From Chloroflexota bacterium (GTDB lineage: Bacteria > Chloroflexota > Anaerolineae > Anaerolineales > VGOW01), in the NCBI GenBank assembly GCA_016875735.1, contig VGOW01000006.1, positions 1 through 64,000 of the forward strand: a stretch of DNA of 64,000 nucleotides, in the 5' to 3' direction. The translations under genes were made by a program, and so were the position numbers. A model generated the notes under the pieces. It saw only the letters and a list, made by a program, of their open reading frames with translations, did not search any database and was not told where the DNA came from. This document shows, piece after piece, positions 1-64,000 of this stretch (its first letter is position 1; each line of letters begins with the position of its first letter).

Positions 1-2
1 CT

Positions 3-292
3 TGGCTGGTGATTGAAGGGAGCAAAGGCCACTTTGCTTTCAATTGAACCACAGCCATTTGAGCGACGCCACTCGCGTGATGCGCTTGATGTTGGCCGCC
101 TGCTTCGCCTATCTGTGGGTTATCTATTTGGGCGTGGCGGCACACCAGAAGGAGTGGACGCCCAGAATCCATCGTGGGCATCGCTGCGGTCTGAGCCTGT
201 TCCAACTTGGGCTGCGACTTTTGGGCCATTTGCTCAAAAATGATTTAGCCCTGCCGGCCAACTTCACCCTTCAGCCAGAAAGTGTCTGGTAG
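3..292 (+). pseudogene. C-terminal remnant of a DDE transposase
   Basis: The third frame at the left edge reads WLVIEGSKGHF and then stops; one base over, another frame (from about position 20 to the TAG at 290-292) reads SHLSDATRVMRLMLAACFA and continues with YLWVIYLG and LSLFQLGLRLL. Together these resemble the last ~90 residues of IS4-type DDE transposases, in which a leucine-rich helix follows the catalytic Glu region. The frame change near positions 20-45 and the absence of upstream sequence mean this is a dead fragment or is cut by the window edge. The family assignment is from recalled sequence patterns, not a search. Confidence 0.5.
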
Positions 293-425
293 TGAAGTTA
301 AGGGAAAGAAAGCGCCTGTGGTGATTTACCGAGTGGAAGGCCTTCAAGGCGTGAGTGAGGGCGCCTTTTATGGGGAAGCGGCCTCCCCCACCAGATTCTC
401 TCTAATGGAGGAGGCCGGGAGGAGA
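293..425. other. Gap downstream of the alpha-2-macroglobulin gene
   Basis: No gene is visible. A GGCCTCC (390-396) and GGAGGAGGCC (405-414) pair could form a short hairpin just past the stop of the minus-strand alpha-2-macroglobulin gene, but no T-run follows, so it is only a weak terminator candidate. Confidence 0.3.
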
Positions 426-3400
426 TTACGGCTCAATCGTGAACTGCATTCCATCCCCGCGCCCCATCACTTCGGGGAAGTAGAACTCGTAACCGGTGGT
501 CGGGATCACGTTGTACGCGCCGGGCAATGAGGCGTGCACGGTGTATGTGTATTCGTACGTTCCCTTCGGCAAATACGTGGCCGAGAGCACAACCTTTTCG
601 TCGCGGAGGTCGGTGTTGGAGAACCACCACCAGCCCCAACCGTAATACAACGGGTCGGCGAAGTTGAGCTCGGGCGGCTGCCCGACAACGCTCGTCGTGA
701 GCAGACTCGTGTCCACCGGCTCGGCGCCCGCCGGGAGGGGGTCTTCGACCACCACGTAATACAGATCGTTCGGGGCGATGATCGTCACCTTCACTTGAAC
801 ATCCTGCCCCACCTTCGCCGAAGTCACCGCCGGGCACTTGGGCTGATTCTTTCCGCCGCATGTTTCATCGGGGATGAAGTATTGGCGAGCGACGACGATG
901 CCTTTGCTCATGGCCTTCACGTCTTTCACCGCTTGATACACGGTGAGGTGCGCGGTGTAATACAGCTGCCCGTCGCCCGCGCCGCGCTCGAACACCAGCC
1001 GGTTGGCTTGATCCTTGAATAGATCGGCGACTTTGACTTGCAGCTGCACCGGGTCGCGCAGATTCTCGGATGAGGCCGCCCCGGCGGTGAGCTCGTTTCC
1101 GTTGACGGCCACGCTGTAGTTGTAGTTCGCTTTCAGTTCTCCGGTGGCGGTCATCCAATCGGTGAGGCCGATGAGCGCCCACGCCGTTTCCTGCGTGCTC
1201 TCCCATGCGCCGTTGGCCTTGCGCGCCACCATCAGCCAGCGCACCACATTCGGATTCAGATTGTTTTCCGGATCGAGTTTCGCCAACGCCGAAAGCGCGA
1301 TGGCGGTGGAGCGCGTGTCGGTGTTCATGTTCCACCAATCGCGCCCGTTCTCTTCCCAGTGCGCGCCGGTGGCCGAGAGGATCGCCGCACTGTTGATATC
1401 CGAGAGCAGTGTTTTGATTCGCGGATCGTTCGGATCGATGATGGACAGCGTCATCGCCAAATACGCCCGCGCATACGTGTCGAGGCGCTGGCGCTTCTCG
1501 TAGATCTGCGCGGTCTCGCTCACGTCGGGCGAGCCGTAATCGGCCAGCGCGTACAGCATGAACGACAGCCGGTTGAGCCGCCACGTCTCTTCGGCGCTGG
1601 TCGTGTCGAGATACGTTCGCAAATAACCGGCGGCATTGTCCATCACCGACTGCGACACGGTGAAGCCCGCCTGTGCCGCTTGATTCAACCCGAACAGCGC
1701 ATAAGCGGTGATGAACGGATTCGATTCGTCGGTGACCCACCAGCCCCAACCGCCGTCGGCGTGTTGCTTGGCGTACAGCCTCTGCGTGCCCACGTTCACC
1801 AGAGTCTTGAGTCGCTGTTCGAGCGCGGGATCGCTCAGCCCCAATTCTTTCAACGCGCGGAAGGTGAGCACGTTGGGCAGGAAGCGCGAGAGAGTCTGCT
1901 CGGTGCATTCGTAGGGGTAGTGTTCAAGGTAGTCGAGGCCGCCGGTCATGGCCGCCGCCAGCGACGGACTCACTTCCACCGAGAGCTGCCCTTGCGAAGC
2001 GTCGTATCGGCGCGGGAGCGCAATCAGTTCGGTGATCGACGCTTGCCCGTCGAGTTCGCCCGCCGTGCCCACCGTTTCGGGCGCGGAGTATTTGTAGATC
2101 GGGATGATCTGATCGGGCGGGAGTCCGAGTGGCGGTTTGGAAGCATCGGAGAATCTGCCGCCCGCCGCAGTGAACGTCAGCACCGCGCCGGGAGCATCTT
2201 CGATGGTGACCGTCCAATCGACGCGGGCGCGATCGCCGGCCTTCACCGCGATCGACTGGGTGGCCGGAGTGGAAGCCGCCAACGTGAATCCCGAACCGGC
2301 CACGCTCACCTCCACCGTGAGGTCGGCGGCGGTGTTGTTGTTCACCACCGCGCCGAGCTGCGCCGTGTCGCCGACGACGAAGAAGCGCGGCGTGACCGGG
2401 CGAATGAGCAAATCTTTGGTGGCGACGATGTCCACCGTGCTTTGGCCCACGAGCGAGTCTTTGCTGATGCCGCGCGCGTCGAGCCGCCAGGTGGTGAGGT
2501 TGTCGGGCAGTGTGATCGAAACGTTCGCTTCGCCCTTCGCATCGGTGGCGACGGTGGCATTCCAATAGGCCGTGTCGCGGAAGTCGCCGCGCACTTCGAG
2601 GAAGCCTGCCTCCGCGCCGCCGCCGCCGCCCTTTTGCCGCGCCGTCTCGACGTTGAGTTGATCGACCGAGAGGGTGAGGCCCACGGCGGTGCGCACGCTG
2701 AGTCCGCGTTCGCCGTAAAAGGCGTCGAGGATGGGCCCGCTGTTGGGCGCGGCCAGCGAGAGCGCCGCGAGATCGGTGAGGGCGAGAGAGAATTCGGCCT
2801 GCACCGGCTGGCCTTGATAGTCGGTTGCTTTCACGCTGTACGTCACTGTATCGCGCGGGCCCACTTTCGTTTTGTCGGGCGTAAGGGTGACGGCGATCTC
2901 TTGCTGTTCGTTGCTCACTTTGAGATGCGCGAGGCCCATGCGGAAGGCCGGCGCGGGGCTCGTTTCATCCACGCCCTTGATGATCACCACCGACACGTAC
3001 ACATCGGGCGCGTAATCGGGGGTAATTGGCAATCGGTAAAGGGTGCTGTTGCTCGTCAGAGTCAGCACTTCGGTTTGGTAGAAGCCGCCGCGCTCCACCG
3101 TGATCAGCGCCTTTGTTTCGCCCGCGAACGGAGAGGGGATGAGAATGGCGGCGGTGTCACCGGGCTTGTATTGCTTGCGGTCGGGCACGAGGTTGATGCG
3201 GTTGTTGTTGTCTTGCCGCCACGAGATGAACTCGTTCGACGTGACCCAGATGTACGACGCGGCGCGCACTTCGTGCCCGCGGGAATCTTTGGAAGTGACG
3301 AGCACTTTATACGTGCCGCCTTTCGACGGCGTGAACGCGGCAACGGCTTTGCCGTTGGCGCCGGTGGTCACGGTGTCGGTTGCCACTTGGGTGTCTTTGG

Positions 3401-6386
3401 CTTTGCATCCCCAGAAGGCGTTGCCGAACTCATCCTCTTCCTGCGCGCAGAACCATTCATGCTCGAAGAAGGTGACATCGACTCGGTGATTGGGGCTCGA
3501 CTCGCCCGCCCAATCCACCGTGATGATGTTGAACTTTGATTCCTCGCCCGCGCGGCCCACGAACTCGTCCGGGCCGACTCCGAGATAGAACTCGCCCTGA
3601 TGCACGATCACTTCGGTGCGGCCGCTCACCTGTTGGCCGCTGATGTCGGTGACGGTGGCTTCGAGGGTGAACACTTGCGAGGTGGTGCGCTTGCCGATGT
3701 CGGCGGGGATGTCGAGTTTGAGGCGGCCCTGCGCGTCGGTCTTGCCTTCGCCGCTGGCGATCACTTCGCCGAACGCGCCGTAGAAGGGCGTGCCTTCGCC
3801 GGAGGTGTAATCGAAGTCGGAGAAGTCGTAGTAGCCGGGGCCGTCGTATTGAAAGAAGCGGTTGGCCGAGAGCAGTGTCCACGACACCTCGGCGTCGGTG
3901 ACTGCGCCGCCGAAGAAGAAGTTAGATTCGACGGTGGCGCGAATCGTGTCGCCCTGAGTCACTTCGGCTTTGTCGGTGGTGACGTTGACCAAGAATTCGG
4001 GTTTGTGGTATTCGGCGACGAGGAAGCCGAGATTGGAATACAGCCGCTCGTCTCCCGCCATCGCGGTGATGCTGTAGTAGCCGGTGCTGGCCGCGTCGGA
4101 GAGGGTGAAAGCGTCAGCGATGGTTCCGTATTCGGTCAACGGCAGTTCGCCCTCGTACACGTTCTCGCCCTGATCGTTGGTGACGGTCACGAACACTTTG
4201 TTGAGATCGGGCAGGGTGAAGCGCGCATCATGCTCGATGCGGACGATGCCCTTGAACGACACTTCTTGCCCGGGGCGATACACCGGGCGGTCGGTGTAAA
4301 GATACACCGTGCCGAAGGGCGGATAGTAGTTGGCGTTGAGGTTGAAATCGTAGGCTTCGATGCCGTTGGCCCATTGCGACATGGCGATGGCGAAGTCGTC
4401 GCCGCCATCGGGATAGGCTACGGCGTAAATGTTCGTCCACAGATCGGGCAAACCCGCATCGGGGCTGGCGAGATGACCGCCGCCGCTTTTGCCCTGCGCG
4501 AAGTTGAGAAGCGAGGCGCGGAAGAGTCCGTTCCCATCGGTGACGCCGGAGGTGTTTCCGGCGAGCGTGCCGAAATCGGAGTTGCGAATCTCGACAGGCA
4601 GGTTAGCAATGGGTTGTCCGGTTTGTTGATCGGTGACCCACACCAGCGCTTCGTCGAAAGTGGTTTTGAGGGTGATGTTGTATTTCGAGACAACGAGGAT
4701 GTGGCTCATCTTTCCGTACGGCCCATCGGCCTCGAGCCAATAGAGGCCGGGCGACAACGCGGAGCCGTCTTCGGTCATATCGAGTTTGAGGTAGGCATTT
4801 TCGTTAGGGAACTGCTCCACATCCACGTGCCATTCGCGCATGAGATCGTTGGGATCAAAGGTGTTGCGGAAGTCGTACGAGTTGGGGGCGTTGAGCCGTG
4901 CGAAGTCGGTGGAGGTGAGGCGATACAGCCGGAAGTTGAGGCTGTAGTAGTTGCGATAGGTGACGTACAGCGAGGTGGGTTGGTAGGCCGAATACACGCC
5001 GATGTCGCCGCGCGTGTTGAATTGCAGAATCGGATCGTAGTCGAGGGTGCGGAAGTGAACGACGGTCGGAGTCCCGATCTTGTTTCCATAGGGGTCGGCC
5101 ATCTCCGCGCCGAGCGTGATGGTGTAATCGGTAGAAGGCTTGAAATCGAAACTGATGAAATACGAGCGGTCGTAATCGCTGTAGTAATCGTAAGTGGATT
5201 TGGCGTCGGGCGAGACAGTGACGTTGTTTCGCAATGTCTTCTCGTTCATCGGCGAAGTAAACTGAATGCGGAAACCATAGAACGGGTTGACCGTGCCGCC
5301 CTCCGGCGGATCGGTGTAATCGATGCTGGGGAACAGCACGGTGTTGAACGATGAATCGAGCGCGGTGTCCAACGGGGTTTGGCCGTCGATGGCTTTGGCG
5401 GCGCTGTTGATGGAAACGGTGTACGTCGTTTTGAGATCGAGCAAACGATTCGCGGTGAAGATTATCACCGTGCCGTCGTCGTTCCACTCGAACTTGCCAG
5501 CCACAGGGGCGCCGCCAGCGGCCACGCGGAACGCCGACTCGGTGCTGGCTCTATCCATGGGCTGATTGAAGGTGACGATGATGGGAGAATCGAGCCGCAC
5601 ATCGAATTGGCCGAAGAAAGGCTCGATGCTGACGACCGAGGGCGGCAGGGTGCTGAACGACCACGAGAAATCATCGTCGAGCAAACTGCCTTCGGTGCTG
5701 GTGAGGCCGCCGGCCACGGTGGCCGTGTACGTCGTGCTTCCAGCCAACGCCTTCTCGGGGCGGAAGACGAAAATGCTGGTGTTGAGCCATTCGCCTTTGC
5801 CCGGCACGGGCGGATCGAGGGTGAGCGGGTTGGGCAGGCTGCCCGCGTCGGCCCCTACGGGGAGGCCGAGCGGCACTACCGGGCGGTTGAACATCACCGT
5901 GATGGCCGCGCTCACTTCCACGCCGAGCGTGTCGGGCGCGGGGAGGACTTGCGCCACTTCGAGGAAGCCGATGGTGTCGGCGTTGAAGGTGAAGGCCTCT
6001 TCGAGGGCGAGGCCGGCGGCGCTCTTCGCGCCCGCGCCGATGGTGATGATGTATCGAGTCGCGCGGGCGAGCGGGGCCAACGGGGTGAAGCGCACGGTGG
6101 CGTCGTCCAGCCACGTGAACGCGCCCGTGAGTGCGGGCGTCACAGCAAAGGCGGTTTCCACCGAAGCGCGATCCATCGCTTGATCGAAGTACACGTCAAT
6201 CGCGCCGTCAATCGGGAGTTCATCGCCGCGCCCCGGAAAGTGATCGGCCACGACGGGCGCGGCCGGCGGCAGGGGCGTGGGTTGCGGGGTGGCAGTGGGC
6301 GCGGGGGTGATGCCGCCGCACTGGCAGGCCAAGGCGACGATGACGAGAAGCGAGAAAACTTGGAAGAGGCGAGTGAGTGGTTTCAT
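426..6386 (-). CDS. Alpha-2-macroglobulin family lipoprotein with N-terminal Ig-like domains
   Basis: Large surface protein of about 1986 residues, expected to trap attacking proteases outside the cell. The chosen start (ATG at 6384-6386) gives MKPLTRLFQVFSLLVIVALA followed by Cys-Gln-Cys, a lipoprotein-type signal, then a Pro/Thr linker. A longer frame reaches 6551 but would run through a terminator. Three Big_5-like Ig repeats follow (signature FDQAMDRAS or FNQPMDRAS). An MG2-like domain with YTDRPVYRPGQ lies near residue 700. The A2M core motif TWRLDARGIS leads to the thioester motif CTEQ at about residues 1494-1497 in PYECTEQTLSR, so the covalent trap looks intact. The C-terminal third is the thioester/complement-like region. 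Bacterial A2Ms often sit beside pbpC; here the neighbour is a penicillin-acylase-family gene. Confidence 0.93.
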   Translation of the reverse strand: MKPLTRLFQVFSLLVIVALACQCGGITPAPTATPQPTPLPPAAPVVADHFPGRGDELPIDGAIDVYFDQAMDRASVETAFAVTPALTGAFTWLDDATVRFTPLAPLARATRYIITIGAGAKSAAGLALEEAFTFNADTIGFLEVAQVLPAPDTLGVEVSAAITVMFNRPVVPLGLPVGADAGSLPNPLTLDPPVPGKGEWLNTSIFVFRPEKALAGSTTYTATVAGGLTSTEGSLLDDDFSWSFSTLPPSVVSIEPFFGQFDVRLDSPIIVTFNQPMDRASTESAFRVAAGGAPVAGKFEWNDDGTVIIFTANRLLDLKTTYTVSINSAAKAIDGQTPLDTALDSSFNTVLFPSIDYTDPPEGGTVNPFYGFRIQFTSPMNEKTLRNNVTVSPDAKSTYDYYSDYDRSYFISFDFKPSTDYTITLGAEMADPYGNKIGTPTVVHFRTLDYDPILQFNTRGDIGVYSAYQPTSLYVTYRNYYSLNFRLYRLTSTDFARLNAPNSYDFRNTFDPNDLMREWHVDVEQFPNENAYLKLDMTEDGSALSPGLYWLEADGPYGKMSHILVVSKYNITLKTTFDEALVWVTDQQTGQPIANLPVEIRNSDFGTLAGNTSGVTDGNGLFRASLLNFAQGKSGGGHLASPDAGLPDLWTNIYAVAYPDGGDDFAIAMSQWANGIEAYDFNLNANYYPPFGTVYLYTDRPVYRPGQEVSFKGIVRIEHDARFTLPDLNKVFVTVTNDQGENVYEGELPLTEYGTIADAFTLSDAASTGYYSITAMAGDERLYSNLGFLVAEYHKPEFLVNVTTDKAEVTQGDTIRATVESNFFFGGAVTDAEVSWTLLSANRFFQYDGPGYYDFSDFDYTSGEGTPFYGAFGEVIASGEGKTDAQGRLKLDIPADIGKRTTSQVFTLEATVTDISGQQVSGRTEVIVHQGEFYLGVGPDEFVGRAGEESKFNIITVDWAGESSPNHRVDVTFFEHEWFCAQEEDEFGNAFWGCKAKDTQVATDTVTTGANGKAVAAFTPSKGGTYKVLVTSKDSRGHEVRAASYIWVTSNEFISWRQDNNNRINLVPDRKQYKPGDTAAILIPSPFAGETKALITVERGGFYQTEVLTLTSNSTLYRLPITPDYAPDVYVSVVIIKGVDETSPAPAFRMGLAHLKVSNEQQEIAVTLTPDKTKVGPRDTVTYSVKATDYQGQPVQAEFSLALTDLAALSLAAPNSGPILDAFYGERGLSVRTAVGLTLSVDQLNVETARQKGGGGGAEAGFLEVRGDFRDTAYWNATVATDAKGEANVSITLPDNLTTWRLDARGISKDSLVGQSTVDIVATKDLLIRPVTPRFFVVGDTAQLGAVVNNNTAADLTVEVSVAGSGFTLAASTPATQSIAVKAGDRARVDWTVTIEDAPGAVLTFTAAGGRFSDASKPPLGLPPDQIIPIYKYSAPETVGTAGELDGQASITELIALPRRYDASQGQLSVEVSPSLAAAMTGGLDYLEHYPYECTEQTLSRFLPNVLTFRALKELGLSDPALEQRLKTLVNVGTQRLYAKQHADGGWGWWVTDESNPFITAYALFGLNQAAQAGFTVSQSVMDNAAGYLRTYLDTTSAEETWRLNRLSFMLYALADYGSPDVSETAQIYEKRQRLDTYARAYLAMTLSIIDPNDPRIKTLLSDINSAAILSATGAHWEENGRDWWNMNTDTRSTAIALSALAKLDPENNLNPNVVRWLMVARKANGAWESTQETAWALIGLTDWMTATGELKANYNYSVAVNGNELTAGAASSENLRDPVQLQVKVADLFKDQANRLVFERGAGDGQLYYTAHLTVYQAVKDVKAMSKGIVVARQYFIPDETCGGKNQPKCPAVTSAKVGQDVQVKVTIIAPNDLYYVVVEDPLPAGAEPVDTSLLTTSVVGQPPELNFADPLYYGWGWWWFSNTDLRDEKVVLSATYLPKGTYEYTYTVHASLPGAYNVIPTTGYEFYFPEVMGRGDGMQFTIEP

Positions 6387-6525
6387 GGTTGGGCAGCTCG
6401 GTGGTGGGGTGGTTCGGTGGTTAGGGTCGAGAGGCGGCAAGAAAGGAGAGTCGCTCGCCGCGCGAGGATAAGATGCGGGCAGGCGGGGGAAAGTTCCGCC
6501 TGTGGCAGTGATTGTACATCGGATC

Positions 6526-6567
6526 AAAAAAGCCCTCCCCCCGTTAGCCATGACCGGCGGGGAGGGG
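6526..6567 (-). terminator. Rho-independent terminator after the penicillin acylase gene
   Basis: On the minus strand CCCTCCCC (6566-6559) pairs with GGGGAGGG (6540-6533) and is followed by C and six T. It lies between the acylase stop (6625) and the alpha-2-macroglobulin start (6386), which also argues against the longer reading frame for that gene. Confidence 0.75.
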
Positions 6568-6580
6568 TAAATTTCACTCT

Positions 6581-6613
6581 GAACATCACAGGTCTCAGAG
6601 GTCTGTGATGTTC
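6581..6613. repeat. Perfect 11-bp inverted repeat
   Basis: GAACATCACAG (6581-6591) and CTGTGATGTTC (6603-6613) flank an 11-nt loop that is itself partly self-complementary. It sits between the acylase stop codon and the terminator and may act as a second 3' hairpin or an RNA-stability element. Confidence 0.6.
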
Positions 6614-6624
6614 TTGACGGGTTT

Positions 6625-9168
6625 CTAGGGTTTCAGAGTGAGTGTTTGCCGCGCCGCGCCTTCAATCGCCGGGCGATCCCACAACATGGGGTGATATTCG
6701 ATCATGCGCCACGGGTCGATCATGTCGTTGTAGTGCCCGTTGAACGGATGACCCGATTGGCCGGTGGTGTGCATGGTCTGCGAGTTGTTGAGGTTGGAGA
6801 AGTCAACGATCATTCGCATCGAGGGCACGCTCGAGACTTCGAATGTTCTCGGCGCGCTGTCGTCGCCGGGAGGGGCGATGCGGTAGCCGGTGGCGTTGAC
6901 TTGATCGGTGCCGCCGGAGGTGTTGACCGGGCCGCGATTGAAAATGGCCTCGACGAGGGCGATGCCCGACTTGCCGAAGGTTTGATTGCGGAAGGTGGCG
7001 GTGTGCAGTTTGCCCCACGCCCACTGCGCGGTGTCGGCGCCCATTCGGCTTTCGGCTTCGGCGTAGGCTTCGGCAAACGATTGGGTGAGAATGTCATCGC
7101 GCTTCTCGACGATGTTGGCGGTGGCGGCGTTGTCCCACCAGTGATTGTCGGGCTGTTGAAGCAGGCTGTGCACGGCCACTTGAGTCACATCGCCGGGGCC
7201 GGGCCACAGGTCTTGGCGATCTTTTAATTCATCGTAAAAGGTGTTGCTCACCAGCCGCGCCCAAAAGAGGTTGTAGAGCGCGGCGGGGCCGGAATCCATG
7301 TGCTGTTGAAAATCCCACGCGGTGAGGTAGGCGAGGCCGTTTTGCAGTTTGGGATCGCTGAAGGCGAGGGTGGAGAGGAAGGGCATGATCTCACGGGCGG
7401 AGAGGTTTTCGTTGTCGCCCTGCATGGCTTTGATGTCGTCGGCGGTGATCGGGAATCCGGCGATGATCATATCCACGATGCGTTGGGCGCGATAGCCGCG
7501 ATCCCAATCGAGGGAGATGATGTACGGGTAATCGGGGCCGACGACGGCGTTGTTGGCGGTGGCAATGTATCCCTGCGGCGGGTTGTACGAATAGGGCAGT
7601 TCCTCGAACGGAATGTAGCCCTGCCATTCGTAATCGTCGCCCCAGCCGGGCACGGGCAATAGGCCGTCGTGATTGCGGCGGATGGGAATGAGGCCGGGCG
7701 ATTGATAGCCGATGTTGCCGTCCACGTCGGCATACACTACGTTTTGCGAGGGCACACTCCAATCGCGCAGGGCATTGCGAAACTCGTCCCAGTTCTGCGC
7801 GCGATTCATTTTGAGGATGGCTTGGAAGGTGAGCGAGGGTTCGGCCAGCGCCGTCCAGCGCAGAGCAATGCCTGCCGGCGCGGGGATGTCGACTCCGCTA
7901 TAACTGCCGCTGAGGTTGCGCGCCGCCGAATTCACTTCGTTGATGATCGGGCCGTGGCGAGTGACACGAACGTTGAGGGCGAGGGTAGTGGTGTCGGTGT
8001 CTGGGTTGTAAATGCCCTTCGCCGTTTCGGGGTGTTCGGGGTCGGGCTCAACTTGCCCGGCCACGGTGATGATCTCGGTGATCACTTGCGCGTCCGTCCA
8101 CACGCCGTTCACTTCATATTGGTTGGGGTTATCGGGGTTGATCTTTTCAAGGTAGAGGTCTTGCACGTCGGGGCCGAGGTTGGTGACTCCCCAGGCGATG
8201 CGTTGATTGTGGCCGATGATCACGCCCGGCGCTCCGGCGAACGAGAAGCCGACAACGTCGTAGGGGCAGATATCTGAAATGCGGCGGCAGTGCAGGCCGA
8301 CTTCGTGCCAGATCGACGGCATTTGGATTCCGAGATGTGGGTCGTTGGCGAGGTAGGGTTTGCCGGTGTCGGTGAGTTTGCCCGAGATCACCCAGTTGTT
8401 CGAGCCGATGCTGTCGAAACCACCGCCCGTGAGCGCATTCAACTCATTCACCGAAGCCATCGCGCTCGAAGGGTCGAAGCCGAAGGCGGGGTTGGGAATA
8501 ATGATCGGGCGGCCGGAAGGGTACAGCGGCTTCAACTCAAGGGCCGCGTCCACTCCCAACAGTTGAATCAGCGCCACACGATCCAGCTCATCATCCATGT
8601 TGCCGCCCAAATCCCACGACATCACCTTGACCCACGTGAGGGTGTTGATGACGGTCCACTTTTCGGGCTCGTACTTCGAACCTTGAGCGCGGAGAAGGGT
8701 GTACTCCAAACCGGGCGCTTTGTTGGTGGCGAGGTAAGCGTTCACGCCGTCGGCGTACCACTGGAGGGCCTGCCGCGTTGGCTCGTCGAGCGCGGCCTCA
8801 TCTTGCGCCGCCGCCCGATTCCAACCGAGCGCGCGAATGAAACGATCGGTGCCCAATGTGGCCTCGCCGAAAATTTCCGAGAGCCGCCCACTGCCGATGT
8901 GCCGCCAAAAATCCATTTGCCAGAATCGATCCTGCGCGTGCACATAGCCCTGCGCGAAAAGCAAATCGTGCGTCGACTCGGCGTAGATGTGCGGCACGCC
9001 CCAATCGTCGCGGTAGATGTTCACTTCGTTCTGCAAACCCTCGGCGCGGATCGTTCCCGCCGTCTGCGGCATGGGCGAGCGGATGATGTAGCCGATGACA
9101 CCGGCAAAGGTGATGACGATGATCATCACCACCGTCAGAACAATTTTGAGCAAGCGGCCAAGATTCAT
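6625..9168 (-). CDS. Penicillin acylase family N-terminal nucleophile hydrolase
   Basis: About 847-residue precursor of an amidase of the penicillin G acylase / acyl-homoserine-lactone acylase superfamily (peptidase S45 fold). The start MNLGRLLKIVLTVVMIIVIT is preceded by AGAGGAGA about 10 nt upstream; a frame extension to 9204 lacks a ribosome site. A single N-terminal membrane or signal segment precedes DWGVPHIYAES, typical of the alpha chain. The autocleavage and nucleophile site is Gly-Ser-Asn-Asn-Trp (Ser about residue 256), the start of the beta chain. The substrate cannot be read from sequence: beta-lactam, acyl-homoserine lactone and other N-acyl amides are all possible. It is exported, probably membrane tethered. 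A promoter lies just upstream and a terminator downstream, so it appears monocistronic. Confidence 0.92.
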   Translation of the reverse strand: MNLGRLLKIVLTVVMIIVITFAGVIGYIIRSPMPQTAGTIRAEGLQNEVNIYRDDWGVPHIYAESTHDLLFAQGYVHAQDRFWQMDFWRHIGSGRLSEIFGEATLGTDRFIRALGWNRAAAQDEAALDEPTRQALQWYADGVNAYLATNKAPGLEYTLLRAQGSKYEPEKWTVINTLTWVKVMSWDLGGNMDDELDRVALIQLLGVDAALELKPLYPSGRPIIIPNPAFGFDPSSAMASVNELNALTGGGFDSIGSNNWVISGKLTDTGKPYLANDPHLGIQMPSIWHEVGLHCRRISDICPYDVVGFSFAGAPGVIIGHNQRIAWGVTNLGPDVQDLYLEKINPDNPNQYEVNGVWTDAQVITEIITVAGQVEPDPEHPETAKGIYNPDTDTTTLALNVRVTRHGPIINEVNSAARNLSGSYSGVDIPAPAGIALRWTALAEPSLTFQAILKMNRAQNWDEFRNALRDWSVPSQNVVYADVDGNIGYQSPGLIPIRRNHDGLLPVPGWGDDYEWQGYIPFEELPYSYNPPQGYIATANNAVVGPDYPYIISLDWDRGYRAQRIVDMIIAGFPITADDIKAMQGDNENLSAREIMPFLSTLAFSDPKLQNGLAYLTAWDFQQHMDSGPAALYNLFWARLVSNTFYDELKDRQDLWPGPGDVTQVAVHSLLQQPDNHWWDNAATANIVEKRDDILTQSFAEAYAEAESRMGADTAQWAWGKLHTATFRNQTFGKSGIALVEAIFNRGPVNTSGGTDQVNATGYRIAPPGDDSAPRTFEVSSVPSMRMIVDFSNLNNSQTMHTTGQSGHPFNGHYNDMIDPWRMIEYHPMLWDRPAIEGAARQTLTLKP

Positions 9169-9194
9169 GGTGGGCAAGTCTCCTCTGGGGCGCG

Positions 9195-9223
9195 ATTGTG
9201 GCACGAAGAAGGTGCGATGTCAA
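9195..9223 (-). promoter_or_regulatory. Sigma-70-type promoter of the penicillin acylase gene
   Basis: Reading the minus strand, TTGACA (9223-9218), a 17-nt spacer and CACAAT (9200-9195) lie 27 nt upstream of the chosen ATG. The perfect -35 box and ideal spacing make this one of the clearest promoters in the window. Confidence 0.65.
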
Positions 9224-9246
9224 ACACAAAGTTATAATCATGTGCG

Positions 9247-9600
9247 ATGCGCTCTCGCCACACCGTTGCCGCCGCGCTCACTTCGCCCGTCGTCGCTTTC
9301 AACATCACCTTTCTCCTTTCCTTCCCGCTGTGCGCGCTGGCAGGCTACTGGCTGTGCCACGATCTCACCCATGATCGCCGCGCCGCATTCATCGGCGGAC
9401 TCGTGTGGGGATTCTTCCCCCAGCCCTCGCGCCGCAACGCGGCCATTGCCGGAGTCGCGCTGGCTGTTGCCGCCACCATTCATCCCATCAACGTTGCATA
9501 TTTCCTTTTGCCTTTCCTCTTCGTCGTTATCTCCCTCTTTCTTTGGGACACCCGCCAGCCATTCAATCTCCAATCTCTAATCTCCAATCTTTTCTCCTCA
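9247..9600 (+). pseudogene. Broken membrane glycosyltransferase, fragment 1
   Basis: The frame reads hydrophobic segments (AFNITFLLSFPLCALAGYW, AGVALAVAATIHPINVAYF) like the middle of a multi-pass dolichyl-phosphate-type glycosyltransferase. The N-terminal portion with catalytic acidic loops is missing, and the segment between RRAAFIGG and the next helix looks collapsed. The useful frame ends at the heptamer array 9561-9588, where the homologous sequence continues in another frame. Confidence 0.5.
9561..9588. repeat. Heptamer array at a frameshift
   Basis: Four 7-nt units (attcaat, ctccaat, ctctaat, ctccaat) in perfect register. Seven is not a multiple of three, so unit gain or loss changes the frame; the broken glycosyltransferase changes frame here. 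Confidence 0.8.
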
Positions 9601-10172
9601 CCGCCATCGTCGGCGGACTCCTCACCCTGCCCATCTTTCTCCCTGCCTTCCTCAACCGCGAACAACTCGGCTTCCTCACCGAGCGCGGCGCCGTTCGCTT
9701 TTCAATCGACTTGCTTTCATTTATCATCCCCGCGCCGGGGCACCCCTTCATCGTCAACTCGCCGCTGGCCGATCTCGCCGGGCGCATCGTGCCGTTTGAG
9801 TTCGAAGACATCGGCTATCTCGGAATCGCGCCGCTCGCCCTAACGGCGCTGGCGCTCCGCATCTTCGGCGCAAACTGGCACGCCCCCGAACAGTGGCAGA
9901 TCCCCGCGCGCTGGTTTCATGGCCGGGCAACGGTGCGCATCTTCAGCGAGATCGAAAGAACGACCGCGCTCGCTTTCACCGCCATCCCCGGCAAAGATTT
10001 GCGGCGGCTGATTATCGCCGTCAACGGCGCGGAAGTTTCTCGCTTTGGGGTGGGCGATTGGGCCGAGTATCGCACCCCGATCGTCTCTCTGCGCGAAGGG
10101 CTGAACACGGTTGAGTTTTTCGATGTTTCGTTCCCGACGCGCCACAATACACGGCGCAAGCTGCCTTCGCCG
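9589..10172 (+). pseudogene. Broken membrane glycosyltransferase, fragment 2
   Basis: Continues the same protein in the next frame: FLLTAIVGGLLTLPIFLPAF, then SPLADLAGRIVPFEFEDIGY and further helices, then a soluble stretch (FTAIPGKDLRRLIIAVNGAE). The frame goes out of register again between about 10135 and 10170, where the meaningful sequence moves to the next fragment. Confidence 0.5.
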
Positions 10173-10174
10173 AG

Positions 10175-10543
10175 ATGTTTGAGCTGCTCGACGACGCCGC
10201 GCCCGCGCAAGCCCGCGCTGGAGACTCCATTGCCGTGCAACTCACGTGGCGAGCCACTGCACAGCCCAAAGAGGACTTCACGCTGTTCGTCCACCTCCTC
10301 GGTGCCAGCGGCTCGCTCGTCGCCGGCAGTGACGGAGTCCCGGCGCGCGGAAGCCACCCCACCACCCGATGGCAGGCGGGGCAAATCAATCGTTTCAATG
10401 CGCCGCTCACCATTCCGCCGAACACTCCGCCCGGCCTTTACACGATCAGCGTCGGCTGGTATTCGTGGCCCTCGCTCGAACGCTTGCCCCTGCCCGACGG
10501 CGCGACGGCGTTCTCCGCGCGAACGCTCGAAATCGTCCCATAA
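10175..10543 (+). pseudogene. Broken membrane glycosyltransferase, fragment 3 (beta-sandwich domain)
   Basis: The frame (open from about 10155 as AQAAFAEMFELLDD) encodes a beta-sandwich with VQLTWRATAQPKEDFTLFVH and IPPNTPPGLYTISVGWY. The same domain ends the DUF2723 protein at 16943-19300 (IRIKWRALATVENSYTVFLH), so it is a recurring C-terminal module in this genome. On its own it has no start signal and is best read as the tail of the pseudogene, although an independent small protein from ATG 10175 cannot be excluded. Confidence 0.5.
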
Positions 10544-10588
10544 TCGCAACTTTCAGCCACGAAATTGGCGTTTTATCACGACCGCGCT

Positions 10589-10618
10589 TTGGCATTAGAT
10601 GAAGCGGTCGAGTATAAT
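10589..10618 (+). promoter_or_regulatory. Promoter of gyrA
   Basis: TTGGCA (10589-10594), an 18-nt spacer and a perfect TATAAT (10613-10618). Transcription would start near 10625, so the heptamer hairpin at 10641-10696 would form the 5' leader of the gyrA mRNA. Confidence 0.65.
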
Positions 10619-10640
10619 TCGCTTGTGAAACACGACCCTC

Positions 10641-10696
10641 GTCGAAGGACGAAGGACGAAAGCCCACTCGTCATTCGTCCTTCGTCTTTCGTCAGC
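10641..10696. repeat. Heptamer hairpin array in the gyrA leader
   Basis: Eight 7-nt units in exact register. The left units are of type gacgaag, the right ones of type cgtcctt or cgtcttt, which are near reverse complements, so the transcript can fold into a long hairpin. The array ends 8 nt before the gyrA ATG, and no Shine-Dalgarno sequence is visible between them. Confidence 0.85.
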
Positions 10697-10704
10697 ACAC
10701 CCCT

Positions 10705-13476
<2,772 letters not shown>

Positions 13477-13482
13477 ATTGCA

Positions 13483-14853
13483 GTGACCCTCGCCTCCCTC
13501 CGCCCCGCAGGCCAAATGATGGCTTACCTGCCTCTGCCCGACGCCGAAGCGCTGGCGGAGACTCTGGTGGCGTTTGCCAACGGCGACGGCGGCACGGTGG
13601 TGGCCGGCGCCGATGAAAAGGGGCGCGTGACTCAGGGCCTGTATGCCGACGAGATCGAAAGCGTTTTGCGAGCCGCCGAACGCAAATGCCGCCCGGCCAT
13701 TCACGTCGGCTGGGAGCAAATGGAAGCGCCCGGCGGCGCGGTGTTCGCCATCACCGTTGCTCGCAGCCCCGAACTGCATTCGCTCGACGATGGCCGCGTG
13801 CTCATCCGCATGGGCAACGAAAACAGGCCGTTGGCCGGAGACGAGATTCGGCAGTTGGCCGCCACCAAATCGGCGGGCGATTTTGAAGCGGAGGCGGCGC
13901 CCGGCGCGAAGCGGGAAGACCTCGACGATGAGTTGATCGCCGAATACATCGAAAAGAGGCAGGCTCGCCAGCGCCGCGCCATCACCGGCGCTCCCGACGA
14001 TGTGCTGAGAGAAATTCACGCGCTCGATTATGCGGGCAACCCCACCCACAGCGGCGTTCTGCTTTTCGCCAAAAACACACAGCAGTTTCTTCCGCAGAGC
14101 GGCATCGTCTTCGTCAAATTCATCGGCGCCGAGCCGCGCGGCGAAGATGGGTTGGCCGGATACGGGCGGCGCGAAGAGATCGGCGGGCCGCTGGCGCGAG
14201 TGATCGAGCGAGCGTGGCAAGTGGTGTACGAAGAGATGGCCATGGGCGCGGTGGTGAAAGGACTCGAACGGCAGGACATCACCGAATACCCGCCGTTTGC
14301 CGTGCGCGAGGCGCTGGTGAACGCGGTGTGCCACCGCGATTATCGTCTGCGCGGGCGGCGAATCGAGATCCGAATGTATTCGGATCGGATGGAAGTGATC
14401 AGTCCCGGCGGCCTGCCCGGCTTCATCACGGTGGATAATCTCGTTGAGGAACACTTCTCGCGCAACCCGCGATTGGTGAACGGACTCTTTCAGTGGGGCT
14501 ATATCGAAGAGTTGGGGCTGGGCATCGACCGGATGATCGAAGAGCTCGTTCAGCACGGTCACGCCCCGCCCCGATTCAAAGACCAACCGTATTCGTTCAC
14601 GGTGACGCTGTTCAACGCCCGCGAACGAAAGGCCGCGCCCGCCGCCGGAGCGTGGCAAAAGAGCATGAACGAGCGGCAGGCTCGCGCGCTCACATACATC
14701 CGCGAGCACGGTAGTATCACCAATCGCGACTATCAATCCATTTGCTCCGATGTGAGTCCGGAGACCCTGCGAATTGATTTGGCCGATTTGGTGGATCGGG
14801 GCATTTTGCTGAAAGTGGGCGCGAAAAAAGGGACGTATTACATTCTCAAGTAA
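13483..14853 (+). CDS. Schlafen AlbA_2 / ATP-binding transcriptional regulator
   Basis: 456 residues. The N-terminal part (ETLVAFANGDGGTVVAGADE) is an AlbA_2 (Schlafen-type) domain. The middle and C-terminal part contains PPFAVREALVNAVCHRDY and EVISPGGLPG, the HATPase-like region found in 'putative DNA binding domain' regulators. The last ~65 residues look like a winged helix (HGSITNRDYQSICSDVS). The GTG start at 13483 lies 6 nt after the gyrA stop, so it may be co-transcribed; an ATG at 13516 is an alternative that would cut into the domain edge. The family is usually annotated as transcriptional regulators; the ligand and targets are unknown. A perfect 19-bp inverted repeat follows the gene and could be an operator. 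Confidence 0.85.
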   Translation: MTLASLRPAGQMMAYLPLPDAEALAETLVAFANGDGGTVVAGADEKGRVTQGLYADEIESVLRAAERKCRPAIHVGWEQMEAPGGAVFAITVARSPELHSLDDGRVLIRMGNENRPLAGDEIRQLAATKSAGDFEAEAAPGAKREDLDDELIAEYIEKRQARQRRAITGAPDDVLREIHALDYAGNPTHSGVLLFAKNTQQFLPQSGIVFVKFIGAEPRGEDGLAGYGRREEIGGPLARVIERAWQVVYEEMAMGAVVKGLERQDITEYPPFAVREALVNAVCHRDYRLRGRRIEIRMYSDRMEVISPGGLPGFITVDNLVEEHFSRNPRLVNGLFQWGYIEELGLGIDRMIEELVQHGHAPPRFKDQPYSFTVTLFNARERKAAPAAGAWQKSMNERQARALTYIREHGSITNRDYQSICSDVSPETLRIDLADLVDRGILLKVGAKKGTYYILK

Positions 14854-14881
14854 GGGAACGGACTCGGCCCCCCGACCGGAC

Positions 14882-14930
14882 TTGACATAACATATCCCAA
14901 ACATATCCCAATTGGGATATGTTATGTCAA
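14882..14930. promoter_or_regulatory. Perfect 19-bp inverted repeat overlapping a start codon
   Basis: TTGACATAACATATCCCAA (14882-14900) is repeated as its exact reverse complement at 14912-14930, with an 11-nt loop. The unit aacatatccca also occurs twice in direct orientation (14889-14899, 14900-14910). The right arm contains the ATG (14924) of the sensor kinase. It may be an operator with three half-sites, or an RNA hairpin that hides the start codon; no T-run follows, so it is not a typical terminator. Confidence 0.75.
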
Positions 14931-15445
14931 TCGACATCCCGTATTTCAGTTTACTCGTCGTTACCACACTGGCACATCTCAGCCTGCTGTTCTACATTTT
15001 GCGGCTCGATGAGCCGATTGGCGTGGAGCAGTGGATGGCTGTGTATTGCGTGTGGTCGGGGCTGATGGCTGGAGCGCTGGCGCTGAGCGCGACGAATATG
15101 TTGATGCTCACGTTTTACTCCGGGCTGTGGCTGGCGCTGGCGAGTGTGGGCGGCCTGTGTCTGTTGGGGACGATCACCTTTGGCTATCTCGATCTGCCGA
15201 GGGCATGGGTGTGGAGCGCGGCGGCGCCGACGATCATGCTGTTGGTGGTGGTGGGCGACAGGCAAGACGCGGCGGCGGGGCTGGCCGATATGACTTGGCG
15301 GGCGGCGATCTCGCGACCGGGCGGCTGGTTCCCGCTGGCGCTGGCCAGCGCCTGGGCGGTCGTCGGTGTGGGGCTCATCGTGCTGACATATATTTCAGTC
15401 ACGCAGGCCAGCCTTCCTCTTTTAGCCAACCGCCGATTTTGGTAG
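14924..15445 (+). CDS. Membrane sensor domain, cut by an in-frame TAG from the kinase that follows
   Basis: 173 residues from MSIDIPYFSLLVVTTLAHLS with about six hydrophobic segments, resembling the N-terminal 7TM-type sensor module of histidine kinases. It ends at a TAG (15443-15445) in the middle of a predicted membrane region. The same reading frame continues immediately as FIVLLLIVSSEALAMW and then into the kinase at 15488-16936. The pair is therefore most simply one gene with a nonsense codon. The ATG at 14924 lies within a palindrome; an upstream TTG at 14912 is less likely. Confidence 0.7.
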   Translation: MSIDIPYFSLLVVTTLAHLSLLFYILRLDEPIGVEQWMAVYCVWSGLMAGALALSATNMLMLTFYSGLWLALASVGGLCLLGTITFGYLDLPRAWVWSAAAPTIMLLVVVGDRQDAAAGLADMTWRAAISRPGGWFPLALASAWAVVGVGLIVLTYISVTQASLPLLANRRFW

Positions 15446-15487
15446 TTCATCGTTCTCCTCCTCATCGTTTCCAGCGAGGCTCTGGCG

Positions 15488-16936
15488 ATGTGGGGCGCGG
15501 GGCCGTTGGCCATTGCGGCGCAGGCCCTGCGCGGCATCGGGGTGGCGGCGGCAGTGTACGCAACCACCTCGCTCGAACTGATTGACATTCGCGGCATCCT
15601 GCGCGCCGTCGTGGGCAATGCGCTGTTCATCGCCTTTCTGTCGCTCGTCATCATCGGCGGCATCGGCGCTTGGGCGCTCGCGGACAATCGGCTCCCCGAT
15701 GGGCAAAAGCAATTGGCGGTGGTCGCCGTCGTGATCGCGCTCGCCATCGTCTATCAACGATTGCAGCCGCATCTGAAAAACGCCGTGAGCCGCGCCGTGC
15801 TGGCGAGCGGATACGACACGGCAGAGATCGTGAAAGGATACAGCCAGCGCATCGCCAACTTGCTCGACATTGGCGATCTCGCAGTGGCGCTCGGCATCAC
15901 GCTCGCGCAAGCCGTTCAATCCACGCGGCTGGGCCTGCTGCTGTTCAGCCTCGAAGGCAACGGCCTCCGCACCGACGTGATGATCGGCGCGGGCAAACTG
16001 CCCACCCACGCCGATCAAACGTCGGTGGCGCTGAAGAACGCGCGGCTGGTGAGCAACCTGCGCGCCCTCAACGAAGGGATGCGCCTGCTCAACCAAACGC
16101 TCGAAGCCCGCAACGAGCAACTGCGAGAGATGGACAAAGTGAAGACCGACTTCATCACCATTGCCTCGCACGAACTGCGCACGCCGCTCACCCAAATTCT
16201 CGGCTTCGCCGACTTGCTGAAAATGATGAGCGAGGCCGACTCCATCGCCGGCTCCGAAATCTCCCCCATCACCGACAGCGTGCTCAAAGCCAGCAACCGG
16301 CTCGGCGAAGTGGTCAATCAAATGCTGGACGTGTCGCAGCTCGACGTGGACGCCATGCAATTGAAAATGGCCGAAACGACGGTGGACGCCGTCCTCCGCG
16401 CGGCGGTGGCGCCGTTCACGGCGGCCATCAAAGAGCGGCGGCTCACCCTCGCCGTGCAAAACATCCGCACCCTGCCGCCCATTCAAGCCGACCTTCAGCG
16501 GCTCGGCCAAGCTTTCAGCCACATCATCGGCAACGCCGTCAAATTCACTCCCGACGGCGGCAGCATCGAAGTGCGCGGGCGGCACCTCGTCGGCGACAGC
16601 AAAGAGCCGAACTCGATTGAAATCGTCGTGGCCGATTCCGGCGTGGGCATCAACAACAAATATCTTGAATTGATCTTCGAGAAGTTTTTCCGAGTCGGCA
16701 GCACCTCGCTTCATTCCACCGGCACCACCAAATTTATGGGCGCCGGCCCCGGACTCGGCCTGCCCATCGCCAAAGGAATCATCGGAGGGCACGGCGGCCG
16801 CGTGTGGGCCGAAAGCCCCGGCTTCGACAAAGACAAATATCCCGGCACGAAAATCTTTGTCGTCCTGCCCATTCATCCGCCCGCCGTCACCGGCAAAGGC
16901 GTGCCGGCCTTCATCGGCCTCGACGCCCCAGTGTGA
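15488..16936 (+). CDS. Sensor histidine kinase, C-terminal part (HisKA + HATPase_c)
   Basis: 482 residues in the same frame as the upstream sensor module. Order: remaining membrane helices (to ~residue 90), a GAF-like or linker region, a coiled segment (NQTLEARNEQLREMDKVKTD), the H-box DFITIASHELRTPLTQILGF with the phosphorylated His, the N-box HIIGNAVKFTPDGG, G1 VADSGVGI, F-box FEKFFRVG and G2 GPGLGLPIAKGI. The catalytic core is complete. The ATG at 15488 lies inside what should be a membrane helix, so it may be only an apparent start: the true protein may begin at 14924 if the TAG is a sequencing error or is read through. No response regulator is adjacent, so the partner is unknown. Confidence 0.85.
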   Translation: MWGAGPLAIAAQALRGIGVAAAVYATTSLELIDIRGILRAVVGNALFIAFLSLVIIGGIGAWALADNRLPDGQKQLAVVAVVIALAIVYQRLQPHLKNAVSRAVLASGYDTAEIVKGYSQRIANLLDIGDLAVALGITLAQAVQSTRLGLLLFSLEGNGLRTDVMIGAGKLPTHADQTSVALKNARLVSNLRALNEGMRLLNQTLEARNEQLREMDKVKTDFITIASHELRTPLTQILGFADLLKMMSEADSIAGSEISPITDSVLKASNRLGEVVNQMLDVSQLDVDAMQLKMAETTVDAVLRAAVAPFTAAIKERRLTLAVQNIRTLPPIQADLQRLGQAFSHIIGNAVKFTPDGGSIEVRGRHLVGDSKEPNSIEIVVADSGVGINNKYLELIFEKFFRVGSTSLHSTGTTKFMGAGPGLGLPIAKGIIGGHGGRVWAESPGFDKDKYPGTKIFVVLPIHPPAVTGKGVPAFIGLDAPV

Positions 16937-16942
16937 AACTGA

Positions 16943-19300
16943 TCACGGCCCCACCGTAATCCATCCCAACACAAATCGGTCGCCCGCCAAATTTCCGTTT
17001 TCGTCGAACGCCGGAAGGCGCACCACCGAACGCAACCCATACAACCCCATCTCAATGTAATACTCGCCCGGCGCCGCCTCCGCCGGAATCGGGATCGTGT
17101 ACGGGTCCACCGCCGATTGGCCCGGCAGCCATTTCGGCAACCACAGCATGGTGGGGAACGCGCCGCCCAGCGGCGTGTAATCGCTCGAGGCGATCAGCCC
17201 ATTGTCGGCGCTCATCAAATGAAGAAAGACCGTGTAACTGTTTTCGACCGTCGCCAACGCCCGCCACTTGATTCTGATCTCGACCGACTGGCCCGGCCTC
17301 GCGGCCATTGGCTCGGCCCACGGCGCAGTGCGCGCCGGGACTCCGCCAGCCCAGCCCCGCGCCCACTCCACTCCCACGCGCTGGCCGAAGTTCGCTGCCC
17401 TCTCTGTTTGAGGCAGGGGGCTGTACAAGGGGCTTAAGCCCCTTGTCACAGCAACCGCTCCCAGCGACACCGTTTGCGAAAAATCTTCGCCCGTCGTGAG
17501 ATCGGAAAAGCCGACGGTGAGAGGATACTCGCCCGCATCCGCGTTCGGCGGCACGATCATCTCCCATCGCTCAGCGATCACTTCGCCCCCTTGCCAATAG
17601 GGGCTGAGCAAATGGCTGTCGGTGGTGAAGCGATACTCCCACGGCCCCAGCCGCGCAAACGGGTGAATGATGCGCTCGGTGATCTGCGGCGCGCGCAAAT
17701 AGAGAATGATGGGCACGACATCTCCGGCCCGAACGGAATCGGCCAGCATATCGTAACCCAGCAGCTGCGCCGGCCCGAATTCAGAATCGAGCGGGTGGGG
17801 AATCGTCGGCGTCCCCACCGCCGGCGGCGGTTCGATTCGGTAAAACGCTCCCTCAGCGCGGAGTCGGAATCCCGTGTTCACAATCGCCGGGTTGTATTCG
17901 AGAAGATAGAGCGGGCCGCGATCAATGTTCTCCCACACCGCATCGACAAAAGGTTTGTTGACGTACACGACCGAGAGGTCGGCGGGATCGAGCGTTTGCC
18001 CGTCAACGTGTTGCCGATACCACAGCGGCGTGGCGTGTTCCCAATCGGAGAGCAGCACCGCGCCCATGCCTTTGCCGCCGAAGTGCGCGAACACCGAGTC
18101 CGCGAAGTCGTCGGCGGCGCGAAGGTGGCGCAGAGAGATTCGCGGCGCGAGCCAGAGGAGGTTGGCGAGCGGGAAGAGGATGAGCAACAGCACCGCCCGG
18201 GGCCGCTTGAGCCATTGGCCGAGCGCAAACGCGCCCGCGCCGATAAGCGCGGCGATGCTCACCAGCGGCGTGAGCAGATAGGCCATCACATCCTGCACCG
18301 AGTTGAGGATGAAAACGAGATTGACGAGCGCGTGCAAACCGAGAAGCAATGCCGCGCGCCCATCGCGGCGGGCAAGCCAAGCGAGGCCGACGAGCGCCAG
18401 CAATGCCACCGGCCACGCGAATTGAAGTTGGATGAGGCTGGCGAAGACGATGAGGCGATGCCACTGCTCGCCCGGCCCGAAGTGAAAGAGGTTGACTCCG
18501 GTGAGGCCGCGCGCCAGCGCGAGGTTGAGAAAACCGTCGAGGGTGTTCATGTCGCGCGGGCCGAAAGGCGGCGGCGGCGCGATGGCCGAGCGAAGGGGAA
18601 AGTACAGCCACGGGGCGAGGCCGAGGAGGGCGAAGCCCGCCATTTGAATCAGGGTCTTGAGGCGCGGGCGGTTGACGAGGATGAAGGCGGCATAGGCCGG
18701 GAAGCCGAAGGCAAGCAGTGGGTGATGTGTGACGCTCAACCCGGCCACAAACGCAAAGGCCCACAGCCAGCGATCGTTTTTCGTTGCGCGCCAGCGCAGG
18801 AGAAGGAACAGCGAAACCGAAGCCAGCGCGGCGGTGACAATGTGCGCGTTGGTGTGAATGGAATGCTGCCAATAGTTTGAGGCGGTGATGAGCGAGAGCG
18901 CGGCGACGATCCCCGACACTGCGCCGCCTCCCGGCGAGTCGGAAGAATCGGGGAAAAGAGTCTGCGCCATTCTGCACACCATTGCCGCGCCCAACGCGCC
19001 CGCCGCCGCCGAAAGCAAATTGGTGCGATAGGCCAACGCGCCGATGGGCACAAGCGTTTGCCAGGCCTTCACCAACAGAGTCATGAAAGCGTATCCCGGC
19101 GGATGGAGCACGGCCCACAAGTGTGGCATGAGGGTGTATTCCGCGGGGTCGCCGAAGACGAGGCCGGGGGCGAGAGTGGAAAGATAGAGGGTGAAGCCAA
19201 CGGCGAAGACGAGGGCTGGCAAATGGCCGCTTCGCGCGACGAATGCGCGAGCGCCGATTGTCGTCCGTCGTCTGCCGCCGATGGGCGAGTTGTCGATCAC
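16943..19300 (-). CDS. DUF2723 family membrane protein (TMEM260-like O-mannosyltransferase type)
   Basis: 785 residues. The N-terminal region (LVFAVGFTLYLSTLAPGLVF, GDPAEYTLMPHLWAVLHPPG) carries the DUF2723 signature with an early Asp, followed by about ten membrane helices. DUF2723 proteins are related to GT-C glycosyltransferases. The C-terminal ~350 residues are soluble and probably extracytoplasmic, with two beta-sandwich modules; the last (IRIKWRALATVENSYTVFLH) matches the tail of the broken glycosyltransferase near 10.3 kb. The GTG start at 19300 lies 15 nt after the stop of the next upstream gene, so the two are likely co-transcribed. A 22-bp palindrome within the gene encodes RGLSPLYSP. 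Confidence 0.85.
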   Translation of the reverse strand: MIDNSPIGGRRRTTIGARAFVARSGHLPALVFAVGFTLYLSTLAPGLVFGDPAEYTLMPHLWAVLHPPGYAFMTLLVKAWQTLVPIGALAYRTNLLSAAAGALGAAMVCRMAQTLFPDSSDSPGGGAVSGIVAALSLITASNYWQHSIHTNAHIVTAALASVSLFLLLRWRATKNDRWLWAFAFVAGLSVTHHPLLAFGFPAYAAFILVNRPRLKTLIQMAGFALLGLAPWLYFPLRSAIAPPPPFGPRDMNTLDGFLNLALARGLTGVNLFHFGPGEQWHRLIVFASLIQLQFAWPVALLALVGLAWLARRDGRAALLLGLHALVNLVFILNSVQDVMAYLLTPLVSIAALIGAGAFALGQWLKRPRAVLLLILFPLANLLWLAPRISLRHLRAADDFADSVFAHFGGKGMGAVLLSDWEHATPLWYRQHVDGQTLDPADLSVVYVNKPFVDAVWENIDRGPLYLLEYNPAIVNTGFRLRAEGAFYRIEPPPAVGTPTIPHPLDSEFGPAQLLGYDMLADSVRAGDVVPIILYLRAPQITERIIHPFARLGPWEYRFTTDSHLLSPYWQGGEVIAERWEMIVPPNADAGEYPLTVGFSDLTTGEDFSQTVSLGAVAVTRGLSPLYSPLPQTERAANFGQRVGVEWARGWAGGVPARTAPWAEPMAARPGQSVEIRIKWRALATVENSYTVFLHLMSADNGLIASSDYTPLGGAFPTMLWLPKWLPGQSAVDPYTIPIPAEAAPGEYYIEMGLYGLRSVVRLPAFDENGNLAGDRFVLGWITVGP
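17425..17446. repeat. Perfect 22-bp palindrome inside a coding sequence
   Basis: Arms ACAAGGGGCTT and AAGCCCCTTGT with no loop, translated within the linker of the DUF2723 protein. The centre CTTAAG also occurs in the palindromes at 30241-30290, suggesting a dispersed REP-like family. Confidence 0.7.
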
Positions 19301-19315
19301 CGTGGAGGCTCTACT

Positions 19316-20707
19316 TTAAGGAGATGGGGTGGGGCCGAAGAGGAAGGCGATCAAAAAAGCGAGGATGATGATCACGATCACGGCGGCGAGGATGAGCAAC
19401 GCCACTTTCACCGAGTCAATCGGCTTGTCGCCGGAAATCTTCCCCGTTTGCCCATTGACGAGCAAGCGATACCACTTGCCGCGATAGTGATACGCGCCCA
19501 CCCACACCGGCAGAAGCGCTTGTTTGTAGGTCACACCGCCGAAGTCGCTGGCCGACACTTGCAGATCTCGCACCTCTTTGCCGGGCGCGGCTTTGTGCTG
19601 CAATTGCTTCTTCGCTTTCTTCACCATCTTCTCGCGCGCGTCGAGCGAGGCCTGCGCCAGCGAAATATCATAGGTGGCCGCCGGCCATCCGGCCAAATAC
19701 TCCGGCTGATATTCCACCAACTTCTCCAAATCGAACGGCTCGATACGCTCCAACAGATCGGCGGAAAGAATTTTTGTGCCGCGCTGAAGTTCGCCGGTGA
19801 AGAAGAAAATGTGCTCGCCGCTCTGCCACACCCATCGCCGATTGCGCCCCGAGCCTTCGGCCACATAGGCCTGCCACTTTCTGGTGAGCGTGGTTTCGAA
19901 TACCCAAAACGGAACATAGGCCGGGCGCAGATTCCCGCCGCGCGCCAATCGGCCGAGATCGTCGGGCGCAAGCAGGCCGGCCCCGAGCCACTTGCGCATG
20001 ATCGTCTTTACTTCTTCGGCCTCGAAGCCCATGGGGATCACGGCCTGCGGCGGCAGAATGTCTGCATCCTCTCTCGCGGCGATGAACACCGCCGAGCCGC
20101 AGAACGGGCACTCAACGGACGTTTGGCCGACGGGGAACATGGTGGTGGCGCTGCACTGCTGGCATACCATCCGCCGCTCGGCCTCGGCCCAACGGTGAGC
20201 CTTTTCGGTGGGCAGGGTGAGATCGAGCGCCTGCTCCACATCTTTGGCTGGCTTCTCCTCCACCACTCGAACGTGCCCGCAGCGCTCGCACTTGAGATCG
20301 ATGAGATGCGGATCGAAACGCATCGCGCCGCCGCACTGCGGGCAGATGAAAACTTGTTTCGCGGCGGCGGCCTCCGGTTCGGTGGGAAGCCGCGCGGCCA
20401 CATCGGTTCCGGGGGGGAGCACGTCTTGGGGGTTGAGCCGCCCCTGCACAATCGCCAGCCCGCGCCGCGCTTCGGGGTTGGCCGGGTTCGCCGCCAATGC
20501 CCATTCCAAAAATTTCTTTTGCTCCGCCGCATCGGTCGTCGTCGCCGAAAGCCACAGCCGCGCATCCGAATGTTCCTGATCGATCTCGACCGCCCGGAAG
20601 AGATATTCGCGCGCTTCGGCCATGCGGCCTTCTTTCACGGCGAGGCGGCCCAATTGGAATCGCTGTTCGGCGGCTTCGCGGCGCTGTTGTTCGGGACCCG
20701 TACCCAT
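19316..20707 (-). CDS. TPR and zinc-ribbon protein with C-terminal membrane anchor
   Basis: 463 residues, function unknown. Residues 10-90 form TPR-like helices (MAEAREYLFRAVEIDQEHSD). Two CxxC pairs follow (CPQC and CERC; CQQC and CPFC), two zinc ribbons of the kind often mislabelled replication-factor-like. The middle region has YVPFWVFETTLTRKWQAYVA, shared with uncharacterised bacterial zinc-ribbon proteins. The C-terminus is a single membrane helix (VALLILAAVIVIIILAFLIA). A TATAAT box ends 6 nt from the ATG, implying an almost leaderless mRNA. It is probably transcribed with the downstream DUF2723 gene. Confidence 0.75.
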   Translation of the reverse strand: MGTGPEQQRREAAEQRFQLGRLAVKEGRMAEAREYLFRAVEIDQEHSDARLWLSATTTDAAEQKKFLEWALAANPANPEARRGLAIVQGRLNPQDVLPPGTDVAARLPTEPEAAAAKQVFICPQCGGAMRFDPHLIDLKCERCGHVRVVEEKPAKDVEQALDLTLPTEKAHRWAEAERRMVCQQCSATTMFPVGQTSVECPFCGSAVFIAAREDADILPPQAVIPMGFEAEEVKTIMRKWLGAGLLAPDDLGRLARGGNLRPAYVPFWVFETTLTRKWQAYVAEGSGRNRRWVWQSGEHIFFFTGELQRGTKILSADLLERIEPFDLEKLVEYQPEYLAGWPAATYDISLAQASLDAREKMVKKAKKQLQHKAAPGKEVRDLQVSASDFGGVTYKQALLPVWVGAYHYRGKWYRLLVNGQTGKISGDKPIDSVKVALLILAAVIVIIILAFLIAFLFGPTPSP

Positions 20708-20713
20708 GCCCCA

Positions 20714-20742
20714 ATTATAAAACGGCTGTACCAGATTTAGAA
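20714..20742 (-). promoter_or_regulatory. Promoter with near-leaderless start
   Basis: TATAAT (20719-20714 on the minus strand) lies 6 nt before the ATG at 20707, so the transcript would begin at or next to the start codon. The weak -35 (TTCTAA, 20742-20737) falls in the end of the adjacent inverted-repeat element. Confidence 0.5.
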
Positions 20743-20804
20743 CTTATCTCTAAACCACTCCAGGTGACAGTCACCTTCTGGCAGGTTTAGAGATAGCTTC
20801 TTAG
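20737..20804. mobile_element. 68-bp inverted-repeat miniature element, copy 1
   Basis: Begins TTAGAACTTATCTCTAAACC and ends with its near reverse complement GGTTTAGAGATAGCTTCTTA (+G). The interior contains one AGGTGACAGTCACCT palindrome. Copy 2 (21661-21778) has the same ends and two such palindromes; copy 1 equals copy 2 with the segment between the palindromes deleted. No coding capacity, so a MITE-like non-autonomous element. Confidence 0.8.
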
Positions 20805-20887
20805 TGTGACATGGAGTCGAAGGCCGCCAGAATGTGCAAGCGGAAGTTAGAGAAGTTACGATAGCCGAAGCCACGACGATTGATCAT
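20801..20887 (-). pseudogene. C-terminal scrap of an ISL3-like transposase
   Basis: The minus strand reads MINRRGFGYRNFSNFRLHI then LAAFDSMSH and stops. The GYRNFxNFR motif is typical of the extreme C-terminus of ISL3-family transposases. A TAG immediately upstream and no further homology show it is a remnant. Its stop codon overlaps the end of the 68-bp element, which may therefore be a derivative of the same insertion sequence. Confidence 0.5.
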
Positions 20888-20944
20888 CTACAGCGGATGA
20901 TGGTGATCCGAGCTAATTAGGCTGATCACAAAATGCATGTGAGT

Positions 20945-21661
20945 TCAATAGCTCCAATGCTCGTGCCGCACCGGCAGGCAGTTGAGAACGTCGCGGTGCG
21001 ACCGCCACATGGGCAGGAAGCGATCCATCAGGCCGATGAAGCGCGCATTGTGTGACGGCTCAAGCAGATGCGCCATTTCATGCACGACAATGTATTCCAG
21101 ACATTCACGCGGCTTCTTGGCCAATTCTGAGTTGAGCCGGATGCTGCCGGCGCCGGGGCTGCAGCTGCCCCAGCGGGTCTTCATGTGCCGCACATAAACC
21201 CGCGCCACTTTCACGCCCATCAGCGGCTCCCATTTGGCAATCAACGGCTGAACGGCAGCCTTCAACTGTTGGCGATACCATTCGGCCACGAGAGCCTCTT
21301 TCTTGATCTGATCTGCGCCGGAGCGCACCCGCAATATCATCGTGCTGTGCGCCAGTTCCACGCCCTGCACGGACTCGTGCTCGACCACTTTGAGCAGGCA
21401 GCGCCGCCCCCAAACGAAATGACTTTCGCGGTCTATGTATTCGCGCCGGGTCTCGCGTTCCTGCGATTGAAGCCTCTTTTGGTGTTTCGTGATCCAATCC
21501 AGTTTTGAAATGGCATAGACGCGGAGGGTGTCGAGTTTCATGCGCGCCGGCGCGGAGATGCGGACTCTGCCGGTGGGAGGATGAACGCTCAAGTGAACGT
21601 TCTTGATGTTCTTGAACACCACATCGACTGAAACCCCGCCAACCTTGATCTGTGTCTGCAT
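20945..21661 (-). CDS. YgjP-like zinc metallopeptidase of the Type I RM locus
   Basis: 238 residues of the YgjP / DUF45 (WLM-related) family. The zinc motif HEMAH lies in VVHEMAHLLEPSHNARF, preceded by the conserved MKTRWGSCSPGAGSIRLN segment. Genes of this family are commonly found next to hsdR in Type I restriction loci, as here, although their role is unproven. The ATG (21659-21661) abuts one end of the 118-bp element and the hsdR stop codon lies in the other end, so the element exactly fills the intergenic space. Confidence 0.88.
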   Translation of the reverse strand: MQTQIKVGGVSVDVVFKNIKNVHLSVHPPTGRVRISAPARMKLDTLRVYAISKLDWITKHQKRLQSQERETRREYIDRESHFVWGRRCLLKVVEHESVQGVELAHSTMILRVRSGADQIKKEALVAEWYRQQLKAAVQPLIAKWEPLMGVKVARVYVRHMKTRWGSCSPGAGSIRLNSELAKKPRECLEYIVVHEMAHLLEPSHNARFIGLMDRFLPMWRSHRDVLNCLPVRHEHWSY

Positions 21662-21778
21662 TAGAACTTATCTCTAAACCACTCCAGGTGACTGTCACCT
21701 GTGCATCGCACATTCGGAAATCAGGCGCACCGTGCGGGTGACAGTCACCTTCTGGCAGGTTTAGAGATAGCCTCTTAG
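21661..21778. mobile_element. 118-bp inverted-repeat miniature element, copy 2
   Basis: Ends TTAGAACTTATCTCTAAACC and GGTTTAGAGATAGCCTCTTA (+G) as imperfect inverted repeats. Two internal palindromes, AGGTGACTGTCACCT and GGGTGACAGTCACCT, bracket a unique 40-nt core. It spans the junction hsdR-ygjP: the hsdR TAA (21777-21775) is part of its terminal repeat. Confidence 0.8.
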
Positions 21779-24700
21779 TACTCGCGCTGTTGAAAGATGA
21801 TCTTGAAGATACGCTCGACCTCGTCGGCAGCCTTCAAGATTTCGAACAGGGCGGCCTTGATCACCTGCTCACGGGCTTGAATGCCGCGCCAATCATCAGG
21901 GCGAACTCTTTTGACCGCTTCATCAATCCTTAGCGCCAGCGCCAATGGCTGATCGCGATCTGCAAGGTGCACGCCTGCATGATCGGAGAGCCGGTCACCC
22001 GCTGGAGTCAGAGGTTTCTTCAAGTTGCTGTACAAGGCGCGTTTGCCGGGCGTATCCAACTGTTTCGGCGTTTCATCGGAATGACCGGCGGCCACCTGTT
22101 TTGTCAACCGGTCAATCTGCCTGAGATAGTCTTCATACTCGACTGCCTTTGCTTTCCGGGCGGCGATGATCTCATCCAGCAGGGTGGACATCTTTTCGTA
22201 AAAGGCCGGGTCAGTCAGTTGCTCTCTCAGGATCACCCGGCGGACGTTGTTCTCAATGGTCTCGGCGATGGCGGTCTGATCGCCTTTCAAGCCGCCCAGT
22301 TGGGAAGCAATTGCATTGGCAATACCGGTCTTCACAATCAAATCCAGCAAGCCGATGTTATCGAAGGGCGAGATTTTGCGCGGTTCGTCGGCTTCGATAT
22401 AAGTGTCGATGAGGTGGCGCATATCGGCTTCGTAGGGTTTCAGGTCGAGGGTTTCGCCGCTGGCTTGGCGGATGATCTCGCGCAGGTTCAGGTAGTCGTT
22501 GAGTTTATGTTTGAGGCGGGCAATGTCTGTGGGGCCGTAGCCGGCCGGTTCGAGTTCGTCGGCGAGGTTGGCATAGGCGCGGATGAGGGCGACGGTTGCC
22601 TTGTAGAGCGCCACCCGCTGAGGTTCGCGCTCTTTTAAATCGGATGGGATCTCGGTGTTGCCGCAAAAGTAGTGGATGTGCTCCAACTCGCCCTGCGGCG
22701 GCTCGACCGGTTCACAGAGCAGGGCCAGCGTTTCGAGGGCGTCCTCGAGGCGCTCCTTGCCTTTCTTCAAACGATCCTGCAATAGCACTTCGGGATCGAC
22801 GCCGCCGGAACTGTGATCGAGCTCGGAGGTGTAGACGGCGATGGCGTTCTCGACCTTTTTGAACAGGTCTTTGTAGTCCACGACGTAGCCGAAATCCTTG
22901 TCCTCGCCGTCGAGGCGGTTGACGCGGCAGATGGCCTGGAAGAGGCCATGATCCTGCATGGACTTGTCGATGTAAAGATAGGTGCAGGGCGGCGCGTCGA
23001 AACCGGTCAGCAGTTTGTCCACCACCACCAGCAGTTTCATGTTCGCCGGTTCTTGGGTGAATAAACCCTTCGCCCATTCTTCGTAGGTCTCGGTCTTGGA
23101 CATGCCGGGCCTGGCTTCGACGTCCTTCAACAGTTCGGTGTAGGTGTTGTAGATGAACTGCTTGTCGGTCTCGGTGTTCGCCCCCGTTTCCTCCAGTGTA
23201 ATATCCCGCGCCTGCGGATTGTAGGACGTGATCACCGCGCACTTGCCTTTGAACGGCGTTTTTTGGAAGAGCGTGAAATACTTGCAGGCTTCGTAGATGC
23301 TCGACGCTACCAGCATGGCGTTGCCGCGATCATTGTTGAGGCGGCGCTTGGTGCTGAAATCAAAAACGATGTCGCTCACCACCCGATCCATGCGGGACCG
23401 GGAACTGAGCACGTTTTGCATCGTGCCCCACTTCTTCTTGAGTTCGTCTTTCTGCCAATCGTTGAGGCCTTGGGTCTTGGCCTCGAACCAGGCGTCGATC
23501 TTGTCCTTCGAGCCGAGGCGCTGGTCGATATCGCGCGCTTCGTAGACGAGGTCGAGCACGACGCCGTCTTCCACGCCTTCGCTGAACTTATAGGTGTGGA
23601 TGTAACTGCCGAAGACTTCGAGTGTGGTTTCCCTGTCCTCTTTCAGAAGCGGTGTGCCGGTAAAGCCGATGAAGACCGCGTTCGGCAGCATGGCCTTCAT
23701 GGTTTTGCGCAGTTTGCCGCTCTGCGTGCGGTGACATTCATCCACGAAGACAAAGAGTTCGCCGAATGCTTTGGTGGACTGGCTCTCCAATTCTTTGATG
23801 AACTCATCGAAGTTGATCACGCCCCGTTGCCCAAATTTATGGATGAGGGAACATAGGAGACGCGGCTTCGCCTGTCCTAATTGCCTCATCAGGTCGCGGC
23901 CGCTGCTGGTGCGGTAGATGGTCTCTCCGGCGTCGGAAAAGACACCCTGGATCTGTTTGTCCAATTCATCCCGGTCGGTGATGATCGCCACGCGGGCGTT
24001 CGGGTTGTTCTCCAAAATCCATTTCGCCAGAAACACCATGACGATACTCTTGCCGCTCCCCTGGGTGTGCCAGATGATGCCGCCCTTTTTCTGGCGGACA
24101 TGCTCCTGCGCGGCTTTGATGCCGAAATATTGATGAGCGCGCGGCAGTTTCTTGACCCCGCCATCGAAGAGGATGAAGTCGTGCATCAACTCGATGAGGC
24201 GGTTCTTCTCGCAGAGTTTGAGCAGGTACTTGTCCAGTTTGAAGCGGGTATCGTCCTCTTCATCTTCTTTCCACTTGAGGAAATACTTTTCGGGTGTGCC
24301 GATGGTTCCATATTGCAGGCCTTCGCTGTCGTTGCCGGCGAAGATGAACTGCACCGTGCTGAAGAACCACTGGTTGAATTCGGGCTGCTGGTTCGAGAGG
24401 TTCTGGCGGATGCCGTCGCCAATGCTGATACTGCTCCTTTTCAATTCGAGCACGGCGACGGCGATGCCGTTGACATACAGGACCATATCGGGGCGGCGCT
24501 CGTGGTTGCCCTTGAGTGTGACCTCTTCGGCAATAGCGAAATCATTCTTTTGGGGTTCGTTCCAGTTGATGAGGTGAACGGTCTCGGTGACTTTGCCCGC
24601 CTCGACCTTCACGGGCACGCCATAGCGCAGGAGATTGTAGACTTCCTTGTTGTTGCCGTAGAGCGTGCGGCTGTGGTTGCCGGCTTCACGGCGCAGCATG

Positions 24701-24891
24701 TCCAGGGCGCGGTTGATCTGGGCAGTCGAATAGCCGCTCTTTTTCAACCAGTCACCGAGCAGACCTTCTTCGATGTTGCTGTTGTCCGCCCGGTCGGTCC
24801 AATCGCCGAGGTAGCGATAGCCCAGCTCCTCACGAAAGAGGGCGATGACGCGGTTTTGCGTGGCGCGTTCAGGTTTGCCGATGTTGCTCAT
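21775..24891 (-). CDS. hsdR: Type I restriction endonuclease subunit R
   Basis: 1038 residues; ATP-dependent DNA translocase and nuclease of the HsdRMS complex that cuts unmethylated DNA. The N-terminal nuclease has the PD-(D/E)xK pattern in RPDMVLYVNGIAVAVLELKR. The helicase motor shows Walker A in TQGSGKSIVMVFLAKW, motif II FVDECHRTQSGK and motif III GFTGTPLL. The C-terminal helical region is the HsdM-docking part. It looks full length. The stop codon comes from an inverted-repeat element. The upstream neighbour is a RAYT transposase that separates it from hsdS. Confidence 0.95.
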   Translation of the reverse strand: MSNIGKPERATQNRVIALFREELGYRYLGDWTDRADNSNIEEGLLGDWLKKSGYSTAQINRALDMLRREAGNHSRTLYGNNKEVYNLLRYGVPVKVEAGKVTETVHLINWNEPQKNDFAIAEEVTLKGNHERRPDMVLYVNGIAVAVLELKRSSISIGDGIRQNLSNQQPEFNQWFFSTVQFIFAGNDSEGLQYGTIGTPEKYFLKWKEDEEDDTRFKLDKYLLKLCEKNRLIELMHDFILFDGGVKKLPRAHQYFGIKAAQEHVRQKKGGIIWHTQGSGKSIVMVFLAKWILENNPNARVAIITDRDELDKQIQGVFSDAGETIYRTSSGRDLMRQLGQAKPRLLCSLIHKFGQRGVINFDEFIKELESQSTKAFGELFVFVDECHRTQSGKLRKTMKAMLPNAVFIGFTGTPLLKEDRETTLEVFGSYIHTYKFSEGVEDGVVLDLVYEARDIDQRLGSKDKIDAWFEAKTQGLNDWQKDELKKKWGTMQNVLSSRSRMDRVVSDIVFDFSTKRRLNNDRGNAMLVASSIYEACKYFTLFQKTPFKGKCAVITSYNPQARDITLEETGANTETDKQFIYNTYTELLKDVEARPGMSKTETYEEWAKGLFTQEPANMKLLVVVDKLLTGFDAPPCTYLYIDKSMQDHGLFQAICRVNRLDGEDKDFGYVVDYKDLFKKVENAIAVYTSELDHSSGGVDPEVLLQDRLKKGKERLEDALETLALLCEPVEPPQGELEHIHYFCGNTEIPSDLKEREPQRVALYKATVALIRAYANLADELEPAGYGPTDIARLKHKLNDYLNLREIIRQASGETLDLKPYEADMRHLIDTYIEADEPRKISPFDNIGLLDLIVKTGIANAIASQLGGLKGDQTAIAETIENNVRRVILREQLTDPAFYEKMSTLLDEIIAARKAKAVEYEDYLRQIDRLTKQVAAGHSDETPKQLDTPGKRALYSNLKKPLTPAGDRLSDHAGVHLADRDQPLALALRIDEAVKRVRPDDWRGIQAREQVIKAALFEILKAADEVERIFKIIFQQREY

Positions 24892-24909
24892 GGCGTTTGC
24901 CTATTTGGG

Positions 24910-25476
24910 TTAGGCGATGTAGAAATCATCTTCTTCCCAATTCTGCGGGTTGGACAGGATGTATTGCTGAATACGGTAAAGCTCTTCGGCGTTGCGGATT
25001 ACGCGGTCATGATACCGCGCCTGCCATTCAAAGGGAATATGGTTTCGTCGCGCGAATTTGGTGACGCCGATTTTGTATCCGCGTATGATGGACGCCAGGT
25101 TTTGGGATTGAGGACCGAAACGGTTGCGGGGTTGATCCCGTAGAGACGCAATATCTTGCGTCTCTACAGATGTCGTTGCGCCATCGGGTTTGTTGATCAC
25201 TACAACCCCATGCACATGGTTCGGCATGACAACAAATTCGCCCAATTCGACAAACGGAAAATGGACGGGGATTTCATCCCAACAATCCTGCGCGGATTGA
25301 CCCAGCGCGGACAAATTCATCTTGCCGTCCATGATCTTGCCAAAATCGTGGGCGCGGTTTGCGACACAGATGGTGATGAAATAGGCGGCGTTGCTGGAAT
25401 AATCCCATGCCGCCCAACGGGCGCTTGCGGTGCGGTATTTGTTTTTGAATTTGCCAGCGTTATTTTCGGCGCCCAT
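24910..25476 (-). CDS. REP-associated tyrosine transposase (RAYT, Y1/HUH type)
   Basis: About 188 residues of the Y1 HUH transposase family that handles REP palindromes. The N-terminal half has YFITICVANRAHDFG and the metal-binding HUH motif in VVMPNHVHGVVVI. The C-terminal half has WQARYHDRVIRNAEELYRI with the likely catalytic Tyr and ends YILSNPQNWEEDDFY. MGAENNAGKFKNKYR (25476) is chosen as start because the longer frame to 25524 is the translation of a palindrome. One 28-bp palindrome lies inside the gene between the HUH and Tyr halves (encoding VETQDIASLR) and a 40-bp one lies ~30 bp upstream. The gene interrupts the hsd operon. Confidence 0.88.
   Translation of the reverse strand: MGAENNAGKFKNKYRTASARWAAWDYSSNAAYFITICVANRAHDFGKIMDGKMNLSALGQSAQDCWDEIPVHFPFVELGEFVVMPNHVHGVVVINKPDGATTSVETQDIASLRDQPRNRFGPQSQNLASIIRGYKIGVTKFARRNHIPFEWQARYHDRVIRNAEELYRIQQYILSNPQNWEEDDFYIA
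25140..25167. repeat. REP-like palindrome, copy 1 (inside the RAYT gene)
   Basis: Arms GTAGAGACGCAA and TTGCGTCTCTAC with a 4-nt loop. It falls in the variable loop of the transposase and is translated. Confidence 0.85.
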
Positions 25477-25506
25477 ACATGATCCTGCGTTATCGTCATT
25501 GCGGTT

Positions 25507-25546
25507 GCCGTTGTAGAGACGCAAAATTTTGCGTCTCTACAACGGC
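25507..25546. repeat. REP-like palindrome, copy 2 (40-bp perfect palindrome upstream of RAYT)
   Basis: Perfect palindrome whose core arms are GTAGAGACGCAA and TTGCGTCTCTAC, extended by GCCGTT and AACGGC. It lies ~30 bp upstream of the RAYT start, the usual place for a cognate REP. Confidence 0.88.
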
Positions 25547-25587
25547 GCGCCCATCACGCCGACATGGTTGGTAATGACGCCATTGCG

Positions 25588-25668
25588 TTTCTATACCAAC
25601 CTCACCCTCCCCGTCAACAACTCCTGCATCATGCCCTGCTTGACCTCCCGCGCCTTGGACGAGCCGAG
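25588..25668 (-). pseudogene. Duplicated 3' tail of hsdS
   Basis: The minus strand reads SSKAREVKQGMMQELLTGRV followed by RLV and a stop. This is the conserved C-terminal helix of HsdS, also present at the end of the intact hsdS (SKAREVKAGMMSVLLSGQLR). It has no start codon or TRD of its own. It is probably the original hsdS end, separated by insertion of the four-helix gene and repeats, or a recombination by-product. Confidence 0.65.
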
Positions 25669-25697
25669 TTGAGAGTTGAAAGTGGTAAGTGGAAAGT
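25663..25697. repeat. Heptamer array between the hsdS tail and the four-helix gene
   Basis: Five units (gccgagt, tgagagt, tgaaagt, ggtaagt, ggaaagt) in register, ending 3 nt before the stop codon of the four-helix protein. Confidence 0.75.
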
Positions 25698-25699
25698 TG

Positions 25700-26110
25700 C
25701 TATCGGGCACGGATATTTTCCTTCGTGGTTTTAACGATGGCAACCAGCAGTTTGACCAGTTCTTCGCTGTCGGCTTGCATGGATTTGAAACTCTGTTCGG
25801 TGATGTAATCCGATTGTAAGAGCAGTTCCAGCCAGTAACGGGTTTCGTTGGCTTCTTTGAGGGCAATATTCATTTTGTGGGCGAAATCGGTTTTGCTCTC
25901 GGCGTGTTCCGCTTCACGGACCAGTGCGCCGATGGCTGTGCCGCTCCGCAATACTTGCTTTGCCAAGACAAACTCCCTCTTTTCCTCCTGCAAATACTTC
26001 GCCAACTTCACGATCCGCAATGCAAACGCAAACGACTTCTCGTAAACCGGCCCCTTACTCCTATGAGTTGAAAGTGGAGAGTTGTGAGTTGAAAGTTTGC
26101 CGTCTGCCAT
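25700..26110 (-). CDS. Four-helix bundle protein (23S rRNA IVP family)
   Basis: 136 residues. From about residue 20 it matches the small four-helix bundle family named after 23S rRNA intervening-sequence proteins: YEKSFAFALRIVKLAKYLQE, VLRSGTAIGALVREAEHAES and ANETRYWLELLLQSDYI. Function unknown; homologues occur as accessory genes and in diversity-generating or restriction loci. The first ~19 residues (MADGKLSTHNSPLSTHRSK) are translated from a heptamer array and are unlikely to be part of the fold. It lies between hsdS and the RAYT gene. Confidence 0.8.
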   Translation of the reverse strand: MADGKLSTHNSPLSTHRSKGPVYEKSFAFALRIVKLAKYLQEEKREFVLAKQVLRSGTAIGALVREAEHAESKTDFAHKMNIALKEANETRYWLELLLQSDYITEQSFKSMQADSEELVKLLVAIVKTTKENIRAR

Positions 26111-26197
26111 TTTCCCTTGCTCCTATCTGAGTTGAGAGTTGTGAATTGTAAGTTGAAAGTTTATCACTCTCCACTATACACTCTCAACTGTCCACTT
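26065..26197. repeat. Heptamer array spanning the hsdS / four-helix junction
   Basis: Nineteen 7-nt units in unbroken register. Units of type gagttga on one side are mirrored by units such as tcaactg and tccactt on the other. It contains the hsdS stop codon, the four-helix ATG and the first codons of the latter, so both proteins have ends encoded by the repeat. Confidence 0.85.
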
Positions 26198-27375
26198 AAA
26201 AGCACGGACATCATCCCCGCCTTGACCTCCCGCGCCTTGGACAGTTTCGCTTCCAGCGCGGCGATTTCGGCGTCCATGTCGCTCAGGATTTCGGCGATGG
26301 CGGTTTGTTCGGGAACAGATGGGACAGGCAGAGTAATTTTGGCGATGTTGGTCTTGCTGATGCCAGTTACCTTTGTTCCTACTGAATAGAAAAGGAACTG
26401 TTTCTTTACCGCACGAGTTTGGAAACAATATCGCTTGTAGAGGTTGTTCAATTCATCCGTCTTGCTTTTCGCAACAATCGTGTGCAATCCTGAGATATAC
26501 GGGATGCCATCTGGATTGACGACAACCACATGCTTGCTTGCGCCTTCGTCATCTTCCGAAGCATCGACAAAGACAATATCTCCGTCATTCAACAAAGAAG
26601 ATGTTGAAACTTTGTTCAACGGAACATTGAGTTTGGGAATGTCTTGAAATTCGGCTTTCACATCAATAAATGATTTATTGGAAAGGTGAATATCGCCATA
26701 GTGCAGGTAACAATGACCTTCTGAGGAAAGTTGGTCTCGTGAAGCCGACAAGCCGCCGCTAATATTGAACAACTCACCAAAACTTTTCACTTCCCACTTT
26801 CCACTTTCCACTACCCTCTTTTTTCCCGTGAGCAATTCTTGCATCGCTCCTTGCTTGACCTGACGCTTTTTGGCAAGGAGTTGCTCCAGGGCTTCGATGA
26901 GCGCGTCCGCATCGCTCAAGGCTTCCGCGATGGCTTCTTGTTCGGTAGGGGAAGGTGGAAACGAAACTCGAAATTCATGTGCGTCATTGCGGTTTAGGGT
27001 TGGAACACCTGAGCCAGACCCAAAACGCTCAAAGCCAATAAACGTGTAAAGGTAATAAATGAATTTTGGGAAGTTGCCATTAAATCGAGTGACCCACAAA
27101 CTTGTATTATGAGGCCAGAAATCTTCCTCAACATAATGGATTTTTCCAAGAGTTCCAGATCTACCAGTGACAACCCCAGGACTACGAACCATAAAATTAT
27201 CGTGGTGGTTGGTTATTCCATTGGAATAGACTACTGGATAAATTCCATCTTTGAGTTTTGAAGATGGAAGATCAAAGCCCCTTTGCAATGGCGCAATTTG
27301 AGCGATTGTTCTAACTTCCCAATCTTCTGGAATAACGCCAACTTCCGTTTCCTTGAAACCCGCTTTTACTTCCAT
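26164..27375 (-). CDS. hsdS: Type I restriction-modification specificity subunit S
   Basis: 403 residues with two target-recognition domains. TRD1 (residues ~20-150) is followed by the conserved spacer helix PTEQEAIAEALSDADALIEA and KRQVKQGAMQELLTGKKR. TRD2 (~200-340) is followed by VPEQTAIAEILSDMDAEIAA and KAREVKAGMMSVLLSGQL. It sets the bipartite DNA target. The ATG overlaps the hsdM stop (ATGGAAGTAA), implying translational coupling. The linker after the first spacer helix (VVESGKWEVKSFG) is encoded by a heptamer array, which places repeat length polymorphism exactly where the spacing between the two recognition half-sites is set. The last residues also lie in an array. Confidence 0.93.
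   Translation of the reverse strand: MEVKAGFKETEVGVIPEDWEVRTIAQIAPLQRGFDLPSSKLKDGIYPVVYSNGITNHHDNFMVRSPGVVTGRSGTLGKIHYVEEDFWPHNTSLWVTRFNGNFPKFIYYLYTFIGFERFGSGSGVPTLNRNDAHEFRVSFPPSPTEQEAIAEALSDADALIEALEQLLAKKRQVKQGAMQELLTGKKRVVESGKWEVKSFGELFNISGGLSASRDQLSSEGHCYLHYGDIHLSNKSFIDVKAEFQDIPKLNVPLNKVSTSSLLNDGDIVFVDASEDDEGASKHVVVVNPDGIPYISGLHTIVAKSKTDELNNLYKRYCFQTRAVKKQFLFYSVGTKVTGISKTNIAKITLPVPSVPEQTAIAEILSDMDAEIAALEAKLSKAREVKAGMMSVLLSGQLRVYSGE
26784..26818. repeat. Heptamer array inside hsdS between the two recognition halves
   Basis: About five units (ttttcac, ttcccac, tttccac, tttccac, taccctc) in register, translated as part of VVESGKWEVKS right after the central spacer helix. Confidence 0.75.
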
Positions 27376-29888
27376 GTGAACCCCATCCTTTCCAAATGGC
27401 GGTTCACTTTCTCTTCCAGTTCATCCACGCGGGCGTTCATCTGCGGCAGGGGCGTAGCGTAGCGTTCGGAGAGTTCCTTCACGCGCTGGGTCAGGCTCTG
27501 GCTCACGCGCTCCATTTCACTGTGAATGGCGGCGTCCAGCACGGCGAGCCATTTATCATCCACCACCAACGATTTGATCTCGGCTTCGGTCAGCTTCGGG
27601 TAATGGGCGTAGGCTTTCGCGTCCAGCTCGGCTTCAGCATCCTTGAGCTTCTTCTTCAACTCGCCTTCCTCCCCACTCAACCTCAACCACTCCTCCAACA
27701 CCGCCAACTCACTGCTCACTGATGACTGATCACTATCCACTCCCAACTTTCCACTTTCCACTTTCAACTCTTTAACTCGCGAAGCGATGTTCGCCTTATT
27801 CACCTTCTCCAACTCCGCAAACGCCCCCTCCTCGCCGCCTTCCTCCTCTTCCAATTCTTCGAGACGCGCCGTCACGGCTTCCAGTAGAGACGCAAGATTT
27901 TGCGTCTCTACCAATTCATTTTGGTAATAGCGCGCCACGATCAACGGCTTGGGGATCAGGTCACACGTCCAGCCTTTGTCTTTTTCCTTGCCCTTCTTGT
28001 CGGTCTCGACGATGCGCTGGGTCTCCGCCTTCCAACCGTCCGCGGCGATCAGGTACAGGTCGTCCTGCATCGTCCCCGCCCAGTAATCCATCAGGCGCTG
28101 GTAAATGTCATAAGAGTTGAGAAGGGAAAGTGAATAGTGAATAGTGGAGAGTGATGAGTTGAGAGTTCCACTCTCCACTTTCAACTTTCCACTCTCTCCT
28201 CTTGCATAGTGCGATAGCAGATCCTCCGACAGCGTAGCGATCACCTCACGCGGTTTGGAGCCCGCCCCAAGTCCACGCAGAGACGCGGCGCTTTTCATCC
28301 GCCATTTTTCGAAATGCCCGTTCATGTCCGCGATAAAGGATGCGAATTCGGGATGGGCGTAGATCGTCTGTTTGAGTTGAGAGTGGGAAGTGGTAAGTTG
28401 AAAATAGCCGGACCTCACCCCCGGCCCCTCTCCTATCAGGAGAGGGGAGAACAAGGCCGTTCTCAAATTCGGGCAAACGCCCCAATATTTGTGAAGCGCG
28501 TCAACGTCCGCGGCGGGGATGCCGCCCTGCAAGTGACCGGCGATGTCCTGAACGTCTTCGGGCTCCTGGCTGTCGATGTAGCGCGGCAGGTTCAGGTTGA
28601 ACTCGTTGCGCTCGATCTCCTCGAACGACACCATGCGCGCATACTTCTCGACCTCGCTGCGCTTGTTGAACACGTCCACGATCTTGTGAATATCCTGCGC
28701 GCGCAAGCGGTTCTTGGGACCATCCTTCATGAAGCCGCGGCTGGCGTCGATCATGAAGATACCTTTGCGAGCCTGCGCGCCTTCCTTGTCAATGACAACG
28801 ATGCAGGCGGGGATGCCCGTGCCATAAAACAGGTTGGCAGGCAGACCGATGATGCCCTTGATGTAACCCTTGCGCACCAACGCGCGGCGGATGTCGGCTT
28901 CAGCGTTGCCGCGGAAGAGCACGCCATGCGGCAGAATGCACGCGCCCTTGCCCGTGCTCTTGAGCGAGCGGACGATGTGCAGCAGGTAGGCGTAATCGCC
29001 TTGTTTGGCGGGCGGCACGCCGAACGACGCAAAACGGTCATACAGATCGTTGAGCGGATCAAGCCCTGTGCTCCAGCGTTTATCGGAGAACGGCGGATTG
29101 GCGACCACGTAATCGAAGGTCTTGAGCGCCTCGCCGACTTTGTACTTTGGATCGGTGAGCGTGTTGCCCTGCGAGATCAACGCCGTGGGATTGTTGTGCA
29201 GGATCATGTTCATGCGCGCCAGACCGCTGGTCGCCGCATCCTTTTCCTGACCGTACAGCGTGACTGGCATCCCCGCTTCATCTCCCACCTTGAGCAGCAG
29301 CGACCCCGATCCGCACGTCGGGTCGTAGACGGTTGTCTCCGCGCTGGTCTTCGCACTGCGAATACCGCTAATCTTCGCCATGATCTGGCTCACCTCGGAC
29401 GGCGTGTAGAACTGGCCTTTGCTCTTGCCGCTCTCGGTGGCAAAGTGGCGCATGAGGTATTCGTAGGCGTCGCCCAAAATGTCGTCGCCCTCGGCGCGGT
29501 TCTTCGAGAAATCCAACGCCTTGCTCTCGAAGATGGCGATGAGATTGGTGAGGCGGTCCACCATCTCCTTGCCGCTGCCGAGCTTGTTGGCGTCGTTGAA
29601 ATCGGGGAAGTCGGAGAGCTTATTGGCGTTCGCCAGCGGCGCGATGATGCGCTTGTTGATTTGGTCGCCGATGTCGGGCTTGCCCTTCAGCGCCACCATA
29701 TCCTTGAAGCTCGCCCCTGCGGGTATCGTGATCGGCGCATACGGCACCCCCGCATACTTATCGCTGATGTACTTGATGAACAACAACACCAGTACATAAT
29801 CCTTATACTGCGACGCATCCATGCCGCCGCGCAGTTCGTCGCAACTCGACCACAGGGAAGAATAGAGTTCGGATTTCTTGATGGGCAT
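27366..29888 (-). CDS. hsdM: Type I restriction-modification DNA methyltransferase subunit M
   Basis: 840 residues, adenine N6 methyltransferase of the HsdRMS complex. The start MPIKKSELYSSLWSSCDELR (29888) follows a good promoter; the frame extends to 29987 without support. The N-terminal HsdM domain is followed by motif I DPTCGSGSLL and the catalytic motif IV NPPF in VVANPPFSDKRW. The protein is longer than usual because of translated repeats: an SPLLIGEGPGVRSGYFQLTT region, a 28-residue block (GESGKLKVESGTLNSSLSTI...) and a 21-residue block (KELKVESGKLGVDSDQSS...), plus a REP palindrome (ELVETQNLASLLEA). The conserved flanks YDIYQRLMDYW and others are intact, so it may still be active. Overlaps hsdS by 10 nt. 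Confidence 0.93.
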   Translation of the reverse strand: MPIKKSELYSSLWSSCDELRGGMDASQYKDYVLVLLFIKYISDKYAGVPYAPITIPAGASFKDMVALKGKPDIGDQINKRIIAPLANANKLSDFPDFNDANKLGSGKEMVDRLTNLIAIFESKALDFSKNRAEGDDILGDAYEYLMRHFATESGKSKGQFYTPSEVSQIMAKISGIRSAKTSAETTVYDPTCGSGSLLLKVGDEAGMPVTLYGQEKDAATSGLARMNMILHNNPTALISQGNTLTDPKYKVGEALKTFDYVVANPPFSDKRWSTGLDPLNDLYDRFASFGVPPAKQGDYAYLLHIVRSLKSTGKGACILPHGVLFRGNAEADIRRALVRKGYIKGIIGLPANLFYGTGIPACIVVIDKEGAQARKGIFMIDASRGFMKDGPKNRLRAQDIHKIVDVFNKRSEVEKYARMVSFEEIERNEFNLNLPRYIDSQEPEDVQDIAGHLQGGIPAADVDALHKYWGVCPNLRTALFSPLLIGEGPGVRSGYFQLTTSHSQLKQTIYAHPEFASFIADMNGHFEKWRMKSAASLRGLGAGSKPREVIATLSEDLLSHYARGESGKLKVESGTLNSSLSTIHYSLSLLNSYDIYQRLMDYWAGTMQDDLYLIAADGWKAETQRIVETDKKGKEKDKGWTCDLIPKPLIVARYYQNELVETQNLASLLEAVTARLEELEEEEGGEEGAFAELEKVNKANIASRVKELKVESGKLGVDSDQSSVSSELAVLEEWLRLSGEEGELKKKLKDAEAELDAKAYAHYPKLTEAEIKSLVVDDKWLAVLDAAIHSEMERVSQSLTQRVKELSERYATPLPQMNARVDELEEKVNRHLERMGFTWK
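27714..27776. repeat. 63-nt heptamer array inside hsdM
   Basis: Nine units (for example gatcact, ttccact, ttccact, ttcaact) in exact register. 9 x 7 = 63 = 21 codons, so the frame is preserved. Confidence 0.85.
27884..27911. repeat. REP-like palindrome, copy 3 (inside hsdM)
   Basis: Arms GTAGAGACGCAA and TTGCGTCTCTAC with a 4-nt loop, identical to the arms of the RAYT-associated copies. Translated as LVETQNLASL within a helical linker of HsdM. Confidence 0.88.
28114..28197. repeat. 84-nt heptamer hairpin array inside hsdM
   Basis: Twelve units; the first half is of type gagttga, aagtgaa and tagtgga, the second of type actctcc, actttca and actttcc. 12 x 7 = 84 = 28 codons, keeping frame. It splits the conserved HYAxG...YDxYQ segment of HsdM. 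Confidence 0.88.
28371..28447. repeat. Heptamer array plus C-rich/G-rich hairpin inside hsdM
   Basis: Five heptamers (tttgagt, tgagagt, gggaagt, ggtaagt, tgaaaat; 28371-28405) directly abut a hairpin whose stem is CCCCTCTCCT (28425-28434) and AGGAGAGGGG (28438-28447), preceded by CCTCACCCCCGG. The hairpin is related to those in mnmA and gyrA. Confidence 0.8.
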
Positions 29889-29921
29889 AGATCGAAATGA
29901 GCCTACCGTCGGACTCAGGGC

Positions 29922-29949
29922 ATTATACTTTCGCCCAGCGGGGGCGCAA
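29922..29949 (-). promoter_or_regulatory. Promoter of the hsd operon
   Basis: Minus strand TTGCGC (29949-29944), a 16-nt spacer and a perfect TATAAT (29927-29922), about 34 nt before the hsdM ATG. Confidence 0.6.
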
Positions 29950-30219
29950 CGAGGCGGCTCGATCCGGCGTTGCCCCGGCCTGCCCACCCGGCCGGGCGGG
30001 GATATTCGGCGATGAGAATCAGGGAGCCACCGGGCAGAGTCTGCGAGGCGGGGGTGACGGTTTCGGCTGGGACTGGGACTGGGGATAATGGCGACAACGC
30101 GGGCGAGGGTGGAATGTGGGATGCGATCGGGACATGGAAAACCGACCGCATTGGGAGAATACGCACTTGTTCAAGGCCTCGCGGGCCGCTCCTCAATCCT
30201 CTACAAATACTCATAAATT
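29950..30219. other. Intergenic region without a recognisable gene
   Basis: GC-rich stretch between hsdM and mvaD. Short frames exist on both strands but have no start signals or recognisable motifs; one minus frame gives a Pro/Ser-rich peptide only. Confidence 0.5.
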
Positions 30220-30307
30220 AGTAGATCACGAAAAGGCTTTGTAGCGGCGACTTTAGTCGCTTTTGGCCCGGACGACTTAAGTCGTCACTACGAGTTCGTG
30301 ATCTACT
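30220..30307. repeat. 88-bp nested inverted-repeat element
   Basis: Outer arms AGTAGATCACGAA (30220-30232) and TTCGTGATCTACT (30295-30307) are perfect. Inside are two further palindromic segments, GGCGACTTTAGTCGC and GACGACTTAAGTCGTC. No coding capacity; a MITE or paired-REP element. Confidence 0.8.
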
Positions 30308-30314
30308 GATGATC

Positions 30315-30367
30315 AAACACGCCGCCATTCGTGAACCGCACGGGTTCGAGTGGCGGCGTTTTCGTTT
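30315..30367 (+). terminator. Hairpin with T-rich tail
   Basis: CGCCGCCA (30320-30327) pairs with TGGCGGCG (30351-30358), followed by TTTTCGTTT. It separates the 88-bp element from mvaD. The loop contains GGGTTCGAGT, but no tRNA can be built around it. Confidence 0.5.
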
Positions 30368-30449
30368 AACCCCACGCGAGAGGGAGATCGAGATGCTCGA
30401 CGAAGTCGTCATCGAAGGTTGCGTCTCGGGCCGGCCGCGCGTGGTAAAC

Positions 30450-30479
30450 TTGCCATCGAAAACGACGAAAAGGTAATCT
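30450..30479 (+). promoter_or_regulatory. Promoter of mvaD
   Basis: TTGCCA (30450-30455), an 18-nt spacer and TAATCT (30474-30479); the ATG follows 7 nt later, so the mRNA would be nearly leaderless. Confidence 0.5.
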
Positions 30480-30486
30480 ATCTAAC

Positions 30487-31473
30487 ATGCAAATTAGGAA
30501 AGCAACGGGTTTTGCAAATAGCAACATCGCCTTCATCAAATACTGGGGCAATCGCGATCACGCTCTCCGCCTGCCCGTCAACGATTCTCTCTCCATGAAC
30601 CTCGACGGCCTCCACACCCGCACCACGGTCGCCTTCGATCCGAGTCTCACCGCCGATGTGGTCGCGCTGGGCGGCCAAATCCAATCGCCCGAATCATCCA
30701 AACGAGTCAGCGATCATCTAGATCGAGTCCGCGCCCTCGCCGGACTCAAAACCTTTGCCCGCGTCGAAAGCGAAAACAACTTTCCCACTGGCGCAGGCAT
30801 CGCCTCCTCGGCCTCCGGCTTCGCCGCTCTCACGGTGGCCGCTGGCGCCGCCGCCGGCCTCGCCCTCTCCGAACGCGAACTGTCGATCCTCGCCCGGCAG
30901 GGCTCCGGCTCCGCGAGTCGATCCATCCCTTCCGGCTTCGTCGAGTGGAAAACCGGATCGAACCCCGATGGCCGTGACTCGTTCGCTTTCTCCGTCGCCG
31001 CGCCCGATCATTGGGCGCTGGCCGATTGCATCGCCATCGTCAGCAGCGCCCATAAAGAAGTCGGCTCCACCGGCGGGCACGCCCTCGCGCGCACCAGCCC
31101 ACTGCAGCAAGCGCGCATCGAAGACGCGCCGCGTCGACTCAACCTCTGCCGCGAGGCCTTGCTGGCCCGCGACTTCGAGAAGTTCGCCGAGGCCGTCGAA
31201 GAAGATTCGACGATGATGCACGCCATCATGATGACCTCGCGCCCGCCGCTGTATTATTGGCTGCCGCCCACCCTCGCCGTGATGGACGCCGCCCGCAAGT
31301 GGCGAGCCAACGGCCTCCCCGCCTGTTTCACCATCGACGCCGGGCCCAACGTTCACGTCCTCACCCTCGCCGCGCACGCCAGCGATGTTGCCAGCCGCCT
31401 CCGCGCCCTGCCCGGCGTGCAAAACGTTCTCGTCGCCGCGCCCGGCGGCGGCGCATCGCTCATCAACGAATAA
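30487..31473 (+). CDS. mvaD: Diphosphomevalonate (or phosphomevalonate) decarboxylase
   Basis: 328 residues, GHMP-kinase fold. It makes isopentenyl diphosphate (or isopentenyl phosphate) by ATP-dependent decarboxylation in the mevalonate route used by Chloroflexota. Motifs: SNIAFIKYWGN at the N-terminus, the GHMP loop PTGAGIASSASGFAAL, SGSASRSIPSGFVEW, and FTIDAGPNVHVL with the catalytic Asp. In Roseiflexus a close homologue acts on phosphomevalonate rather than the diphosphate, so the substrate is not settled by family membership. No other mevalonate gene lies in the window. A near-leaderless promoter precedes it and rseP follows. Confidence 0.9.
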   Translation: MQIRKATGFANSNIAFIKYWGNRDHALRLPVNDSLSMNLDGLHTRTTVAFDPSLTADVVALGGQIQSPESSKRVSDHLDRVRALAGLKTFARVESENNFPTGAGIASSASGFAALTVAAGAAAGLALSERELSILARQGSGSASRSIPSGFVEWKTGSNPDGRDSFAFSVAAPDHWALADCIAIVSSAHKEVGSTGGHALARTSPLQQARIEDAPRRLNLCREALLARDFEKFAEAVEEDSTMMHAIMMTSRPPLYYWLPPTLAVMDAARKWRANGLPACFTIDAGPNVHVLTLAAHASDVASRLRALPGVQNVLVAAPGGGASLINE

Positions 31474-31496
31474 TCTGCCGCTCCGACACAGAGGGG

Positions 31497-31502
31497 TATA
31501 AT
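31497..31502 (+). promoter_or_regulatory. -10 box of rseP
   Basis: Perfect TATAAT 10 nt before the heptamer array 31513-31582; no convincing -35 box is visible. The array would be the whole leader of the rseP transcript. Confidence 0.45.
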
Positions 31503-31512
31503 TTCTTGCGAG

Positions 31513-31582
31513 AGACGAAGGACCCAAGACGAATGACGAATAGCGCTGCCTTCGTCCACCGTCGTCCGTCTTTCGTCAGAGC
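31513..31582. repeat. Heptamer hairpin array filling the rseP leader
   Basis: Ten units in register, ending on the base before the ATG. Left units such as agacgaa and tgacgaa are mirrored by right units such as gccttcg and tctttcg. Same unit type as the gyrA array. Confidence 0.85.
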
Positions 31583-32713
31583 ATGTTCGAACCCGAAAGC
31601 ATCCGCAACTTCTTCATCTTCGTCCTCATCGTCGGCGGGCTGATCTTCCTGCACGAACTCGGACACTTCATCGCCGCCATCCGGCTCGGAGTCAAAGTCA
31701 AAGAATTCGGCATCGGCTTCCCGCCGCGCCTCTTCGGCGCGGCGCGCGACAAAAATGGGATCCGCCGCTGGTTCTTCGGCAAAGCGCCCGACGACCTCGA
31801 CCCCGACGAAGTGATCTATTCGATCAACTGGATTCCCGTCGGCGGGTTCGTGAAGCCTGCAGGCGAAGATGACCCCACCGTTCTCGACGGGCTGTCGGCC
31901 TCCCCCAAACTCACCCGCCTCGTCGTGCTGGCCGCCGGGTCGGCCATGAATCTTCTCGTCGGCGTCATCGTCTTCACCCTCGCCTTTGCCACCGGCTATC
32001 CGCAATACACCCAGCGGGTGATGATCTCCGGCGTGGTGATGGACGCGCCCGCCGACCTTGTCGGACTCAAACCGGGCGATATTGTGATCTCGGCCAACGG
32101 CGAAACCGTGACCGCCGACACCAACCGCCTCAGCGAAATCACCCGATCCAATTTGGGCCAGCCGGTTCGGCTGGTCATCGAACGCGGCGGCGAAACCTTG
32201 AGCATCACTGTGGTTCCGCGCACCGAATGGCCCGAAGGGCAAGGCCCCATGGGCATCACTCTCGATCAGGAATGGACGCTGGCAACCCTGCCCCTGCCGC
32301 AGGCTTTTATCAACAGCATCGGGCAAGTCGGCTTCCAGATTCAAGAAACATTCATGATGCCGGTGCGGGTCATCGTCGGGCAAATCCAAGCCAGCGAGGT
32401 GCGCTTCGTCAGCGTCGTCGGCATCAAACAGATCAACGATGTGGTGGTGGATACCGCCGTCGAAATGGGAAGCCTCTTTCCCATTCTGCAATTCACCGGA
32501 ATGATCACGGTGGCTCTGGCCCTCACCAACCTTTTGCCCCTGCCCGCCCTCGACGGCGGGCGCATCCTGTTCGTGCTCATCGAGGCCGCGCGCAGGCGGC
32601 GCGTTGACCCTCTGCGCGAAGGCTACGTGCACATCATGGGCATGCTGGCCCTGCTGGCGCTCATGGCCGCCCTCGTCATCAACGATCTGCTCAACCCCGT
32701 CGTCCTCCGCTAA
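31583..32713 (+). CDS. rseP: RseP-like M50 site-2 membrane metalloprotease
   Basis: 376 residues. Intramembrane zinc protease that cleaves transmembrane anti-sigma factors or signal-peptide remnants. The zinc motif HELGH (residues 24-28) lies in the first helix FLHELGHFIAAIRLG; the third ligand region is NLLPLPALDGGRIL near the C-terminus. A single PDZ domain (MDAPADLVGLKPGDIVISAN) lies between the helices. At 376 residues it has the one-PDZ size of Gram-positive-type proteins. The leader is a heptamer hairpin. The HEAT-repeat gene starts 6 nt downstream. Confidence 0.93.
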   Translation: MFEPESIRNFFIFVLIVGGLIFLHELGHFIAAIRLGVKVKEFGIGFPPRLFGAARDKNGIRRWFFGKAPDDLDPDEVIYSINWIPVGGFVKPAGEDDPTVLDGLSASPKLTRLVVLAAGSAMNLLVGVIVFTLAFATGYPQYTQRVMISGVVMDAPADLVGLKPGDIVISANGETVTADTNRLSEITRSNLGQPVRLVIERGGETLSITVVPRTEWPEGQGPMGITLDQEWTLATLPLPQAFINSIGQVGFQIQETFMMPVRVIVGQIQASEVRFVSVVGIKQINDVVVDTAVEMGSLFPILQFTGMITVALALTNLLPLPALDGGRILFVLIEAARRRRVDPLREGYVHIMGMLALLALMAALVINDLLNPVVLR

Positions 32714-32718
32714 CCCAC

Positions 32719-33708
32719 ATGGCAAAACGCGGCCCCAAGCCCTTCGCCCAAACCCTCGCCGATCTTTCCAGCGCCGCTCACCCCGCGCTCGACGACCTCC
32801 GCGCGCTCTCCGATCTCAGCGGCAAACAACTCGACGAATTCGCCGCCGGCTGGCCGAACATTCCCGCCGACCGGCGCGTGGAGATCATGTTCTGTCTCAA
32901 TGAACTGGCCGAAGACTCCTTCGATCTGAACATCAACGCGGCGGCCCGCATCGCCCTCCACGACTCCGATCCCCGTGTGCGCGCCATCGCCATTCGCAAC
33001 CTGTGGGAAGATCAGGGGCGCGATCTCATCAACCCCTTGCTGTCGTTTCTCACCGACGATCCCTCGCTCGAGGTGCGCGCCGCCGCCGCCACTGCCCTCG
33101 GCGTGTACGTGTATCTCGGCGAGGCCGAAGAACTGCCGGCCGAGCAAGCCCGCCGCATCGAAGACGCATTGCTCACCGTGTTCAACGAAAACGAACCCGT
33201 GGAAGTGCGCCGCCGCGCGCTCGAATCGCTCGGCTTCGCTCAGCGCGAGGACGTGGCCGGGGCCATTGATCAGGCCTACGCCGACGGAGACGACCTGCTG
33301 CGGGTGAGCGCTCTGTTCGCCATGGGACGCAGTCTCGATCCCGAACGATGGGGCGATATGGTGATCGAAGACCTCGGCCACACGAGTTCCGAGGTGAGAT
33401 ACGAAGCGGCTCGCGCCGCCGCAGAACTTCAGCTCGACGAGGCCGTGCCCACGCTCGGCGAACTGCTCGACGACTCCGACCCCGAAGTCCAAGAGATGAG
33501 CATCTGGGCGCTGGGCGAGATCGGCGGCGAAGAGGCGCGGCGCATTTTGGGGGAGCGGCTCGAAACTGCCGACGACGATCTAAGCGATCTCATCGAAGAT
33601 GCGCTGGCCACCGCCGAACTGATGGACGGCATCGCCGATTTCGACATGCCCGGCCTCGGCGACGAATTCGACGACGACGAGCAAGCCCGCAAAGCCCGCC
33701 TGAATTGA
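32719..33708 (+). CDS. HEAT-repeat protein
   Basis: 329 residues made of about seven HEAT-like helical pairs, for example DSDPRVRAIAIRNLWEDQGR, TDDPSLEVRAAAATALGVYV, NEPVEVRRRALESLGFA and DSDPEVQEMSIWALGEIGGE. This is a protein-binding scaffold; the partner is unknown. The C-terminus is strongly acidic. It begins 6 nt after rseP and its stop overlaps the next start (TTGA), so the rseP-HEAT-AEC-metallopeptidase genes form one transcription unit. Confidence 0.88.
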   Translation: MAKRGPKPFAQTLADLSSAAHPALDDLRALSDLSGKQLDEFAAGWPNIPADRRVEIMFCLNELAEDSFDLNINAAARIALHDSDPRVRAIAIRNLWEDQGRDLINPLLSFLTDDPSLEVRAAAATALGVYVYLGEAEELPAEQARRIEDALLTVFNENEPVEVRRRALESLGFAQREDVAGAIDQAYADGDDLLRVSALFAMGRSLDPERWGDMVIEDLGHTSSEVRYEAARAAAELQLDEAVPTLGELLDDSDPEVQEMSIWALGEIGGEEARRILGERLETADDDLSDLIEDALATAELMDGIADFDMPGLGDEFDDDEQARKARLN

Positions 33709-34631
33709 CTCTGCTCCTCTCCATCTTTCTCAACAACATCGCGCCCATCTTCCTCGCCGCCGGAGCGGGGTTTGCCATTGGGCGCGCCCTCCGGCCCGAC
33801 ATTCGATCCGTCTCGCGGATCACCTTTTACATTTTCAGCCCCTGCCTCGTCTTCACCGCCCTCACCGAGAATCAATTGAGCGGCGATGAATTCGGGCGGA
33901 TGGTTGTCTTCACCGTCGGCGCGGTGCTGGTCTCGGGCGCGGCGGCGTTCGTGGTGGGCCGGGCGCTTCGCCTCGACCGCCCCACGATGGCCGCCTTGCT
34001 CGTGGTCAACATGTTCGTCAACGGCGGCAACTACGGCCTGCCCCTCAATCGCTTTGCCTTCGGCGACCCGGCAGTGGCCCGCGCCATCATCTATTACGTT
34101 TTCAGCACGCTCATGGTGTACACTGTGGGTGTGGTGGTGGCCTCGCGCGGAAGATCATCACTGCGCCAATCGCTCATGGGCGTCGCCACCGTGCCCGCGC
34201 TCTACGGCTTGCTCCTCGCCGGAGCCCTGCGCCTCGCCAACGTGGACGTGACCGACTCCTCCACCCTCATCTTTCCGCTTCTGCGCGCCATCAAACTGCT
34301 CAGCGGCGCCGCCCTGCCGGTGATGATCGTGGTGCTTGGTCTGCAGCTCGCCGAAGCCCAGCGCCCCGAAAACCTTCGCCTCGTCACTGCGGCCTCAGCA
34401 CTGCGGCTGATCACCGGCCCGATCATCGGCATCGGCATGGCCGCCGCGCTCGGGCTGAGCGGCGTTGCCCGGCAGGCCGCCGTCCTCGAATCGGCCATGC
34501 CCACCGCCGTCATCACCACCATCCTCGCCATCGAATACGGCCTCGACCCGGTGTTCGTCACCAGCGTCGTCGTCGTCAGCACCCTGCTCAGCCCGCTCAC
34601 CCTCACCCCGCTCATCGCCTACCTGCAATGA
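33705..34631 (+). CDS. AEC family transporter
   Basis: 308 residues, ten predicted membrane helices, of the auxin efflux carrier (AEC) superfamily. Typical features: NNIAPIFLAAGAGFAIGRAL at the N-terminus, VVNMFVNGGNYGLPLNRFAF (the conserved NxGNxGLP motif) and ESAMPTAVITTILAIEYGLD. The substrate is unknown; relatives carry malate or other organic acids. The chosen TTG start overlaps the HEAT stop by TTGA, giving the usual family length; a longer frame from 33348 is antisense-free but overlaps HEAT and is not real. The stop overlaps the next ATG (ATGA). Confidence 0.88.
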   Translation: MTLLLSIFLNNIAPIFLAAGAGFAIGRALRPDIRSVSRITFYIFSPCLVFTALTENQLSGDEFGRMVVFTVGAVLVSGAAAFVVGRALRLDRPTMAALLVVNMFVNGGNYGLPLNRFAFGDPAVARAIIYYVFSTLMVYTVGVVVASRGRSSLRQSLMGVATVPALYGLLLAGALRLANVDVTDSSTLIFPLLRAIKLLSGAALPVMIVVLGLQLAEAQRPENLRLVTAASALRLITGPIIGIGMAAALGLSGVARQAAVLESAMPTAVITTILAIEYGLDPVFVTSVVVVSTLLSPLTLTPLIAYLQ

Positions 34632-35821
34632 CACCGCGCCCGCTCCTCCTCCTCGTCCTTCTCCTCGCCGCGCCTGCCCAATCAGCCATCAGCCATCGGC
34701 CATCAGCAATTAGCGTCGATTCCATCTCCGTCACCCACACCTTCGGCGAGCAAATGATCTTCACCCTCGCCGCCCACAGCGACGCCGAAATCACTCAAGC
34801 CACCCTCTTGCTGCGGGTGGGCGCCGACTCGCGCACCGAAGTGATCGGCGCTGACTTGTTTCCCGCGCCGCAGATCGAAACGCAGGTGACGCTCGATCTG
34901 CAAACTCAACCCATCGCCCCCTTCGCCGACGTGTTCTATTCGTGGCGCATCGCCGACTCATCCAGCGAAACCATCACCACCCCCGAACAAACCTACCTTT
35001 ACGAAGACAACCGCTTCCAATGGGAAACGGTCGCGCGCGGCGCCGTCCGCGCCCACTGGCACAGCGGCGATCTCGCCTTCGGCCAATCGGTTGCCGACAT
35101 TGGCTATGAATCTCTCAACCGCGCCAGCCGATTAATGGACACCTCGCCGCCCGATCAGGTGGACATTTACGTTTACGAACGGCTCGACGATCTCCAATCG
35201 GGACTCCGCCTCGGCGGGCGCGACTGGGTGGCCGGGCACGCCGATCCCTCGCTCGGCGTGGTGCTGGTGAACTCCTACGCCGACACCGCCGCTTTGCTCG
35301 AACTCGAAAACACCCTCGCCCACGAACTCACTCACGTCCTGATTTATCAGATCGTGCAGGCGGGTTACGACCGAATGCCCGTGTGGCTCGACGAAGGCAT
35401 TGCCGTCAACAGCGAGCCGCGCCCCAACGCGATCTTCGGCGATGCGCTGACTCGAGCCGTCGAAACCGAAGCCATCATCCCGCTGGAATCGTTGTGCGGC
35501 GCGTTTAGCATCGACTCATCGCGCGCCATCCTCTCCTACGCCGAAAGCGCCTCGCTCGTGCGCTACATCCGCGACCGTTGGGGACCGGGCGCTATTCGCG
35601 ATCTGCTCACGGCTTACCGCGAAGGCGCAACCTGCGAAGGCGGACTCCAGCGCGTGCTCAAAGTCTCGTTTGTCGAACTGCAAACCGGATGGGAAAGCGA
35701 TGTTCTGCGCGCCAGCCCATTGGCCGCCTTTCTGCGCGAGGCGATGCCCTATGTGTTCGTCTTCGGGCCGGTGGCCGTCATCCTCGCCGCCCTCCTCTTC
35801 GCGCCCAAACGCAAAACCTGA
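34628..35821 (+). CDS. Membrane-anchored peptidase MA-like metalloprotease
   Basis: 397 residues. Signal peptide MTPRPLLLLVLLLAAPAQS, then a short stretch encoded by heptamers (AISHRPSAIS), an immunoglobulin-like region (~30-120), and a gluzincin domain with HELTH in TLAHELTHVLIYQIVQAGYD followed by PVWLDEGIAV, the third-ligand region of the peptidase MA-like family. A C-terminal membrane helix (YVFVFGPVAVILAALLFA) anchors it, with the catalytic domain outside. Start ATG overlaps the AEC stop. Confidence 0.88.
   Translation: MTPRPLLLLVLLLAAPAQSAISHRPSAISVDSISVTHTFGEQMIFTLAAHSDAEITQATLLLRVGADSRTEVIGADLFPAPQIETQVTLDLQTQPIAPFADVFYSWRIADSSSETITTPEQTYLYEDNRFQWETVARGAVRAHWHSGDLAFGQSVADIGYESLNRASRLMDTSPPDQVDIYVYERLDDLQSGLRLGGRDWVAGHADPSLGVVLVNSYADTAALLELENTLAHELTHVLIYQIVQAGYDRMPVWLDEGIAVNSEPRPNAIFGDALTRAVETEAIIPLESLCGAFSIDSSRAILSYAESASLVRYIRDRWGPGAIRDLLTAYREGATCEGGLQRVLKVSFVELQTGWESDVLRASPLAAFLREAMPYVFVFGPVAVILAALLFAPKRKT
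34679..34713. repeat. Heptamer array after a signal peptide
   Basis: Five units (caatcag, ccatcag, ccatcgg, ccatcag, caattag) in register at the junction of signal peptide and mature protein of the metallopeptidase. Confidence 0.8.
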
Positions 35822-35825
35822 TCTC

Positions 35826-35895
35826 ACCACAGAGGCCACCGAGAATACGGAAAGCAATTCCAAATTCTCTGTGGTTTCCGTGATCTCTGTGGTGC
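35826..35895. repeat. Intergenic hairpin of the ACCACAGAG type
   Basis: ACCACAGAG at 35826-35834 and CTCTGTGGT at 35886-35894 are perfect inverted ends, with a second internal TCTCTGTGG (35866-35874) and mirrored TTTCCGTGA. It fills the space between the metallopeptidase stop and the next ATG. Confidence 0.75.
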
Positions 35896-35898
35896 AAC

Positions 35899-36435
35899 AT
35901 GAGCGCCCCAACGCTTATTTTTGATCTCGAAACCCAACACCTCGCCGACGAAGTGGGCGGCTGGAGCCACATCGCCAAAATGAAGATGGCCTGCGCCGTC
36001 ACCCTCGACGTCGACGCGGGCACGATCACTCGCTACCTCGAAAGCGATGCCGAAAAACTTCTCGCCGATCTGCGCGCCGCCAGCCTCGTCGTGGGCTTCA
36101 ACGTTCTGCGATTCGATTACGAAGTCCTTCGACCGTATGCCGGTGGGGAGCCGCTGGCCCTCCCCACCGTCGATCTGCTTGCCGATCTCTATCGCGCGTT
36201 GGGCTTCCGACTCTCGCTCGACTCCGTCGCCAGCGCCACGCTCGGCCACAGCAAAAGCGCCGACGGCGTCCTTGCCGTCCATTGGTTTCGCAGGGGCGAG
36301 ATCGAAAAGGTGCTCGACTACTGCGAGCAGGATGTGCGAGTGACGCGCGATCTCTACGAATACGGCAAGACCCACCAGCACGTCCAATACCGCGATAAGT
36401 TTGGGCGGCTGAAGCGAGTGGCGGTGCGATGGTAA
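35899..36435 (+). CDS. RNase H-like (DEDD) exonuclease-domain protein
   Basis: 178 residues of the YprB/DnaQ-like ribonuclease H fold. Acidic residues expected for catalysis are seen in LIFDLETQ (Exo I), VVGFNVLRFDYEVL (Exo II) and YCEQDVRVTRDLYEYG (Exo III, Tyr/Asp). It is a stand-alone nuclease domain, probably acting 3'-5' on DNA or RNA; the substrate is unknown. No helicase domain is attached. Confidence 0.82.
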   Translation: MSAPTLIFDLETQHLADEVGGWSHIAKMKMACAVTLDVDAGTITRYLESDAEKLLADLRAASLVVGFNVLRFDYEVLRPYAGGEPLALPTVDLLADLYRALGFRLSLDSVASATLGHSKSADGVLAVHWFRRGEIEKVLDYCEQDVRVTRDLYEYGKTHQHVQYRDKFGRLKRVAVRW

Positions 36436-36436
36436 A

Positions 36437-36562
36437 ATCAGTAGCCAGTAGTCAGAAGTCAGTAATCAGCGGTCGGTAGTCAGTGAATGGAAAGCGCAGG
36501 GCGATCAAGCGCTCCGCGATCACTAATTACCAATCACTGATCACTTTCTCCTCAACACACCG
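36437..36562. repeat. 126-nt heptamer hairpin array directly before acyP
   Basis: Eighteen 7-nt units in unbroken register, ending on the base before the ATG at 36563. The left half is made of gtcagta-like units, the right half of cactaat, taccaat and cactgat, near reverse complements. A TAAAAT box (36433-36438) at the left end could be the -10 element. Confidence 0.9.
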
Positions 36563-36841
36563 ATGGAAGTTGCCCGGCTCCACGCCCAAATCTACGGCCT
36601 CGTGCAAGGCGTTTACTTCCGCGACAGCACCCGTCAAAAGGCGGCGTCACTCGGAGTGAAAGGCTGGACGCGAAACAAGGAGGACGGCTCGGTAGAAGTC
36701 GTCGCCGAAGGCCCGCGCCCCAAACTCGAATCGCTGTTGGCCTTTTTGCGCACCGGCCCCACCCACGCCCGCGTGGATCGGGTGGAGACAAAATGGGAAG
36801 CGGCCACGGGCGAATTCGTTTCGTTCGAGATCGTCTGGTAG
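36563..36841 (+). CDS. acyP: Acylphosphatase
   Basis: 92 residues, the usual size. Hydrolyses acyl phosphates to carboxylate and phosphate. The anion-binding loop is GLVQGVYFRDS (Arg of VQGVxFR) and the catalytic Asn is in GWTRNKEDGSVEVVAEG. The mRNA leader is the 126-nt heptamer array; no Shine-Dalgarno sequence is present. Confidence 0.93.
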   Translation: MEVARLHAQIYGLVQGVYFRDSTRQKAASLGVKGWTRNKEDGSVEVVAEGPRPKLESLLAFLRTGPTHARVDRVETKWEAATGEFVSFEIVW

Positions 36842-36865
36842 CCGCCGCGCCTCCGTTCCCCGTTG

Positions 36866-38131
36866 ATGACCGAAGCCATACATTATCAGCCCGTCGAGCG
36901 GCGCGCGTGGGGCATCATGATCGCCGCATTCATCACCTTCTGCGCGCTGGTCATCACCACGCCGCTCGGCATCAACTGGTTTCTGCGCGCCGCCGAAGCA
37001 TCGCAGGAAGTGTCCATCACGCTGATCTCCGGCACGGTGTTTCTCACTCAACCCGGCGCAACCCTGCCGCAAGCGGTGGTGGAGACGGTGCCCAACGTGG
37101 CCGTTGCCAGCCGCATCGACAGCGAAGCCGGATCGCAAGCCGCCGTTTCGTTTTATGCGCCCGATCAAACGACCGCGCTCGGCTCATTGCAAATTTATGG
37201 CGGGAGCAGCGTCGAATTGAGGGAGATGCATTCGCCGCGCTTCGAATGGAGCGACCGCCCACATCGCATGACAATCGAGATGCAGAGAGGCCGGGCGCGC
37301 GTGAGTCTCGCGGTGAACGTCAGCCGCGCTATTATCATTGCGCTGCAAACGCCGCACGGCGAAGTGCTGCTCGACCAGCCCGGCAGTTATTCGGTGGAGG
37401 TGACGGCGCAGATGACCGAAGTGGCAGTGCACGACGGCGAAGCAGTCGTCACCGCCGAGGGGAACAGCGTGGAACTCGCGCCCGGCCAGCGAACCACTCT
37501 CCGCCCCGGCCAGACTCTTGAAGTGGCCACCGGCGACCGCAACCTCATCGCCAACGGCGACTTCGCCGCGCCCCTTTCCCCCGCCGACTGGAATCCATAT
37601 ATCGAACGCTACGACCCCAACGACGCCGAGGGCCAGATCGAGATCACGGTGGATGCCGGGCGCAAAGCCATCCACTTTTATCGCCCCGGCAGCAATTGGG
37701 GGCGTGTGGGCATTCAGCAAAAAATTAATCGCGACGTGCGCGACTATCAAAGTTTGCGATTGCATCTGGCCGTGCGCGTCGTCAGCCAGAACATATCGGT
37801 GTGCGGCTCGATGGGATCGGAGTGCCCGCTGATAGTGAAGATCGACTACACCGACTTGGCCGGCAACAAGAACGAATGGATTCAGGGCTTCTATTATGCC
37901 GACGATCCGAGCGGCGTTTTGCCGCCACTGTGTATTGCCTGCTCCGGGCAGAAAAATAATCATGTCCGCATCCAGCGCAGTGTTTGGTTTTCGTACGACT
38001 CACCCGACCTCATCACCCTCTTCCGCAACGCCGGGCGCACCCCTGCCGTTATCAACGCCATTGCCATCTATTCCGAAGGCCATTTCTTCGAAAGCCTCGT
38101 CTCAGAAATTGAGTTGTTGGCCGGAGACTGA
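36866..38131 (+). CDS. Membrane-anchored FecR-like protein
   Basis: 421 residues from the ATG at 36866. One N-terminal membrane helix (WGIMIAAFITFCALVITTPL) is followed by an extracytoplasmic FecR-like beta domain (residues ~60-220: FYAPDQTTALGSLQIYGGSS, TPHGEVLLDQPGSYSVEV, HDGEAVVTAEGNSVELAPGQ). The C-terminal half (NLIANGDFAAPLSPADWNPY onward) looks like a galactose-binding-type jelly roll. FecR domains usually pair with ECF sigma factors, but none is present, so this is more likely a cell-surface sensor or structural protein. Confidence 0.75.
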   Translation: MTEAIHYQPVERRAWGIMIAAFITFCALVITTPLGINWFLRAAEASQEVSITLISGTVFLTQPGATLPQAVVETVPNVAVASRIDSEAGSQAAVSFYAPDQTTALGSLQIYGGSSVELREMHSPRFEWSDRPHRMTIEMQRGRARVSLAVNVSRAIIIALQTPHGEVLLDQPGSYSVEVTAQMTEVAVHDGEAVVTAEGNSVELAPGQRTTLRPGQTLEVATGDRNLIANGDFAAPLSPADWNPYIERYDPNDAEGQIEITVDAGRKAIHFYRPGSNWGRVGIQQKINRDVRDYQSLRLHLAVRVVSQNISVCGSMGSECPLIVKIDYTDLAGNKNEWIQGFYYADDPSGVLPPLCIACSGQKNNHVRIQRSVWFSYDSPDLITLFRNAGRTPAVINAIAIYSEGHFFESLVSEIELLAGD

Positions 38132-38139
38132 GTAGGCCA

Positions 38140-38258
38140 ACGATGAATGCTGAGCGCGGAACGATGAACGCCGATTCCCGACCCCCGGTCTTTCAACGAC
38201 TTTCGCTCTTCGCTCTTCGCTCTTCATCCTTCATCCTTCATCCTTCCTCCTTCCTCCT
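38140..38258. repeat. 119-nt heptamer array at the start of a glycosyltransferase
   Basis: Seventeen units in exact register: acgatga-type units first, then three tcgctct, three tcatcct and two tcctcct. It covers the apparent ATG and the first ~39 codons (FALRSSSFILHPSSFLL) of the next gene. Confidence 0.9.
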
Positions 38259-39966
38259 CGCCTTCCCCCTCGCCATTTACCTCGCCCTCGCCCTTCCTCA
38301 ACTGACCCTGCCCGGTCTGCACAACGATGAGGCTGTGGAAGCCGGATTACAGGCCATGCAGATTTTGCGCGGCCAACCCATCGCCGCCTTTCGCGGCGCC
38401 GGCATTGATCTCGGCGGGCGCGTCTTTCCGTTGATGGCGCAAGACTACATCGGCGCCTTCAACGTTTACTTGGCCCTGCCCTTCTTCGCCGCGCTCGGCC
38501 CCACCGCCGCCGCGCTCCGGCTGTATACCGTGCTCATCGGCGCAGTCACCCTCCTCCTCACCTTCGGCTTCCTCGCCGGCACAGTGAGCAAACGCGCGGC
38601 CTTCATCGCCGCCATGCTTCTCGCCGCCTCGCCCGCGTTCATCTTCTGGCAAAGGCAGGGCGTGTACGTGGCCTCGCTCACGGCCACATTCGCCGTTGGC
38701 GCATTGTGGGCGGGCGCGGACTGGGCCAAACGAGGCGGCTGGCCGCGCGCCGCCGCGCTCGGCCTCCTCTGCGGCGCAGGGCTGTACGCCAAACTCCTCT
38801 TCATCTGGATCATCGGCGGAATGATCGGCGCATTGGCGATCATCAACGCCCCCGCGTTAATCTCAAATCTCAAATCTCAAACTTCCAATTCCGTATTCCG
38901 CATTCCGTATTCTGCCTTTCCTCGCGCCCCCTCCCTCCCCGATCTCCTTGCTTTTGCCTTCGGCCTCCTCCTCGCCCTCGCGCCGCTCGTCGCTTTCAAC
39001 CTGCAAACAGGCGGCACATTCCTCTCGGTGGGCGCAAACCTCACCACCTCTTTTTACGGCGTGAACAACCTCGACTTCGCCAAAAACCTCGCCGCCCGAG
39101 TCGATCATTTTCGCGCCGTCATCGCCGGGCGCGATCACCTGTGGTATCTCGGCGGATCATTCGGCAACGGGCTGTGGGAGCCCGCTCTCGGCCTCTCGGC
39201 CATCGTGATTCTGGGACGCTGGCTTTTTCGCCGCCAGCGATCTCGGCTCCCCGTCGCCATCCTTTTGTTGCTCGCTCTCGGCCTTGCGCAATCGTCGTTC
39301 ACCGTTTCCGGACTCTTCCCCACCCACTTCGCTGTCTTCACCCCGCTCTGGCCCATTCTCGTCGCCCTCGCCGCCGAACCGATCTTCACTCGCCTCACCG
39401 CCCCGAACTTGAATGGGTGGTTGGGCGCTTCCCACTCCGCTGTCGCTACGGGACGCTGTCGCGGGGTGGTGGGGTGGTTAGGGTTCGTGAGATTGGGGAT
39501 GGTGGTGACGGCGTTGGGATTGGGAATGTTGTTCGCGGGCGACGTGATGACGACGATGCAATATCACGCCGCGCTGAAAGAGTCCGGCGGACTCGGCCCC
39601 CACTCGGATGCGGTGTATCGGCTGATCGATTGGCTGAATGAAAACGTCCCCAAAGGGGCGCCGATCATCGCAGTGGATTGGGGCTTCGCGCCGCAGATGC
39701 GGATGCTCTCTCGCGGCGAACTCGACCCGCAGGAAATTTTCGGCTACTCGTGGGAAGCCGATGAGGGCTTCGCCGAGCGGCTCGACGCCGCGCTCGATCA
39801 GCCCGGCGCGTTATTCGTCTTTCACTTCCCGCAAGAAACCATCTTCCCCCGCCGCGAGCCATTCGATGCGGCAGTGAGCGAGCGCCGCTGGCAAGTTGAG
39901 CAGTTGGCCATCATCTCGCGCCGCGATGGCGCGCCGGTGTTCGAAGTGGCAAGAATAGAACGTTGA
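38143..39966 (+). CDS. GT39/ArnT-like membrane glycosyltransferase
   Basis: About 607 residues with a dozen membrane helices. The acidic loop LPGLHNDEAVEAGLQAMQIL resembles the catalytic DE loop of dolichyl-phosphate-mannose type (GT-C) transferases; the C-terminal domain is extracytoplasmic (PKGAPIIAVDWGFAPQMRM). The first 39 codons are translated from a heptamer array, so the true start is uncertain; ATG 38143 and ATG 38164 both lie in the array. A second, 63-nt array adds 21 residues (LKSQTSNSVFRIPYS) between helices. Likely transfers a sugar from a lipid carrier to an exported acceptor. Confidence 0.83.
   Translation: MNAERGTMNADSRPPVFQRLSLFALRSSSFILHPSSFLLAFPLAIYLALALPQLTLPGLHNDEAVEAGLQAMQILRGQPIAAFRGAGIDLGGRVFPLMAQDYIGAFNVYLALPFFAALGPTAAALRLYTVLIGAVTLLLTFGFLAGTVSKRAAFIAAMLLAASPAFIFWQRQGVYVASLTATFAVGALWAGADWAKRGGWPRAAALGLLCGAGLYAKLLFIWIIGGMIGALAIINAPALISNLKSQTSNSVFRIPYSAFPRAPSLPDLLAFAFGLLLALAPLVAFNLQTGGTFLSVGANLTTSFYGVNNLDFAKNLAARVDHFRAVIAGRDHLWYLGGSFGNGLWEPALGLSAIVILGRWLFRRQRSRLPVAILLLLALGLAQSSFTVSGLFPTHFAVFTPLWPILVALAAEPIFTRLTAPNLNGWLGASHSAVATGRCRGVVGWLGFVRLGMVVTALGLGMLFAGDVMTTMQYHAALKESGGLGPHSDAVYRLIDWLNENVPKGAPIIAVDWGFAPQMRMLSRGELDPQEIFGYSWEADEGFAERLDAALDQPGALFVFHFPQETIFPRREPFDAAVSERRWQVEQLAIISRRDGAPVFEVARIER
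38858..38920. repeat. 63-nt heptamer array inside the glycosyltransferase
   Basis: Nine units (taatctc, aaatctc twice, aaacttc, caattcc, gtattcc, gcattcc, gtattct, gcctttc). 63 nt keep the frame; encodes a polar loop. Confidence 0.88.
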
Positions 39967-39970
39967 GAAT

Positions 39971-39998
39971 CAAAAAGCAACAGCCATCGCCGTTGCTT
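39971..39998 (-). terminator. Terminator for the minus-strand 40-43.5 kb genes
   Basis: AAGCAAC (39975-39981) and GTTGCTT (39992-39998) form a stem; on the minus strand it is followed by TTTTTG. Confidence 0.55.
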
Positions 39999-40019
39999 CC
40001 TGAAACCACTCACAAACTG

Positions 40020-40220
40020 CTACGCTGTTTCAAACTGCAATACTCGCAATTTCTCCGGGTCTGTGCGTTTGCTCAAATCCAAAATTTCAACGCCGATAAC
40101 CCTGCCATTCTTATCGAAGTCCAGAATCACCCCCGGCTGAACTTCCTCCGACTCAACGATAGCGGCTTCGTCAAGTCGGAAATAGAGAGCATCGTTTTCT
40201 TTATCAATCTTGAGTCTCAT
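40020..40220 (-). CDS. DUF2283 family small protein
   Basis: 66 residues starting MRLKIDKENDALYFRLDEAA with the DUF2283 signature VQPGVILDFDKNGRVIGVEI and LDLSKR. The family is small, uncharacterised, and sometimes next to DUF4258 toxins; no partner is adjacent here. The longer frame to 40619 overlaps the next gene and is discarded. Confidence 0.8.
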   Translation of the reverse strand: MRLKIDKENDALYFRLDEAAIVESEEVQPGVILDFDKNGRVIGVEILDLSKRTDPEKLRVLQFETA

Positions 40221-40240
40221 GGCGCGCTCACACGTTTCCC

Positions 40241-41071
40241 TCACGGCGACGGCGTCCAATTGATTACCGAAATCTGTATCCCGCCCGCCAGCGTTTCCCA
40301 ATCGCCGTTCCCGCCCAAACACGTGTTGATGTCCGAGAAACACACGGCAAGGTTGAGCGTGTAGGCGCCGGGCGTGTGAATGAACCAGCCGTTGTCGCGC
40401 GTGGGGCCGCCGCACGTGCCGGTGGGGCCGGTGCAGCCGGCCGCGATGAACAGATCGCCGCACCACGAACATTGGAACTTGCTTTCGCCGGTTTGATTGT
40501 TGATGTATTGCACGCCCAACGCTCCGTAACGCACATCGGAGTCGGTCGTGTTTTTGATCGTCTCGATCACGCAGATGCCCTCGATGGTGGTGGCGAACGA
40601 CGGCTTGCCCGGATCGCACAACGTCAACGAGCCGATCACGCCGTGCCTGCCAACGGGGGCGGGCGTGGCCGTGGGCGGCGGCGCAGTGAAGGTTGCCGTG
40701 ACAACGGGCGCACTGCGCGTTCGCGTGACGGTGGGCGAGAGTTGAGCCGTAGCCGTTTCGGTGATGGCGGCGGTGGCCGTGTCGGCGAAGGCAAGGGTGG
40801 GCGAGGGCGTCGCGCTTGCCGGAGGCAATGTGGAAACCGGCGTTGACGACGGGGCGCTCGTGTGAACCACAACCGCCACCGGCGTGGGCGAGGAGAACGC
40901 CGCCACACTCGCCGCAATCGCCGCGCCTTCCTCATCATCGCGCATCCCGAACAGCGCAAAGAACACCAGCCCCGCTCCGGCCAACGCCAGCACAATGATG
41001 GCGACGAGGCCGCCCACCGGTACGCCGCCCGAAGACTCTCGTTTGATTTCGGGAATTTCGTTTTCGGACAT
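40241..41071 (-). CDS. Membrane-anchored protein with Thr/Pro-rich stalk
   Basis: 276 residues. Short cytoplasmic N-terminus (MSENEIPEIKRESSG), one membrane helix (LVAIIVLALAGAGLVFFALF), a Thr/Ser/Pro-rich linker (~50-140) typical of an extended extracellular stalk, and a C-terminal domain with several Cys pairs (CDPGKPSF, FQCSWCGDLFIAAGCTGPTG) that may form disulfides. Function unknown. The start is 5 nt from the stop of the upstream gene, so it is in the same operon. Confidence 0.75.
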   Translation of the reverse strand: MSENEIPEIKRESSGGVPVGGLVAIIVLALAGAGLVFFALFGMRDDEEGAAIAASVAAFSSPTPVAVVVHTSAPSSTPVSTLPPASATPSPTLAFADTATAAITETATAQLSPTVTRTRSAPVVTATFTAPPPTATPAPVGRHGVIGSLTLCDPGKPSFATTIEGICVIETIKNTTDSDVRYGALGVQYINNQTGESKFQCSWCGDLFIAAGCTGPTGTCGGPTRDNGWFIHTPGAYTLNLAVCFSDINTCLGGNGDWETLAGGIQISVINWTPSP

Positions 41072-41076
41072 TGCGA

Positions 41077-43557
41077 TTACATTGACTCCTGATTCTGTGC
41101 GAGGGGGCTGGCCGGAGTCTCGATGCGGCCCGACTCCGCGGGGGCAACCGCCTCGCGCCGCGAGGCCCATGCAACCGCCGCCGCCGCGCCATAGGCCGCC
41201 ACCCCGATCAACATCGTGACGCGGAAGCCAAGATTGATGGCCAGCGCCACCGCCAGCACCGAGCCGCACACCGAAGTCACCGCATTGATCGACCACATCC
41301 ACGGCACGGTGGCCGCGTCCCGTTCCGAAGCCCAACGCATCCCCAACGGAAACGGCATCCCCATCATGAATCCCAACGGGGCGAGGGTGATCACCGCCAG
41401 CGCCATCCGCCCGACCAACGAGAGTTGAGTCGTCGCGCCGAGCAATTGCGGAATCAGCAAAGCGTGAATCAATCCCAGCCCCATCACGCCGAGCAGAATC
41501 CAGCCCAAGCGCGAAACGAGGGAGGCCGAGTCGATGCGGCCGGTGGCGCGGCTTCCGAGTCCGGCGAAGAGCAATAGCGTGAACAGCACGACGACGAGAG
41601 CATAGGTGGGCGATCCCAAATAAGTTGTCACTCGTTGGATGGCGGGCATTTCGATGAGCATGAAGCCCACGCCCAGCGCGGCGAAGTAGCCCAAAAGCCG
41701 CGTTTGCGGCGCTTGCGCGGTTTGCCCTTTCGTCAGGCGCAGTGGCACGATGACGAAGGCCAGCGAGAGAATGAGGGTGGCGAGTAGCAGGGCGGTGAGA
41801 ACGTACACGGCCTCGACGCTGGTGGTGTACACGCCGCTCAGCCAGCCATTCGAATCGATGAGGTCGCCGTAGCGAACGAGGTTGAAGAAGAAAGGCCGGT
41901 CGTCGGTGGAGGGGGTGATGTCAAGCGGGTACTGCGCGATCCACACAGCGCGATCCTCGGCGGTCACAAGATCGTGGATGGGGCCGCGCGTGGGCAGGGC
42001 CGGAGCGTACAGAACATCGAAGCCCAAACGCTTCGACTCGGCGAGAACGACGCCCACTTCGTCGAGGGTGAACGCCGCGCGCTTGAGCAGCAGAGTGGCC
42101 ACCCCTTCGGTGGAGCGGGTGGGTTGTTTGTTGGCGACGACGATGATGTATCCGGCGGGGTCGGTCACACCGGAGGCTTCCCACCCGGACATGGCCAACG
42201 ACACGAGCCGCAGAGTCTCGGCGGGCCGATCATCTTGATACCAGCGCGACATCGTCACGATGCCATTGTCGGAGAGATGATCGAAATACGTCACGAAGGC
42301 TTCGGTGGTGTAGAGGCTGTTTTCGGAGAGGGCGAAGGCGCCCGCCGAGGTGGCGGCGAACGTATCGACGAGCGAGGCTTGAATGATGTCGAATCGCTGA
42401 TCGCTTTGGGCAATGTAGGCGCGCGCGTCGCCGACGGCGATATGCACATCGGGGCGGTCGTAGAGGCGGCCCGAATACTCGCCGAAGTGATCCCGCACCG
42501 CGTCGATCACCGCCGGGTTGAGTTCCACGCCGGTCACCTCGCGCGCGCCGAAGGCCAGCGCCGAGAGCACATCGCGCCCGCCGCCCGGCCCCATGATGAA
42601 CACGTTGGGTTGCTGTTTGAGGTAATACGCTATCGAGGTGAGATCCCATTTGAGGAACTCAACGCTGGCGAGATCGCCATCCCATTTTTGGATGGGGGTT
42701 CCGGCGAGCGCGTCGATGAGCAGAAGCGCATGGCCGGGGTCGCCGCCTTCGTAGCGCGTGCTGAGCGCCCACCCAAACGGGATGCCCCACACTTCCGGCT
42801 CGTACACGGTGACGCGCGAAAAAGAATTCCACTGCTCGTATACGCGCGGCGGCTCCACGCCCCCGGCTTTGTTGGCGCTCACGGTGACGATGCTGAAAGC
42901 GTGATTGACGATCAGCCACGCGCTGGCGGCGATCATCCAGCCGGCCGTGATCCAACGCCAGCGCCGATTCTCGACGGGGAGGCCGAAGGCCAACGCGGCG
43001 GCGGCGGCCACCACTGCGGCGGCGAACACCGCGCCCGCGCCGCCGAACATGCTCAACGCGGCCACGCTCACCAAACAGCCCGCGCTCGCGCCCAGCAGAT
43101 CGGCGAAATACACTTGCCCCGACACCCGGCTCCAGCGCGACATGGCGAGGGCGATGCACAGCCCGCTGAGAAAGAACGGCGCGAGGGCCACGAGAAAAAT
43201 CAATAGCAGATTGATCGTTTGCGGCCAGCCCAGCCCGGCGAAACGGATATTGAGAACAATGAACGGGATGCGAAGCAGAAGAAAGAAACTGAGGAGGATG
43301 GAGACCGACGTGAGCAGGGCGAAGAGCGAAAGAAACCGATCCGCCCGATCCGACTCCAACCATCGCGGGGCGCGATACACTACCACACCCGCCGCCGCGC
43401 TGCCCAGCAACGCCACCGAGATCGCCATGAACGCAAAGTGATACCACAGCGTCACCGAAAAGACTCGGGTGAGGCTGATCTCCAACGTGAGGACACTGCT
43501 GGCAATAAGAAAGACTCCGGCGAGCTGCAGCCGGGAAGGTGAATGAAGACTTGGCAT
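41077..43557 (-). CDS. Spermidine-synthase-like membrane protein
   Basis: 826 residues. About seven membrane helices (LEISLTRVFSVTLWYHFAF and others), then a soluble SpeE-like Rossmann methyltransferase fold (VFIMGPGGGRDVLSALAFGA, VTGVELNPAVIDAVRDHFG, VGDARAYIAQSDQRFDIIQ), then six more helices. This fused architecture is known from membrane polyamine-synthase homologues whose substrates are untested. The conserved Asp pair of the active site region is partly present (DIIQASLVDTFAATSAGAF). The leader is a heptamer array that fills the entire gap to the stop codon upstream. Confidence 0.82.
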   Translation of the reverse strand: MPSLHSPSRLQLAGVFLIASSVLTLEISLTRVFSVTLWYHFAFMAISVALLGSAAAGVVVYRAPRWLESDRADRFLSLFALLTSVSILLSFFLLLRIPFIVLNIRFAGLGWPQTINLLLIFLVALAPFFLSGLCIALAMSRWSRVSGQVYFADLLGASAGCLVSVAALSMFGGAGAVFAAAVVAAAAALAFGLPVENRRWRWITAGWMIAASAWLIVNHAFSIVTVSANKAGGVEPPRVYEQWNSFSRVTVYEPEVWGIPFGWALSTRYEGGDPGHALLLIDALAGTPIQKWDGDLASVEFLKWDLTSIAYYLKQQPNVFIMGPGGGRDVLSALAFGAREVTGVELNPAVIDAVRDHFGEYSGRLYDRPDVHIAVGDARAYIAQSDQRFDIIQASLVDTFAATSAGAFALSENSLYTTEAFVTYFDHLSDNGIVTMSRWYQDDRPAETLRLVSLAMSGWEASGVTDPAGYIIVVANKQPTRSTEGVATLLLKRAAFTLDEVGVVLAESKRLGFDVLYAPALPTRGPIHDLVTAEDRAVWIAQYPLDITPSTDDRPFFFNLVRYGDLIDSNGWLSGVYTTSVEAVYVLTALLLATLILSLAFVIVPLRLTKGQTAQAPQTRLLGYFAALGVGFMLIEMPAIQRVTTYLGSPTYALVVVLFTLLLFAGLGSRATGRIDSASLVSRLGWILLGVMGLGLIHALLIPQLLGATTQLSLVGRMALAVITLAPLGFMMGMPFPLGMRWASERDAATVPWMWSINAVTSVCGSVLAVALAINLGFRVTMLIGVAAYGAAAAVAWASRREAVAPAESGRIETPASPLAQNQESM

Positions 43558-43634
43558 TAAAGCAAGCGATTAGCCAATAGCGAATAGCGGTTAGCATTTG
43601 GCAACTAACCGCTTACTGCTGCTCGCTAACCGCT
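43558..43634. repeat. Heptamer array filling the gap between two minus-strand genes
   Basis: Eleven units in register, starting directly after the ATG of the spermidine-synthase-like gene and ending 1 nt before the stop codon of the M23 gene. Units agcgatt, agccaat and agcgaat on one side face aaccgct, tactgct and gctcgct on the other. Confidence 0.9.
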
Positions 43635-43635
43635 G

Positions 43636-45270
43636 TTAGAAATTCCGCGCTCCCACGATCTTGGGGATGTCGGTCAGCGTGCCGTCTTCCAACCGCCAAG
43701 CCTCGTTGGGGAAATAGGCCGAGGCGGAGAGAACGAAGGAGAAGGCCGCGCCCATACCGGCGACACTGCGCAGGCGCTTGTAATAGTTCACATACTGCTG
43801 GCCTTTGGTGCGCGTGTCGGTGTTGTCGGTGGGGTTCGAGAATTCGGTGATGAACAATTGCTTGTTCGGGTAACGGCGGCGGTATTCTTCGTACACCAGC
43901 CCGCCCGTCGCCGCGAGTTGATCGGCGTCGTTGATCCAATAGCAGTGACAGCACATGAAATCGGCGGCGCGCGCGGCTTCGTCGCTCTGGCCGAGGAAGG
44001 CCCACGAATCGACTCGCTGGCCGCTGATGCTCGCGCCCGGCGAGAGGCCGGGGTAACCGAACTTGGCTTCGGGGTATTTGGCTTTGAGGCGATTGATTAC
44101 ATCGGTGAGCCAGCGGCCAAACTCTTTGCCGTCCTGCCACGAGGATTTCCAACCCTCGATTTGCAGATTCGGCTCGTTGTGCACTTCGAAGTAGCGCACA
44201 CCGCGCGCGTAAAACTGGGCCATGCCGTCATCCGACCACGAGGCGAATTCGTCGGAGCGCACGCGGCGGTTGCGGAAGTCGGCGAAGAGGCGAACCATGA
44301 TGAACATGTCCGGGTTGATCTGCCTCAGCCGATCGATGCTTTCGGGGCGGGCGGTGGACATGAGTTTGATGGCTTCGACTCGCGCGGCCTGCAGCACCGG
44401 GTAATCGGCCTCGGTGAGGGGGCCGTCGGCCCGGCCATTGACTCCGACGAGACAGCGCCGATAGGCCCAGCCGAAGGAATCGGGCGGCGGAGTCACGACG
44501 GCGGCATCCTGCAAAAAAGGAGTCGGATCGATGATGTCGTTGGGATAGTTGGTGAGTCCGGCGGCGGTCGCCCCCTGCTTCTTCAGCGTCAAATGCAAAT
44601 GGCTTCCGGTCGAGTTGCCGGTCGAGTCGGCCAGCCCGATCTTGTCGCCCGCTTTCACTTGCTGGCCTTCGGTAGCGAGCGCTTGCTGCATGTGGGCGTA
44701 AATCGTTTGGTAGCCGTCGCGGTGCTGAATGCGGACGTGAATGCCGTAGGCGTGCGGGCTGCCATTCTGAAGTTTGCCGGTGGCGTTCACTTGAAACACC
44801 GTGCCATCGGCGGCGGCATAAAGGTTGGCGCCCATCGGCGCGCGGATGTCGAGGCCTTCGTGGCCGGGCAGGCCGAAGCGGCGGTAGATGTCGGGGTTGA
44901 CGCCGAAGGGCTGAGTGATCTTCGGGTAGTCGGTGGGCCAGCGCAGGGTGAACGGCGCGCTCTCCTGGGTGAACTGGGTGTTGTTGGCAATGCGGGCGGC
45001 CAGCGCGTTTTTGAGATCGGCGGGCGATCCGACGTTGATGACATCGAGGCGAATGTTGGGGTAGTTGTCTTTGAACCACTGAACGATGTCGCGGCCATAG
45101 CCGTCGGGCGCGTTGGCAATGGAGATCACTTGGTTGGGCGCGTAATAGTTGGCCGCCGATTGCGGGTCGGGGGTGACGTTGGGGCCGAACTTGAGCACGT
45201 AATCGCGCGCGGCGGCGACCCATTCGTAGTAGTTTTGTTTCGGAAGAAGGATGATTTGATTCTCAGGCAT
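43636..45270 (-). CDS. M23 peptidase fused to a glycoside-hydrolase-like domain
   Basis: 544 residues. The N-terminal ~120 residues have a ligand-binding-like fold (LPKQNYYEWVAAARDYVLKF). Residues ~135-235 are a LytM/M23 endopeptidase: HEGLDIRAPMG with the first His and Asp, and SHLHLTLKK with HxH. Residues ~260-540 resemble a TIM-barrel glycosidase: YFEVHNEPNLQIEG (Asn-Glu acid/base) and FITEFSNPTDN (nucleophile Glu). Such a fusion could cut both peptide and glycan of the cell wall or a matrix. No signal peptide is visible, so export is uncertain or the start is wrong. The downstream-strand paralogue lacks the M23 part. Confidence 0.83.
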   Translation of the reverse strand: MPENQIILLPKQNYYEWVAAARDYVLKFGPNVTPDPQSAANYYAPNQVISIANAPDGYGRDIVQWFKDNYPNIRLDVINVGSPADLKNALAARIANNTQFTQESAPFTLRWPTDYPKITQPFGVNPDIYRRFGLPGHEGLDIRAPMGANLYAAADGTVFQVNATGKLQNGSPHAYGIHVRIQHRDGYQTIYAHMQQALATEGQQVKAGDKIGLADSTGNSTGSHLHLTLKKQGATAAGLTNYPNDIIDPTPFLQDAAVVTPPPDSFGWAYRRCLVGVNGRADGPLTEADYPVLQAARVEAIKLMSTARPESIDRLRQINPDMFIMVRLFADFRNRRVRSDEFASWSDDGMAQFYARGVRYFEVHNEPNLQIEGWKSSWQDGKEFGRWLTDVINRLKAKYPEAKFGYPGLSPGASISGQRVDSWAFLGQSDEAARAADFMCCHCYWINDADQLAATGGLVYEEYRRRYPNKQLFITEFSNPTDNTDTRTKGQQYVNYYKRLRSVAGMGAAFSFVLSASAYFPNEAWRLEDGTLTDIPKIVGARNF

Positions 45271-45285
45271 TGAGCGCTCCTGTCG

Positions 45286-46488
45286 TCAACGGATGTGCCG
45301 TCTCAACCCAATCTCGTGAGCGATGCCCACGTCGCGCCCCGTTTCGTCGCGCCATGCCCATCGCGCCGACTCCACGCGATCGGAGGTGGAAGAAATATAG
45401 GCAAAGGCGCCGCCCAAACCGGGGATGTGGCGAAGGATACCATAATAGCGAGAGTACTGCTCTGCCACCATCGGCTTGGGCTGTGAGGGGTTGCCGAATT
45501 CGGTGATGATGAGCACTTTGTCGGGGAAGAGTTGGCGGAGCACTTTCCACGTGAAGCCGCCGGTCACATCGGTCATCTCGCGGTCGCTGATCCAGTAACC
45601 ATGCACGGCAATCCAATCGGCGCGCGCCGCCGAGAGCGCCGCCTCGCCGAGAAACTGGCGCATGTTTTGGCGGATGTTCTGCATACTCGCTCCCGGCGAG
45701 AGTCCGGGGAAACCGTATTTTTTGTCGGGCCAGCGCTGCCGGAAAAGATCGACAACGCGGTCGAACCACGAGGCAAATTCGCGGCCATTGTTCCAACTGC
45801 CGCCGAGTCCTTCAATGGTCAGATTCGGCTCGTTGTGAACTTCGATGTATTGGATCGATGGGTCGGCATCGAACAGCCTTTGCAGATTGGGGGCCGTCCA
45901 TTCCACAAACTGATCGGGCGAGATGCGGCGCGGGCGCTCGTTTTCGACAAACGACACGATGGGGCGAACCATGATGAACACGCCGGGGTTGATGGCCCGC
46001 AGCGACTTCACCGACGCCTCAGTAGCGCTGCTGGTAAGCTTCACCGCCTCCACTCTGGCCGCGCGCACGATGTCGAAATCGGGGTTGAGCATTTCGCCGT
46101 CGGCGCGGCCATGCAAGCCAATGAGACTCATCCCCAACGGCCACTGCTGAGTCCAATCGTATTCGGACTGGAAACCGAATCGCAGACTGTAATAAACGCG
46201 GACATGCAGAATCTCGGCCAGCACTTCGGGGGTGGGGGCGGTGAGCCGCTCGACGACGAGCGGGCGCGGATTCTGTTTGATGAGCAGAGAGAGTTCGGGA
46301 GGCCACGACTCGGGGTTGACGATAGTGATGCGCTCGTACTGCGGGTTGGCCGCCTCGGCGAAATCGTGAGCGATGCGCGCGCCCGGAAAGAGCGCGGCAT
46401 ATTCCACCACCGCCGCGCCCCAATGGGCCACTTCGACGTTGGATGCGCCGGGCACGAGAATGAGCTGCTCGATGCGTGGGTAAGGCAC
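45286..46488 (-). CDS. Glycoside-hydrolase-like protein, paralogue of the M23 fusion
   Basis: 400 residues. The last ~300 residues parallel the preceding gene: GLHGRADGEMLNPDFD vs GVNGRADG, IEVHNEPNLTIEGLGGS vs FEVHNEPNLQIEG, YGFPGLSPGASMQN vs YGYPGLSPGASIS, and IITEFGNPSQ vs FITEFSNPTD, so both carry the two putative catalytic Glu. The N-terminal ~110 residues are different (MPYPRIEQLILVPGASNVEV), a possible NodB-free substrate-binding or Rossmann-like domain. GTG start. A heptamer array lies directly upstream, after radC. Probably a tandem gene duplication followed by domain swap. Confidence 0.8.
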   Translation of the reverse strand: MPYPRIEQLILVPGASNVEVAHWGAAVVEYAALFPGARIAHDFAEAANPQYERITIVNPESWPPELSLLIKQNPRPLVVERLTAPTPEVLAEILHVRVYYSLRFGFQSEYDWTQQWPLGMSLIGLHGRADGEMLNPDFDIVRAARVEAVKLTSSATEASVKSLRAINPGVFIMVRPIVSFVENERPRRISPDQFVEWTAPNLQRLFDADPSIQYIEVHNEPNLTIEGLGGSWNNGREFASWFDRVVDLFRQRWPDKKYGFPGLSPGASMQNIRQNMRQFLGEAALSAARADWIAVHGYWISDREMTDVTGGFTWKVLRQLFPDKVLIITEFGNPSQPKPMVAEQYSRYYGILRHIPGLGGAFAYISSTSDRVESARWAWRDETGRDVGIAHEIGLRRHIR

Positions 46489-46494
46489 GGGGCA

Positions 46495-46571
46495 AAGGAT
46501 GAAGGGTGAACGATGAAGGATGAATTCTCGCTGTCATCAAGATTCATCCTTCAAGACTCATCCTTCAACTG
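46495..46571. repeat. Heptamer array between radC and the GH-like gene
   Basis: Eleven units in register. Units aaggatg, aagggtg and aacgatg face tcatcct and tcaactg. It begins 6 nt after the GTG start on its left and contains the radC stop codon (46565-46567). Confidence 0.88.
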
Positions 46572-47281
46572 AAGCCGAGTCCTCTTTCTTTGAGGGACAC
46601 AAAGCGGTTGTGACCGATAACAATGTGATCGTGCACGGGGATGTCGAGCAGGCGGCCCGCTTCCACCATCATCCGCGTCACGGCCACGTCGTCGGGCGAA
46701 GGCGACGGGTCGCCGCTGGGGTGGTTGTGGGCGACGATGATCGAGGCCGCGCTCTGTTTGATGGCCTCGCGAAACAATTCGCCCACACGGATCATCGAGG
46801 TGTTGAGCGAGCCGCGATACACTTCCACCGTGCCCATGAGCCGGTTGCGCGTGTCGAGCAGCAACACGCGCACGACTTCCTGATCGAGCGCGCGCATCTC
46901 GTACATGATCACGTTGGCCGCGTCGGCGGGTGAATTGATGGTCGGCTTCTCGGCAGGAGAAGCCGCCGCGATCCGCCGCCCCAATTCCACCGCCGCTTTC
47001 AACTGCGCCGCTTTCGCCGGGCCGATCCCTTTCACTTTGCAGAGATCGGTGTACGACATTTTGAGCAGGCCGACGAGTCCGCCGTGCTGGGCCAGCAATC
47101 GCTCGCCGAGCCGCACCGCGTTCTCGCCTTCGAGTCCGGTGCGGAGCAGAATGGCGAGCAGTTCGGCGTTGTTCAGCGCTTCGGGTCCGGCCTGCGCCAG
47201 CCGCTCGCGCGGCCGGTCTTCGGAGGCCATGTCGCCGATGCGAGGGGTGAAGGTGAGATCGGTATCGGTGTCGTCGTCCAT
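46565..47281 (-). CDS. radC: RadC family JAB1/MPN protein
   Basis: 238 residues. A UPF0758 N-terminal helix-hairpin-helix region ([20 protein letters not shown]) and a C-terminal JAMM-like metal site [14 protein letters not shown]. RadC proteins are associated with DNA processing and mobile elements; the original repair role is doubtful. A TATTAT box ends about 15 nt upstream. The stop codon is inside the heptamer array. Confidence 0.9.
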
Positions 47282-47337
47282 AACGGTTGGAGAGGATAAT
47301 ACTTCGGAGGGCAGGAGAGGTCAAATCGGTTTCACTG

Positions 47338-47343
47338 TATAAT
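47338..47343 (+). promoter_or_regulatory. -10 box of the zinc-ribbon membrane protein gene
   Basis: TATAAT 3 nt before the heptamer array 47346-47443; no clear -35. The array would form the entire 5' leader. Confidence 0.45.
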
Positions 47344-47345
47344 CG

Positions 47346-47443
47346 CCAGAGGCCAGCCGCCAGCAAACAGCAGTCAGAATTGAGATTGGCGCACAACTTG
47401 CAACAGCCTCTGACTACTGACTTCTGATTACTGGCTTCTTCCC
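47346..47443. repeat. 98-nt heptamer hairpin array before the zinc-ribbon gene
   Basis: Fourteen units in register. Left units ccagagg, ccagccg, ccagcaa and acagcag; right units tctgact, actgact, tctgatt and actggct, near reverse complements. The array ends 1 nt before the ATG at 47445. Confidence 0.9.
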
Positions 47444-47444
47444 A

Positions 47445-47912
47445 ATGGATCTCACCTCCGCCCTCAACTATGTCCGCGTCGGCGTCGCCGTTCTCGGCGC
47501 GTTCACTGCCGCGCTGTGGCTGTCGCTGATCATTTGGGCCTTCCGCGACATGCGTTCGCGCTCGCGAGATATTTTTGCCCAGTTCCTCGCCGCGCTGGTG
47601 GTGGCGGTGCTCAACATCCCCGGCCTCATCGTCTATCTCATCCTTCGCCCGCCGGAAACATTGTCGCAGGCCTACGCCCGTTCGTTGGAAGAAGAGGCGT
47701 TGTTGCAGGAGATCGAGGAACGATCCACGTGCCCCGGCTGTTCCCGCGCCGCTCACGCCGAATGGCGCGTGTGCCCGTTCTGCCAAACGAAACTGAAAAA
47801 AACTTGCACGCAGTGCGGCGCGCAACTCGAATTGAATTGGAACGTGTGCGCCATTTGCGGCACAGCCGCGCCGGGCAAAGAGGCCAAGATCGAGTTCGAG
47901 GCCGAAATATAA
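47445..47912 (+). CDS. Membrane protein with double zinc ribbon
   Basis: 155 residues. Two membrane helices (VGVAVLGAFTAALWLSLIIW, FLAALVVAVLNIPGLIVYLI) are followed by a cytoplasmic double zinc ribbon: CPGC and CPFC, then CTQC and CAIC. Function unknown; possibly a membrane adaptor. Its leader is the 14-unit array, and a bidirectional terminator separates it from eno. Confidence 0.82.
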   Translation: MDLTSALNYVRVGVAVLGAFTAALWLSLIIWAFRDMRSRSRDIFAQFLAALVVAVLNIPGLIVYLILRPPETLSQAYARSLEEEALLQEIEERSTCPGCSRAAHAEWRVCPFCQTKLKKTCTQCGAQLELNWNVCAICGTAAPGKEAKIEFEAEI

Positions 47913-47916
47913 AACA

Positions 47917-47947
47917 CCCCGAAGGATCAGCCTTCGGGGCGTTCTTT

Positions 47948-47949
<2 letters not shown>
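47917..47949. terminator. Bidirectional terminator between the zinc-ribbon gene and eno
   Basis: CCCCGAAGG (47917-47925) pairs with CCTTCGGGG (47931-47939); CGTTCTTTTT follows on the plus strand and TGTTTTA on the minus strand. Confidence 0.8.
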
Positions 47950-49234
<1,285 letters not shown>

Positions 49235-49304
49235 TTAGTCTCCGTGTTTGCGATGAAAACTTCCCGCCAATTATAAGCCTGCCTTCGCGGCGCGCGGCCA
49301 TTTT

Positions 49305-49332
49305 GGAGTTTGAGATTTGAGGTTGGGAATTT
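49305..49332. repeat. Short heptamer array upstream of the desulfurase gene
   Basis: Four units (ggagttt, gagattt, gaggttg, ggaattt); no mirrored half. It overlaps the -35 region of the following promoter. Confidence 0.6.
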
Positions 49333-49346
49333 CAGCGTGATACAAT
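49317..49346 (+). promoter_or_regulatory. Promoter of the cysteine desulfurase gene
   Basis: TTGAGG, 18 nt, TACAAT (49341-49346); the ATG begins 7 nt after the -10 box, a leaderless or near-leaderless arrangement. Confidence 0.5.
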
Positions 49347-49352
49347 CGACTC

Positions 49353-50498
49353 ATGCCCGATCCAATCTACCTCGATTACGCCGCCACCACTCCGGTGGAC
49401 GCCGCCGTGCTCGAGGCCATGATGCCTTACTTCCGCGAGAACTTCGGCAACCCCTCGTCCATTCACCGCTGGGGGCGCAACGCCGAGAAAGCCATCGAGC
49501 AATCGCGGCGCGACATCGCCGCCGTCCTCGACTGCGAGCCGAACGAGATCATCTTCACTTCCTGCGGCACCGAGTCCGATAACCTCGGCCTGCGCGGCGC
49601 GGCGGTTGCCCAGCGCGAAGCGGGCCGCGGCAACCACCTCATCACCACCGCCATCGAGCATCACGCCGTGTTGCACACCGCTGTGCAACTGCGCGATCAC
49701 TACGGATTCGATCTGACGATCCTGCCCGTCGACGAGCATGGGCGCGTCCGCCTCTCCGACGTGGAGGCCGCCATTCGCCCCGACACGACTCTGATCTCGG
49801 TGATGTACGCCAACAACGAGATCGGCACCATTCAGCCCATTGCCGAGATTGCCGCGATAGCGCGCGCTCGCAACATCATCACCCACACCGACGCGGTGCA
49901 GGCCGCCAGCCAACTCGACGCGAACGTGAAACGTCTCGGCGCGGATATGCTCGCGCTCGGCGCGCACAAATTTTACGGGCCCAAAGGCGTGGGCGCATTG
50001 TATGTTCGCAAAGGCACGCCGATGATCCCCGCGCAAACCGGCGGCGGCCACGAACGCGGGCGCCGCGCCGGAACATCGAACGTGCCGTACATCGTGGGCA
50101 TGGCCGCCGCCCTCAAACTCGTGGCCGAGCGCCGCGAAACCGACAACGCCCGCTACCGCCAACTGCGCGACAAACTGATCGCCGCCCTCACCCAAATTCC
50201 CGACTCGCGGCTCACCGGCCACCCCGAATACCGTCTTCCCAATCATTCGTCCTTCGTCTTTCGCGGCATCGACGGCAACGAACTGCTCATGCGCCTCGAT
50301 CTCGAAGGCCTCGCCGCCTCGTCCGGCTCGGCCTGCAAAACCGGCGACCCCGAACCGTCGGAGGTGATCACCGCCCTCGGTTATGAGCGCGATTGGGCGC
50401 TGGGCTCACTGCGATTGACGGTGGGCAGGCCGACGACGGAAGTGGAAGTGGAGAGGGCGGTGGAGGTGGTGACGAGAGTGGTGGGGGGAATGAAATGA
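49353..50498 (+). CDS. iscS: Cysteine desulfurase
   Basis: 381 residues, class V aminotransferase fold. It removes sulfur from cysteine and hands persulfide to Fe-S and tRNA-thiolation systems. The PLP Lys206 is in LGAHKFYGPKG; the persulfide Cys328 is in ASSGSACKTGDP, short-loop IscS/NifS type. It begins a run of genes with overlapping starts: the Fic ATG overlaps its TGA. MnmA downstream in the same unit is a natural sulfur acceptor pathway. Confidence 0.95.
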   Translation: MPDPIYLDYAATTPVDAAVLEAMMPYFRENFGNPSSIHRWGRNAEKAIEQSRRDIAAVLDCEPNEIIFTSCGTESDNLGLRGAAVAQREAGRGNHLITTAIEHHAVLHTAVQLRDHYGFDLTILPVDEHGRVRLSDVEAAIRPDTTLISVMYANNEIGTIQPIAEIAAIARARNIITHTDAVQAASQLDANVKRLGADMLALGAHKFYGPKGVGALYVRKGTPMIPAQTGGGHERGRRAGTSNVPYIVGMAAALKLVAERRETDNARYRQLRDKLIAALTQIPDSRLTGHPEYRLPNHSSFVFRGIDGNELLMRLDLEGLAASSGSACKTGDPEPSEVITALGYERDWALGSLRLTVGRPTTEVEVERAVEVVTRVVGGMK

Positions 50499-51232
50499 AT
50501 CTTTCTGAAATTCTTCGGCGCGTTGCTCAGAAGAAAGAGGTTCTCGACTCGCGCCGCCCATTGCCTGCCCCTGCCCTCACTAATCTCAAGAGCTACTTTG
50601 ACGTGGAGTGGACGTACAACTCGAATGCTATCGAAGGCTCGACGCTCACGTTGCAGGAGACGAAAGTCGTTATCGAGCATGGCCTCACCATCGGCGGCAA
50701 AACGCTGACCGAACATCTCGAGGCCGTCAACCACAAACACGCGATCGATTTTGTGGAGGCGCTGGCAAAGGAAGACGAGCCGCTGACCGAACACAACATC
50801 CGCCAGATCCATGCGCTGATCCTGAAAGGAATCGACGACGAAGAGGCCGGGCGTTACCGACGAGGGCAGGTTCTCATCAGCGGTTCAAGCTACGTGCCGC
50901 CCGATGCCGTAGCAGTTCCGGGGCTGATGATGGATTTTGCGAAATGGCTGAACGACGCCGGGCAAACGCTCACCACCCTCGAACGCGCCGCGCTGGCTCA
51001 TTTTCAGTTGGTTCATATTCATCCATTTAGCGACGGCAACGGGAGGACAGCAAGGTTGCTGATGAACTTGATTCTCTTTCGCGATGGCTACCCTCCGACA
51101 GTCATTCGCAACCAAGATCGCCTTGCTTATTACACTGCGTTGGATCAAGCACACGGCGGCGATACCGGGCCATTCGTCCTCATGGTGGCCGAGGCCGTCG
51201 AAAAGTCGCTGGATGTTTTCCTCGCGGCGTAA
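50495..51232 (+). CDS. Fic family protein with N-terminal inhibitory helix
   Basis: 245 residues. The Fic core HPFSDGNGRTARLLMN (residues 176-191) has all catalytic residues (His, Asp, Asn, Arg), so it should transfer AMP or another nucleotide to a protein target. The N-terminal helix contains TYNSNAIEGSTLT (S43 to E47-G48), fitting the class II inhibitory motif that blocks ATP binding until released. The ATG overlaps the desulfurase stop (ATGA) and mnmA begins right after its TAA, so it is embedded in a tRNA-thiolation operon. The target is unknown. Confidence 0.93.
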   Translation: MNLSEILRRVAQKKEVLDSRRPLPAPALTNLKSYFDVEWTYNSNAIEGSTLTLQETKVVIEHGLTIGGKTLTEHLEAVNHKHAIDFVEALAKEDEPLTEHNIRQIHALILKGIDDEEAGRYRRGQVLISGSSYVPPDAVAVPGLMMDFAKWLNDAGQTLTTLERAALAHFQLVHIHPFSDGNGRTARLLMNLILFRDGYPPTVIRNQDRLAYYTALDQAHGGDTGPFVLMVAEAVEKSLDVFLAA

Positions 51233-52366
51233 TTGAATTTCGGGAGTCGGCTTTTGGGATTTGCGACCAAAGTCGTCATCGCCATGTCCGGCGGGGTGGA
51301 TAGTTCGGCGGCGGCGGCTCTGCTCAAAACGCAGGGGCATGAGGTGATCGGGCTGATGATGCGGCTGTGGAGCGAGCCGGGCCGCGAAGAGCTCAATCGT
51401 TGCTGCGCGCCCGACTCGATGGCCGCCGCCCGCCGAGTCGCCGAGTCGCTCGACATCCCTTTCTACGTTATCGACACGAAAGATGTCTTCCGAGAGAAGA
51501 TCGTCCAGTTCTTCATCGACGGCTACACCAGCGGCGTGACTCCCAACCCGTGCCTCGAATGCAACCGCCACATCCGCTGGGACTTTCTCCTCGACAAAGC
51601 CCTCTCGCTCGGCGCAACCCACCTCGCCACCGGCCACTACGCGCGCGTGCGCCAACTCCCCTCTCCCATGAGCGAAGCGAATGGGGGAGGGGCCGGGGGT
51701 GGGGGCGCATATCAATTACTAAAATCCACCGACGCCCAAAAGGATCAATCCTACGTCCTCAGCGTGCTCGGCCAAGCGCAACTCGCTCGCGCCATGTTTC
51801 CCGTTGGCGATTACACCAAAGCGCAAGCGCGCGAACTGGCGCGCAGGTTCAACTTGCCCGCCGCCGAACGCGCCGACTCGCAAGACCTGTGCTTCATCGC
51901 CGACAAAGATTATCACCGCTTCCTGGCCGCTCACGCGCCCGGCATTGCCGCGCCCGGCCCCATTGTGGATCGCGCGGGCAAAGTGCTCGGCCAACACAAA
52001 GGCCTGCCTTTCTACACCATCGGCCAGCGCAAAGGCATCGGCCTCGCCGCCGCCGAAGCCTATTACGTTTTGGATACCGACCCGGAGCGCAACGCTCTGA
52101 TCGTCGGATTCGAATCGGAACTGGGGCAGGCGACGATGCGGGTTGGCCGCGTCAACTGGGTATCGGGGATCGCGCCGGAAGAATCTTTCACCGCCGGGAT
52201 CAAAATCCGATACAAGGCCGCCGAGCGGCGGGGCGCCGTCACCCCGATTGGAAACGATCGCGCCGAAGCGTCGCTCGATGAACCGGCGCGCGACATCACG
52301 CCGGGGCAGGCCGCCGTATTTTACGATGGCGATGTTTGTCTCGGAGGAGGGATCATTTTGCGATGA
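51233..52366 (+). CDS. mnmA: tRNA 2-thiouridylase MnmA
   Basis: 377 residues. Adds sulfur to U34 of Lys, Glu and Gln tRNAs. PP-loop SGGVDSS at the N-terminus, catalytic Cys in TPNPCLECNRHIRW and second Cys in DSQDLCFIADKDY. The start is uncertain: TTG 51233 abuts the Fic stop; the PP-loop is 18 residues in. A non-conserved insert (PSPMSEANGGGAGGGGA) after HYARVRQL is translated from a C-rich/G-rich hairpin. The stop overlaps the next ATG. Confidence 0.94.
   Translation: MNFGSRLLGFATKVVIAMSGGVDSSAAAALLKTQGHEVIGLMMRLWSEPGREELNRCCAPDSMAAARRVAESLDIPFYVIDTKDVFREKIVQFFIDGYTSGVTPNPCLECNRHIRWDFLLDKALSLGATHLATGHYARVRQLPSPMSEANGGGAGGGGAYQLLKSTDAQKDQSYVLSVLGQAQLARAMFPVGDYTKAQARELARRFNLPAAERADSQDLCFIADKDYHRFLAAHAPGIAAPGPIVDRAGKVLGQHKGLPFYTIGQRKGIGLAAAEAYYVLDTDPERNALIVGFESELGQATMRVGRVNWVSGIAPEESFTAGIKIRYKAAERRGAVTPIGNDRAEASLDEPARDITPGQAAVFYDGDVCLGGGIILR
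51656..51706. repeat. C-rich/G-rich hairpin embedded in mnmA
   Basis: CCCCTCTCCCAT (51658-51669) pairs with ATGGGGGAGGGG (51681-51692), followed by CCGGGGGTGGGGG, the reverse complement of the CCCCCACCCCCGG prefix type seen in hsdM. Confidence 0.75.
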
Positions 52367-52629
52367 CCACCGGAGCACTGCTTTTTGCATTCATCCTTTC
52401 CACGCTGTACGGCGCAGGGTTTCATTTGTGGCAGGGCGGCAGCGCGCGGCGATTGCTTCTCTATTTGCTCGCCAGTTGGATGGGGTTTGCGCTGGGGCAT
52501 GTGGCTGGAGAGGTATTCAAGATCACGATGTGGAGCGCGGGGCCCCTGCACATTCTGCCTGCCAGTCTCGGCAGTGGCATTGCCCTCTTCGCCGCGCGAT
52601 GGTTGGCGAGGCGCGAGACACAAAATTAA
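52363..52629 (+). CDS. Small membrane protein
   Basis: 88 residues from the ATG at 52363, which overlaps the mnmA stop (ATGA). Three hydrophobic segments (ALLFAFILSTLYGAGFHLW, LLLYLLASWMGFALGHV, LPASLGSGIALFAARW). No recognised family. GGAGGAGG lies about 15 nt upstream. Confidence 0.65.
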   Translation: MTTGALLFAFILSTLYGAGFHLWQGGSARRLLLYLLASWMGFALGHVAGEVFKITMWSAGPLHILPASLGSGIALFAARWLARRETQN

Positions 52630-52634
52630 TCTGC

Positions 52635-52640
52635 TATAAT
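52635..52640 (+). promoter_or_regulatory. -10 box of the following membrane protein gene
   Basis: TATAAT 10 nt before ATG 52650; no spaced -35 seen, so a near-leaderless promoter candidate. Confidence 0.4.
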
Positions 52641-52649
52641 CTCAGCGCA

Positions 52650-53087
52650 ATGTCCGCACTTCCTCCGCCCGCCCCGCCATCGCAACCCGAACCCGGCCTC
52701 ACTCCCGAACAGCGCCGCATGGTGTTCATGAGTCTGGCGGGGTTGGTGGTGATCATCGCCCTCATGGGCGTCGCCGTGTATTTCATGGTGAAGAACCCCG
52801 CGGCCACCACCGTCATCCGCGACATCTTCATCATTTTCATGGCCCTCGAGTCGCTGGTCATCGGCGTGGCGCTGATCATTTTGATGATTCAGCTGGCGCG
52901 GCTCACCAATTTGCTCCAGCACGAAATCAAACCGATCCTCGAAAACACTAACGAGACGGTGAACACGGTGCGCGGCACGGCCATCTTCGTCAGCGAGAAT
53001 CTGGTGGACCCGGTGATGAAGCTCAATGGATACATCGCCGCGCTTGGCAAGTTCTTCGAACTTATCAACGTCGTCACCAAAAAGTAG
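52650..53087 (+). CDS. DUF948-like membrane protein
   Basis: 145 residues: Pro-rich N-terminus, two membrane helices (VFMSLAGLVVIIALMGVAVY, IFIIFMALESLVIGVALIIL), then an amphipathic region HEIKPILENTNETVNTVRGT similar to DUF948 proteins. It is followed by a YtxH-type gene, a pairing common in general-stress membrane loci. Confidence 0.7.
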   Translation: MSALPPPAPPSQPEPGLTPEQRRMVFMSLAGLVVIIALMGVAVYFMVKNPAATTVIRDIFIIFMALESLVIGVALIILMIQLARLTNLLQHEIKPILENTNETVNTVRGTAIFVSENLVDPVMKLNGYIAALGKFFELINVVTKK

Positions 53088-53132
53088 GAGGCGGTTCGCG
53101 GACCGCCCACATGAAGCAAGAAGGAGATTCCT

Positions 53133-53540
53133 ATGGCAAGAGAAGACAACGATAGCGACATTGGCGCGTTCCTCACCGGGTTCGTCATCGGCGGGCTGGT
53201 GGGCGCGGCAGTCGCGCTCATCCTCGCGCCGCAATCGGGCGCGGAAACCCGCGAACAGATTCGGCAGAAGGGCATTGAATTGCGGACGCAGGGCGAAGAG
53301 ACTCTGACCGAGGCTCGCCACCGCACGGAGGCCGCCGCCGCCGATGCCCGCGCTCGCGCCGAAAAGTTGGCCGCCGACGCCCGCCTGCGCGCCGAAGAAA
53401 TGGCGAAGCAGGGCCGCGTGGTGATCGAAGAACAGCGAGCCAAACTTCAGGATGCGATTGAATCTGGAAAGAAGGCCGTGACCAGCCGCGGCAAATCCGG
53501 CGAAGCCGCTCCCGCCGACACGCCGCCCGCTTCGGCGTGA
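53133..53540 (+). CDS. YtxH-like membrane-associated protein
   Basis: 135 residues. A Gly-rich membrane segment (AFLTGFVIGGLVGAAVALIL followed by APQSGAETREQI) is the YtxH domain; the remainder is a long Ala/Glu/Arg coiled region (EARHRTEAAAADARARAEKL). AAGGAG lies 8 nt upstream. General-stress or envelope-associated in other bacteria; exact role unknown. Confidence 0.85.
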   Translation: MAREDNDSDIGAFLTGFVIGGLVGAAVALILAPQSGAETREQIRQKGIELRTQGEETLTEARHRTEAAAADARARAEKLAADARLRAEEMAKQGRVVIEEQRAKLQDAIESGKKAVTSRGKSGEAAPADTPPASA

Positions 53541-53550
53541 TCGGGCATCG

Positions 53551-53590
53551 AATCAAAACACCCCGCCACGACGACGGGGTGTTTTTGATT
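53551..53590 (+). terminator. Terminator after the YtxH-like gene
   Basis: AATCAAAACACCCCG (53551-53565) pairs with CGGGGTGTTTTTGATT (53575-53590); works in both directions, with a T-run on the plus strand. Confidence 0.8.
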
Positions 53591-53676
53591 CACCACAGAG
53601 AGATTTCGCACACAGATTCACACAGATGGGCGCCGATTCGGAACATCAGTGTTTGTCCGTGTTCATCTGTGCACAG
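53591..53676. repeat. Imperfect inverted repeat of the CACAGAT type
   Basis: Left part contains acacagattcacacagatgg; right part contains gttcatctgtgcacag. It fills the gap between the convergent YtxH-like and NAD(P)HX repair genes. Confidence 0.55.
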
Positions 53677-55242
53677 TCATGATCCGAGTTCTGCGAACAC
53701 TTTCGGCAACGCGGTCAGCAGATCGCTTGCGGCCACGCTGATCGTCGCGCCCAATGTTTGCGCGGCGATCTCTCCGGCGCGGCCATGAACGTATGCGCCC
53801 GTCACCGCCGCCTCGAACGGATCCAATCCCTGCGCCAGCAAACTGCCGATGATGCCCGACAGCACATCGCCCGACCCGGCCTTTGCCAGCGCGGGGGTGG
53901 CGAACGGCTCGATGGCGGCGCGGCCATCGGGTGCGGCCACAACGGTGAACGCGCCTTTGAGCAGAACCACGCGCCCCCACTGCGCGGCAAACTTGCGCGC
54001 CGCGCCGAGCCGGTCGGCCTGAATTGTTTTCGTGTCCAGCGCGGTGAGCGCGGCCATTTCGCCGGGGTGCGGCGTGAGCACCGACGGCTTCGGCAGTCGA
54101 TCCGGCCAACCTTCGATCTGCGCGAGCAATCGCAATCCGTCGGCGTCAATGAGTAGGGGCGATTCGTGAATCGCCCCGATCAACCCGCGCAAAAATTCTT
54201 TCGTCGTCTCTTCGAGTCCCCAGCCCGGCCCGATCACCAGCGCATCCGCTTTGCCCAACATCGGATGCGCCGCCTCCAATGCGCTCTCGGCGATGAAACC
54301 GTTGGCGTGCGGAAGCGGTTGCCACGTCGCTTCGATGAGCGATCCGGCGAGGATGGGGTGAATGGGATCGGGCACGGCCATGGTCACCAGCCCGGCCCCA
54401 CTGCGAATGGCCGCCGCCCCCACGAGATAAGCCGCGCCCGTGTAGTTTTTAGATCCGGCCACCACGAGCAGTCGGCCAAAATCATATTTATGCGCGGCGC
54501 GCGATCGTTTGGGCAGAGCGGCGCGCGCGCGAGTCGCATCGGCCAGTTCGAGGGTGATCGATTTGAGTCCGGGCAGGTCGTCGGGCCAGCCGATGGGGGC
54601 GATGATGAGTTGGCCGAGGTGATCGGCGGCGGGAAATTTGTATTGCCCGATCTTGGCCGCGCCGAAGGTGACGGTGACATTGGCGCAGATGGTGTTGGCA
54701 TCCACTTCGCCCGTGTCGCACTCCGTGCCGGAAGGGACATCGACGGCGACAACGCCGGGGCACGGCAATGCCGTACCCTCACGCGATGCGATGCGCCGCT
54801 TGACAACGCCGAGCAATTGGGCGGCGTTGCCTTTCAGCGGCAATCGCGCGCCCGTGCCGAAGAGCGCATCAATGACAATGGTGGCGCTGTCGAGCAGCTG
54901 TTTGAGCACGCGCCCTTGCGAATCATTTTCGGAGTCGGCGATGAAGAGGGAGCGTTGGCGGAGGGCGATCACTTTTGAGTCAGACTCGTCGGGCGGCTTG
55001 AGGCAATACACTTTCACCGCCGCGCCCGCGTCATGCAAATGGCGGGCGCACACGAGTCCATCGCCGCCGTTGTTGCCCGGCCCGGCGAGAATGAGCGCGG
55101 TCGTTTCGGAGGGAACGGCGCGGGCCAGCACGGCTTCGGCCACTGCGCGCCCGGCCAATTCCATCATCGCCGCATACGACACGCCCGCCGTATCGGCTTC
55201 GGCTTCGAGGCGGCGCATCTCGTCAATGGTGACGATTTTCAT
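53677..55242 (-). CDS. nnrD: Bifunctional NAD(P)H-hydrate epimerase / dehydratase
   Basis: 521 residues. Repairs hydrated NADH and NADPH. The N-terminal YjeF_N epimerase has ILAGPGNNGGDGLVCARHL; the C-terminal ribokinase-like ADP- or ATP-dependent dehydratase has LTPHPGEMAAL and the ATP-site GSGDVLSGIIGSLLAQGLDP. Both domains are full length. An intergenic hairpin lies just upstream of the ATG. Confidence 0.93.
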   Translation of the reverse strand: MKIVTIDEMRRLEAEADTAGVSYAAMMELAGRAVAEAVLARAVPSETTALILAGPGNNGGDGLVCARHLHDAGAAVKVYCLKPPDESDSKVIALRQRSLFIADSENDSQGRVLKQLLDSATIVIDALFGTGARLPLKGNAAQLLGVVKRRIASREGTALPCPGVVAVDVPSGTECDTGEVDANTICANVTVTFGAAKIGQYKFPAADHLGQLIIAPIGWPDDLPGLKSITLELADATRARAALPKRSRAAHKYDFGRLLVVAGSKNYTGAAYLVGAAAIRSGAGLVTMAVPDPIHPILAGSLIEATWQPLPHANGFIAESALEAAHPMLGKADALVIGPGWGLEETTKEFLRGLIGAIHESPLLIDADGLRLLAQIEGWPDRLPKPSVLTPHPGEMAALTALDTKTIQADRLGAARKFAAQWGRVVLLKGAFTVVAAPDGRAAIEPFATPALAKAGSGDVLSGIIGSLLAQGLDPFEAAVTGAYVHGRAGEIAAQTLGATISVAASDLLTALPKVFAELGS

Positions 55243-55253
55243 TCGGGGAAAGA

Positions 55254-55303
55254 TTCACCGCAGAGATCGCTGAAAGAAATCTCTGCGCGCTCCCTGCGGT
55301 GAA
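55254..55303. repeat. Nested hairpin upstream of the NAD(P)HX repair gene
   Basis: TTCACCGCAG (55254-55263) and CTGCGGTGAA (55294-55303) are perfect inverted ends; CAGAGAT (55261-55267) and ATCTCTG (55279-55285) pair inside. It fills the space between the kinase-propeller stop and the ATG at 55242, like the ACCACAGAG hairpin at 35826. Confidence 0.7.
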
Positions 55304-55309
55304 AGCGGG

Positions 55310-55828
55310 CTAGGGGTAGAAGCGCGATGCGCCGCCGTAAGTGGCAAACCACACTCCGCCGAAATCGTCCACGAAGACATCGAAGACGAGGGCGTGGATG
55401 AGGCCATCGGACATGGAATACCGCTCCCATGTCGAGCCGTCGAAGTGCGCCGCGCCTTCGCTTGTGCCGAACCACAGTGTGCCGTCGCGCGTGACGGTGA
55501 TGCTGTTGACGTATGGCGGCAATTCATCGCCGAAGTGCTGCCAGTCGCCGTCGGCAAAACGATAAACGCCCGCGCCGTCGGTCGCCGCCCAGATCGCGCC
55601 GCTGGAGTCTTCGGCGATGTCGAAGATGGCCGCCTCGTACCCGAACAGATTGCTGCTGCCATATACAGTCAGGGCGCCATCGGGCAGGTAGTGGCTGAGC
55701 TGCGTTTCGCCGCTGACCCATATCGAGCCGTCGGAGGCGGCGAAGATGGCGCGAATGAAATTCGAGGTCAGGCCGAAGTCGGCGCCGGAGAGGAGGCGGG
55801 TGATCGTCGTCCCGTCGAAGACGGCCAC
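55310..55828 (-). pseudogene. Beta-propeller tail of the Ser/Thr kinase (third frame)
   Basis: Reads AVFDGTTITRLLSGADFGLT, then repeats ending in W or F blades (DGSIWVSG, SGAIWAATDGAGVYRFADGD, DGTLWFGTSEGAAHFDGSTW, GGVWFATYGGASRFYP). These are the two-component-regulator-type propeller repeats that continue the middle frame. The frame change at about 55820-55840 corresponds to one missing base. Confidence 0.7.
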
Positions 55829-56745
55829 GCCGTGCCATCGGGCGCGAGGGTGGTGTCGCGAATTTGATAATCGGGAGTCAGCCCGTGTTCTGCGCCGATG
55901 TGAATCCGCTCACTGCCGTCGATGATCCAGAATCCTTGATCGTACTCGCTCACCCACAATCGCTCCTGCGAGTCGAAGAACAGCGGCGGGCCCGGAATGT
56001 CGCCCGGCCCCTCGCTCCATGTTTCTGCCAACGGATCGAGCACCGCCACGCGCGCGCCGTAAGCCTCGACAAACCACAGCATGCCGTCGGGGGCGGGGAT
56101 AATTTTGCCAAGCGAGGGCGGCCCCGGGATATTGGGCACGATGCGCTGCGAGAACTCATCGCCATCGAATCGAATCAACCCCGCGCCTTCGGCGGCAAAA
56201 TAGATATTGCCATCGGCGTCGCGCGCCACGCCGTACAAATTATAGGTTGGCATGTCGCCGGTTTGCTGGCTGAACTCCTGCCAATCGCCTTTGGCGGAGT
56301 CGAACCGCCACGCGCCGCCGCCGCCGGTGGTGAATCGATCGACGATGTCGCCCGTGAATCGATCCCACACGGTGACACTGCCGGGTCCGTAAGCGATGAT
56401 GTCTCTGTCGACCGCGATGACGCCGAAGAGAAAGTTGCCCGCCGCCCACGATGTCCACCCACCCTCTCTCTGAACAGTGACCACCACCTCGGGAGTCGCC
56501 GTCGATTCGGCGGTGGGCACGACAACTTCGCTGGGCGCGGCGGTCGCGCCGACGGCCGCCGCGCTTGCGGTGGCGTTTTGTTTTTGAGTCTGGCCCCGAA
56601 TGGCAAGTATTCCGGCGCACAGACAACACACCACAAACAGCGTTGCTCCGCCAATGAGCGCCATGGTAGGAATCTTCGATTTGCGCGGAGGCGGGGGCGG
56701 TTTGAGATGGGTTGTGGGTTGCGCGGGGGAGGCGGCTTCGCCGCA
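55768..56745 (-). pseudogene. Membrane helix and first propeller blades of the Ser/Thr kinase (second frame)
   Basis: Continues the kinase: a Pro-rich linker (HLKPPPPPRKSKIP), a membrane helix (MALIGGATLFVVCCLCAGIL), a Ser/Thr/Ala-rich stalk, and propeller-like repeats (VARDADGNIYFAAEGAGLIR, IPAPDGMLWFVEAYGARVAV). The switch from the kinase frame occurs near 56725-56745, at or near a run of five C (minus strand). Confidence 0.7.
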
Positions 56746-57584
56746 GGCGCGGGGGCCGGAGCCGTGAGCGCGTGCTTCCACGCATTCAGAAATTCTTTGC
56801 ATGTCGCAAAACGATCGTTGCGATCTTTTGCCAGCGCTTTGAGCAGAACGCGCTCGATGTCGGGCGAAACGCCGGGCTTGAGTTCGGACGGCAGAGGCAG
56901 GGGCGCTTGCATTTGTTTGAGGATCACCGCCAGCGGGGTTTCGGCCTCGAACGGCACGCGGCCGGTGATCATCTCATACAACACGATGCCAAGCGAATAA
57001 ATATCGGAACGCTGATCGAGTTTCTCGCCCTGCGCTTGCTCCGGGCTCATGTACGCCGGAGTGCCGGTGACCGCGCCAGTGGCGGTGAGCTGCGCCGCGC
57101 CTTCCATCAGTTTGGCAATGCCGAAATCGGTGAGGAACACATCGCCCCGCGTGTTGACCAGCACGTTGGAGGGTTTGATGTCGCGGTGAATGACGCCGCG
57201 CTCGTGAGCGTAGCCCAGCGCGTCGGCGAGCTGGGTGAACAGCCGGTCGATCTCTGGCATCGATAACGGGCCGGAGCGGATGCGCTCTTTGAGGGTGCCC
57301 GTGTCGAGGAAGCGCATCACAAAATAATGAATGCCGCCGCTCTCGCCGAAGTCGTGCACGGGCAGAATGTGCGGATGCTCAAGGTTGGCGATGGTGCGCG
57401 CCTCCTGCTGAAAGCGGCTCATGAATTCTGGGCTGGAGGCGAATTCTTTGGGCAACACTTTCACCGCCACGTAGCGATCCATCGCCGGGTGGTAGGCTTT
57501 GTACACCGTAGCCATACCGCCCTGCCCGATTTGGCTGATGATGCGATAGGGGCCTAACTGTTGACCGGGTTGGACATCGTTCAT
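56175..57584 (-). CDS. Ser/Thr protein kinase, N-terminal part of a frameshifted receptor kinase
   Basis: The kinase domain (residues ~10-280) is complete: Gly loop GQGGMATVYKAYH, VAVKVL Lys, catalytic HRDIKPSNVLVN, DFGIAKLMEG and GTPAYMSPEQ. Meaningful sequence ends near 56740; the remaining ~180 residues of this frame are out-of-register. The original receptor would be about 755 residues: cytoplasmic kinase, one membrane helix and an external propeller sensor in the two following frames. Both frame changes require one extra base. It lies 55 nt downstream of a receiver-domain gene on the same strand, probably co-transcribed. Confidence 0.85.
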   Translation of the reverse strand: MNDVQPGQQLGPYRIISQIGQGGMATVYKAYHPAMDRYVAVKVLPKEFASSPEFMSRFQQEARTIANLEHPHILPVHDFGESGGIHYFVMRFLDTGTLKERIRSGPLSMPEIDRLFTQLADALGYAHERGVIHRDIKPSNVLVNTRGDVFLTDFGIAKLMEGAAQLTATGAVTGTPAYMSPEQAQGEKLDQRSDIYSLGIVLYEMITGRVPFEAETPLAVILKQMQAPLPLPSELKPGVSPDIERVLLKALAKDRNDRFATCKEFLNAWKHALTAPAPAPAAKPPPPRNPQPISNRPRLRANRRFLPWRSLAEQRCLWCVVCAPEYLPFGARLKNKTPPQARRPSARPPRPAKLSCPPPNRRRLPRWWSLFRERVGGHRGRRATFSSASSRSTETSSLTDPAVSPCGIDSRATSSIDSPPAAAARGGSTPPKAIGRSSASKPATCQPIICTAWRATPMAISILPPKARG

Positions 57585-57638
57585 GAGAGTCTCGATTGCC
57601 GACTGCGGATTGGTGATGGAGGGCTCAACGATCAGAAA

Positions 57639-57944
57639 TCATTCATCGGCAATTTTCAACAGGCCTCGCACTTTGGCGCGGAAGTCGTCGGGCGCGAACG
57701 GTTTGCGCACATACTCTGCCACTTCTTGCAGTTTGGCGATCACGCGGTGAGAGGTTTCGGCGTGAGAGGTGAGCATCACCACCGGAATTTTCGTCGTCAC
57801 TTCGCTGTTGGTCTTCAGCCAGTCCAGCACTTCCCAGCCGCGCATATCGGGCAGGGTCAGCGGCAGGGCGTTGAGCGCGATTCGCAGAAGAGCGAATTGA
57901 TCATCGTCATCTTCCACACTGAGAACACGATAAGTTCGGGGCAT
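57639..57944 (-). CDS. Degenerate receiver-domain protein lacking the phospho-acceptor Asp
   Basis: 101 residues from MPRTYRVLSVEDDDDQFALL. The acidic pair (residues 11-12), the Thr/Ser and the Lys81-Pro (VRKPFAPDD) of a CheY-like receiver are present. The segment between helix 1 and beta 3 is missing: ALNALPLTLPDMRGWEVL runs where the family has about 20 more residues and an Asp just before LTLPDM; here a Pro aligns with it. An in-frame deletion removed the phosphorylation site. Upstream M at 57980 is less likely. It may be a phosphorylation-independent adaptor, or dead. Confidence 0.75.
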   Translation of the reverse strand: MPRTYRVLSVEDDDDQFALLRIALNALPLTLPDMRGWEVLDWLKTNSEVTTKIPVVMLTSHAETSHRVIAKLQEVAEYVRKPFAPDDFRAKVRGLLKIADE

Positions 57945-57982
57945 GAGTTTCGCTGTTCGGGATGAAGGGGCGGCTGACAATG

Positions 57983-58010
57983 ATTATAGATAACTATGGG
58001 ATTCATGCAA
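57983..58010 (-). promoter_or_regulatory. Promoter of the receiver / kinase unit
   Basis: Minus strand TTGCAT (58010-58005), a 16-nt spacer and perfect TATAAT (57988-57983), about 39 nt before the ATG at 57944. Confidence 0.5.
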
Positions 58011-58099
58011 GAATGAGGCTAGGCAAGAAATGGCCTCTTGCAATCGGTGCTACAATCGCAGCAAATTATCGGCCATTCACCGCACGCGGGGAGGCATCT

Positions 58100-59341
58100 A
58101 TGAAAACACGACTCATCCTCTTCACCATCGTCGTTGGATTGTTTGCGCTGGGTTTGCTGTTGGGGCCGGGCGCGGGCGCGCGGGCGCAGGAGGCCGCGCC
58201 CGCACTCGAGGGCGAGGGGCAGTCCATCCGGCTCGTCATTCAGCCGGGCGAGAGCCTCGCCAAATTCGCGCCCATCTATGGCGTGAGCGGCTCGGCCATG
58301 CTGGCCGCCAACCCCGCCATCCTCAACCCCGATATTGTCTATCCCGGCCAAACCCTCATCATCCCGGTGATCAAGACTCGCACGCCGAGCCTCGCCACGC
58401 CCTTCTATTACATCGCCCAATCGGGCGACAACATCGTGACCATCGCCCGACAGTTCGAGATGGATCCGGGCACGGTGAAATACGCCAACGGGATGGTGAG
58501 CGACACCGTGATCGCCGGGCGCGCGTATCTCATTCCCGCCGGGCCGCACTACTTCACCGTCCGACGGGGCGATACGCTCGACCTCATCGCCCTGCGATAC
58601 GGCGTGAGCACGGCCTCACTGCTCAACGCCAATCCCAACGTGCCGGATCCGGTGACGCTGTTGATCGGCCAGCGCATCTTCATCCCGATTCAATACGACG
58701 CCCAGCCCCGCCCGTTTTCCGATCTGCCCCCGCCGGAACCCACACTGCCGCCGACGGCGACCGGCACCGCCACATCCGTTCCCGCCGAGCCTGTGCCCAC
58801 CTCCACCCCGCGTCCCACTGCCACCAGCATCGCCGCGGCCAACAATTTCATCACCACCGTCGTGCAACTCAACGAGAGTCTGCTCACGCACACACAGCGC
58901 TACGGCGTTTCCGGCTCGGCCATTCTCGCCGTCAACCCCAAACTGCAAATCAACCCGGATCTGATCTACCCCGGCGACGTGCTTACCATCCCGGTGGTCA
59001 TTTCGTTCACGCCCAGCCGAAGCACGCCGTTCTTCTATGTGGTGCAGTCGGGCGACACGGCGCTCACCATCGCCAATCGATTCGAGATGACGAGCGACAC
59101 GCTGATCACGGCCAACCCGCGCGCCTCGTTCGCGGCGGGCACGACGATTCTCGTTCCGGCGGGGCCGCACATCTACTTCGTGCAGGCCAACGACACACTG
59201 GCAAGCATCGCCGCCAAATATCTCGTCACCGAATCATTCCTCGTCAAATACAATCCAGCGCTCGTCAACGGCGTGGTGTTCACGGGACAGCGCATCTTTA
59301 TTCCCGTGCGCTACGACGCCGCCCCCGTGCCGTTCAATTGA
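58100..59341 (+). CDS. Secreted protein with six LysM domains
   Basis: 413 residues. Signal peptide (MKTRLILFTIVVGLFALGLL) ending near ARAQ. Six LysM repeats in two sets of three, separated by a Pro/Thr linker (PPPEPTLPPTATGTATSVPA). Set 1 and set 2 are parallel: YGVSGSAMLAANPAILNPDI vs YGVSGSAILAVNPKLQINPD, and the endings RIFIPIQYDAQPRPF vs RIFIPVRYDAAPVPF, so the gene arose by duplication of a three-LysM unit. It binds peptidoglycan or related glycans; no catalytic domain. GGGGAGG precedes the ATG. The longer frame to 57962 has no ribosome site. Confidence 0.92.
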   Translation: MKTRLILFTIVVGLFALGLLLGPGAGARAQEAAPALEGEGQSIRLVIQPGESLAKFAPIYGVSGSAMLAANPAILNPDIVYPGQTLIIPVIKTRTPSLATPFYYIAQSGDNIVTIARQFEMDPGTVKYANGMVSDTVIAGRAYLIPAGPHYFTVRRGDTLDLIALRYGVSTASLLNANPNVPDPVTLLIGQRIFIPIQYDAQPRPFSDLPPPEPTLPPTATGTATSVPAEPVPTSTPRPTATSIAAANNFITTVVQLNESLLTHTQRYGVSGSAILAVNPKLQINPDLIYPGDVLTIPVVISFTPSRSTPFFYVVQSGDTALTIANRFEMTSDTLITANPRASFAAGTTILVPAGPHIYFVQANDTLASIAAKYLVTESFLVKYNPALVNGVVFTGQRIFIPVRYDAAPVPFN

Positions 59342-59365
59342 CAGTGAACGAGGGACGAAAGAAAG

Positions 59366-59393
59366 CGCCCGGCCAATGCGGTCGGGCGTTTTT
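59366..59393 (+). terminator. Terminator after the LysM gene
   Basis: CGCCCG (59366-59371) pairs with CGGGCG (59383-59388), followed by TTTTT. Confidence 0.7.
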
Positions 59394-59395
59394 GA

Positions 59396-59827
59396 TCACG
59401 GCGCGAAATGCTTGCGAGTGAACAGCAGCGGCAACAGCGCGGCGAAAAACAGCGCCGCGTTGAACATGGCATTGAAGCCGACTCCGAAATACAGCGAGAT
59501 GGCCGTGTCGGAGACGAACCAGATCGTCATTCCGATGGCAATGCAGTTCCACGCCCAAACTTCTTTTCGCTGGAATGGGTAGTGGGCGATGAAGGCGATG
59601 AACACACCCCAGCCCGACACCGTTGCGCCGAGAACCCCGTAGACCCATCGCCGGAAAGCGGCGGCCTCTTCGGGAACACTGCCCGGCCAGAACGTTGGAT
59701 CAATCTGATTGTTGAAAAGGAAATCGAACAGCGGGGTGTGATTGGCAAAGGCGAGCGCCAACCCAAAGAGGGCGACGATCAACCCCAGCACGAACAGCCA
59801 CTTTTGCCAGAAAAAGAAATTCATCAT
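59396..59827 (-). CDS. Four-helix membrane protein of unknown function
   Basis: 143 residues with four hydrophobic segments (LFVLGLIVALFGLALAFA, WVYGVLGATVSGWGVFIAFI, CIAIGMTIWFVSDTAIS, AMFNAALFFAALLPLLF). No recognised family. The ATG directly follows the TAG of the GH13 gene, so it is the last gene of that operon. Confidence 0.7.
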   Translation of the reverse strand: MMNFFFWQKWLFVLGLIVALFGLALAFANHTPLFDFLFNNQIDPTFWPGSVPEEAAAFRRWVYGVLGATVSGWGVFIAFIAHYPFQRKEVWAWNCIAIGMTIWFVSDTAISLYFGVGFNAMFNAALFFAALLPLLFTRKHFAP

Positions 59828-61465
59828 CTATCTTCTCTCGAAGATGCTCGCCTCGAATGGAGCGAGCGTGAGGGTTTCGCCGGGAGCGTGTTCGGCGGCG
59901 TGGGTGGAGAGTCGGCATGCCCATTGGCCCGGCGGCATGGGCACAGTCACATCGTGGCCGAAGAAGTTGAGGGCGACGAGCATCGTTTGCGAATCGGTTT
60001 CGCGCAAATAGGTCATGGCGGCCACGGGCCGCTCGATGAGCGGGCGATACGATCCGCGCCGCAGGGCGGGCGAGGCTTTGCGAAGTTGGATGAGCGCGCG
60101 ATAGAAGTTGAGCACCGAGTTCGGATCATCGGTTTGCGCGGCGACGTTGATTTTTTTGTGCGATGCGCCGACAGGCAGCCACGGCTTGCCCGTTGTGAAT
60201 CCGGCGTTGAGCGACTCGTCCCACTGCATCGGCGTGCGCGCACAATCGCGATTGTAGAACGGCCAGAAGCGTTTGCTCGGCGGATCGATCAGTTCGTGGC
60301 GGGCGAGGTTGGGGCTGGGCATGGCGATCTCTTCGCCCATGTAAAGCAGGGGCGTGCCGCGCAGGGTGAGGAGCATGGCCGCCGCCACTTTGGATCGGGC
60401 CGCAGCGAACGGGCCGCCGCCGTGCCGGGTGACGTGACGGGGCCAATCGTGGTTGCTGAGGCAATAGCACGGCCACGCATCCGCGCCCAAAGCGGCCTCC
60501 CGTTCGGCGACGATTCGCTGGAACGAGCGCGGCAGCCACGGCTGCGCGGCGAAGGCCGGATCGTAAACCAGGTGCAGTTGATCATCGCCGAGATAGCGAG
60601 CAAACACTCGCGGGTCTTCGGTCATGAAAATCTCGCCGATGAGGCCGCGCTCCGGGCGCGCATCGAGCAGTTGGCGCAGTTCGCGGTACACGCTGTGCAG
60701 GTCGGGTTGATCGTAATCGTGGAGGTGCCGTTGGCGGAACCACGGCAGGGCCGCGCGCGGATCGAGGCTGAAGGAGGCCGGGTTGTCGCGGAACAGCGCA
60801 TCTTTGAAGTAGGCGTTCACCACGTCGAGTCGGAATCCATCCACGCCCCGTTCGAGCCAAAACTTCGCGGTGTTCATCAGCGCGGCGCGCGCTTCGGCGT
60901 TGCGCCAATTGAGATCGGGCTGTTCTTTGAGAAACATGTGATGGTAGAACTGCCCGCGAGTCTCGTCCCACTCCCACGCCGAACCGCCGAACACCGACGC
61001 CCAATTGTTGGGCGGCTTCGGCGCGTTGCCGCCCGGCGCGGGGTCGCGCCAAATGTACCAATCGGCTTTGGGGTTGGAATGCGACGAGCGCGACTCTCGA
61101 AACCACGAATGCTCGTCGGAAGTGTGATTGAGCACAAGATCCATCACGATCTTCAACCCGCGTCGGTGCGCTTCGGCGATGAGCGTGTCGAAGTCGGCGC
61201 GCGAGCCGAAGACCGGAGCGATGTCTTCGTAATCCGAAACGTCGTAGCCGAAGTCGCGCATCGGCGATTTGTTGATCGGCGAGAGCCACAGCGCATCCAC
61301 GCCGAGCGAAGCGAGGTAATCGAGTTTGCCGATGAGGCCCGGAAGATCACCCACGCCGTCGCCATTCGAGTCGGCAAGACTGCGCGGGTAGATTTGATAG
61401 ATCACGCCGTCGCGCCACCAGAGGGAGTTTGGGTTGGAATTGGAGTTTGAGTTGAGGGTTGGCAT
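59828..61465 (-). CDS. GH13 alpha-glucosidase (oligo-1,6-glucosidase type)
   Basis: About 545 residues. Cleaves alpha-glucosidic bonds, probably isomaltose or related oligosaccharides, or acts as sucrose/trehalose-type enzyme. Barrel motifs: DLVLNHTSDEH (region I), GFRLDVVNAYFK with nucleophile Asp (II), LIGEIFM with acid Glu (III) and LSNHDWPR (IV). The start MPTLNSN is preferred; MDQKHA at 61483 is an alternative. Codons 2-15 (NSNSNSNPNS) are translated heptamers. A hairpin lies upstream. Its neighbours are an S1P-lyase-like enzyme and an FGGY kinase. Confidence 0.9.
   Translation of the reverse strand: MPTLNSNSNSNPNSLWWRDGVIYQIYPRSLADSNGDGVGDLPGLIGKLDYLASLGVDALWLSPINKSPMRDFGYDVSDYEDIAPVFGSRADFDTLIAEAHRRGLKIVMDLVLNHTSDEHSWFRESRSSHSNPKADWYIWRDPAPGGNAPKPPNNWASVFGGSAWEWDETRGQFYHHMFLKEQPDLNWRNAEARAALMNTAKFWLERGVDGFRLDVVNAYFKDALFRDNPASFSLDPRAALPWFRQRHLHDYDQPDLHSVYRELRQLLDARPERGLIGEIFMTEDPRVFARYLGDDQLHLVYDPAFAAQPWLPRSFQRIVAEREAALGADAWPCYCLSNHDWPRHVTRHGGGPFAAARSKVAAAMLLTLRGTPLLYMGEEIAMPSPNLARHELIDPPSKRFWPFYNRDCARTPMQWDESLNAGFTTGKPWLPVGASHKKINVAAQTDDPNSVLNFYRALIQLRKASPALRRGSYRPLIERPVAAMTYLRETDSQTMLVALNFFGHDVTVPMPPGQWACRLSTHAAEHAPGETLTLAPFEASIFERR
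61421..61462. repeat. Heptamer array encoding the N-terminus of the glucosidase
   Basis: Six units (gagggag, tttgggt, tggaatt, ggagttt, gagttga, gggttgg) in register, ending at the start codon (61463-61465) on its coding side. Confidence 0.7.
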
Positions 61466-61479
61466 TGCGTGTTTTTGAT

Positions 61480-61549
61480 CCACGAAGTCACACGAAGGGG
61501 CGCGAAGTTTTTATTTCTTTTCGTGTTGCTCCGTGCCCTTCGTGGATCA
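61480..61549. repeat. Hairpin between the S1P-lyase-like gene and the glucosidase gene
   Basis: GATCCACGAAG and CTTCGTGGATC (ends at about 61478-61488 and 61539-61549) are perfect inverted ends; acacgaagg and ttttcgtgt pair inside. It covers the intercistronic space and the lyase stop codon. Confidence 0.75.
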
Positions 61550-63046
61550 CACCTTATACAGCAAATCAATATACCGCTTGAGCATATCGGAGACGACGGT
61601 GCGAAGCGGAAGCGTGGCGGCCATGCCGTACACGGGGGCCATGCCGCCGCGCTCGTCGGGGTGCGCTTTCACCTGCGCCACCGCCTCTCGCAAATCTTCC
61701 ACAAACCTTTCGGCCACGCCCGGCTGTGCGTGCCGCAGGGTGAGCGCGAGGTGCACCGCCGCCGGTTTGTGCAAACCGTTGAGCGCCCATTTCTTTTTCG
61801 CCATCTCGTCCAGCACTCGGTAAATGTCGAGCGAGTCGGAAGCGAACGAAAGGATCCACAACGGATCGCCGAGCAGTCGCAGTTCGGGAATCTCGGCGAT
61901 GCCCTTTTTGATCAGGGAGGCCGTCTCCAAAATTTTTCGCGTGGCCTCCATGTATCCCCGCTCGCCTATCGTCACCATCGCCGCCCAGCACACCGCGCTC
62001 AACGCGCCCGGCCGGCTCCCGGCAATCGTCGGCGAAAAGTAGAGTCCGCCCGGCCAATCGGTGGCGGTGAAGTATTGGTGGCGGCGCAGTTCGGCGTTGC
62101 GATATAGCACCACCGACATGCCCTTCGCCGCGTAACCGTATTTGTGCGTGTCGGCGGATATCGAAGTGACTCCCTGAAGACGGAAATCGAATCCCGGAAC
62201 GGGATAGCCGAGCCGCTCGGCCCACGGCAGAACGAAGCCGCCCAAACAGGCGTCGGTGTGGAATCCGATTCCCCGTTCGCGCGCGAGTTCGGACATTTCC
62301 GGGATCGGATCGATCACGCCGTGCGGGAAGCCGGGCGCCGATCCCACGATGGCAACGGTGTTGCGGTTGAGCGCGCGCTTCACCGCCGACAGATCGGCGC
62401 GGCACGACGAGTCAATCGGTGTGCGGACGATCTTCATTCGGAAGTATTGCGCGGCTTTGTCGAAGGCCACATGCGCGGTGACCGGCGCGACGATCTCTGG
62501 CGCGGCGATGCCTTTCGTTTCGCGCGCCCAATCGCGATACGTTTTCATCGCCAGCAAAATGCTCTCGGTGCCGCCCGATGTCACCGTGCCGCACGTGCGC
62601 GAATCGCCGCCGAGCATCGCCGCCGTCATCGCCACGATCTCGGATTCGAACTTCGCCGCGCTCGGCCACACATCCGAGTGCAGGGGGTTGCTCTGCGAGT
62701 GGATGGCGTACACGCGATTGAGAAAATCAATGTGCCTCTCGTCGCCGTGATACACCGCGCCCGACACAAATCCCTCTTTCCACTTCGACTCTTCGCGCTG
62801 TTTCAACGCTTCCATTTCGCGGATGATCTCGTCTCGACTGCGGCCCTCTGCCGGGAGGCGCGCGGCGGCGAAGAAGCCGTCTCGATACGGTTTCACCGAG
62901 CGCTCCAACTCGGCCATGATCCCGTCGTAGTCGCTTTCGATCTTCCGCTTCACCGACGGAACGGCGCGCAGGCGTTTTTCGATCAGCGCCACGAGGCGCG
63001 GATTCATCCGGCTCAGTTGGCCGAGCGCAAACTCCATCCAGTCCAT
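61547..63046 (-). CDS. Sphingosine-1-phosphate lyase-like PLP enzyme
   Basis: 499 residues of the group II decarboxylase fold. Closest recalled family is S1P lyase: [56 protein letters not shown] and the PLP site [13 protein letters not shown] (Lys302). It lacks the N-terminal membrane helix of eukaryotic enzymes, as in known bacterial homologues. It should split a phosphorylated long-chain base into an aldehyde and phosphoethanolamine, if that is the true substrate; another amino-acid decarboxylation is possible. The start lies 1 nt after the FGGY kinase stop. Confidence 0.85.
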
Positions 63047-63047
63047 T

Positions 63048-64000
63048 CTATTGGTTCAGCCTCGCGTAGATTTTTTTGTTGCTCTCGTAGATATTGAGGA
63101 ACTCGGCGAACAACTCATCGTAGATTTTGCGGTTGTCCGGGTTCGGCTCGTACGCGCGGGCGATCTGCGCGCGGGCCGGGATGTCGTCGAAGGTCATGTA
63201 GCCCAGCGCGGTCGAGGCCAACAAGGCTGCGCCGCGCGCGTTGGCTTGAATGGGATCCTTCACTTGCCGGATCGGGCGGTTGAGCGCGTCGGCGCAGATT
63301 TGGCACCACACGTCGGAGTTGGCCCCGCCGCCGATCATGTTGAGCGACTCGATCCGCCGGTTGACGAATTTTTCGATGTGCGTGAACAGCCAGCGCGAAT
63401 TGAAGGCCACGCCCTCGAACACCGCCCGCACCATTTGCTCACGGGTGGTGGTGAGCGAAAGGTTGAAGAAGCCGCCCCGTAGTGAGTGGTTCTCTACCGG
63501 AGTCCGTTCCCCGTAGAGCCATGGGGTGAAGATCAGTTTGCCGCTTCCCGCCGGAGTCCGCTCGGCGATCTGATCGAAGAGTCGATAGGCGTTGGCCGGT
63601 TTCGCATCGTCGGGAAAGAGCACGTTGTCGCGCAAGAACGTGAGGCACGCTCCGGCGGTTTCCTGATCGTTGGCGACGAAGTAGCGCGAGGGGTTGGCCG
63701 ACGGCAGTGAAGCCATGTTGTGATCGAGATCGGTTTTCTTGAACGGCACGTGGCAGGTGATCCACGATGAGGTGCCGATATAGAGATGCGCTTCGTAATC
63801 GCGCACCGCGCCGGAGCCGATGGCCGCCGCCTGCACGTCGGGCGCGCCGATGATCACTTGCGCGCGCTCGCTCAGGCCCAATTCGCGCGCGGCGGCGGGC
63901 GAGAGCGGGCCGAGGATGGAGTTGGCCGGTTTGAGGTCGGGCAGTTTGTCGCGGTCGATAGTGGTGTATCGAATGAGTTCGTCTACGTAACGCACACGGG
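63048..64000 (-). CDS. FGGY family carbohydrate kinase, C-terminal part (cut by window edge)
   Basis: About 317 residues visible; the frame is still open at the right edge. Contains the middle of FGGY_N ([34 protein letters not shown]) and the FGGY_C domain ([59 protein letters not shown]). Xylulokinase-like; the sugar cannot be assigned. It begins the operon with the S1P-lyase-like, GH13 and membrane-protein genes. Confidence 0.9.

Follow-up and report, generated by a model that had tools for sequence, protein, structure and literature searches.

Described heptanucleotide repeat systems

Cyanobacterial short tandem repeats (STRRs) comprise fixed unit families, and a mirrored architecture is not known to be the rule among them. 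They share with the arrays reported here the tandem 7-nt unit, as do the long simple sequence repeats of prokaryotes, in which the length 7 is over-represented; a secondary account of the latter gives the heptamer as the commonest unit length and slippage as the proposed origin (Mrazek, 2007, cited in PMC4679880).

The GGGAATC repeats of Xanthomonas are found closely paired in opposite orientation in 70–75 cases per genome (Rehm et al., 2015; PMC4692102). Like the present arrays, they are dispersed 7-nt arrays, located mostly in co-directional gaps and more rarely at divergent junctions, with close inverted pairs; their length varies between related genomes, which is also counted as a likeness. 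Xanthomonas, however, has one G-rich family (GGGANTN) with quadruplex potential, whereas the arrays described here comprise many units per genome, are AT-rich relative to the genome and show unit replacement at orthologous sites. In Geobacter metallireducens, class 3 elements consist of five tandem heptanucleotides (MTYCTGA) looping back, and 49 elements carry four GGACCGG repeats (Aklujkar et al., 2009; PMC2700814). These too are palindromic heptamer arrays at many loci, but only two consensus units occur, both fixed; they were described as sites for regulator binding, with no analysis of turnover between orthologues. No shared consensus unit GGGAATC or MTYCTGA is present in the genomes studied here, in which units vary both within and between genomes.

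TAACTGA direct repeats of Beggiatoaceae, cyanobacteria and Bacteroidetes (MacGregor, 2015; PMC4679880) resemble the present arrays in being intergenic heptamers directly 5' of start codons, and show 7-nt indels between close strains; they differ in consisting of a single unit arranged as direct repeats, of which the main genome has only one inverted instance. REP/REPIN and GTAG/CGTC palindromes are likewise small, dispersed and intergenic, but they are described as having a conserved sequence and an association with RAYT (PMC3116915, PMC3733652), neither of which is apparent in the present arrays. Arm homogenization and spacer inversion are produced, as here, by template-switch mutations at quasi-palindromes, but these are reported as point events in unique sequence rather than as a genome-wide source of arrays (PMC8794818, PMC8604942).

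Heptamer excess and inverted heptamer arrays are therefore already known. The original prediction had regarded a palindromic heptamer family as unfamiliar, which does not stand in view of the Xanthomonas GGGAATC inverted pairs (PMC4692102) and the looped-back sites of G. metallireducens (PMC2700814). New here are the diversity of units within a single genome and the joint replacement of the two arms at junctions that stay in place. The literature consulted, with most subscription papers outside its scope, contained no report of many heptamer unit types in one genome, of orthologous palindromes in which the two arms have been exchanged for new ones, or of heptamer arrays with an inverted spacer.

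A genome-wide period of 7 nt

The stretch analysed (the window) comprises the opening 64 kb of contig 6 in a draft genome (G000) of 4.15 Mb and 150 contigs. Its relatives are groundwater Chloroflexota metagenome bins of an uncultured genus in the order Anaerolineales. Gene calls were made with a codon-pair model (83–94% coding by contig) and are approximate, so that single start positions may be wrong. The scan of G000 covered 864 kb of the 4.15 Mb (21%). The congeners, which include CAKKQG01 (Hainich; G001), JACRBQ01 (G003) and JACRLA01 (G004), were sampled at about 4–13% each.

Within the window, a lag scan found lag-7 identity of at least 17/21 at 11 places; the other lags from 4 to 24 gave none at 17/21, save for four at lag 14, a harmonic. 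Across the 864 kb of G000 there were 103 lag-7 segments, compared with 16 at lag 6, 20 at lag 8, four at lag 9, two at lag 10 and none at lags 5, 11 and 13; the harmonics at lags 14 and 21 gave 66 and 28. A first-order Markov resample of G000 DNA yielded no lag-7 segment. Non-harmonic lags thus reached 20 segments at most (0–20 up to lag 13). The 7-nt register is real and genome-wide, as had been predicted, and the lag-7 check that the prediction proposed for relatives gives the same result: all five congeners are enriched, with 10–36 arrays per 100 kb. Other families of Anaerolineales have approximately 2 arrays per 100 kb (268 kb sampled). A sample of 1.08 Mb flanking a single gene across many phyla gave a count of 25 at lag 7 and of 0 at each of lags 8, 10 and 11, and arrays occurred beyond the Chloroflexota in Verrucomicrobiota, Planctomycetota, Calditrichota and others.

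The units differ from locus to locus, again as predicted, and fall into 125 classes among 273 arrays in the five genomes; no genome is restricted to one or a few fixed units. Some unit types are found at many loci, for example AAGGATG at 17 of the 273. The arrays share no common body, which agrees with the earlier view that this is not one mobile sequence. They are AT-rich compared with the remaining intergenic DNA (G+C 0.45 versus 0.55), and similarity between units declines along an array from 5.68/7 for neighbours to about 3.8 for units 7–11 apart. A purine/pyrimidine grammar, RRNRRYN, is modestly enriched in the genus; as a universal grammar it was dropped, there being no enrichment in other phyla. 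The longest array seen (G000 C4:10230–10464) consists of 234 bp of nearly pure AAATCTC/AAACCTC.

Array loci in the window

All 14 loci originally listed as having an unbroken 7-nt register were checked, with thresholds of at least 9 for a lag-7 segment and at least 13 for mirrored arms. Thirteen gave a lag-7 segment, although weakly at 28371 (9.2) and only in the second half at 38140; the locus at 31513 gave none at 9 or above, but has mirrored arms (score 13). The predicted architecture, a run of units followed by near reverse complements, was found at nine of the 14 (10641, 26065, 28114, 31513, 36437, 38140, 43558, 46495 and 47346). Four are direct only (9561, 27714, 34679 and 38858), 28371 has an arm score of 10, and arrays within genes are mostly unmirrored.

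The locus on which the prediction centred is an intercistronic palindromic heptamer array (36436–36562, + strand) extending from the stop of gene 35899–36435 to the start of an acylphosphatase-like gene at 36563. Its arms, at 36454–36497 (AGTAGTC-type) and 36509–36552 (GATCACT/AATTACC-type), score 16, and the predicted RNA fold has an energy of −35.2 kcal/mol (z −3.4). The interval 35822–35898 (+) holds an intercistronic palindrome of longer period, of the type CACAGAGG.../...CCTCTGTGG; in G002 this junction is occupied by a heptamer array and in G003 by a palindrome of period 10.

Other mirrored loci vary in setting. A GACGAAG/CTTCGTC array at 10643–10693 (+; arms 10643–10660 and 10674–10691) ends 11 nt 5' of the start of gene 10705–13476, and a TAGCGAA-type array lies at 43565–43634 (−; arms 43565–43594 and 43605–43634, score 14). 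The array of GAAGGATG and CATCCTTC at 46495–46567 (−; arms 46500–46525 and 46542–46567) is located between genes 45286–46488 and 46565–47281 (−). Two loci without an assigned strand are a palindromic cluster of GAGTTGA...TCAACTC type at 26066–26197 (arms 26072–26096 and 26173–26197, score 15) and an array at 28112–28203 (arms 28112–28148 and 28167–28203, score 19), the latter inside called gene 27366–29888 (−). At 38130–38259 (+), a mirrored array (arms 38130–38168 and 38223–38259) lies over the 38131/38164 junction; its lag-7 run (38202–38258, the second half) falls in N-terminal codons of the called gene, and each of the five genomes has a different repeat array or palindrome at this junction.

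A weakly periodic GACGAAG...CTTCGTC palindrome at 31514–31577 (+), between genes 30487–31473 and 31583–32713, lies 3' of a TATAAT. Similarly, the palindromic array at the divergent junction 47345–47448 (+; arms 47346–47385 and 47409–47448 around AACTTGCAA) is 3' of a conserved GTATAAT. In G002 and G003, which have no array at the 47346 junction, the GTATAAT is about 10 nt 5' of the start codon and transcripts would be nearly leaderless; in the array-bearing genomes the array is situated between this box and the ATG, and would form a 5' leader. The box and array arrangement at 31490–31583, with its orthologues in G001–G004, was examined alongside that at 47330–47450.

Direct-only arrays comprise CAATCTC at 9564–9590 (+), units drifting from CTCACTG to ACTTTCC at 27708–27769 (−, inside called gene 27366–29888), AATCTCA followed by ATTCCGT units within a gene at 38859–38912 (+), and ATCAGCC at 34681–34714 (+), in the N-terminal part of gene 34628–35821. 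At the point corresponding to this last array, G001 has AATCTCC and CATTCCG units and G002 no clear array. Two further direct-only arrays on the − strand, GAGTTGA/AAGTGGA at 25666–25697 and ACTTTCC at 26782–26819, were absent from the original list, and the weak GAGTTGA/AAGTGGT array at 28374–28403 (strand unassigned) is the locus with a lag-7 score of 9.2.

Other kinds of dispersed palindrome were encountered. One, with shared stretches TATCTCTAAACC, GGTGACTGTCACC and GGTTTAGAGATA, occurs in the window at 20828–20909 and 21666–21768 and at G000 C1:141182, and looks like a small mobile element. A perfect hairpin, AGACCGACGCGGTTTC/GAAACCGCGTCGGTCT, and a GTAGGGGCGACC...GGTCGCCCCTAC family, both intergenic, were recorded at G000 C2:78092, C2:43364 and C5:33748 and at the G002 and G003 junctions opposite C4:94138.

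Position relative to genes

Most arrays are intergenic, even though intergenic DNA is a small fraction of the genome. The 97 merged arrays of G000 are distributed as 53 in co-directional gaps, 36 within genes, three convergent, three divergent and two at edges; pooling five genomes gives 157 intergenic, 74 in-gene and 16 mixed. Per kb of gap, the five genomes have 2.42 arrays in co-directional, 1.16 in convergent and 0.64 in divergent gaps. An array often takes up the entire gap, beginning no more than 15 nt from the stop codon and finishing a few nt short of the next start. In many junction palindromes the outer limits of the arms fall at −15 to +8 relative to the stop codon and 0–15 nt 5' of the next start. 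The description of the family as placed at gene starts thus needs correction: most intergenic arrays occupy the stop-to-start gap on the same strand, and more than one-third of arrays lie within genes. One called gene of approximately 3 kb contains five separate heptamer arrays of different unit types (G000 C13:13990–15111).

Mirrored arms, strand bias and other periods

Mirroring is mainly intergenic. In G000, a strong inverted repeat (score of at least 16) is present in 43% of arrays in co-directional gaps versus 3% of those in genes; the controls gave 3% for regions chosen at random and 2% for pairings of arms from separate loci. Over the five genomes, mirrored arms occur in 64 of 157 intergenic and eight of 74 in-gene arrays (p = 2e-6). 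Among co-directional junctions that bear an array, 95 of 163 are palindromic, and approximately 40% of junction arrays are unmirrored. Since a heptamer array reads through all frames, the reverse complement of a stop-free unit would often be intolerable within a gene. Even for units free of stops on both strands, however, mirrored arrays number 16 of 42 intergenic versus five of 33 in-gene, and the stop-codon filter accounts for only part of the scarcity of palindromes in genes.

The purine-rich arm comes first (5') in 56% of palindromes, with 5% in the opposite order, and direct-only arrays 5' of starts have a pyrimidine-rich sense strand in 30 cases versus eight. This placement of purines and pyrimidines may reflect avoidance of false Shine–Dalgarno plus ATG signals.

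Period 7 is dominant, as predicted, but is not the sole register at these junctions. Palindromic co-directional junctions number 97 with period 7, 22 with period 8, 12 with period 9, six with period 10 and three each with periods 6 and 11, and a further 66 have no clear period. Units of the palindromes at array junctions include GATGACAA, GTAGTCGA and GGTTGGGT for period 8 and CACGAAGAA, CACAGAGAA and CGCAGAGAC for period 9; period-10 units are CACAGATGAA and CGCAGATAAA, and the period-6 unit is GAGTTG.

Individual longer-period palindromes were also recorded. Those of period 8 (GGTTGGGT, GATGACAA, GTAGTCGA and GTAAACAG) are intercistronic at G000 C4:8768, C4:41136, C4:43215, C4:50061 and C4:54007. 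Opposite 45270–45285 of the window, G001 and G004 have a period-8 palindrome whose units are retained, while several heptamer arrays of both genomes have been replaced. Palindromes of period 9 or 10, with CACGAAG, CACAGAG, CGCAGAG and CACAGAT units, are located at G000 C3:3170, C3:66377, C4:29016, C5:7422 and C5:53403 and at 35822–35898 of the window. The period-9 palindromes often share similar outer ends, TTCACC...GGTGAA.

Comparison of orthologous junctions

At the junction of the acylphosphatase-like gene, G002 and G003 have no array, and there the exonuclease-like gene and its acylphosphatase-like neighbour share 4 nt. At the same point, the repeats are an AGTAGTC/GATCACT palindrome in G000, direct AATCTCC units in G001 and a GTGATGC palindrome in G004. 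G001 and G004, at 88% identity, are the closest relatives compared.

Across 86 junctions, the orthologue had a heptamer palindrome as well in 19 of 37 comparisons in which G000 has one, versus eight of 104 otherwise. Seven of the 37 orthologous junctions opposite G000 heptamer palindromes were empty; at empty sites opposite repeat-bearing G000 junctions the genes overlap or nearly meet (gaps of −9 to +6). On average, the match is 0.65 between the two arms of one locus, 0.345 for the same arm across orthologues and 0.236 for unrelated junctions. The palindrome is thus often kept at orthologous junctions, but frequently with a new unit that has taken over the two arms jointly. The junction at G000 C3:65644–65729 has five unit types in five genomes and is palindromic in all five.

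G001 and G004 share seven array junctions, with the unit changed in five (junctions 5, 20, 35, 36 and 79) and kept in two (7 and 84). In junction 84 (C13:18059–18135) both arms are kept and the spacer is inverted, GACTCGCGTGGCG in one genome versus CACCACGCGAGTC in the other. The spacers match at 12 of 13 positions as reverse complements versus three of 13 in the forward direction (chance approximately 2e-5 after 39 pairs). This inversion, the only one found, was checked by hand and by count; the arms extend into the spacer.

Origin of the arrays

The arrays are probably, although with modest confidence, hypermutable heptamer satellites that grow by 7-nt slippage, are mirrored by DNA template switching and are tolerated in short gaps. 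Replication slippage would cause tandem duplication in 7-nt steps and give a direct array. Fold-back template switching could then allow one arm to template the other, writing the reverse complement alongside; later switching would re-match the arms, and repeated rounds would replace the unit type of both together. Slippage would be the source of the direct units and the polymerase the agent of array change. Selection would mainly filter the sites of survival, namely gene gaps, 5' leaders and in-gene stretches with a stop-free sense-strand unit, and the arrays may have no dedicated function.

The original suggestion of slippage plus strand switching fits the data in three respects. The decay of unit similarity from neighbours outwards is the pattern predicted by serial local duplication and mutation; arms that change together and the one inverted spacer are what template switching between inverted repeats produces, spacer inversion and arm homogenization being described outcomes of that process (PMC8604942, PMC8794818). 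Against slippage and switching, no intermediate series was found at any one site among relatives that are at most 88% identical. In addition, the recurring units (AAGGATG at 17/273) and the AT-richness are not predicted by local slippage alone, nor the 5' bias of the purine-rich arm (56% versus 5%) by a symmetric process by itself. Local seeding gave no signal: in 28 pairs of an array and an empty orthologue, similarity was 6.57, versus 6.64 for unrelated junctions. Arrays are no closer to the empty orthologous junction than to unrelated ones, which lends no support to growth from local sequence. A lone suggestive case, G002 at C3:97494, where TTTTTGA units repeat the last bases of the upstream gene, was not counted. 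Loss of the hairpin nuclease SbcD as a permissive cause was rejected, as SbcD was matched in four of five congeners; in G004, a genome that is 76% complete, none was found.

Conservation of presence at a junction more than of sequence would also result from selection on shape. A selected mRNA hairpin in the intercistronic gap, acting as a spacer, processing site, attenuator or stop–start bridge for which any sequence of the right shape serves and units turn over freely, is possible but doubtful. It would account for the retention of palindromes at the same junctions (19/37 versus 8/104) without their sequence, for arms that in many cases bridge the gap between stop codon and next start almost completely, for the near restriction of mirroring to intergenic arrays, most of which are in co-directional gaps, for the purine-rich arm lying 5' and for the good predicted RNA fold at 36436–36562. 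The mismatches between arms point elsewhere. Heptamer palindromes have 106 G.U versus 131 A.C mismatches and other palindromes 120 versus 111, whereas control tRNAs of the same genomes have 16 versus 0; the lack of a G.U excess places the pairing at the DNA level, with no sign of selection at the RNA level. Moreover, approximately 40% of junction arrays are unmirrored, and the congener junctions are often empty, with genes overlapping (gaps −9 to +6). The stems also lack a terminator-type T run; an intrinsic terminator was rejected because only 7.6% of heptamer palindromes have at least five T in the next 9 nt. An Rfam search of the window gave no match to a described RNA family. A stronger version, in which the palindrome in 7-nt register is a conserved sequence-independent device kept at operon junctions while both arms are rewritten, would call for selection acting solely on shape or else for an undescribed enzyme able to write such palindromes into the gaps between genes, and is unlikely.

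The presence or absence of arrays at a site among congeners, the occurrence of some unit types at many loci and the wholesale replacement at one site could all be produced by a REPIN- or MITE-like palindromic element, mobilized by a Y1/RAYT-type transposase and divided into many subfamilies that differ in unit. This is improbable, as the arrays have no conserved ends or body, share non-periodic words no more than a random control and also occur within genes as plain direct repeats; Y1_Tnp domains number 1–4 in the genus, no more than the 5–7 counted in G014, G027 and G039, members of the order whose sampled DNA showed arrays rarely or not at all. The dispersed intergenic position and the symmetric arms would suit sites bound in double-stranded form, at 7-bp spacing, by a regulatory or nucleoid protein, and binding has been proposed elsewhere, by IHF/HU in G. 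metallireducens (PMC2700814) and at the RNA level for TAACTGA in Beggiatoaceae (PMC4679880). However, with 125 unit classes across the five genomes, and as many as five types at a single junction, there is no shared sequence that one protein could recognize, and divergent promoter regions are sparser in arrays than co-directional gaps (0.64 versus 2.42 per kb), which makes such sites very improbable. The relatives G001, G003 and G004 are draft metagenome bins and G000 is in 150 contigs, which would fit an assembly or binning artefact, but the arrays are internal to contigs, within conserved gene order and in several separate assemblies, and orthologous arrays differ in a structured way; the chance of an artefact is negligible.

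Implications

Bacteria have been known since 2007 to carry heptamer repeats in excess, but no explanation for this has been put to the test. A genus with many coexisting unit types, whose junctions bear different mirrored arrays even in relatives that are 88% identical, makes the process measurable: strain-level data can show how fast units are replaced, how closely the arms are coupled and where spacers invert. It also provides a natural case of compensatory change in a hairpin that seemingly originates at the level of DNA, and so advises caution in taking covariation as proof of a functional RNA.
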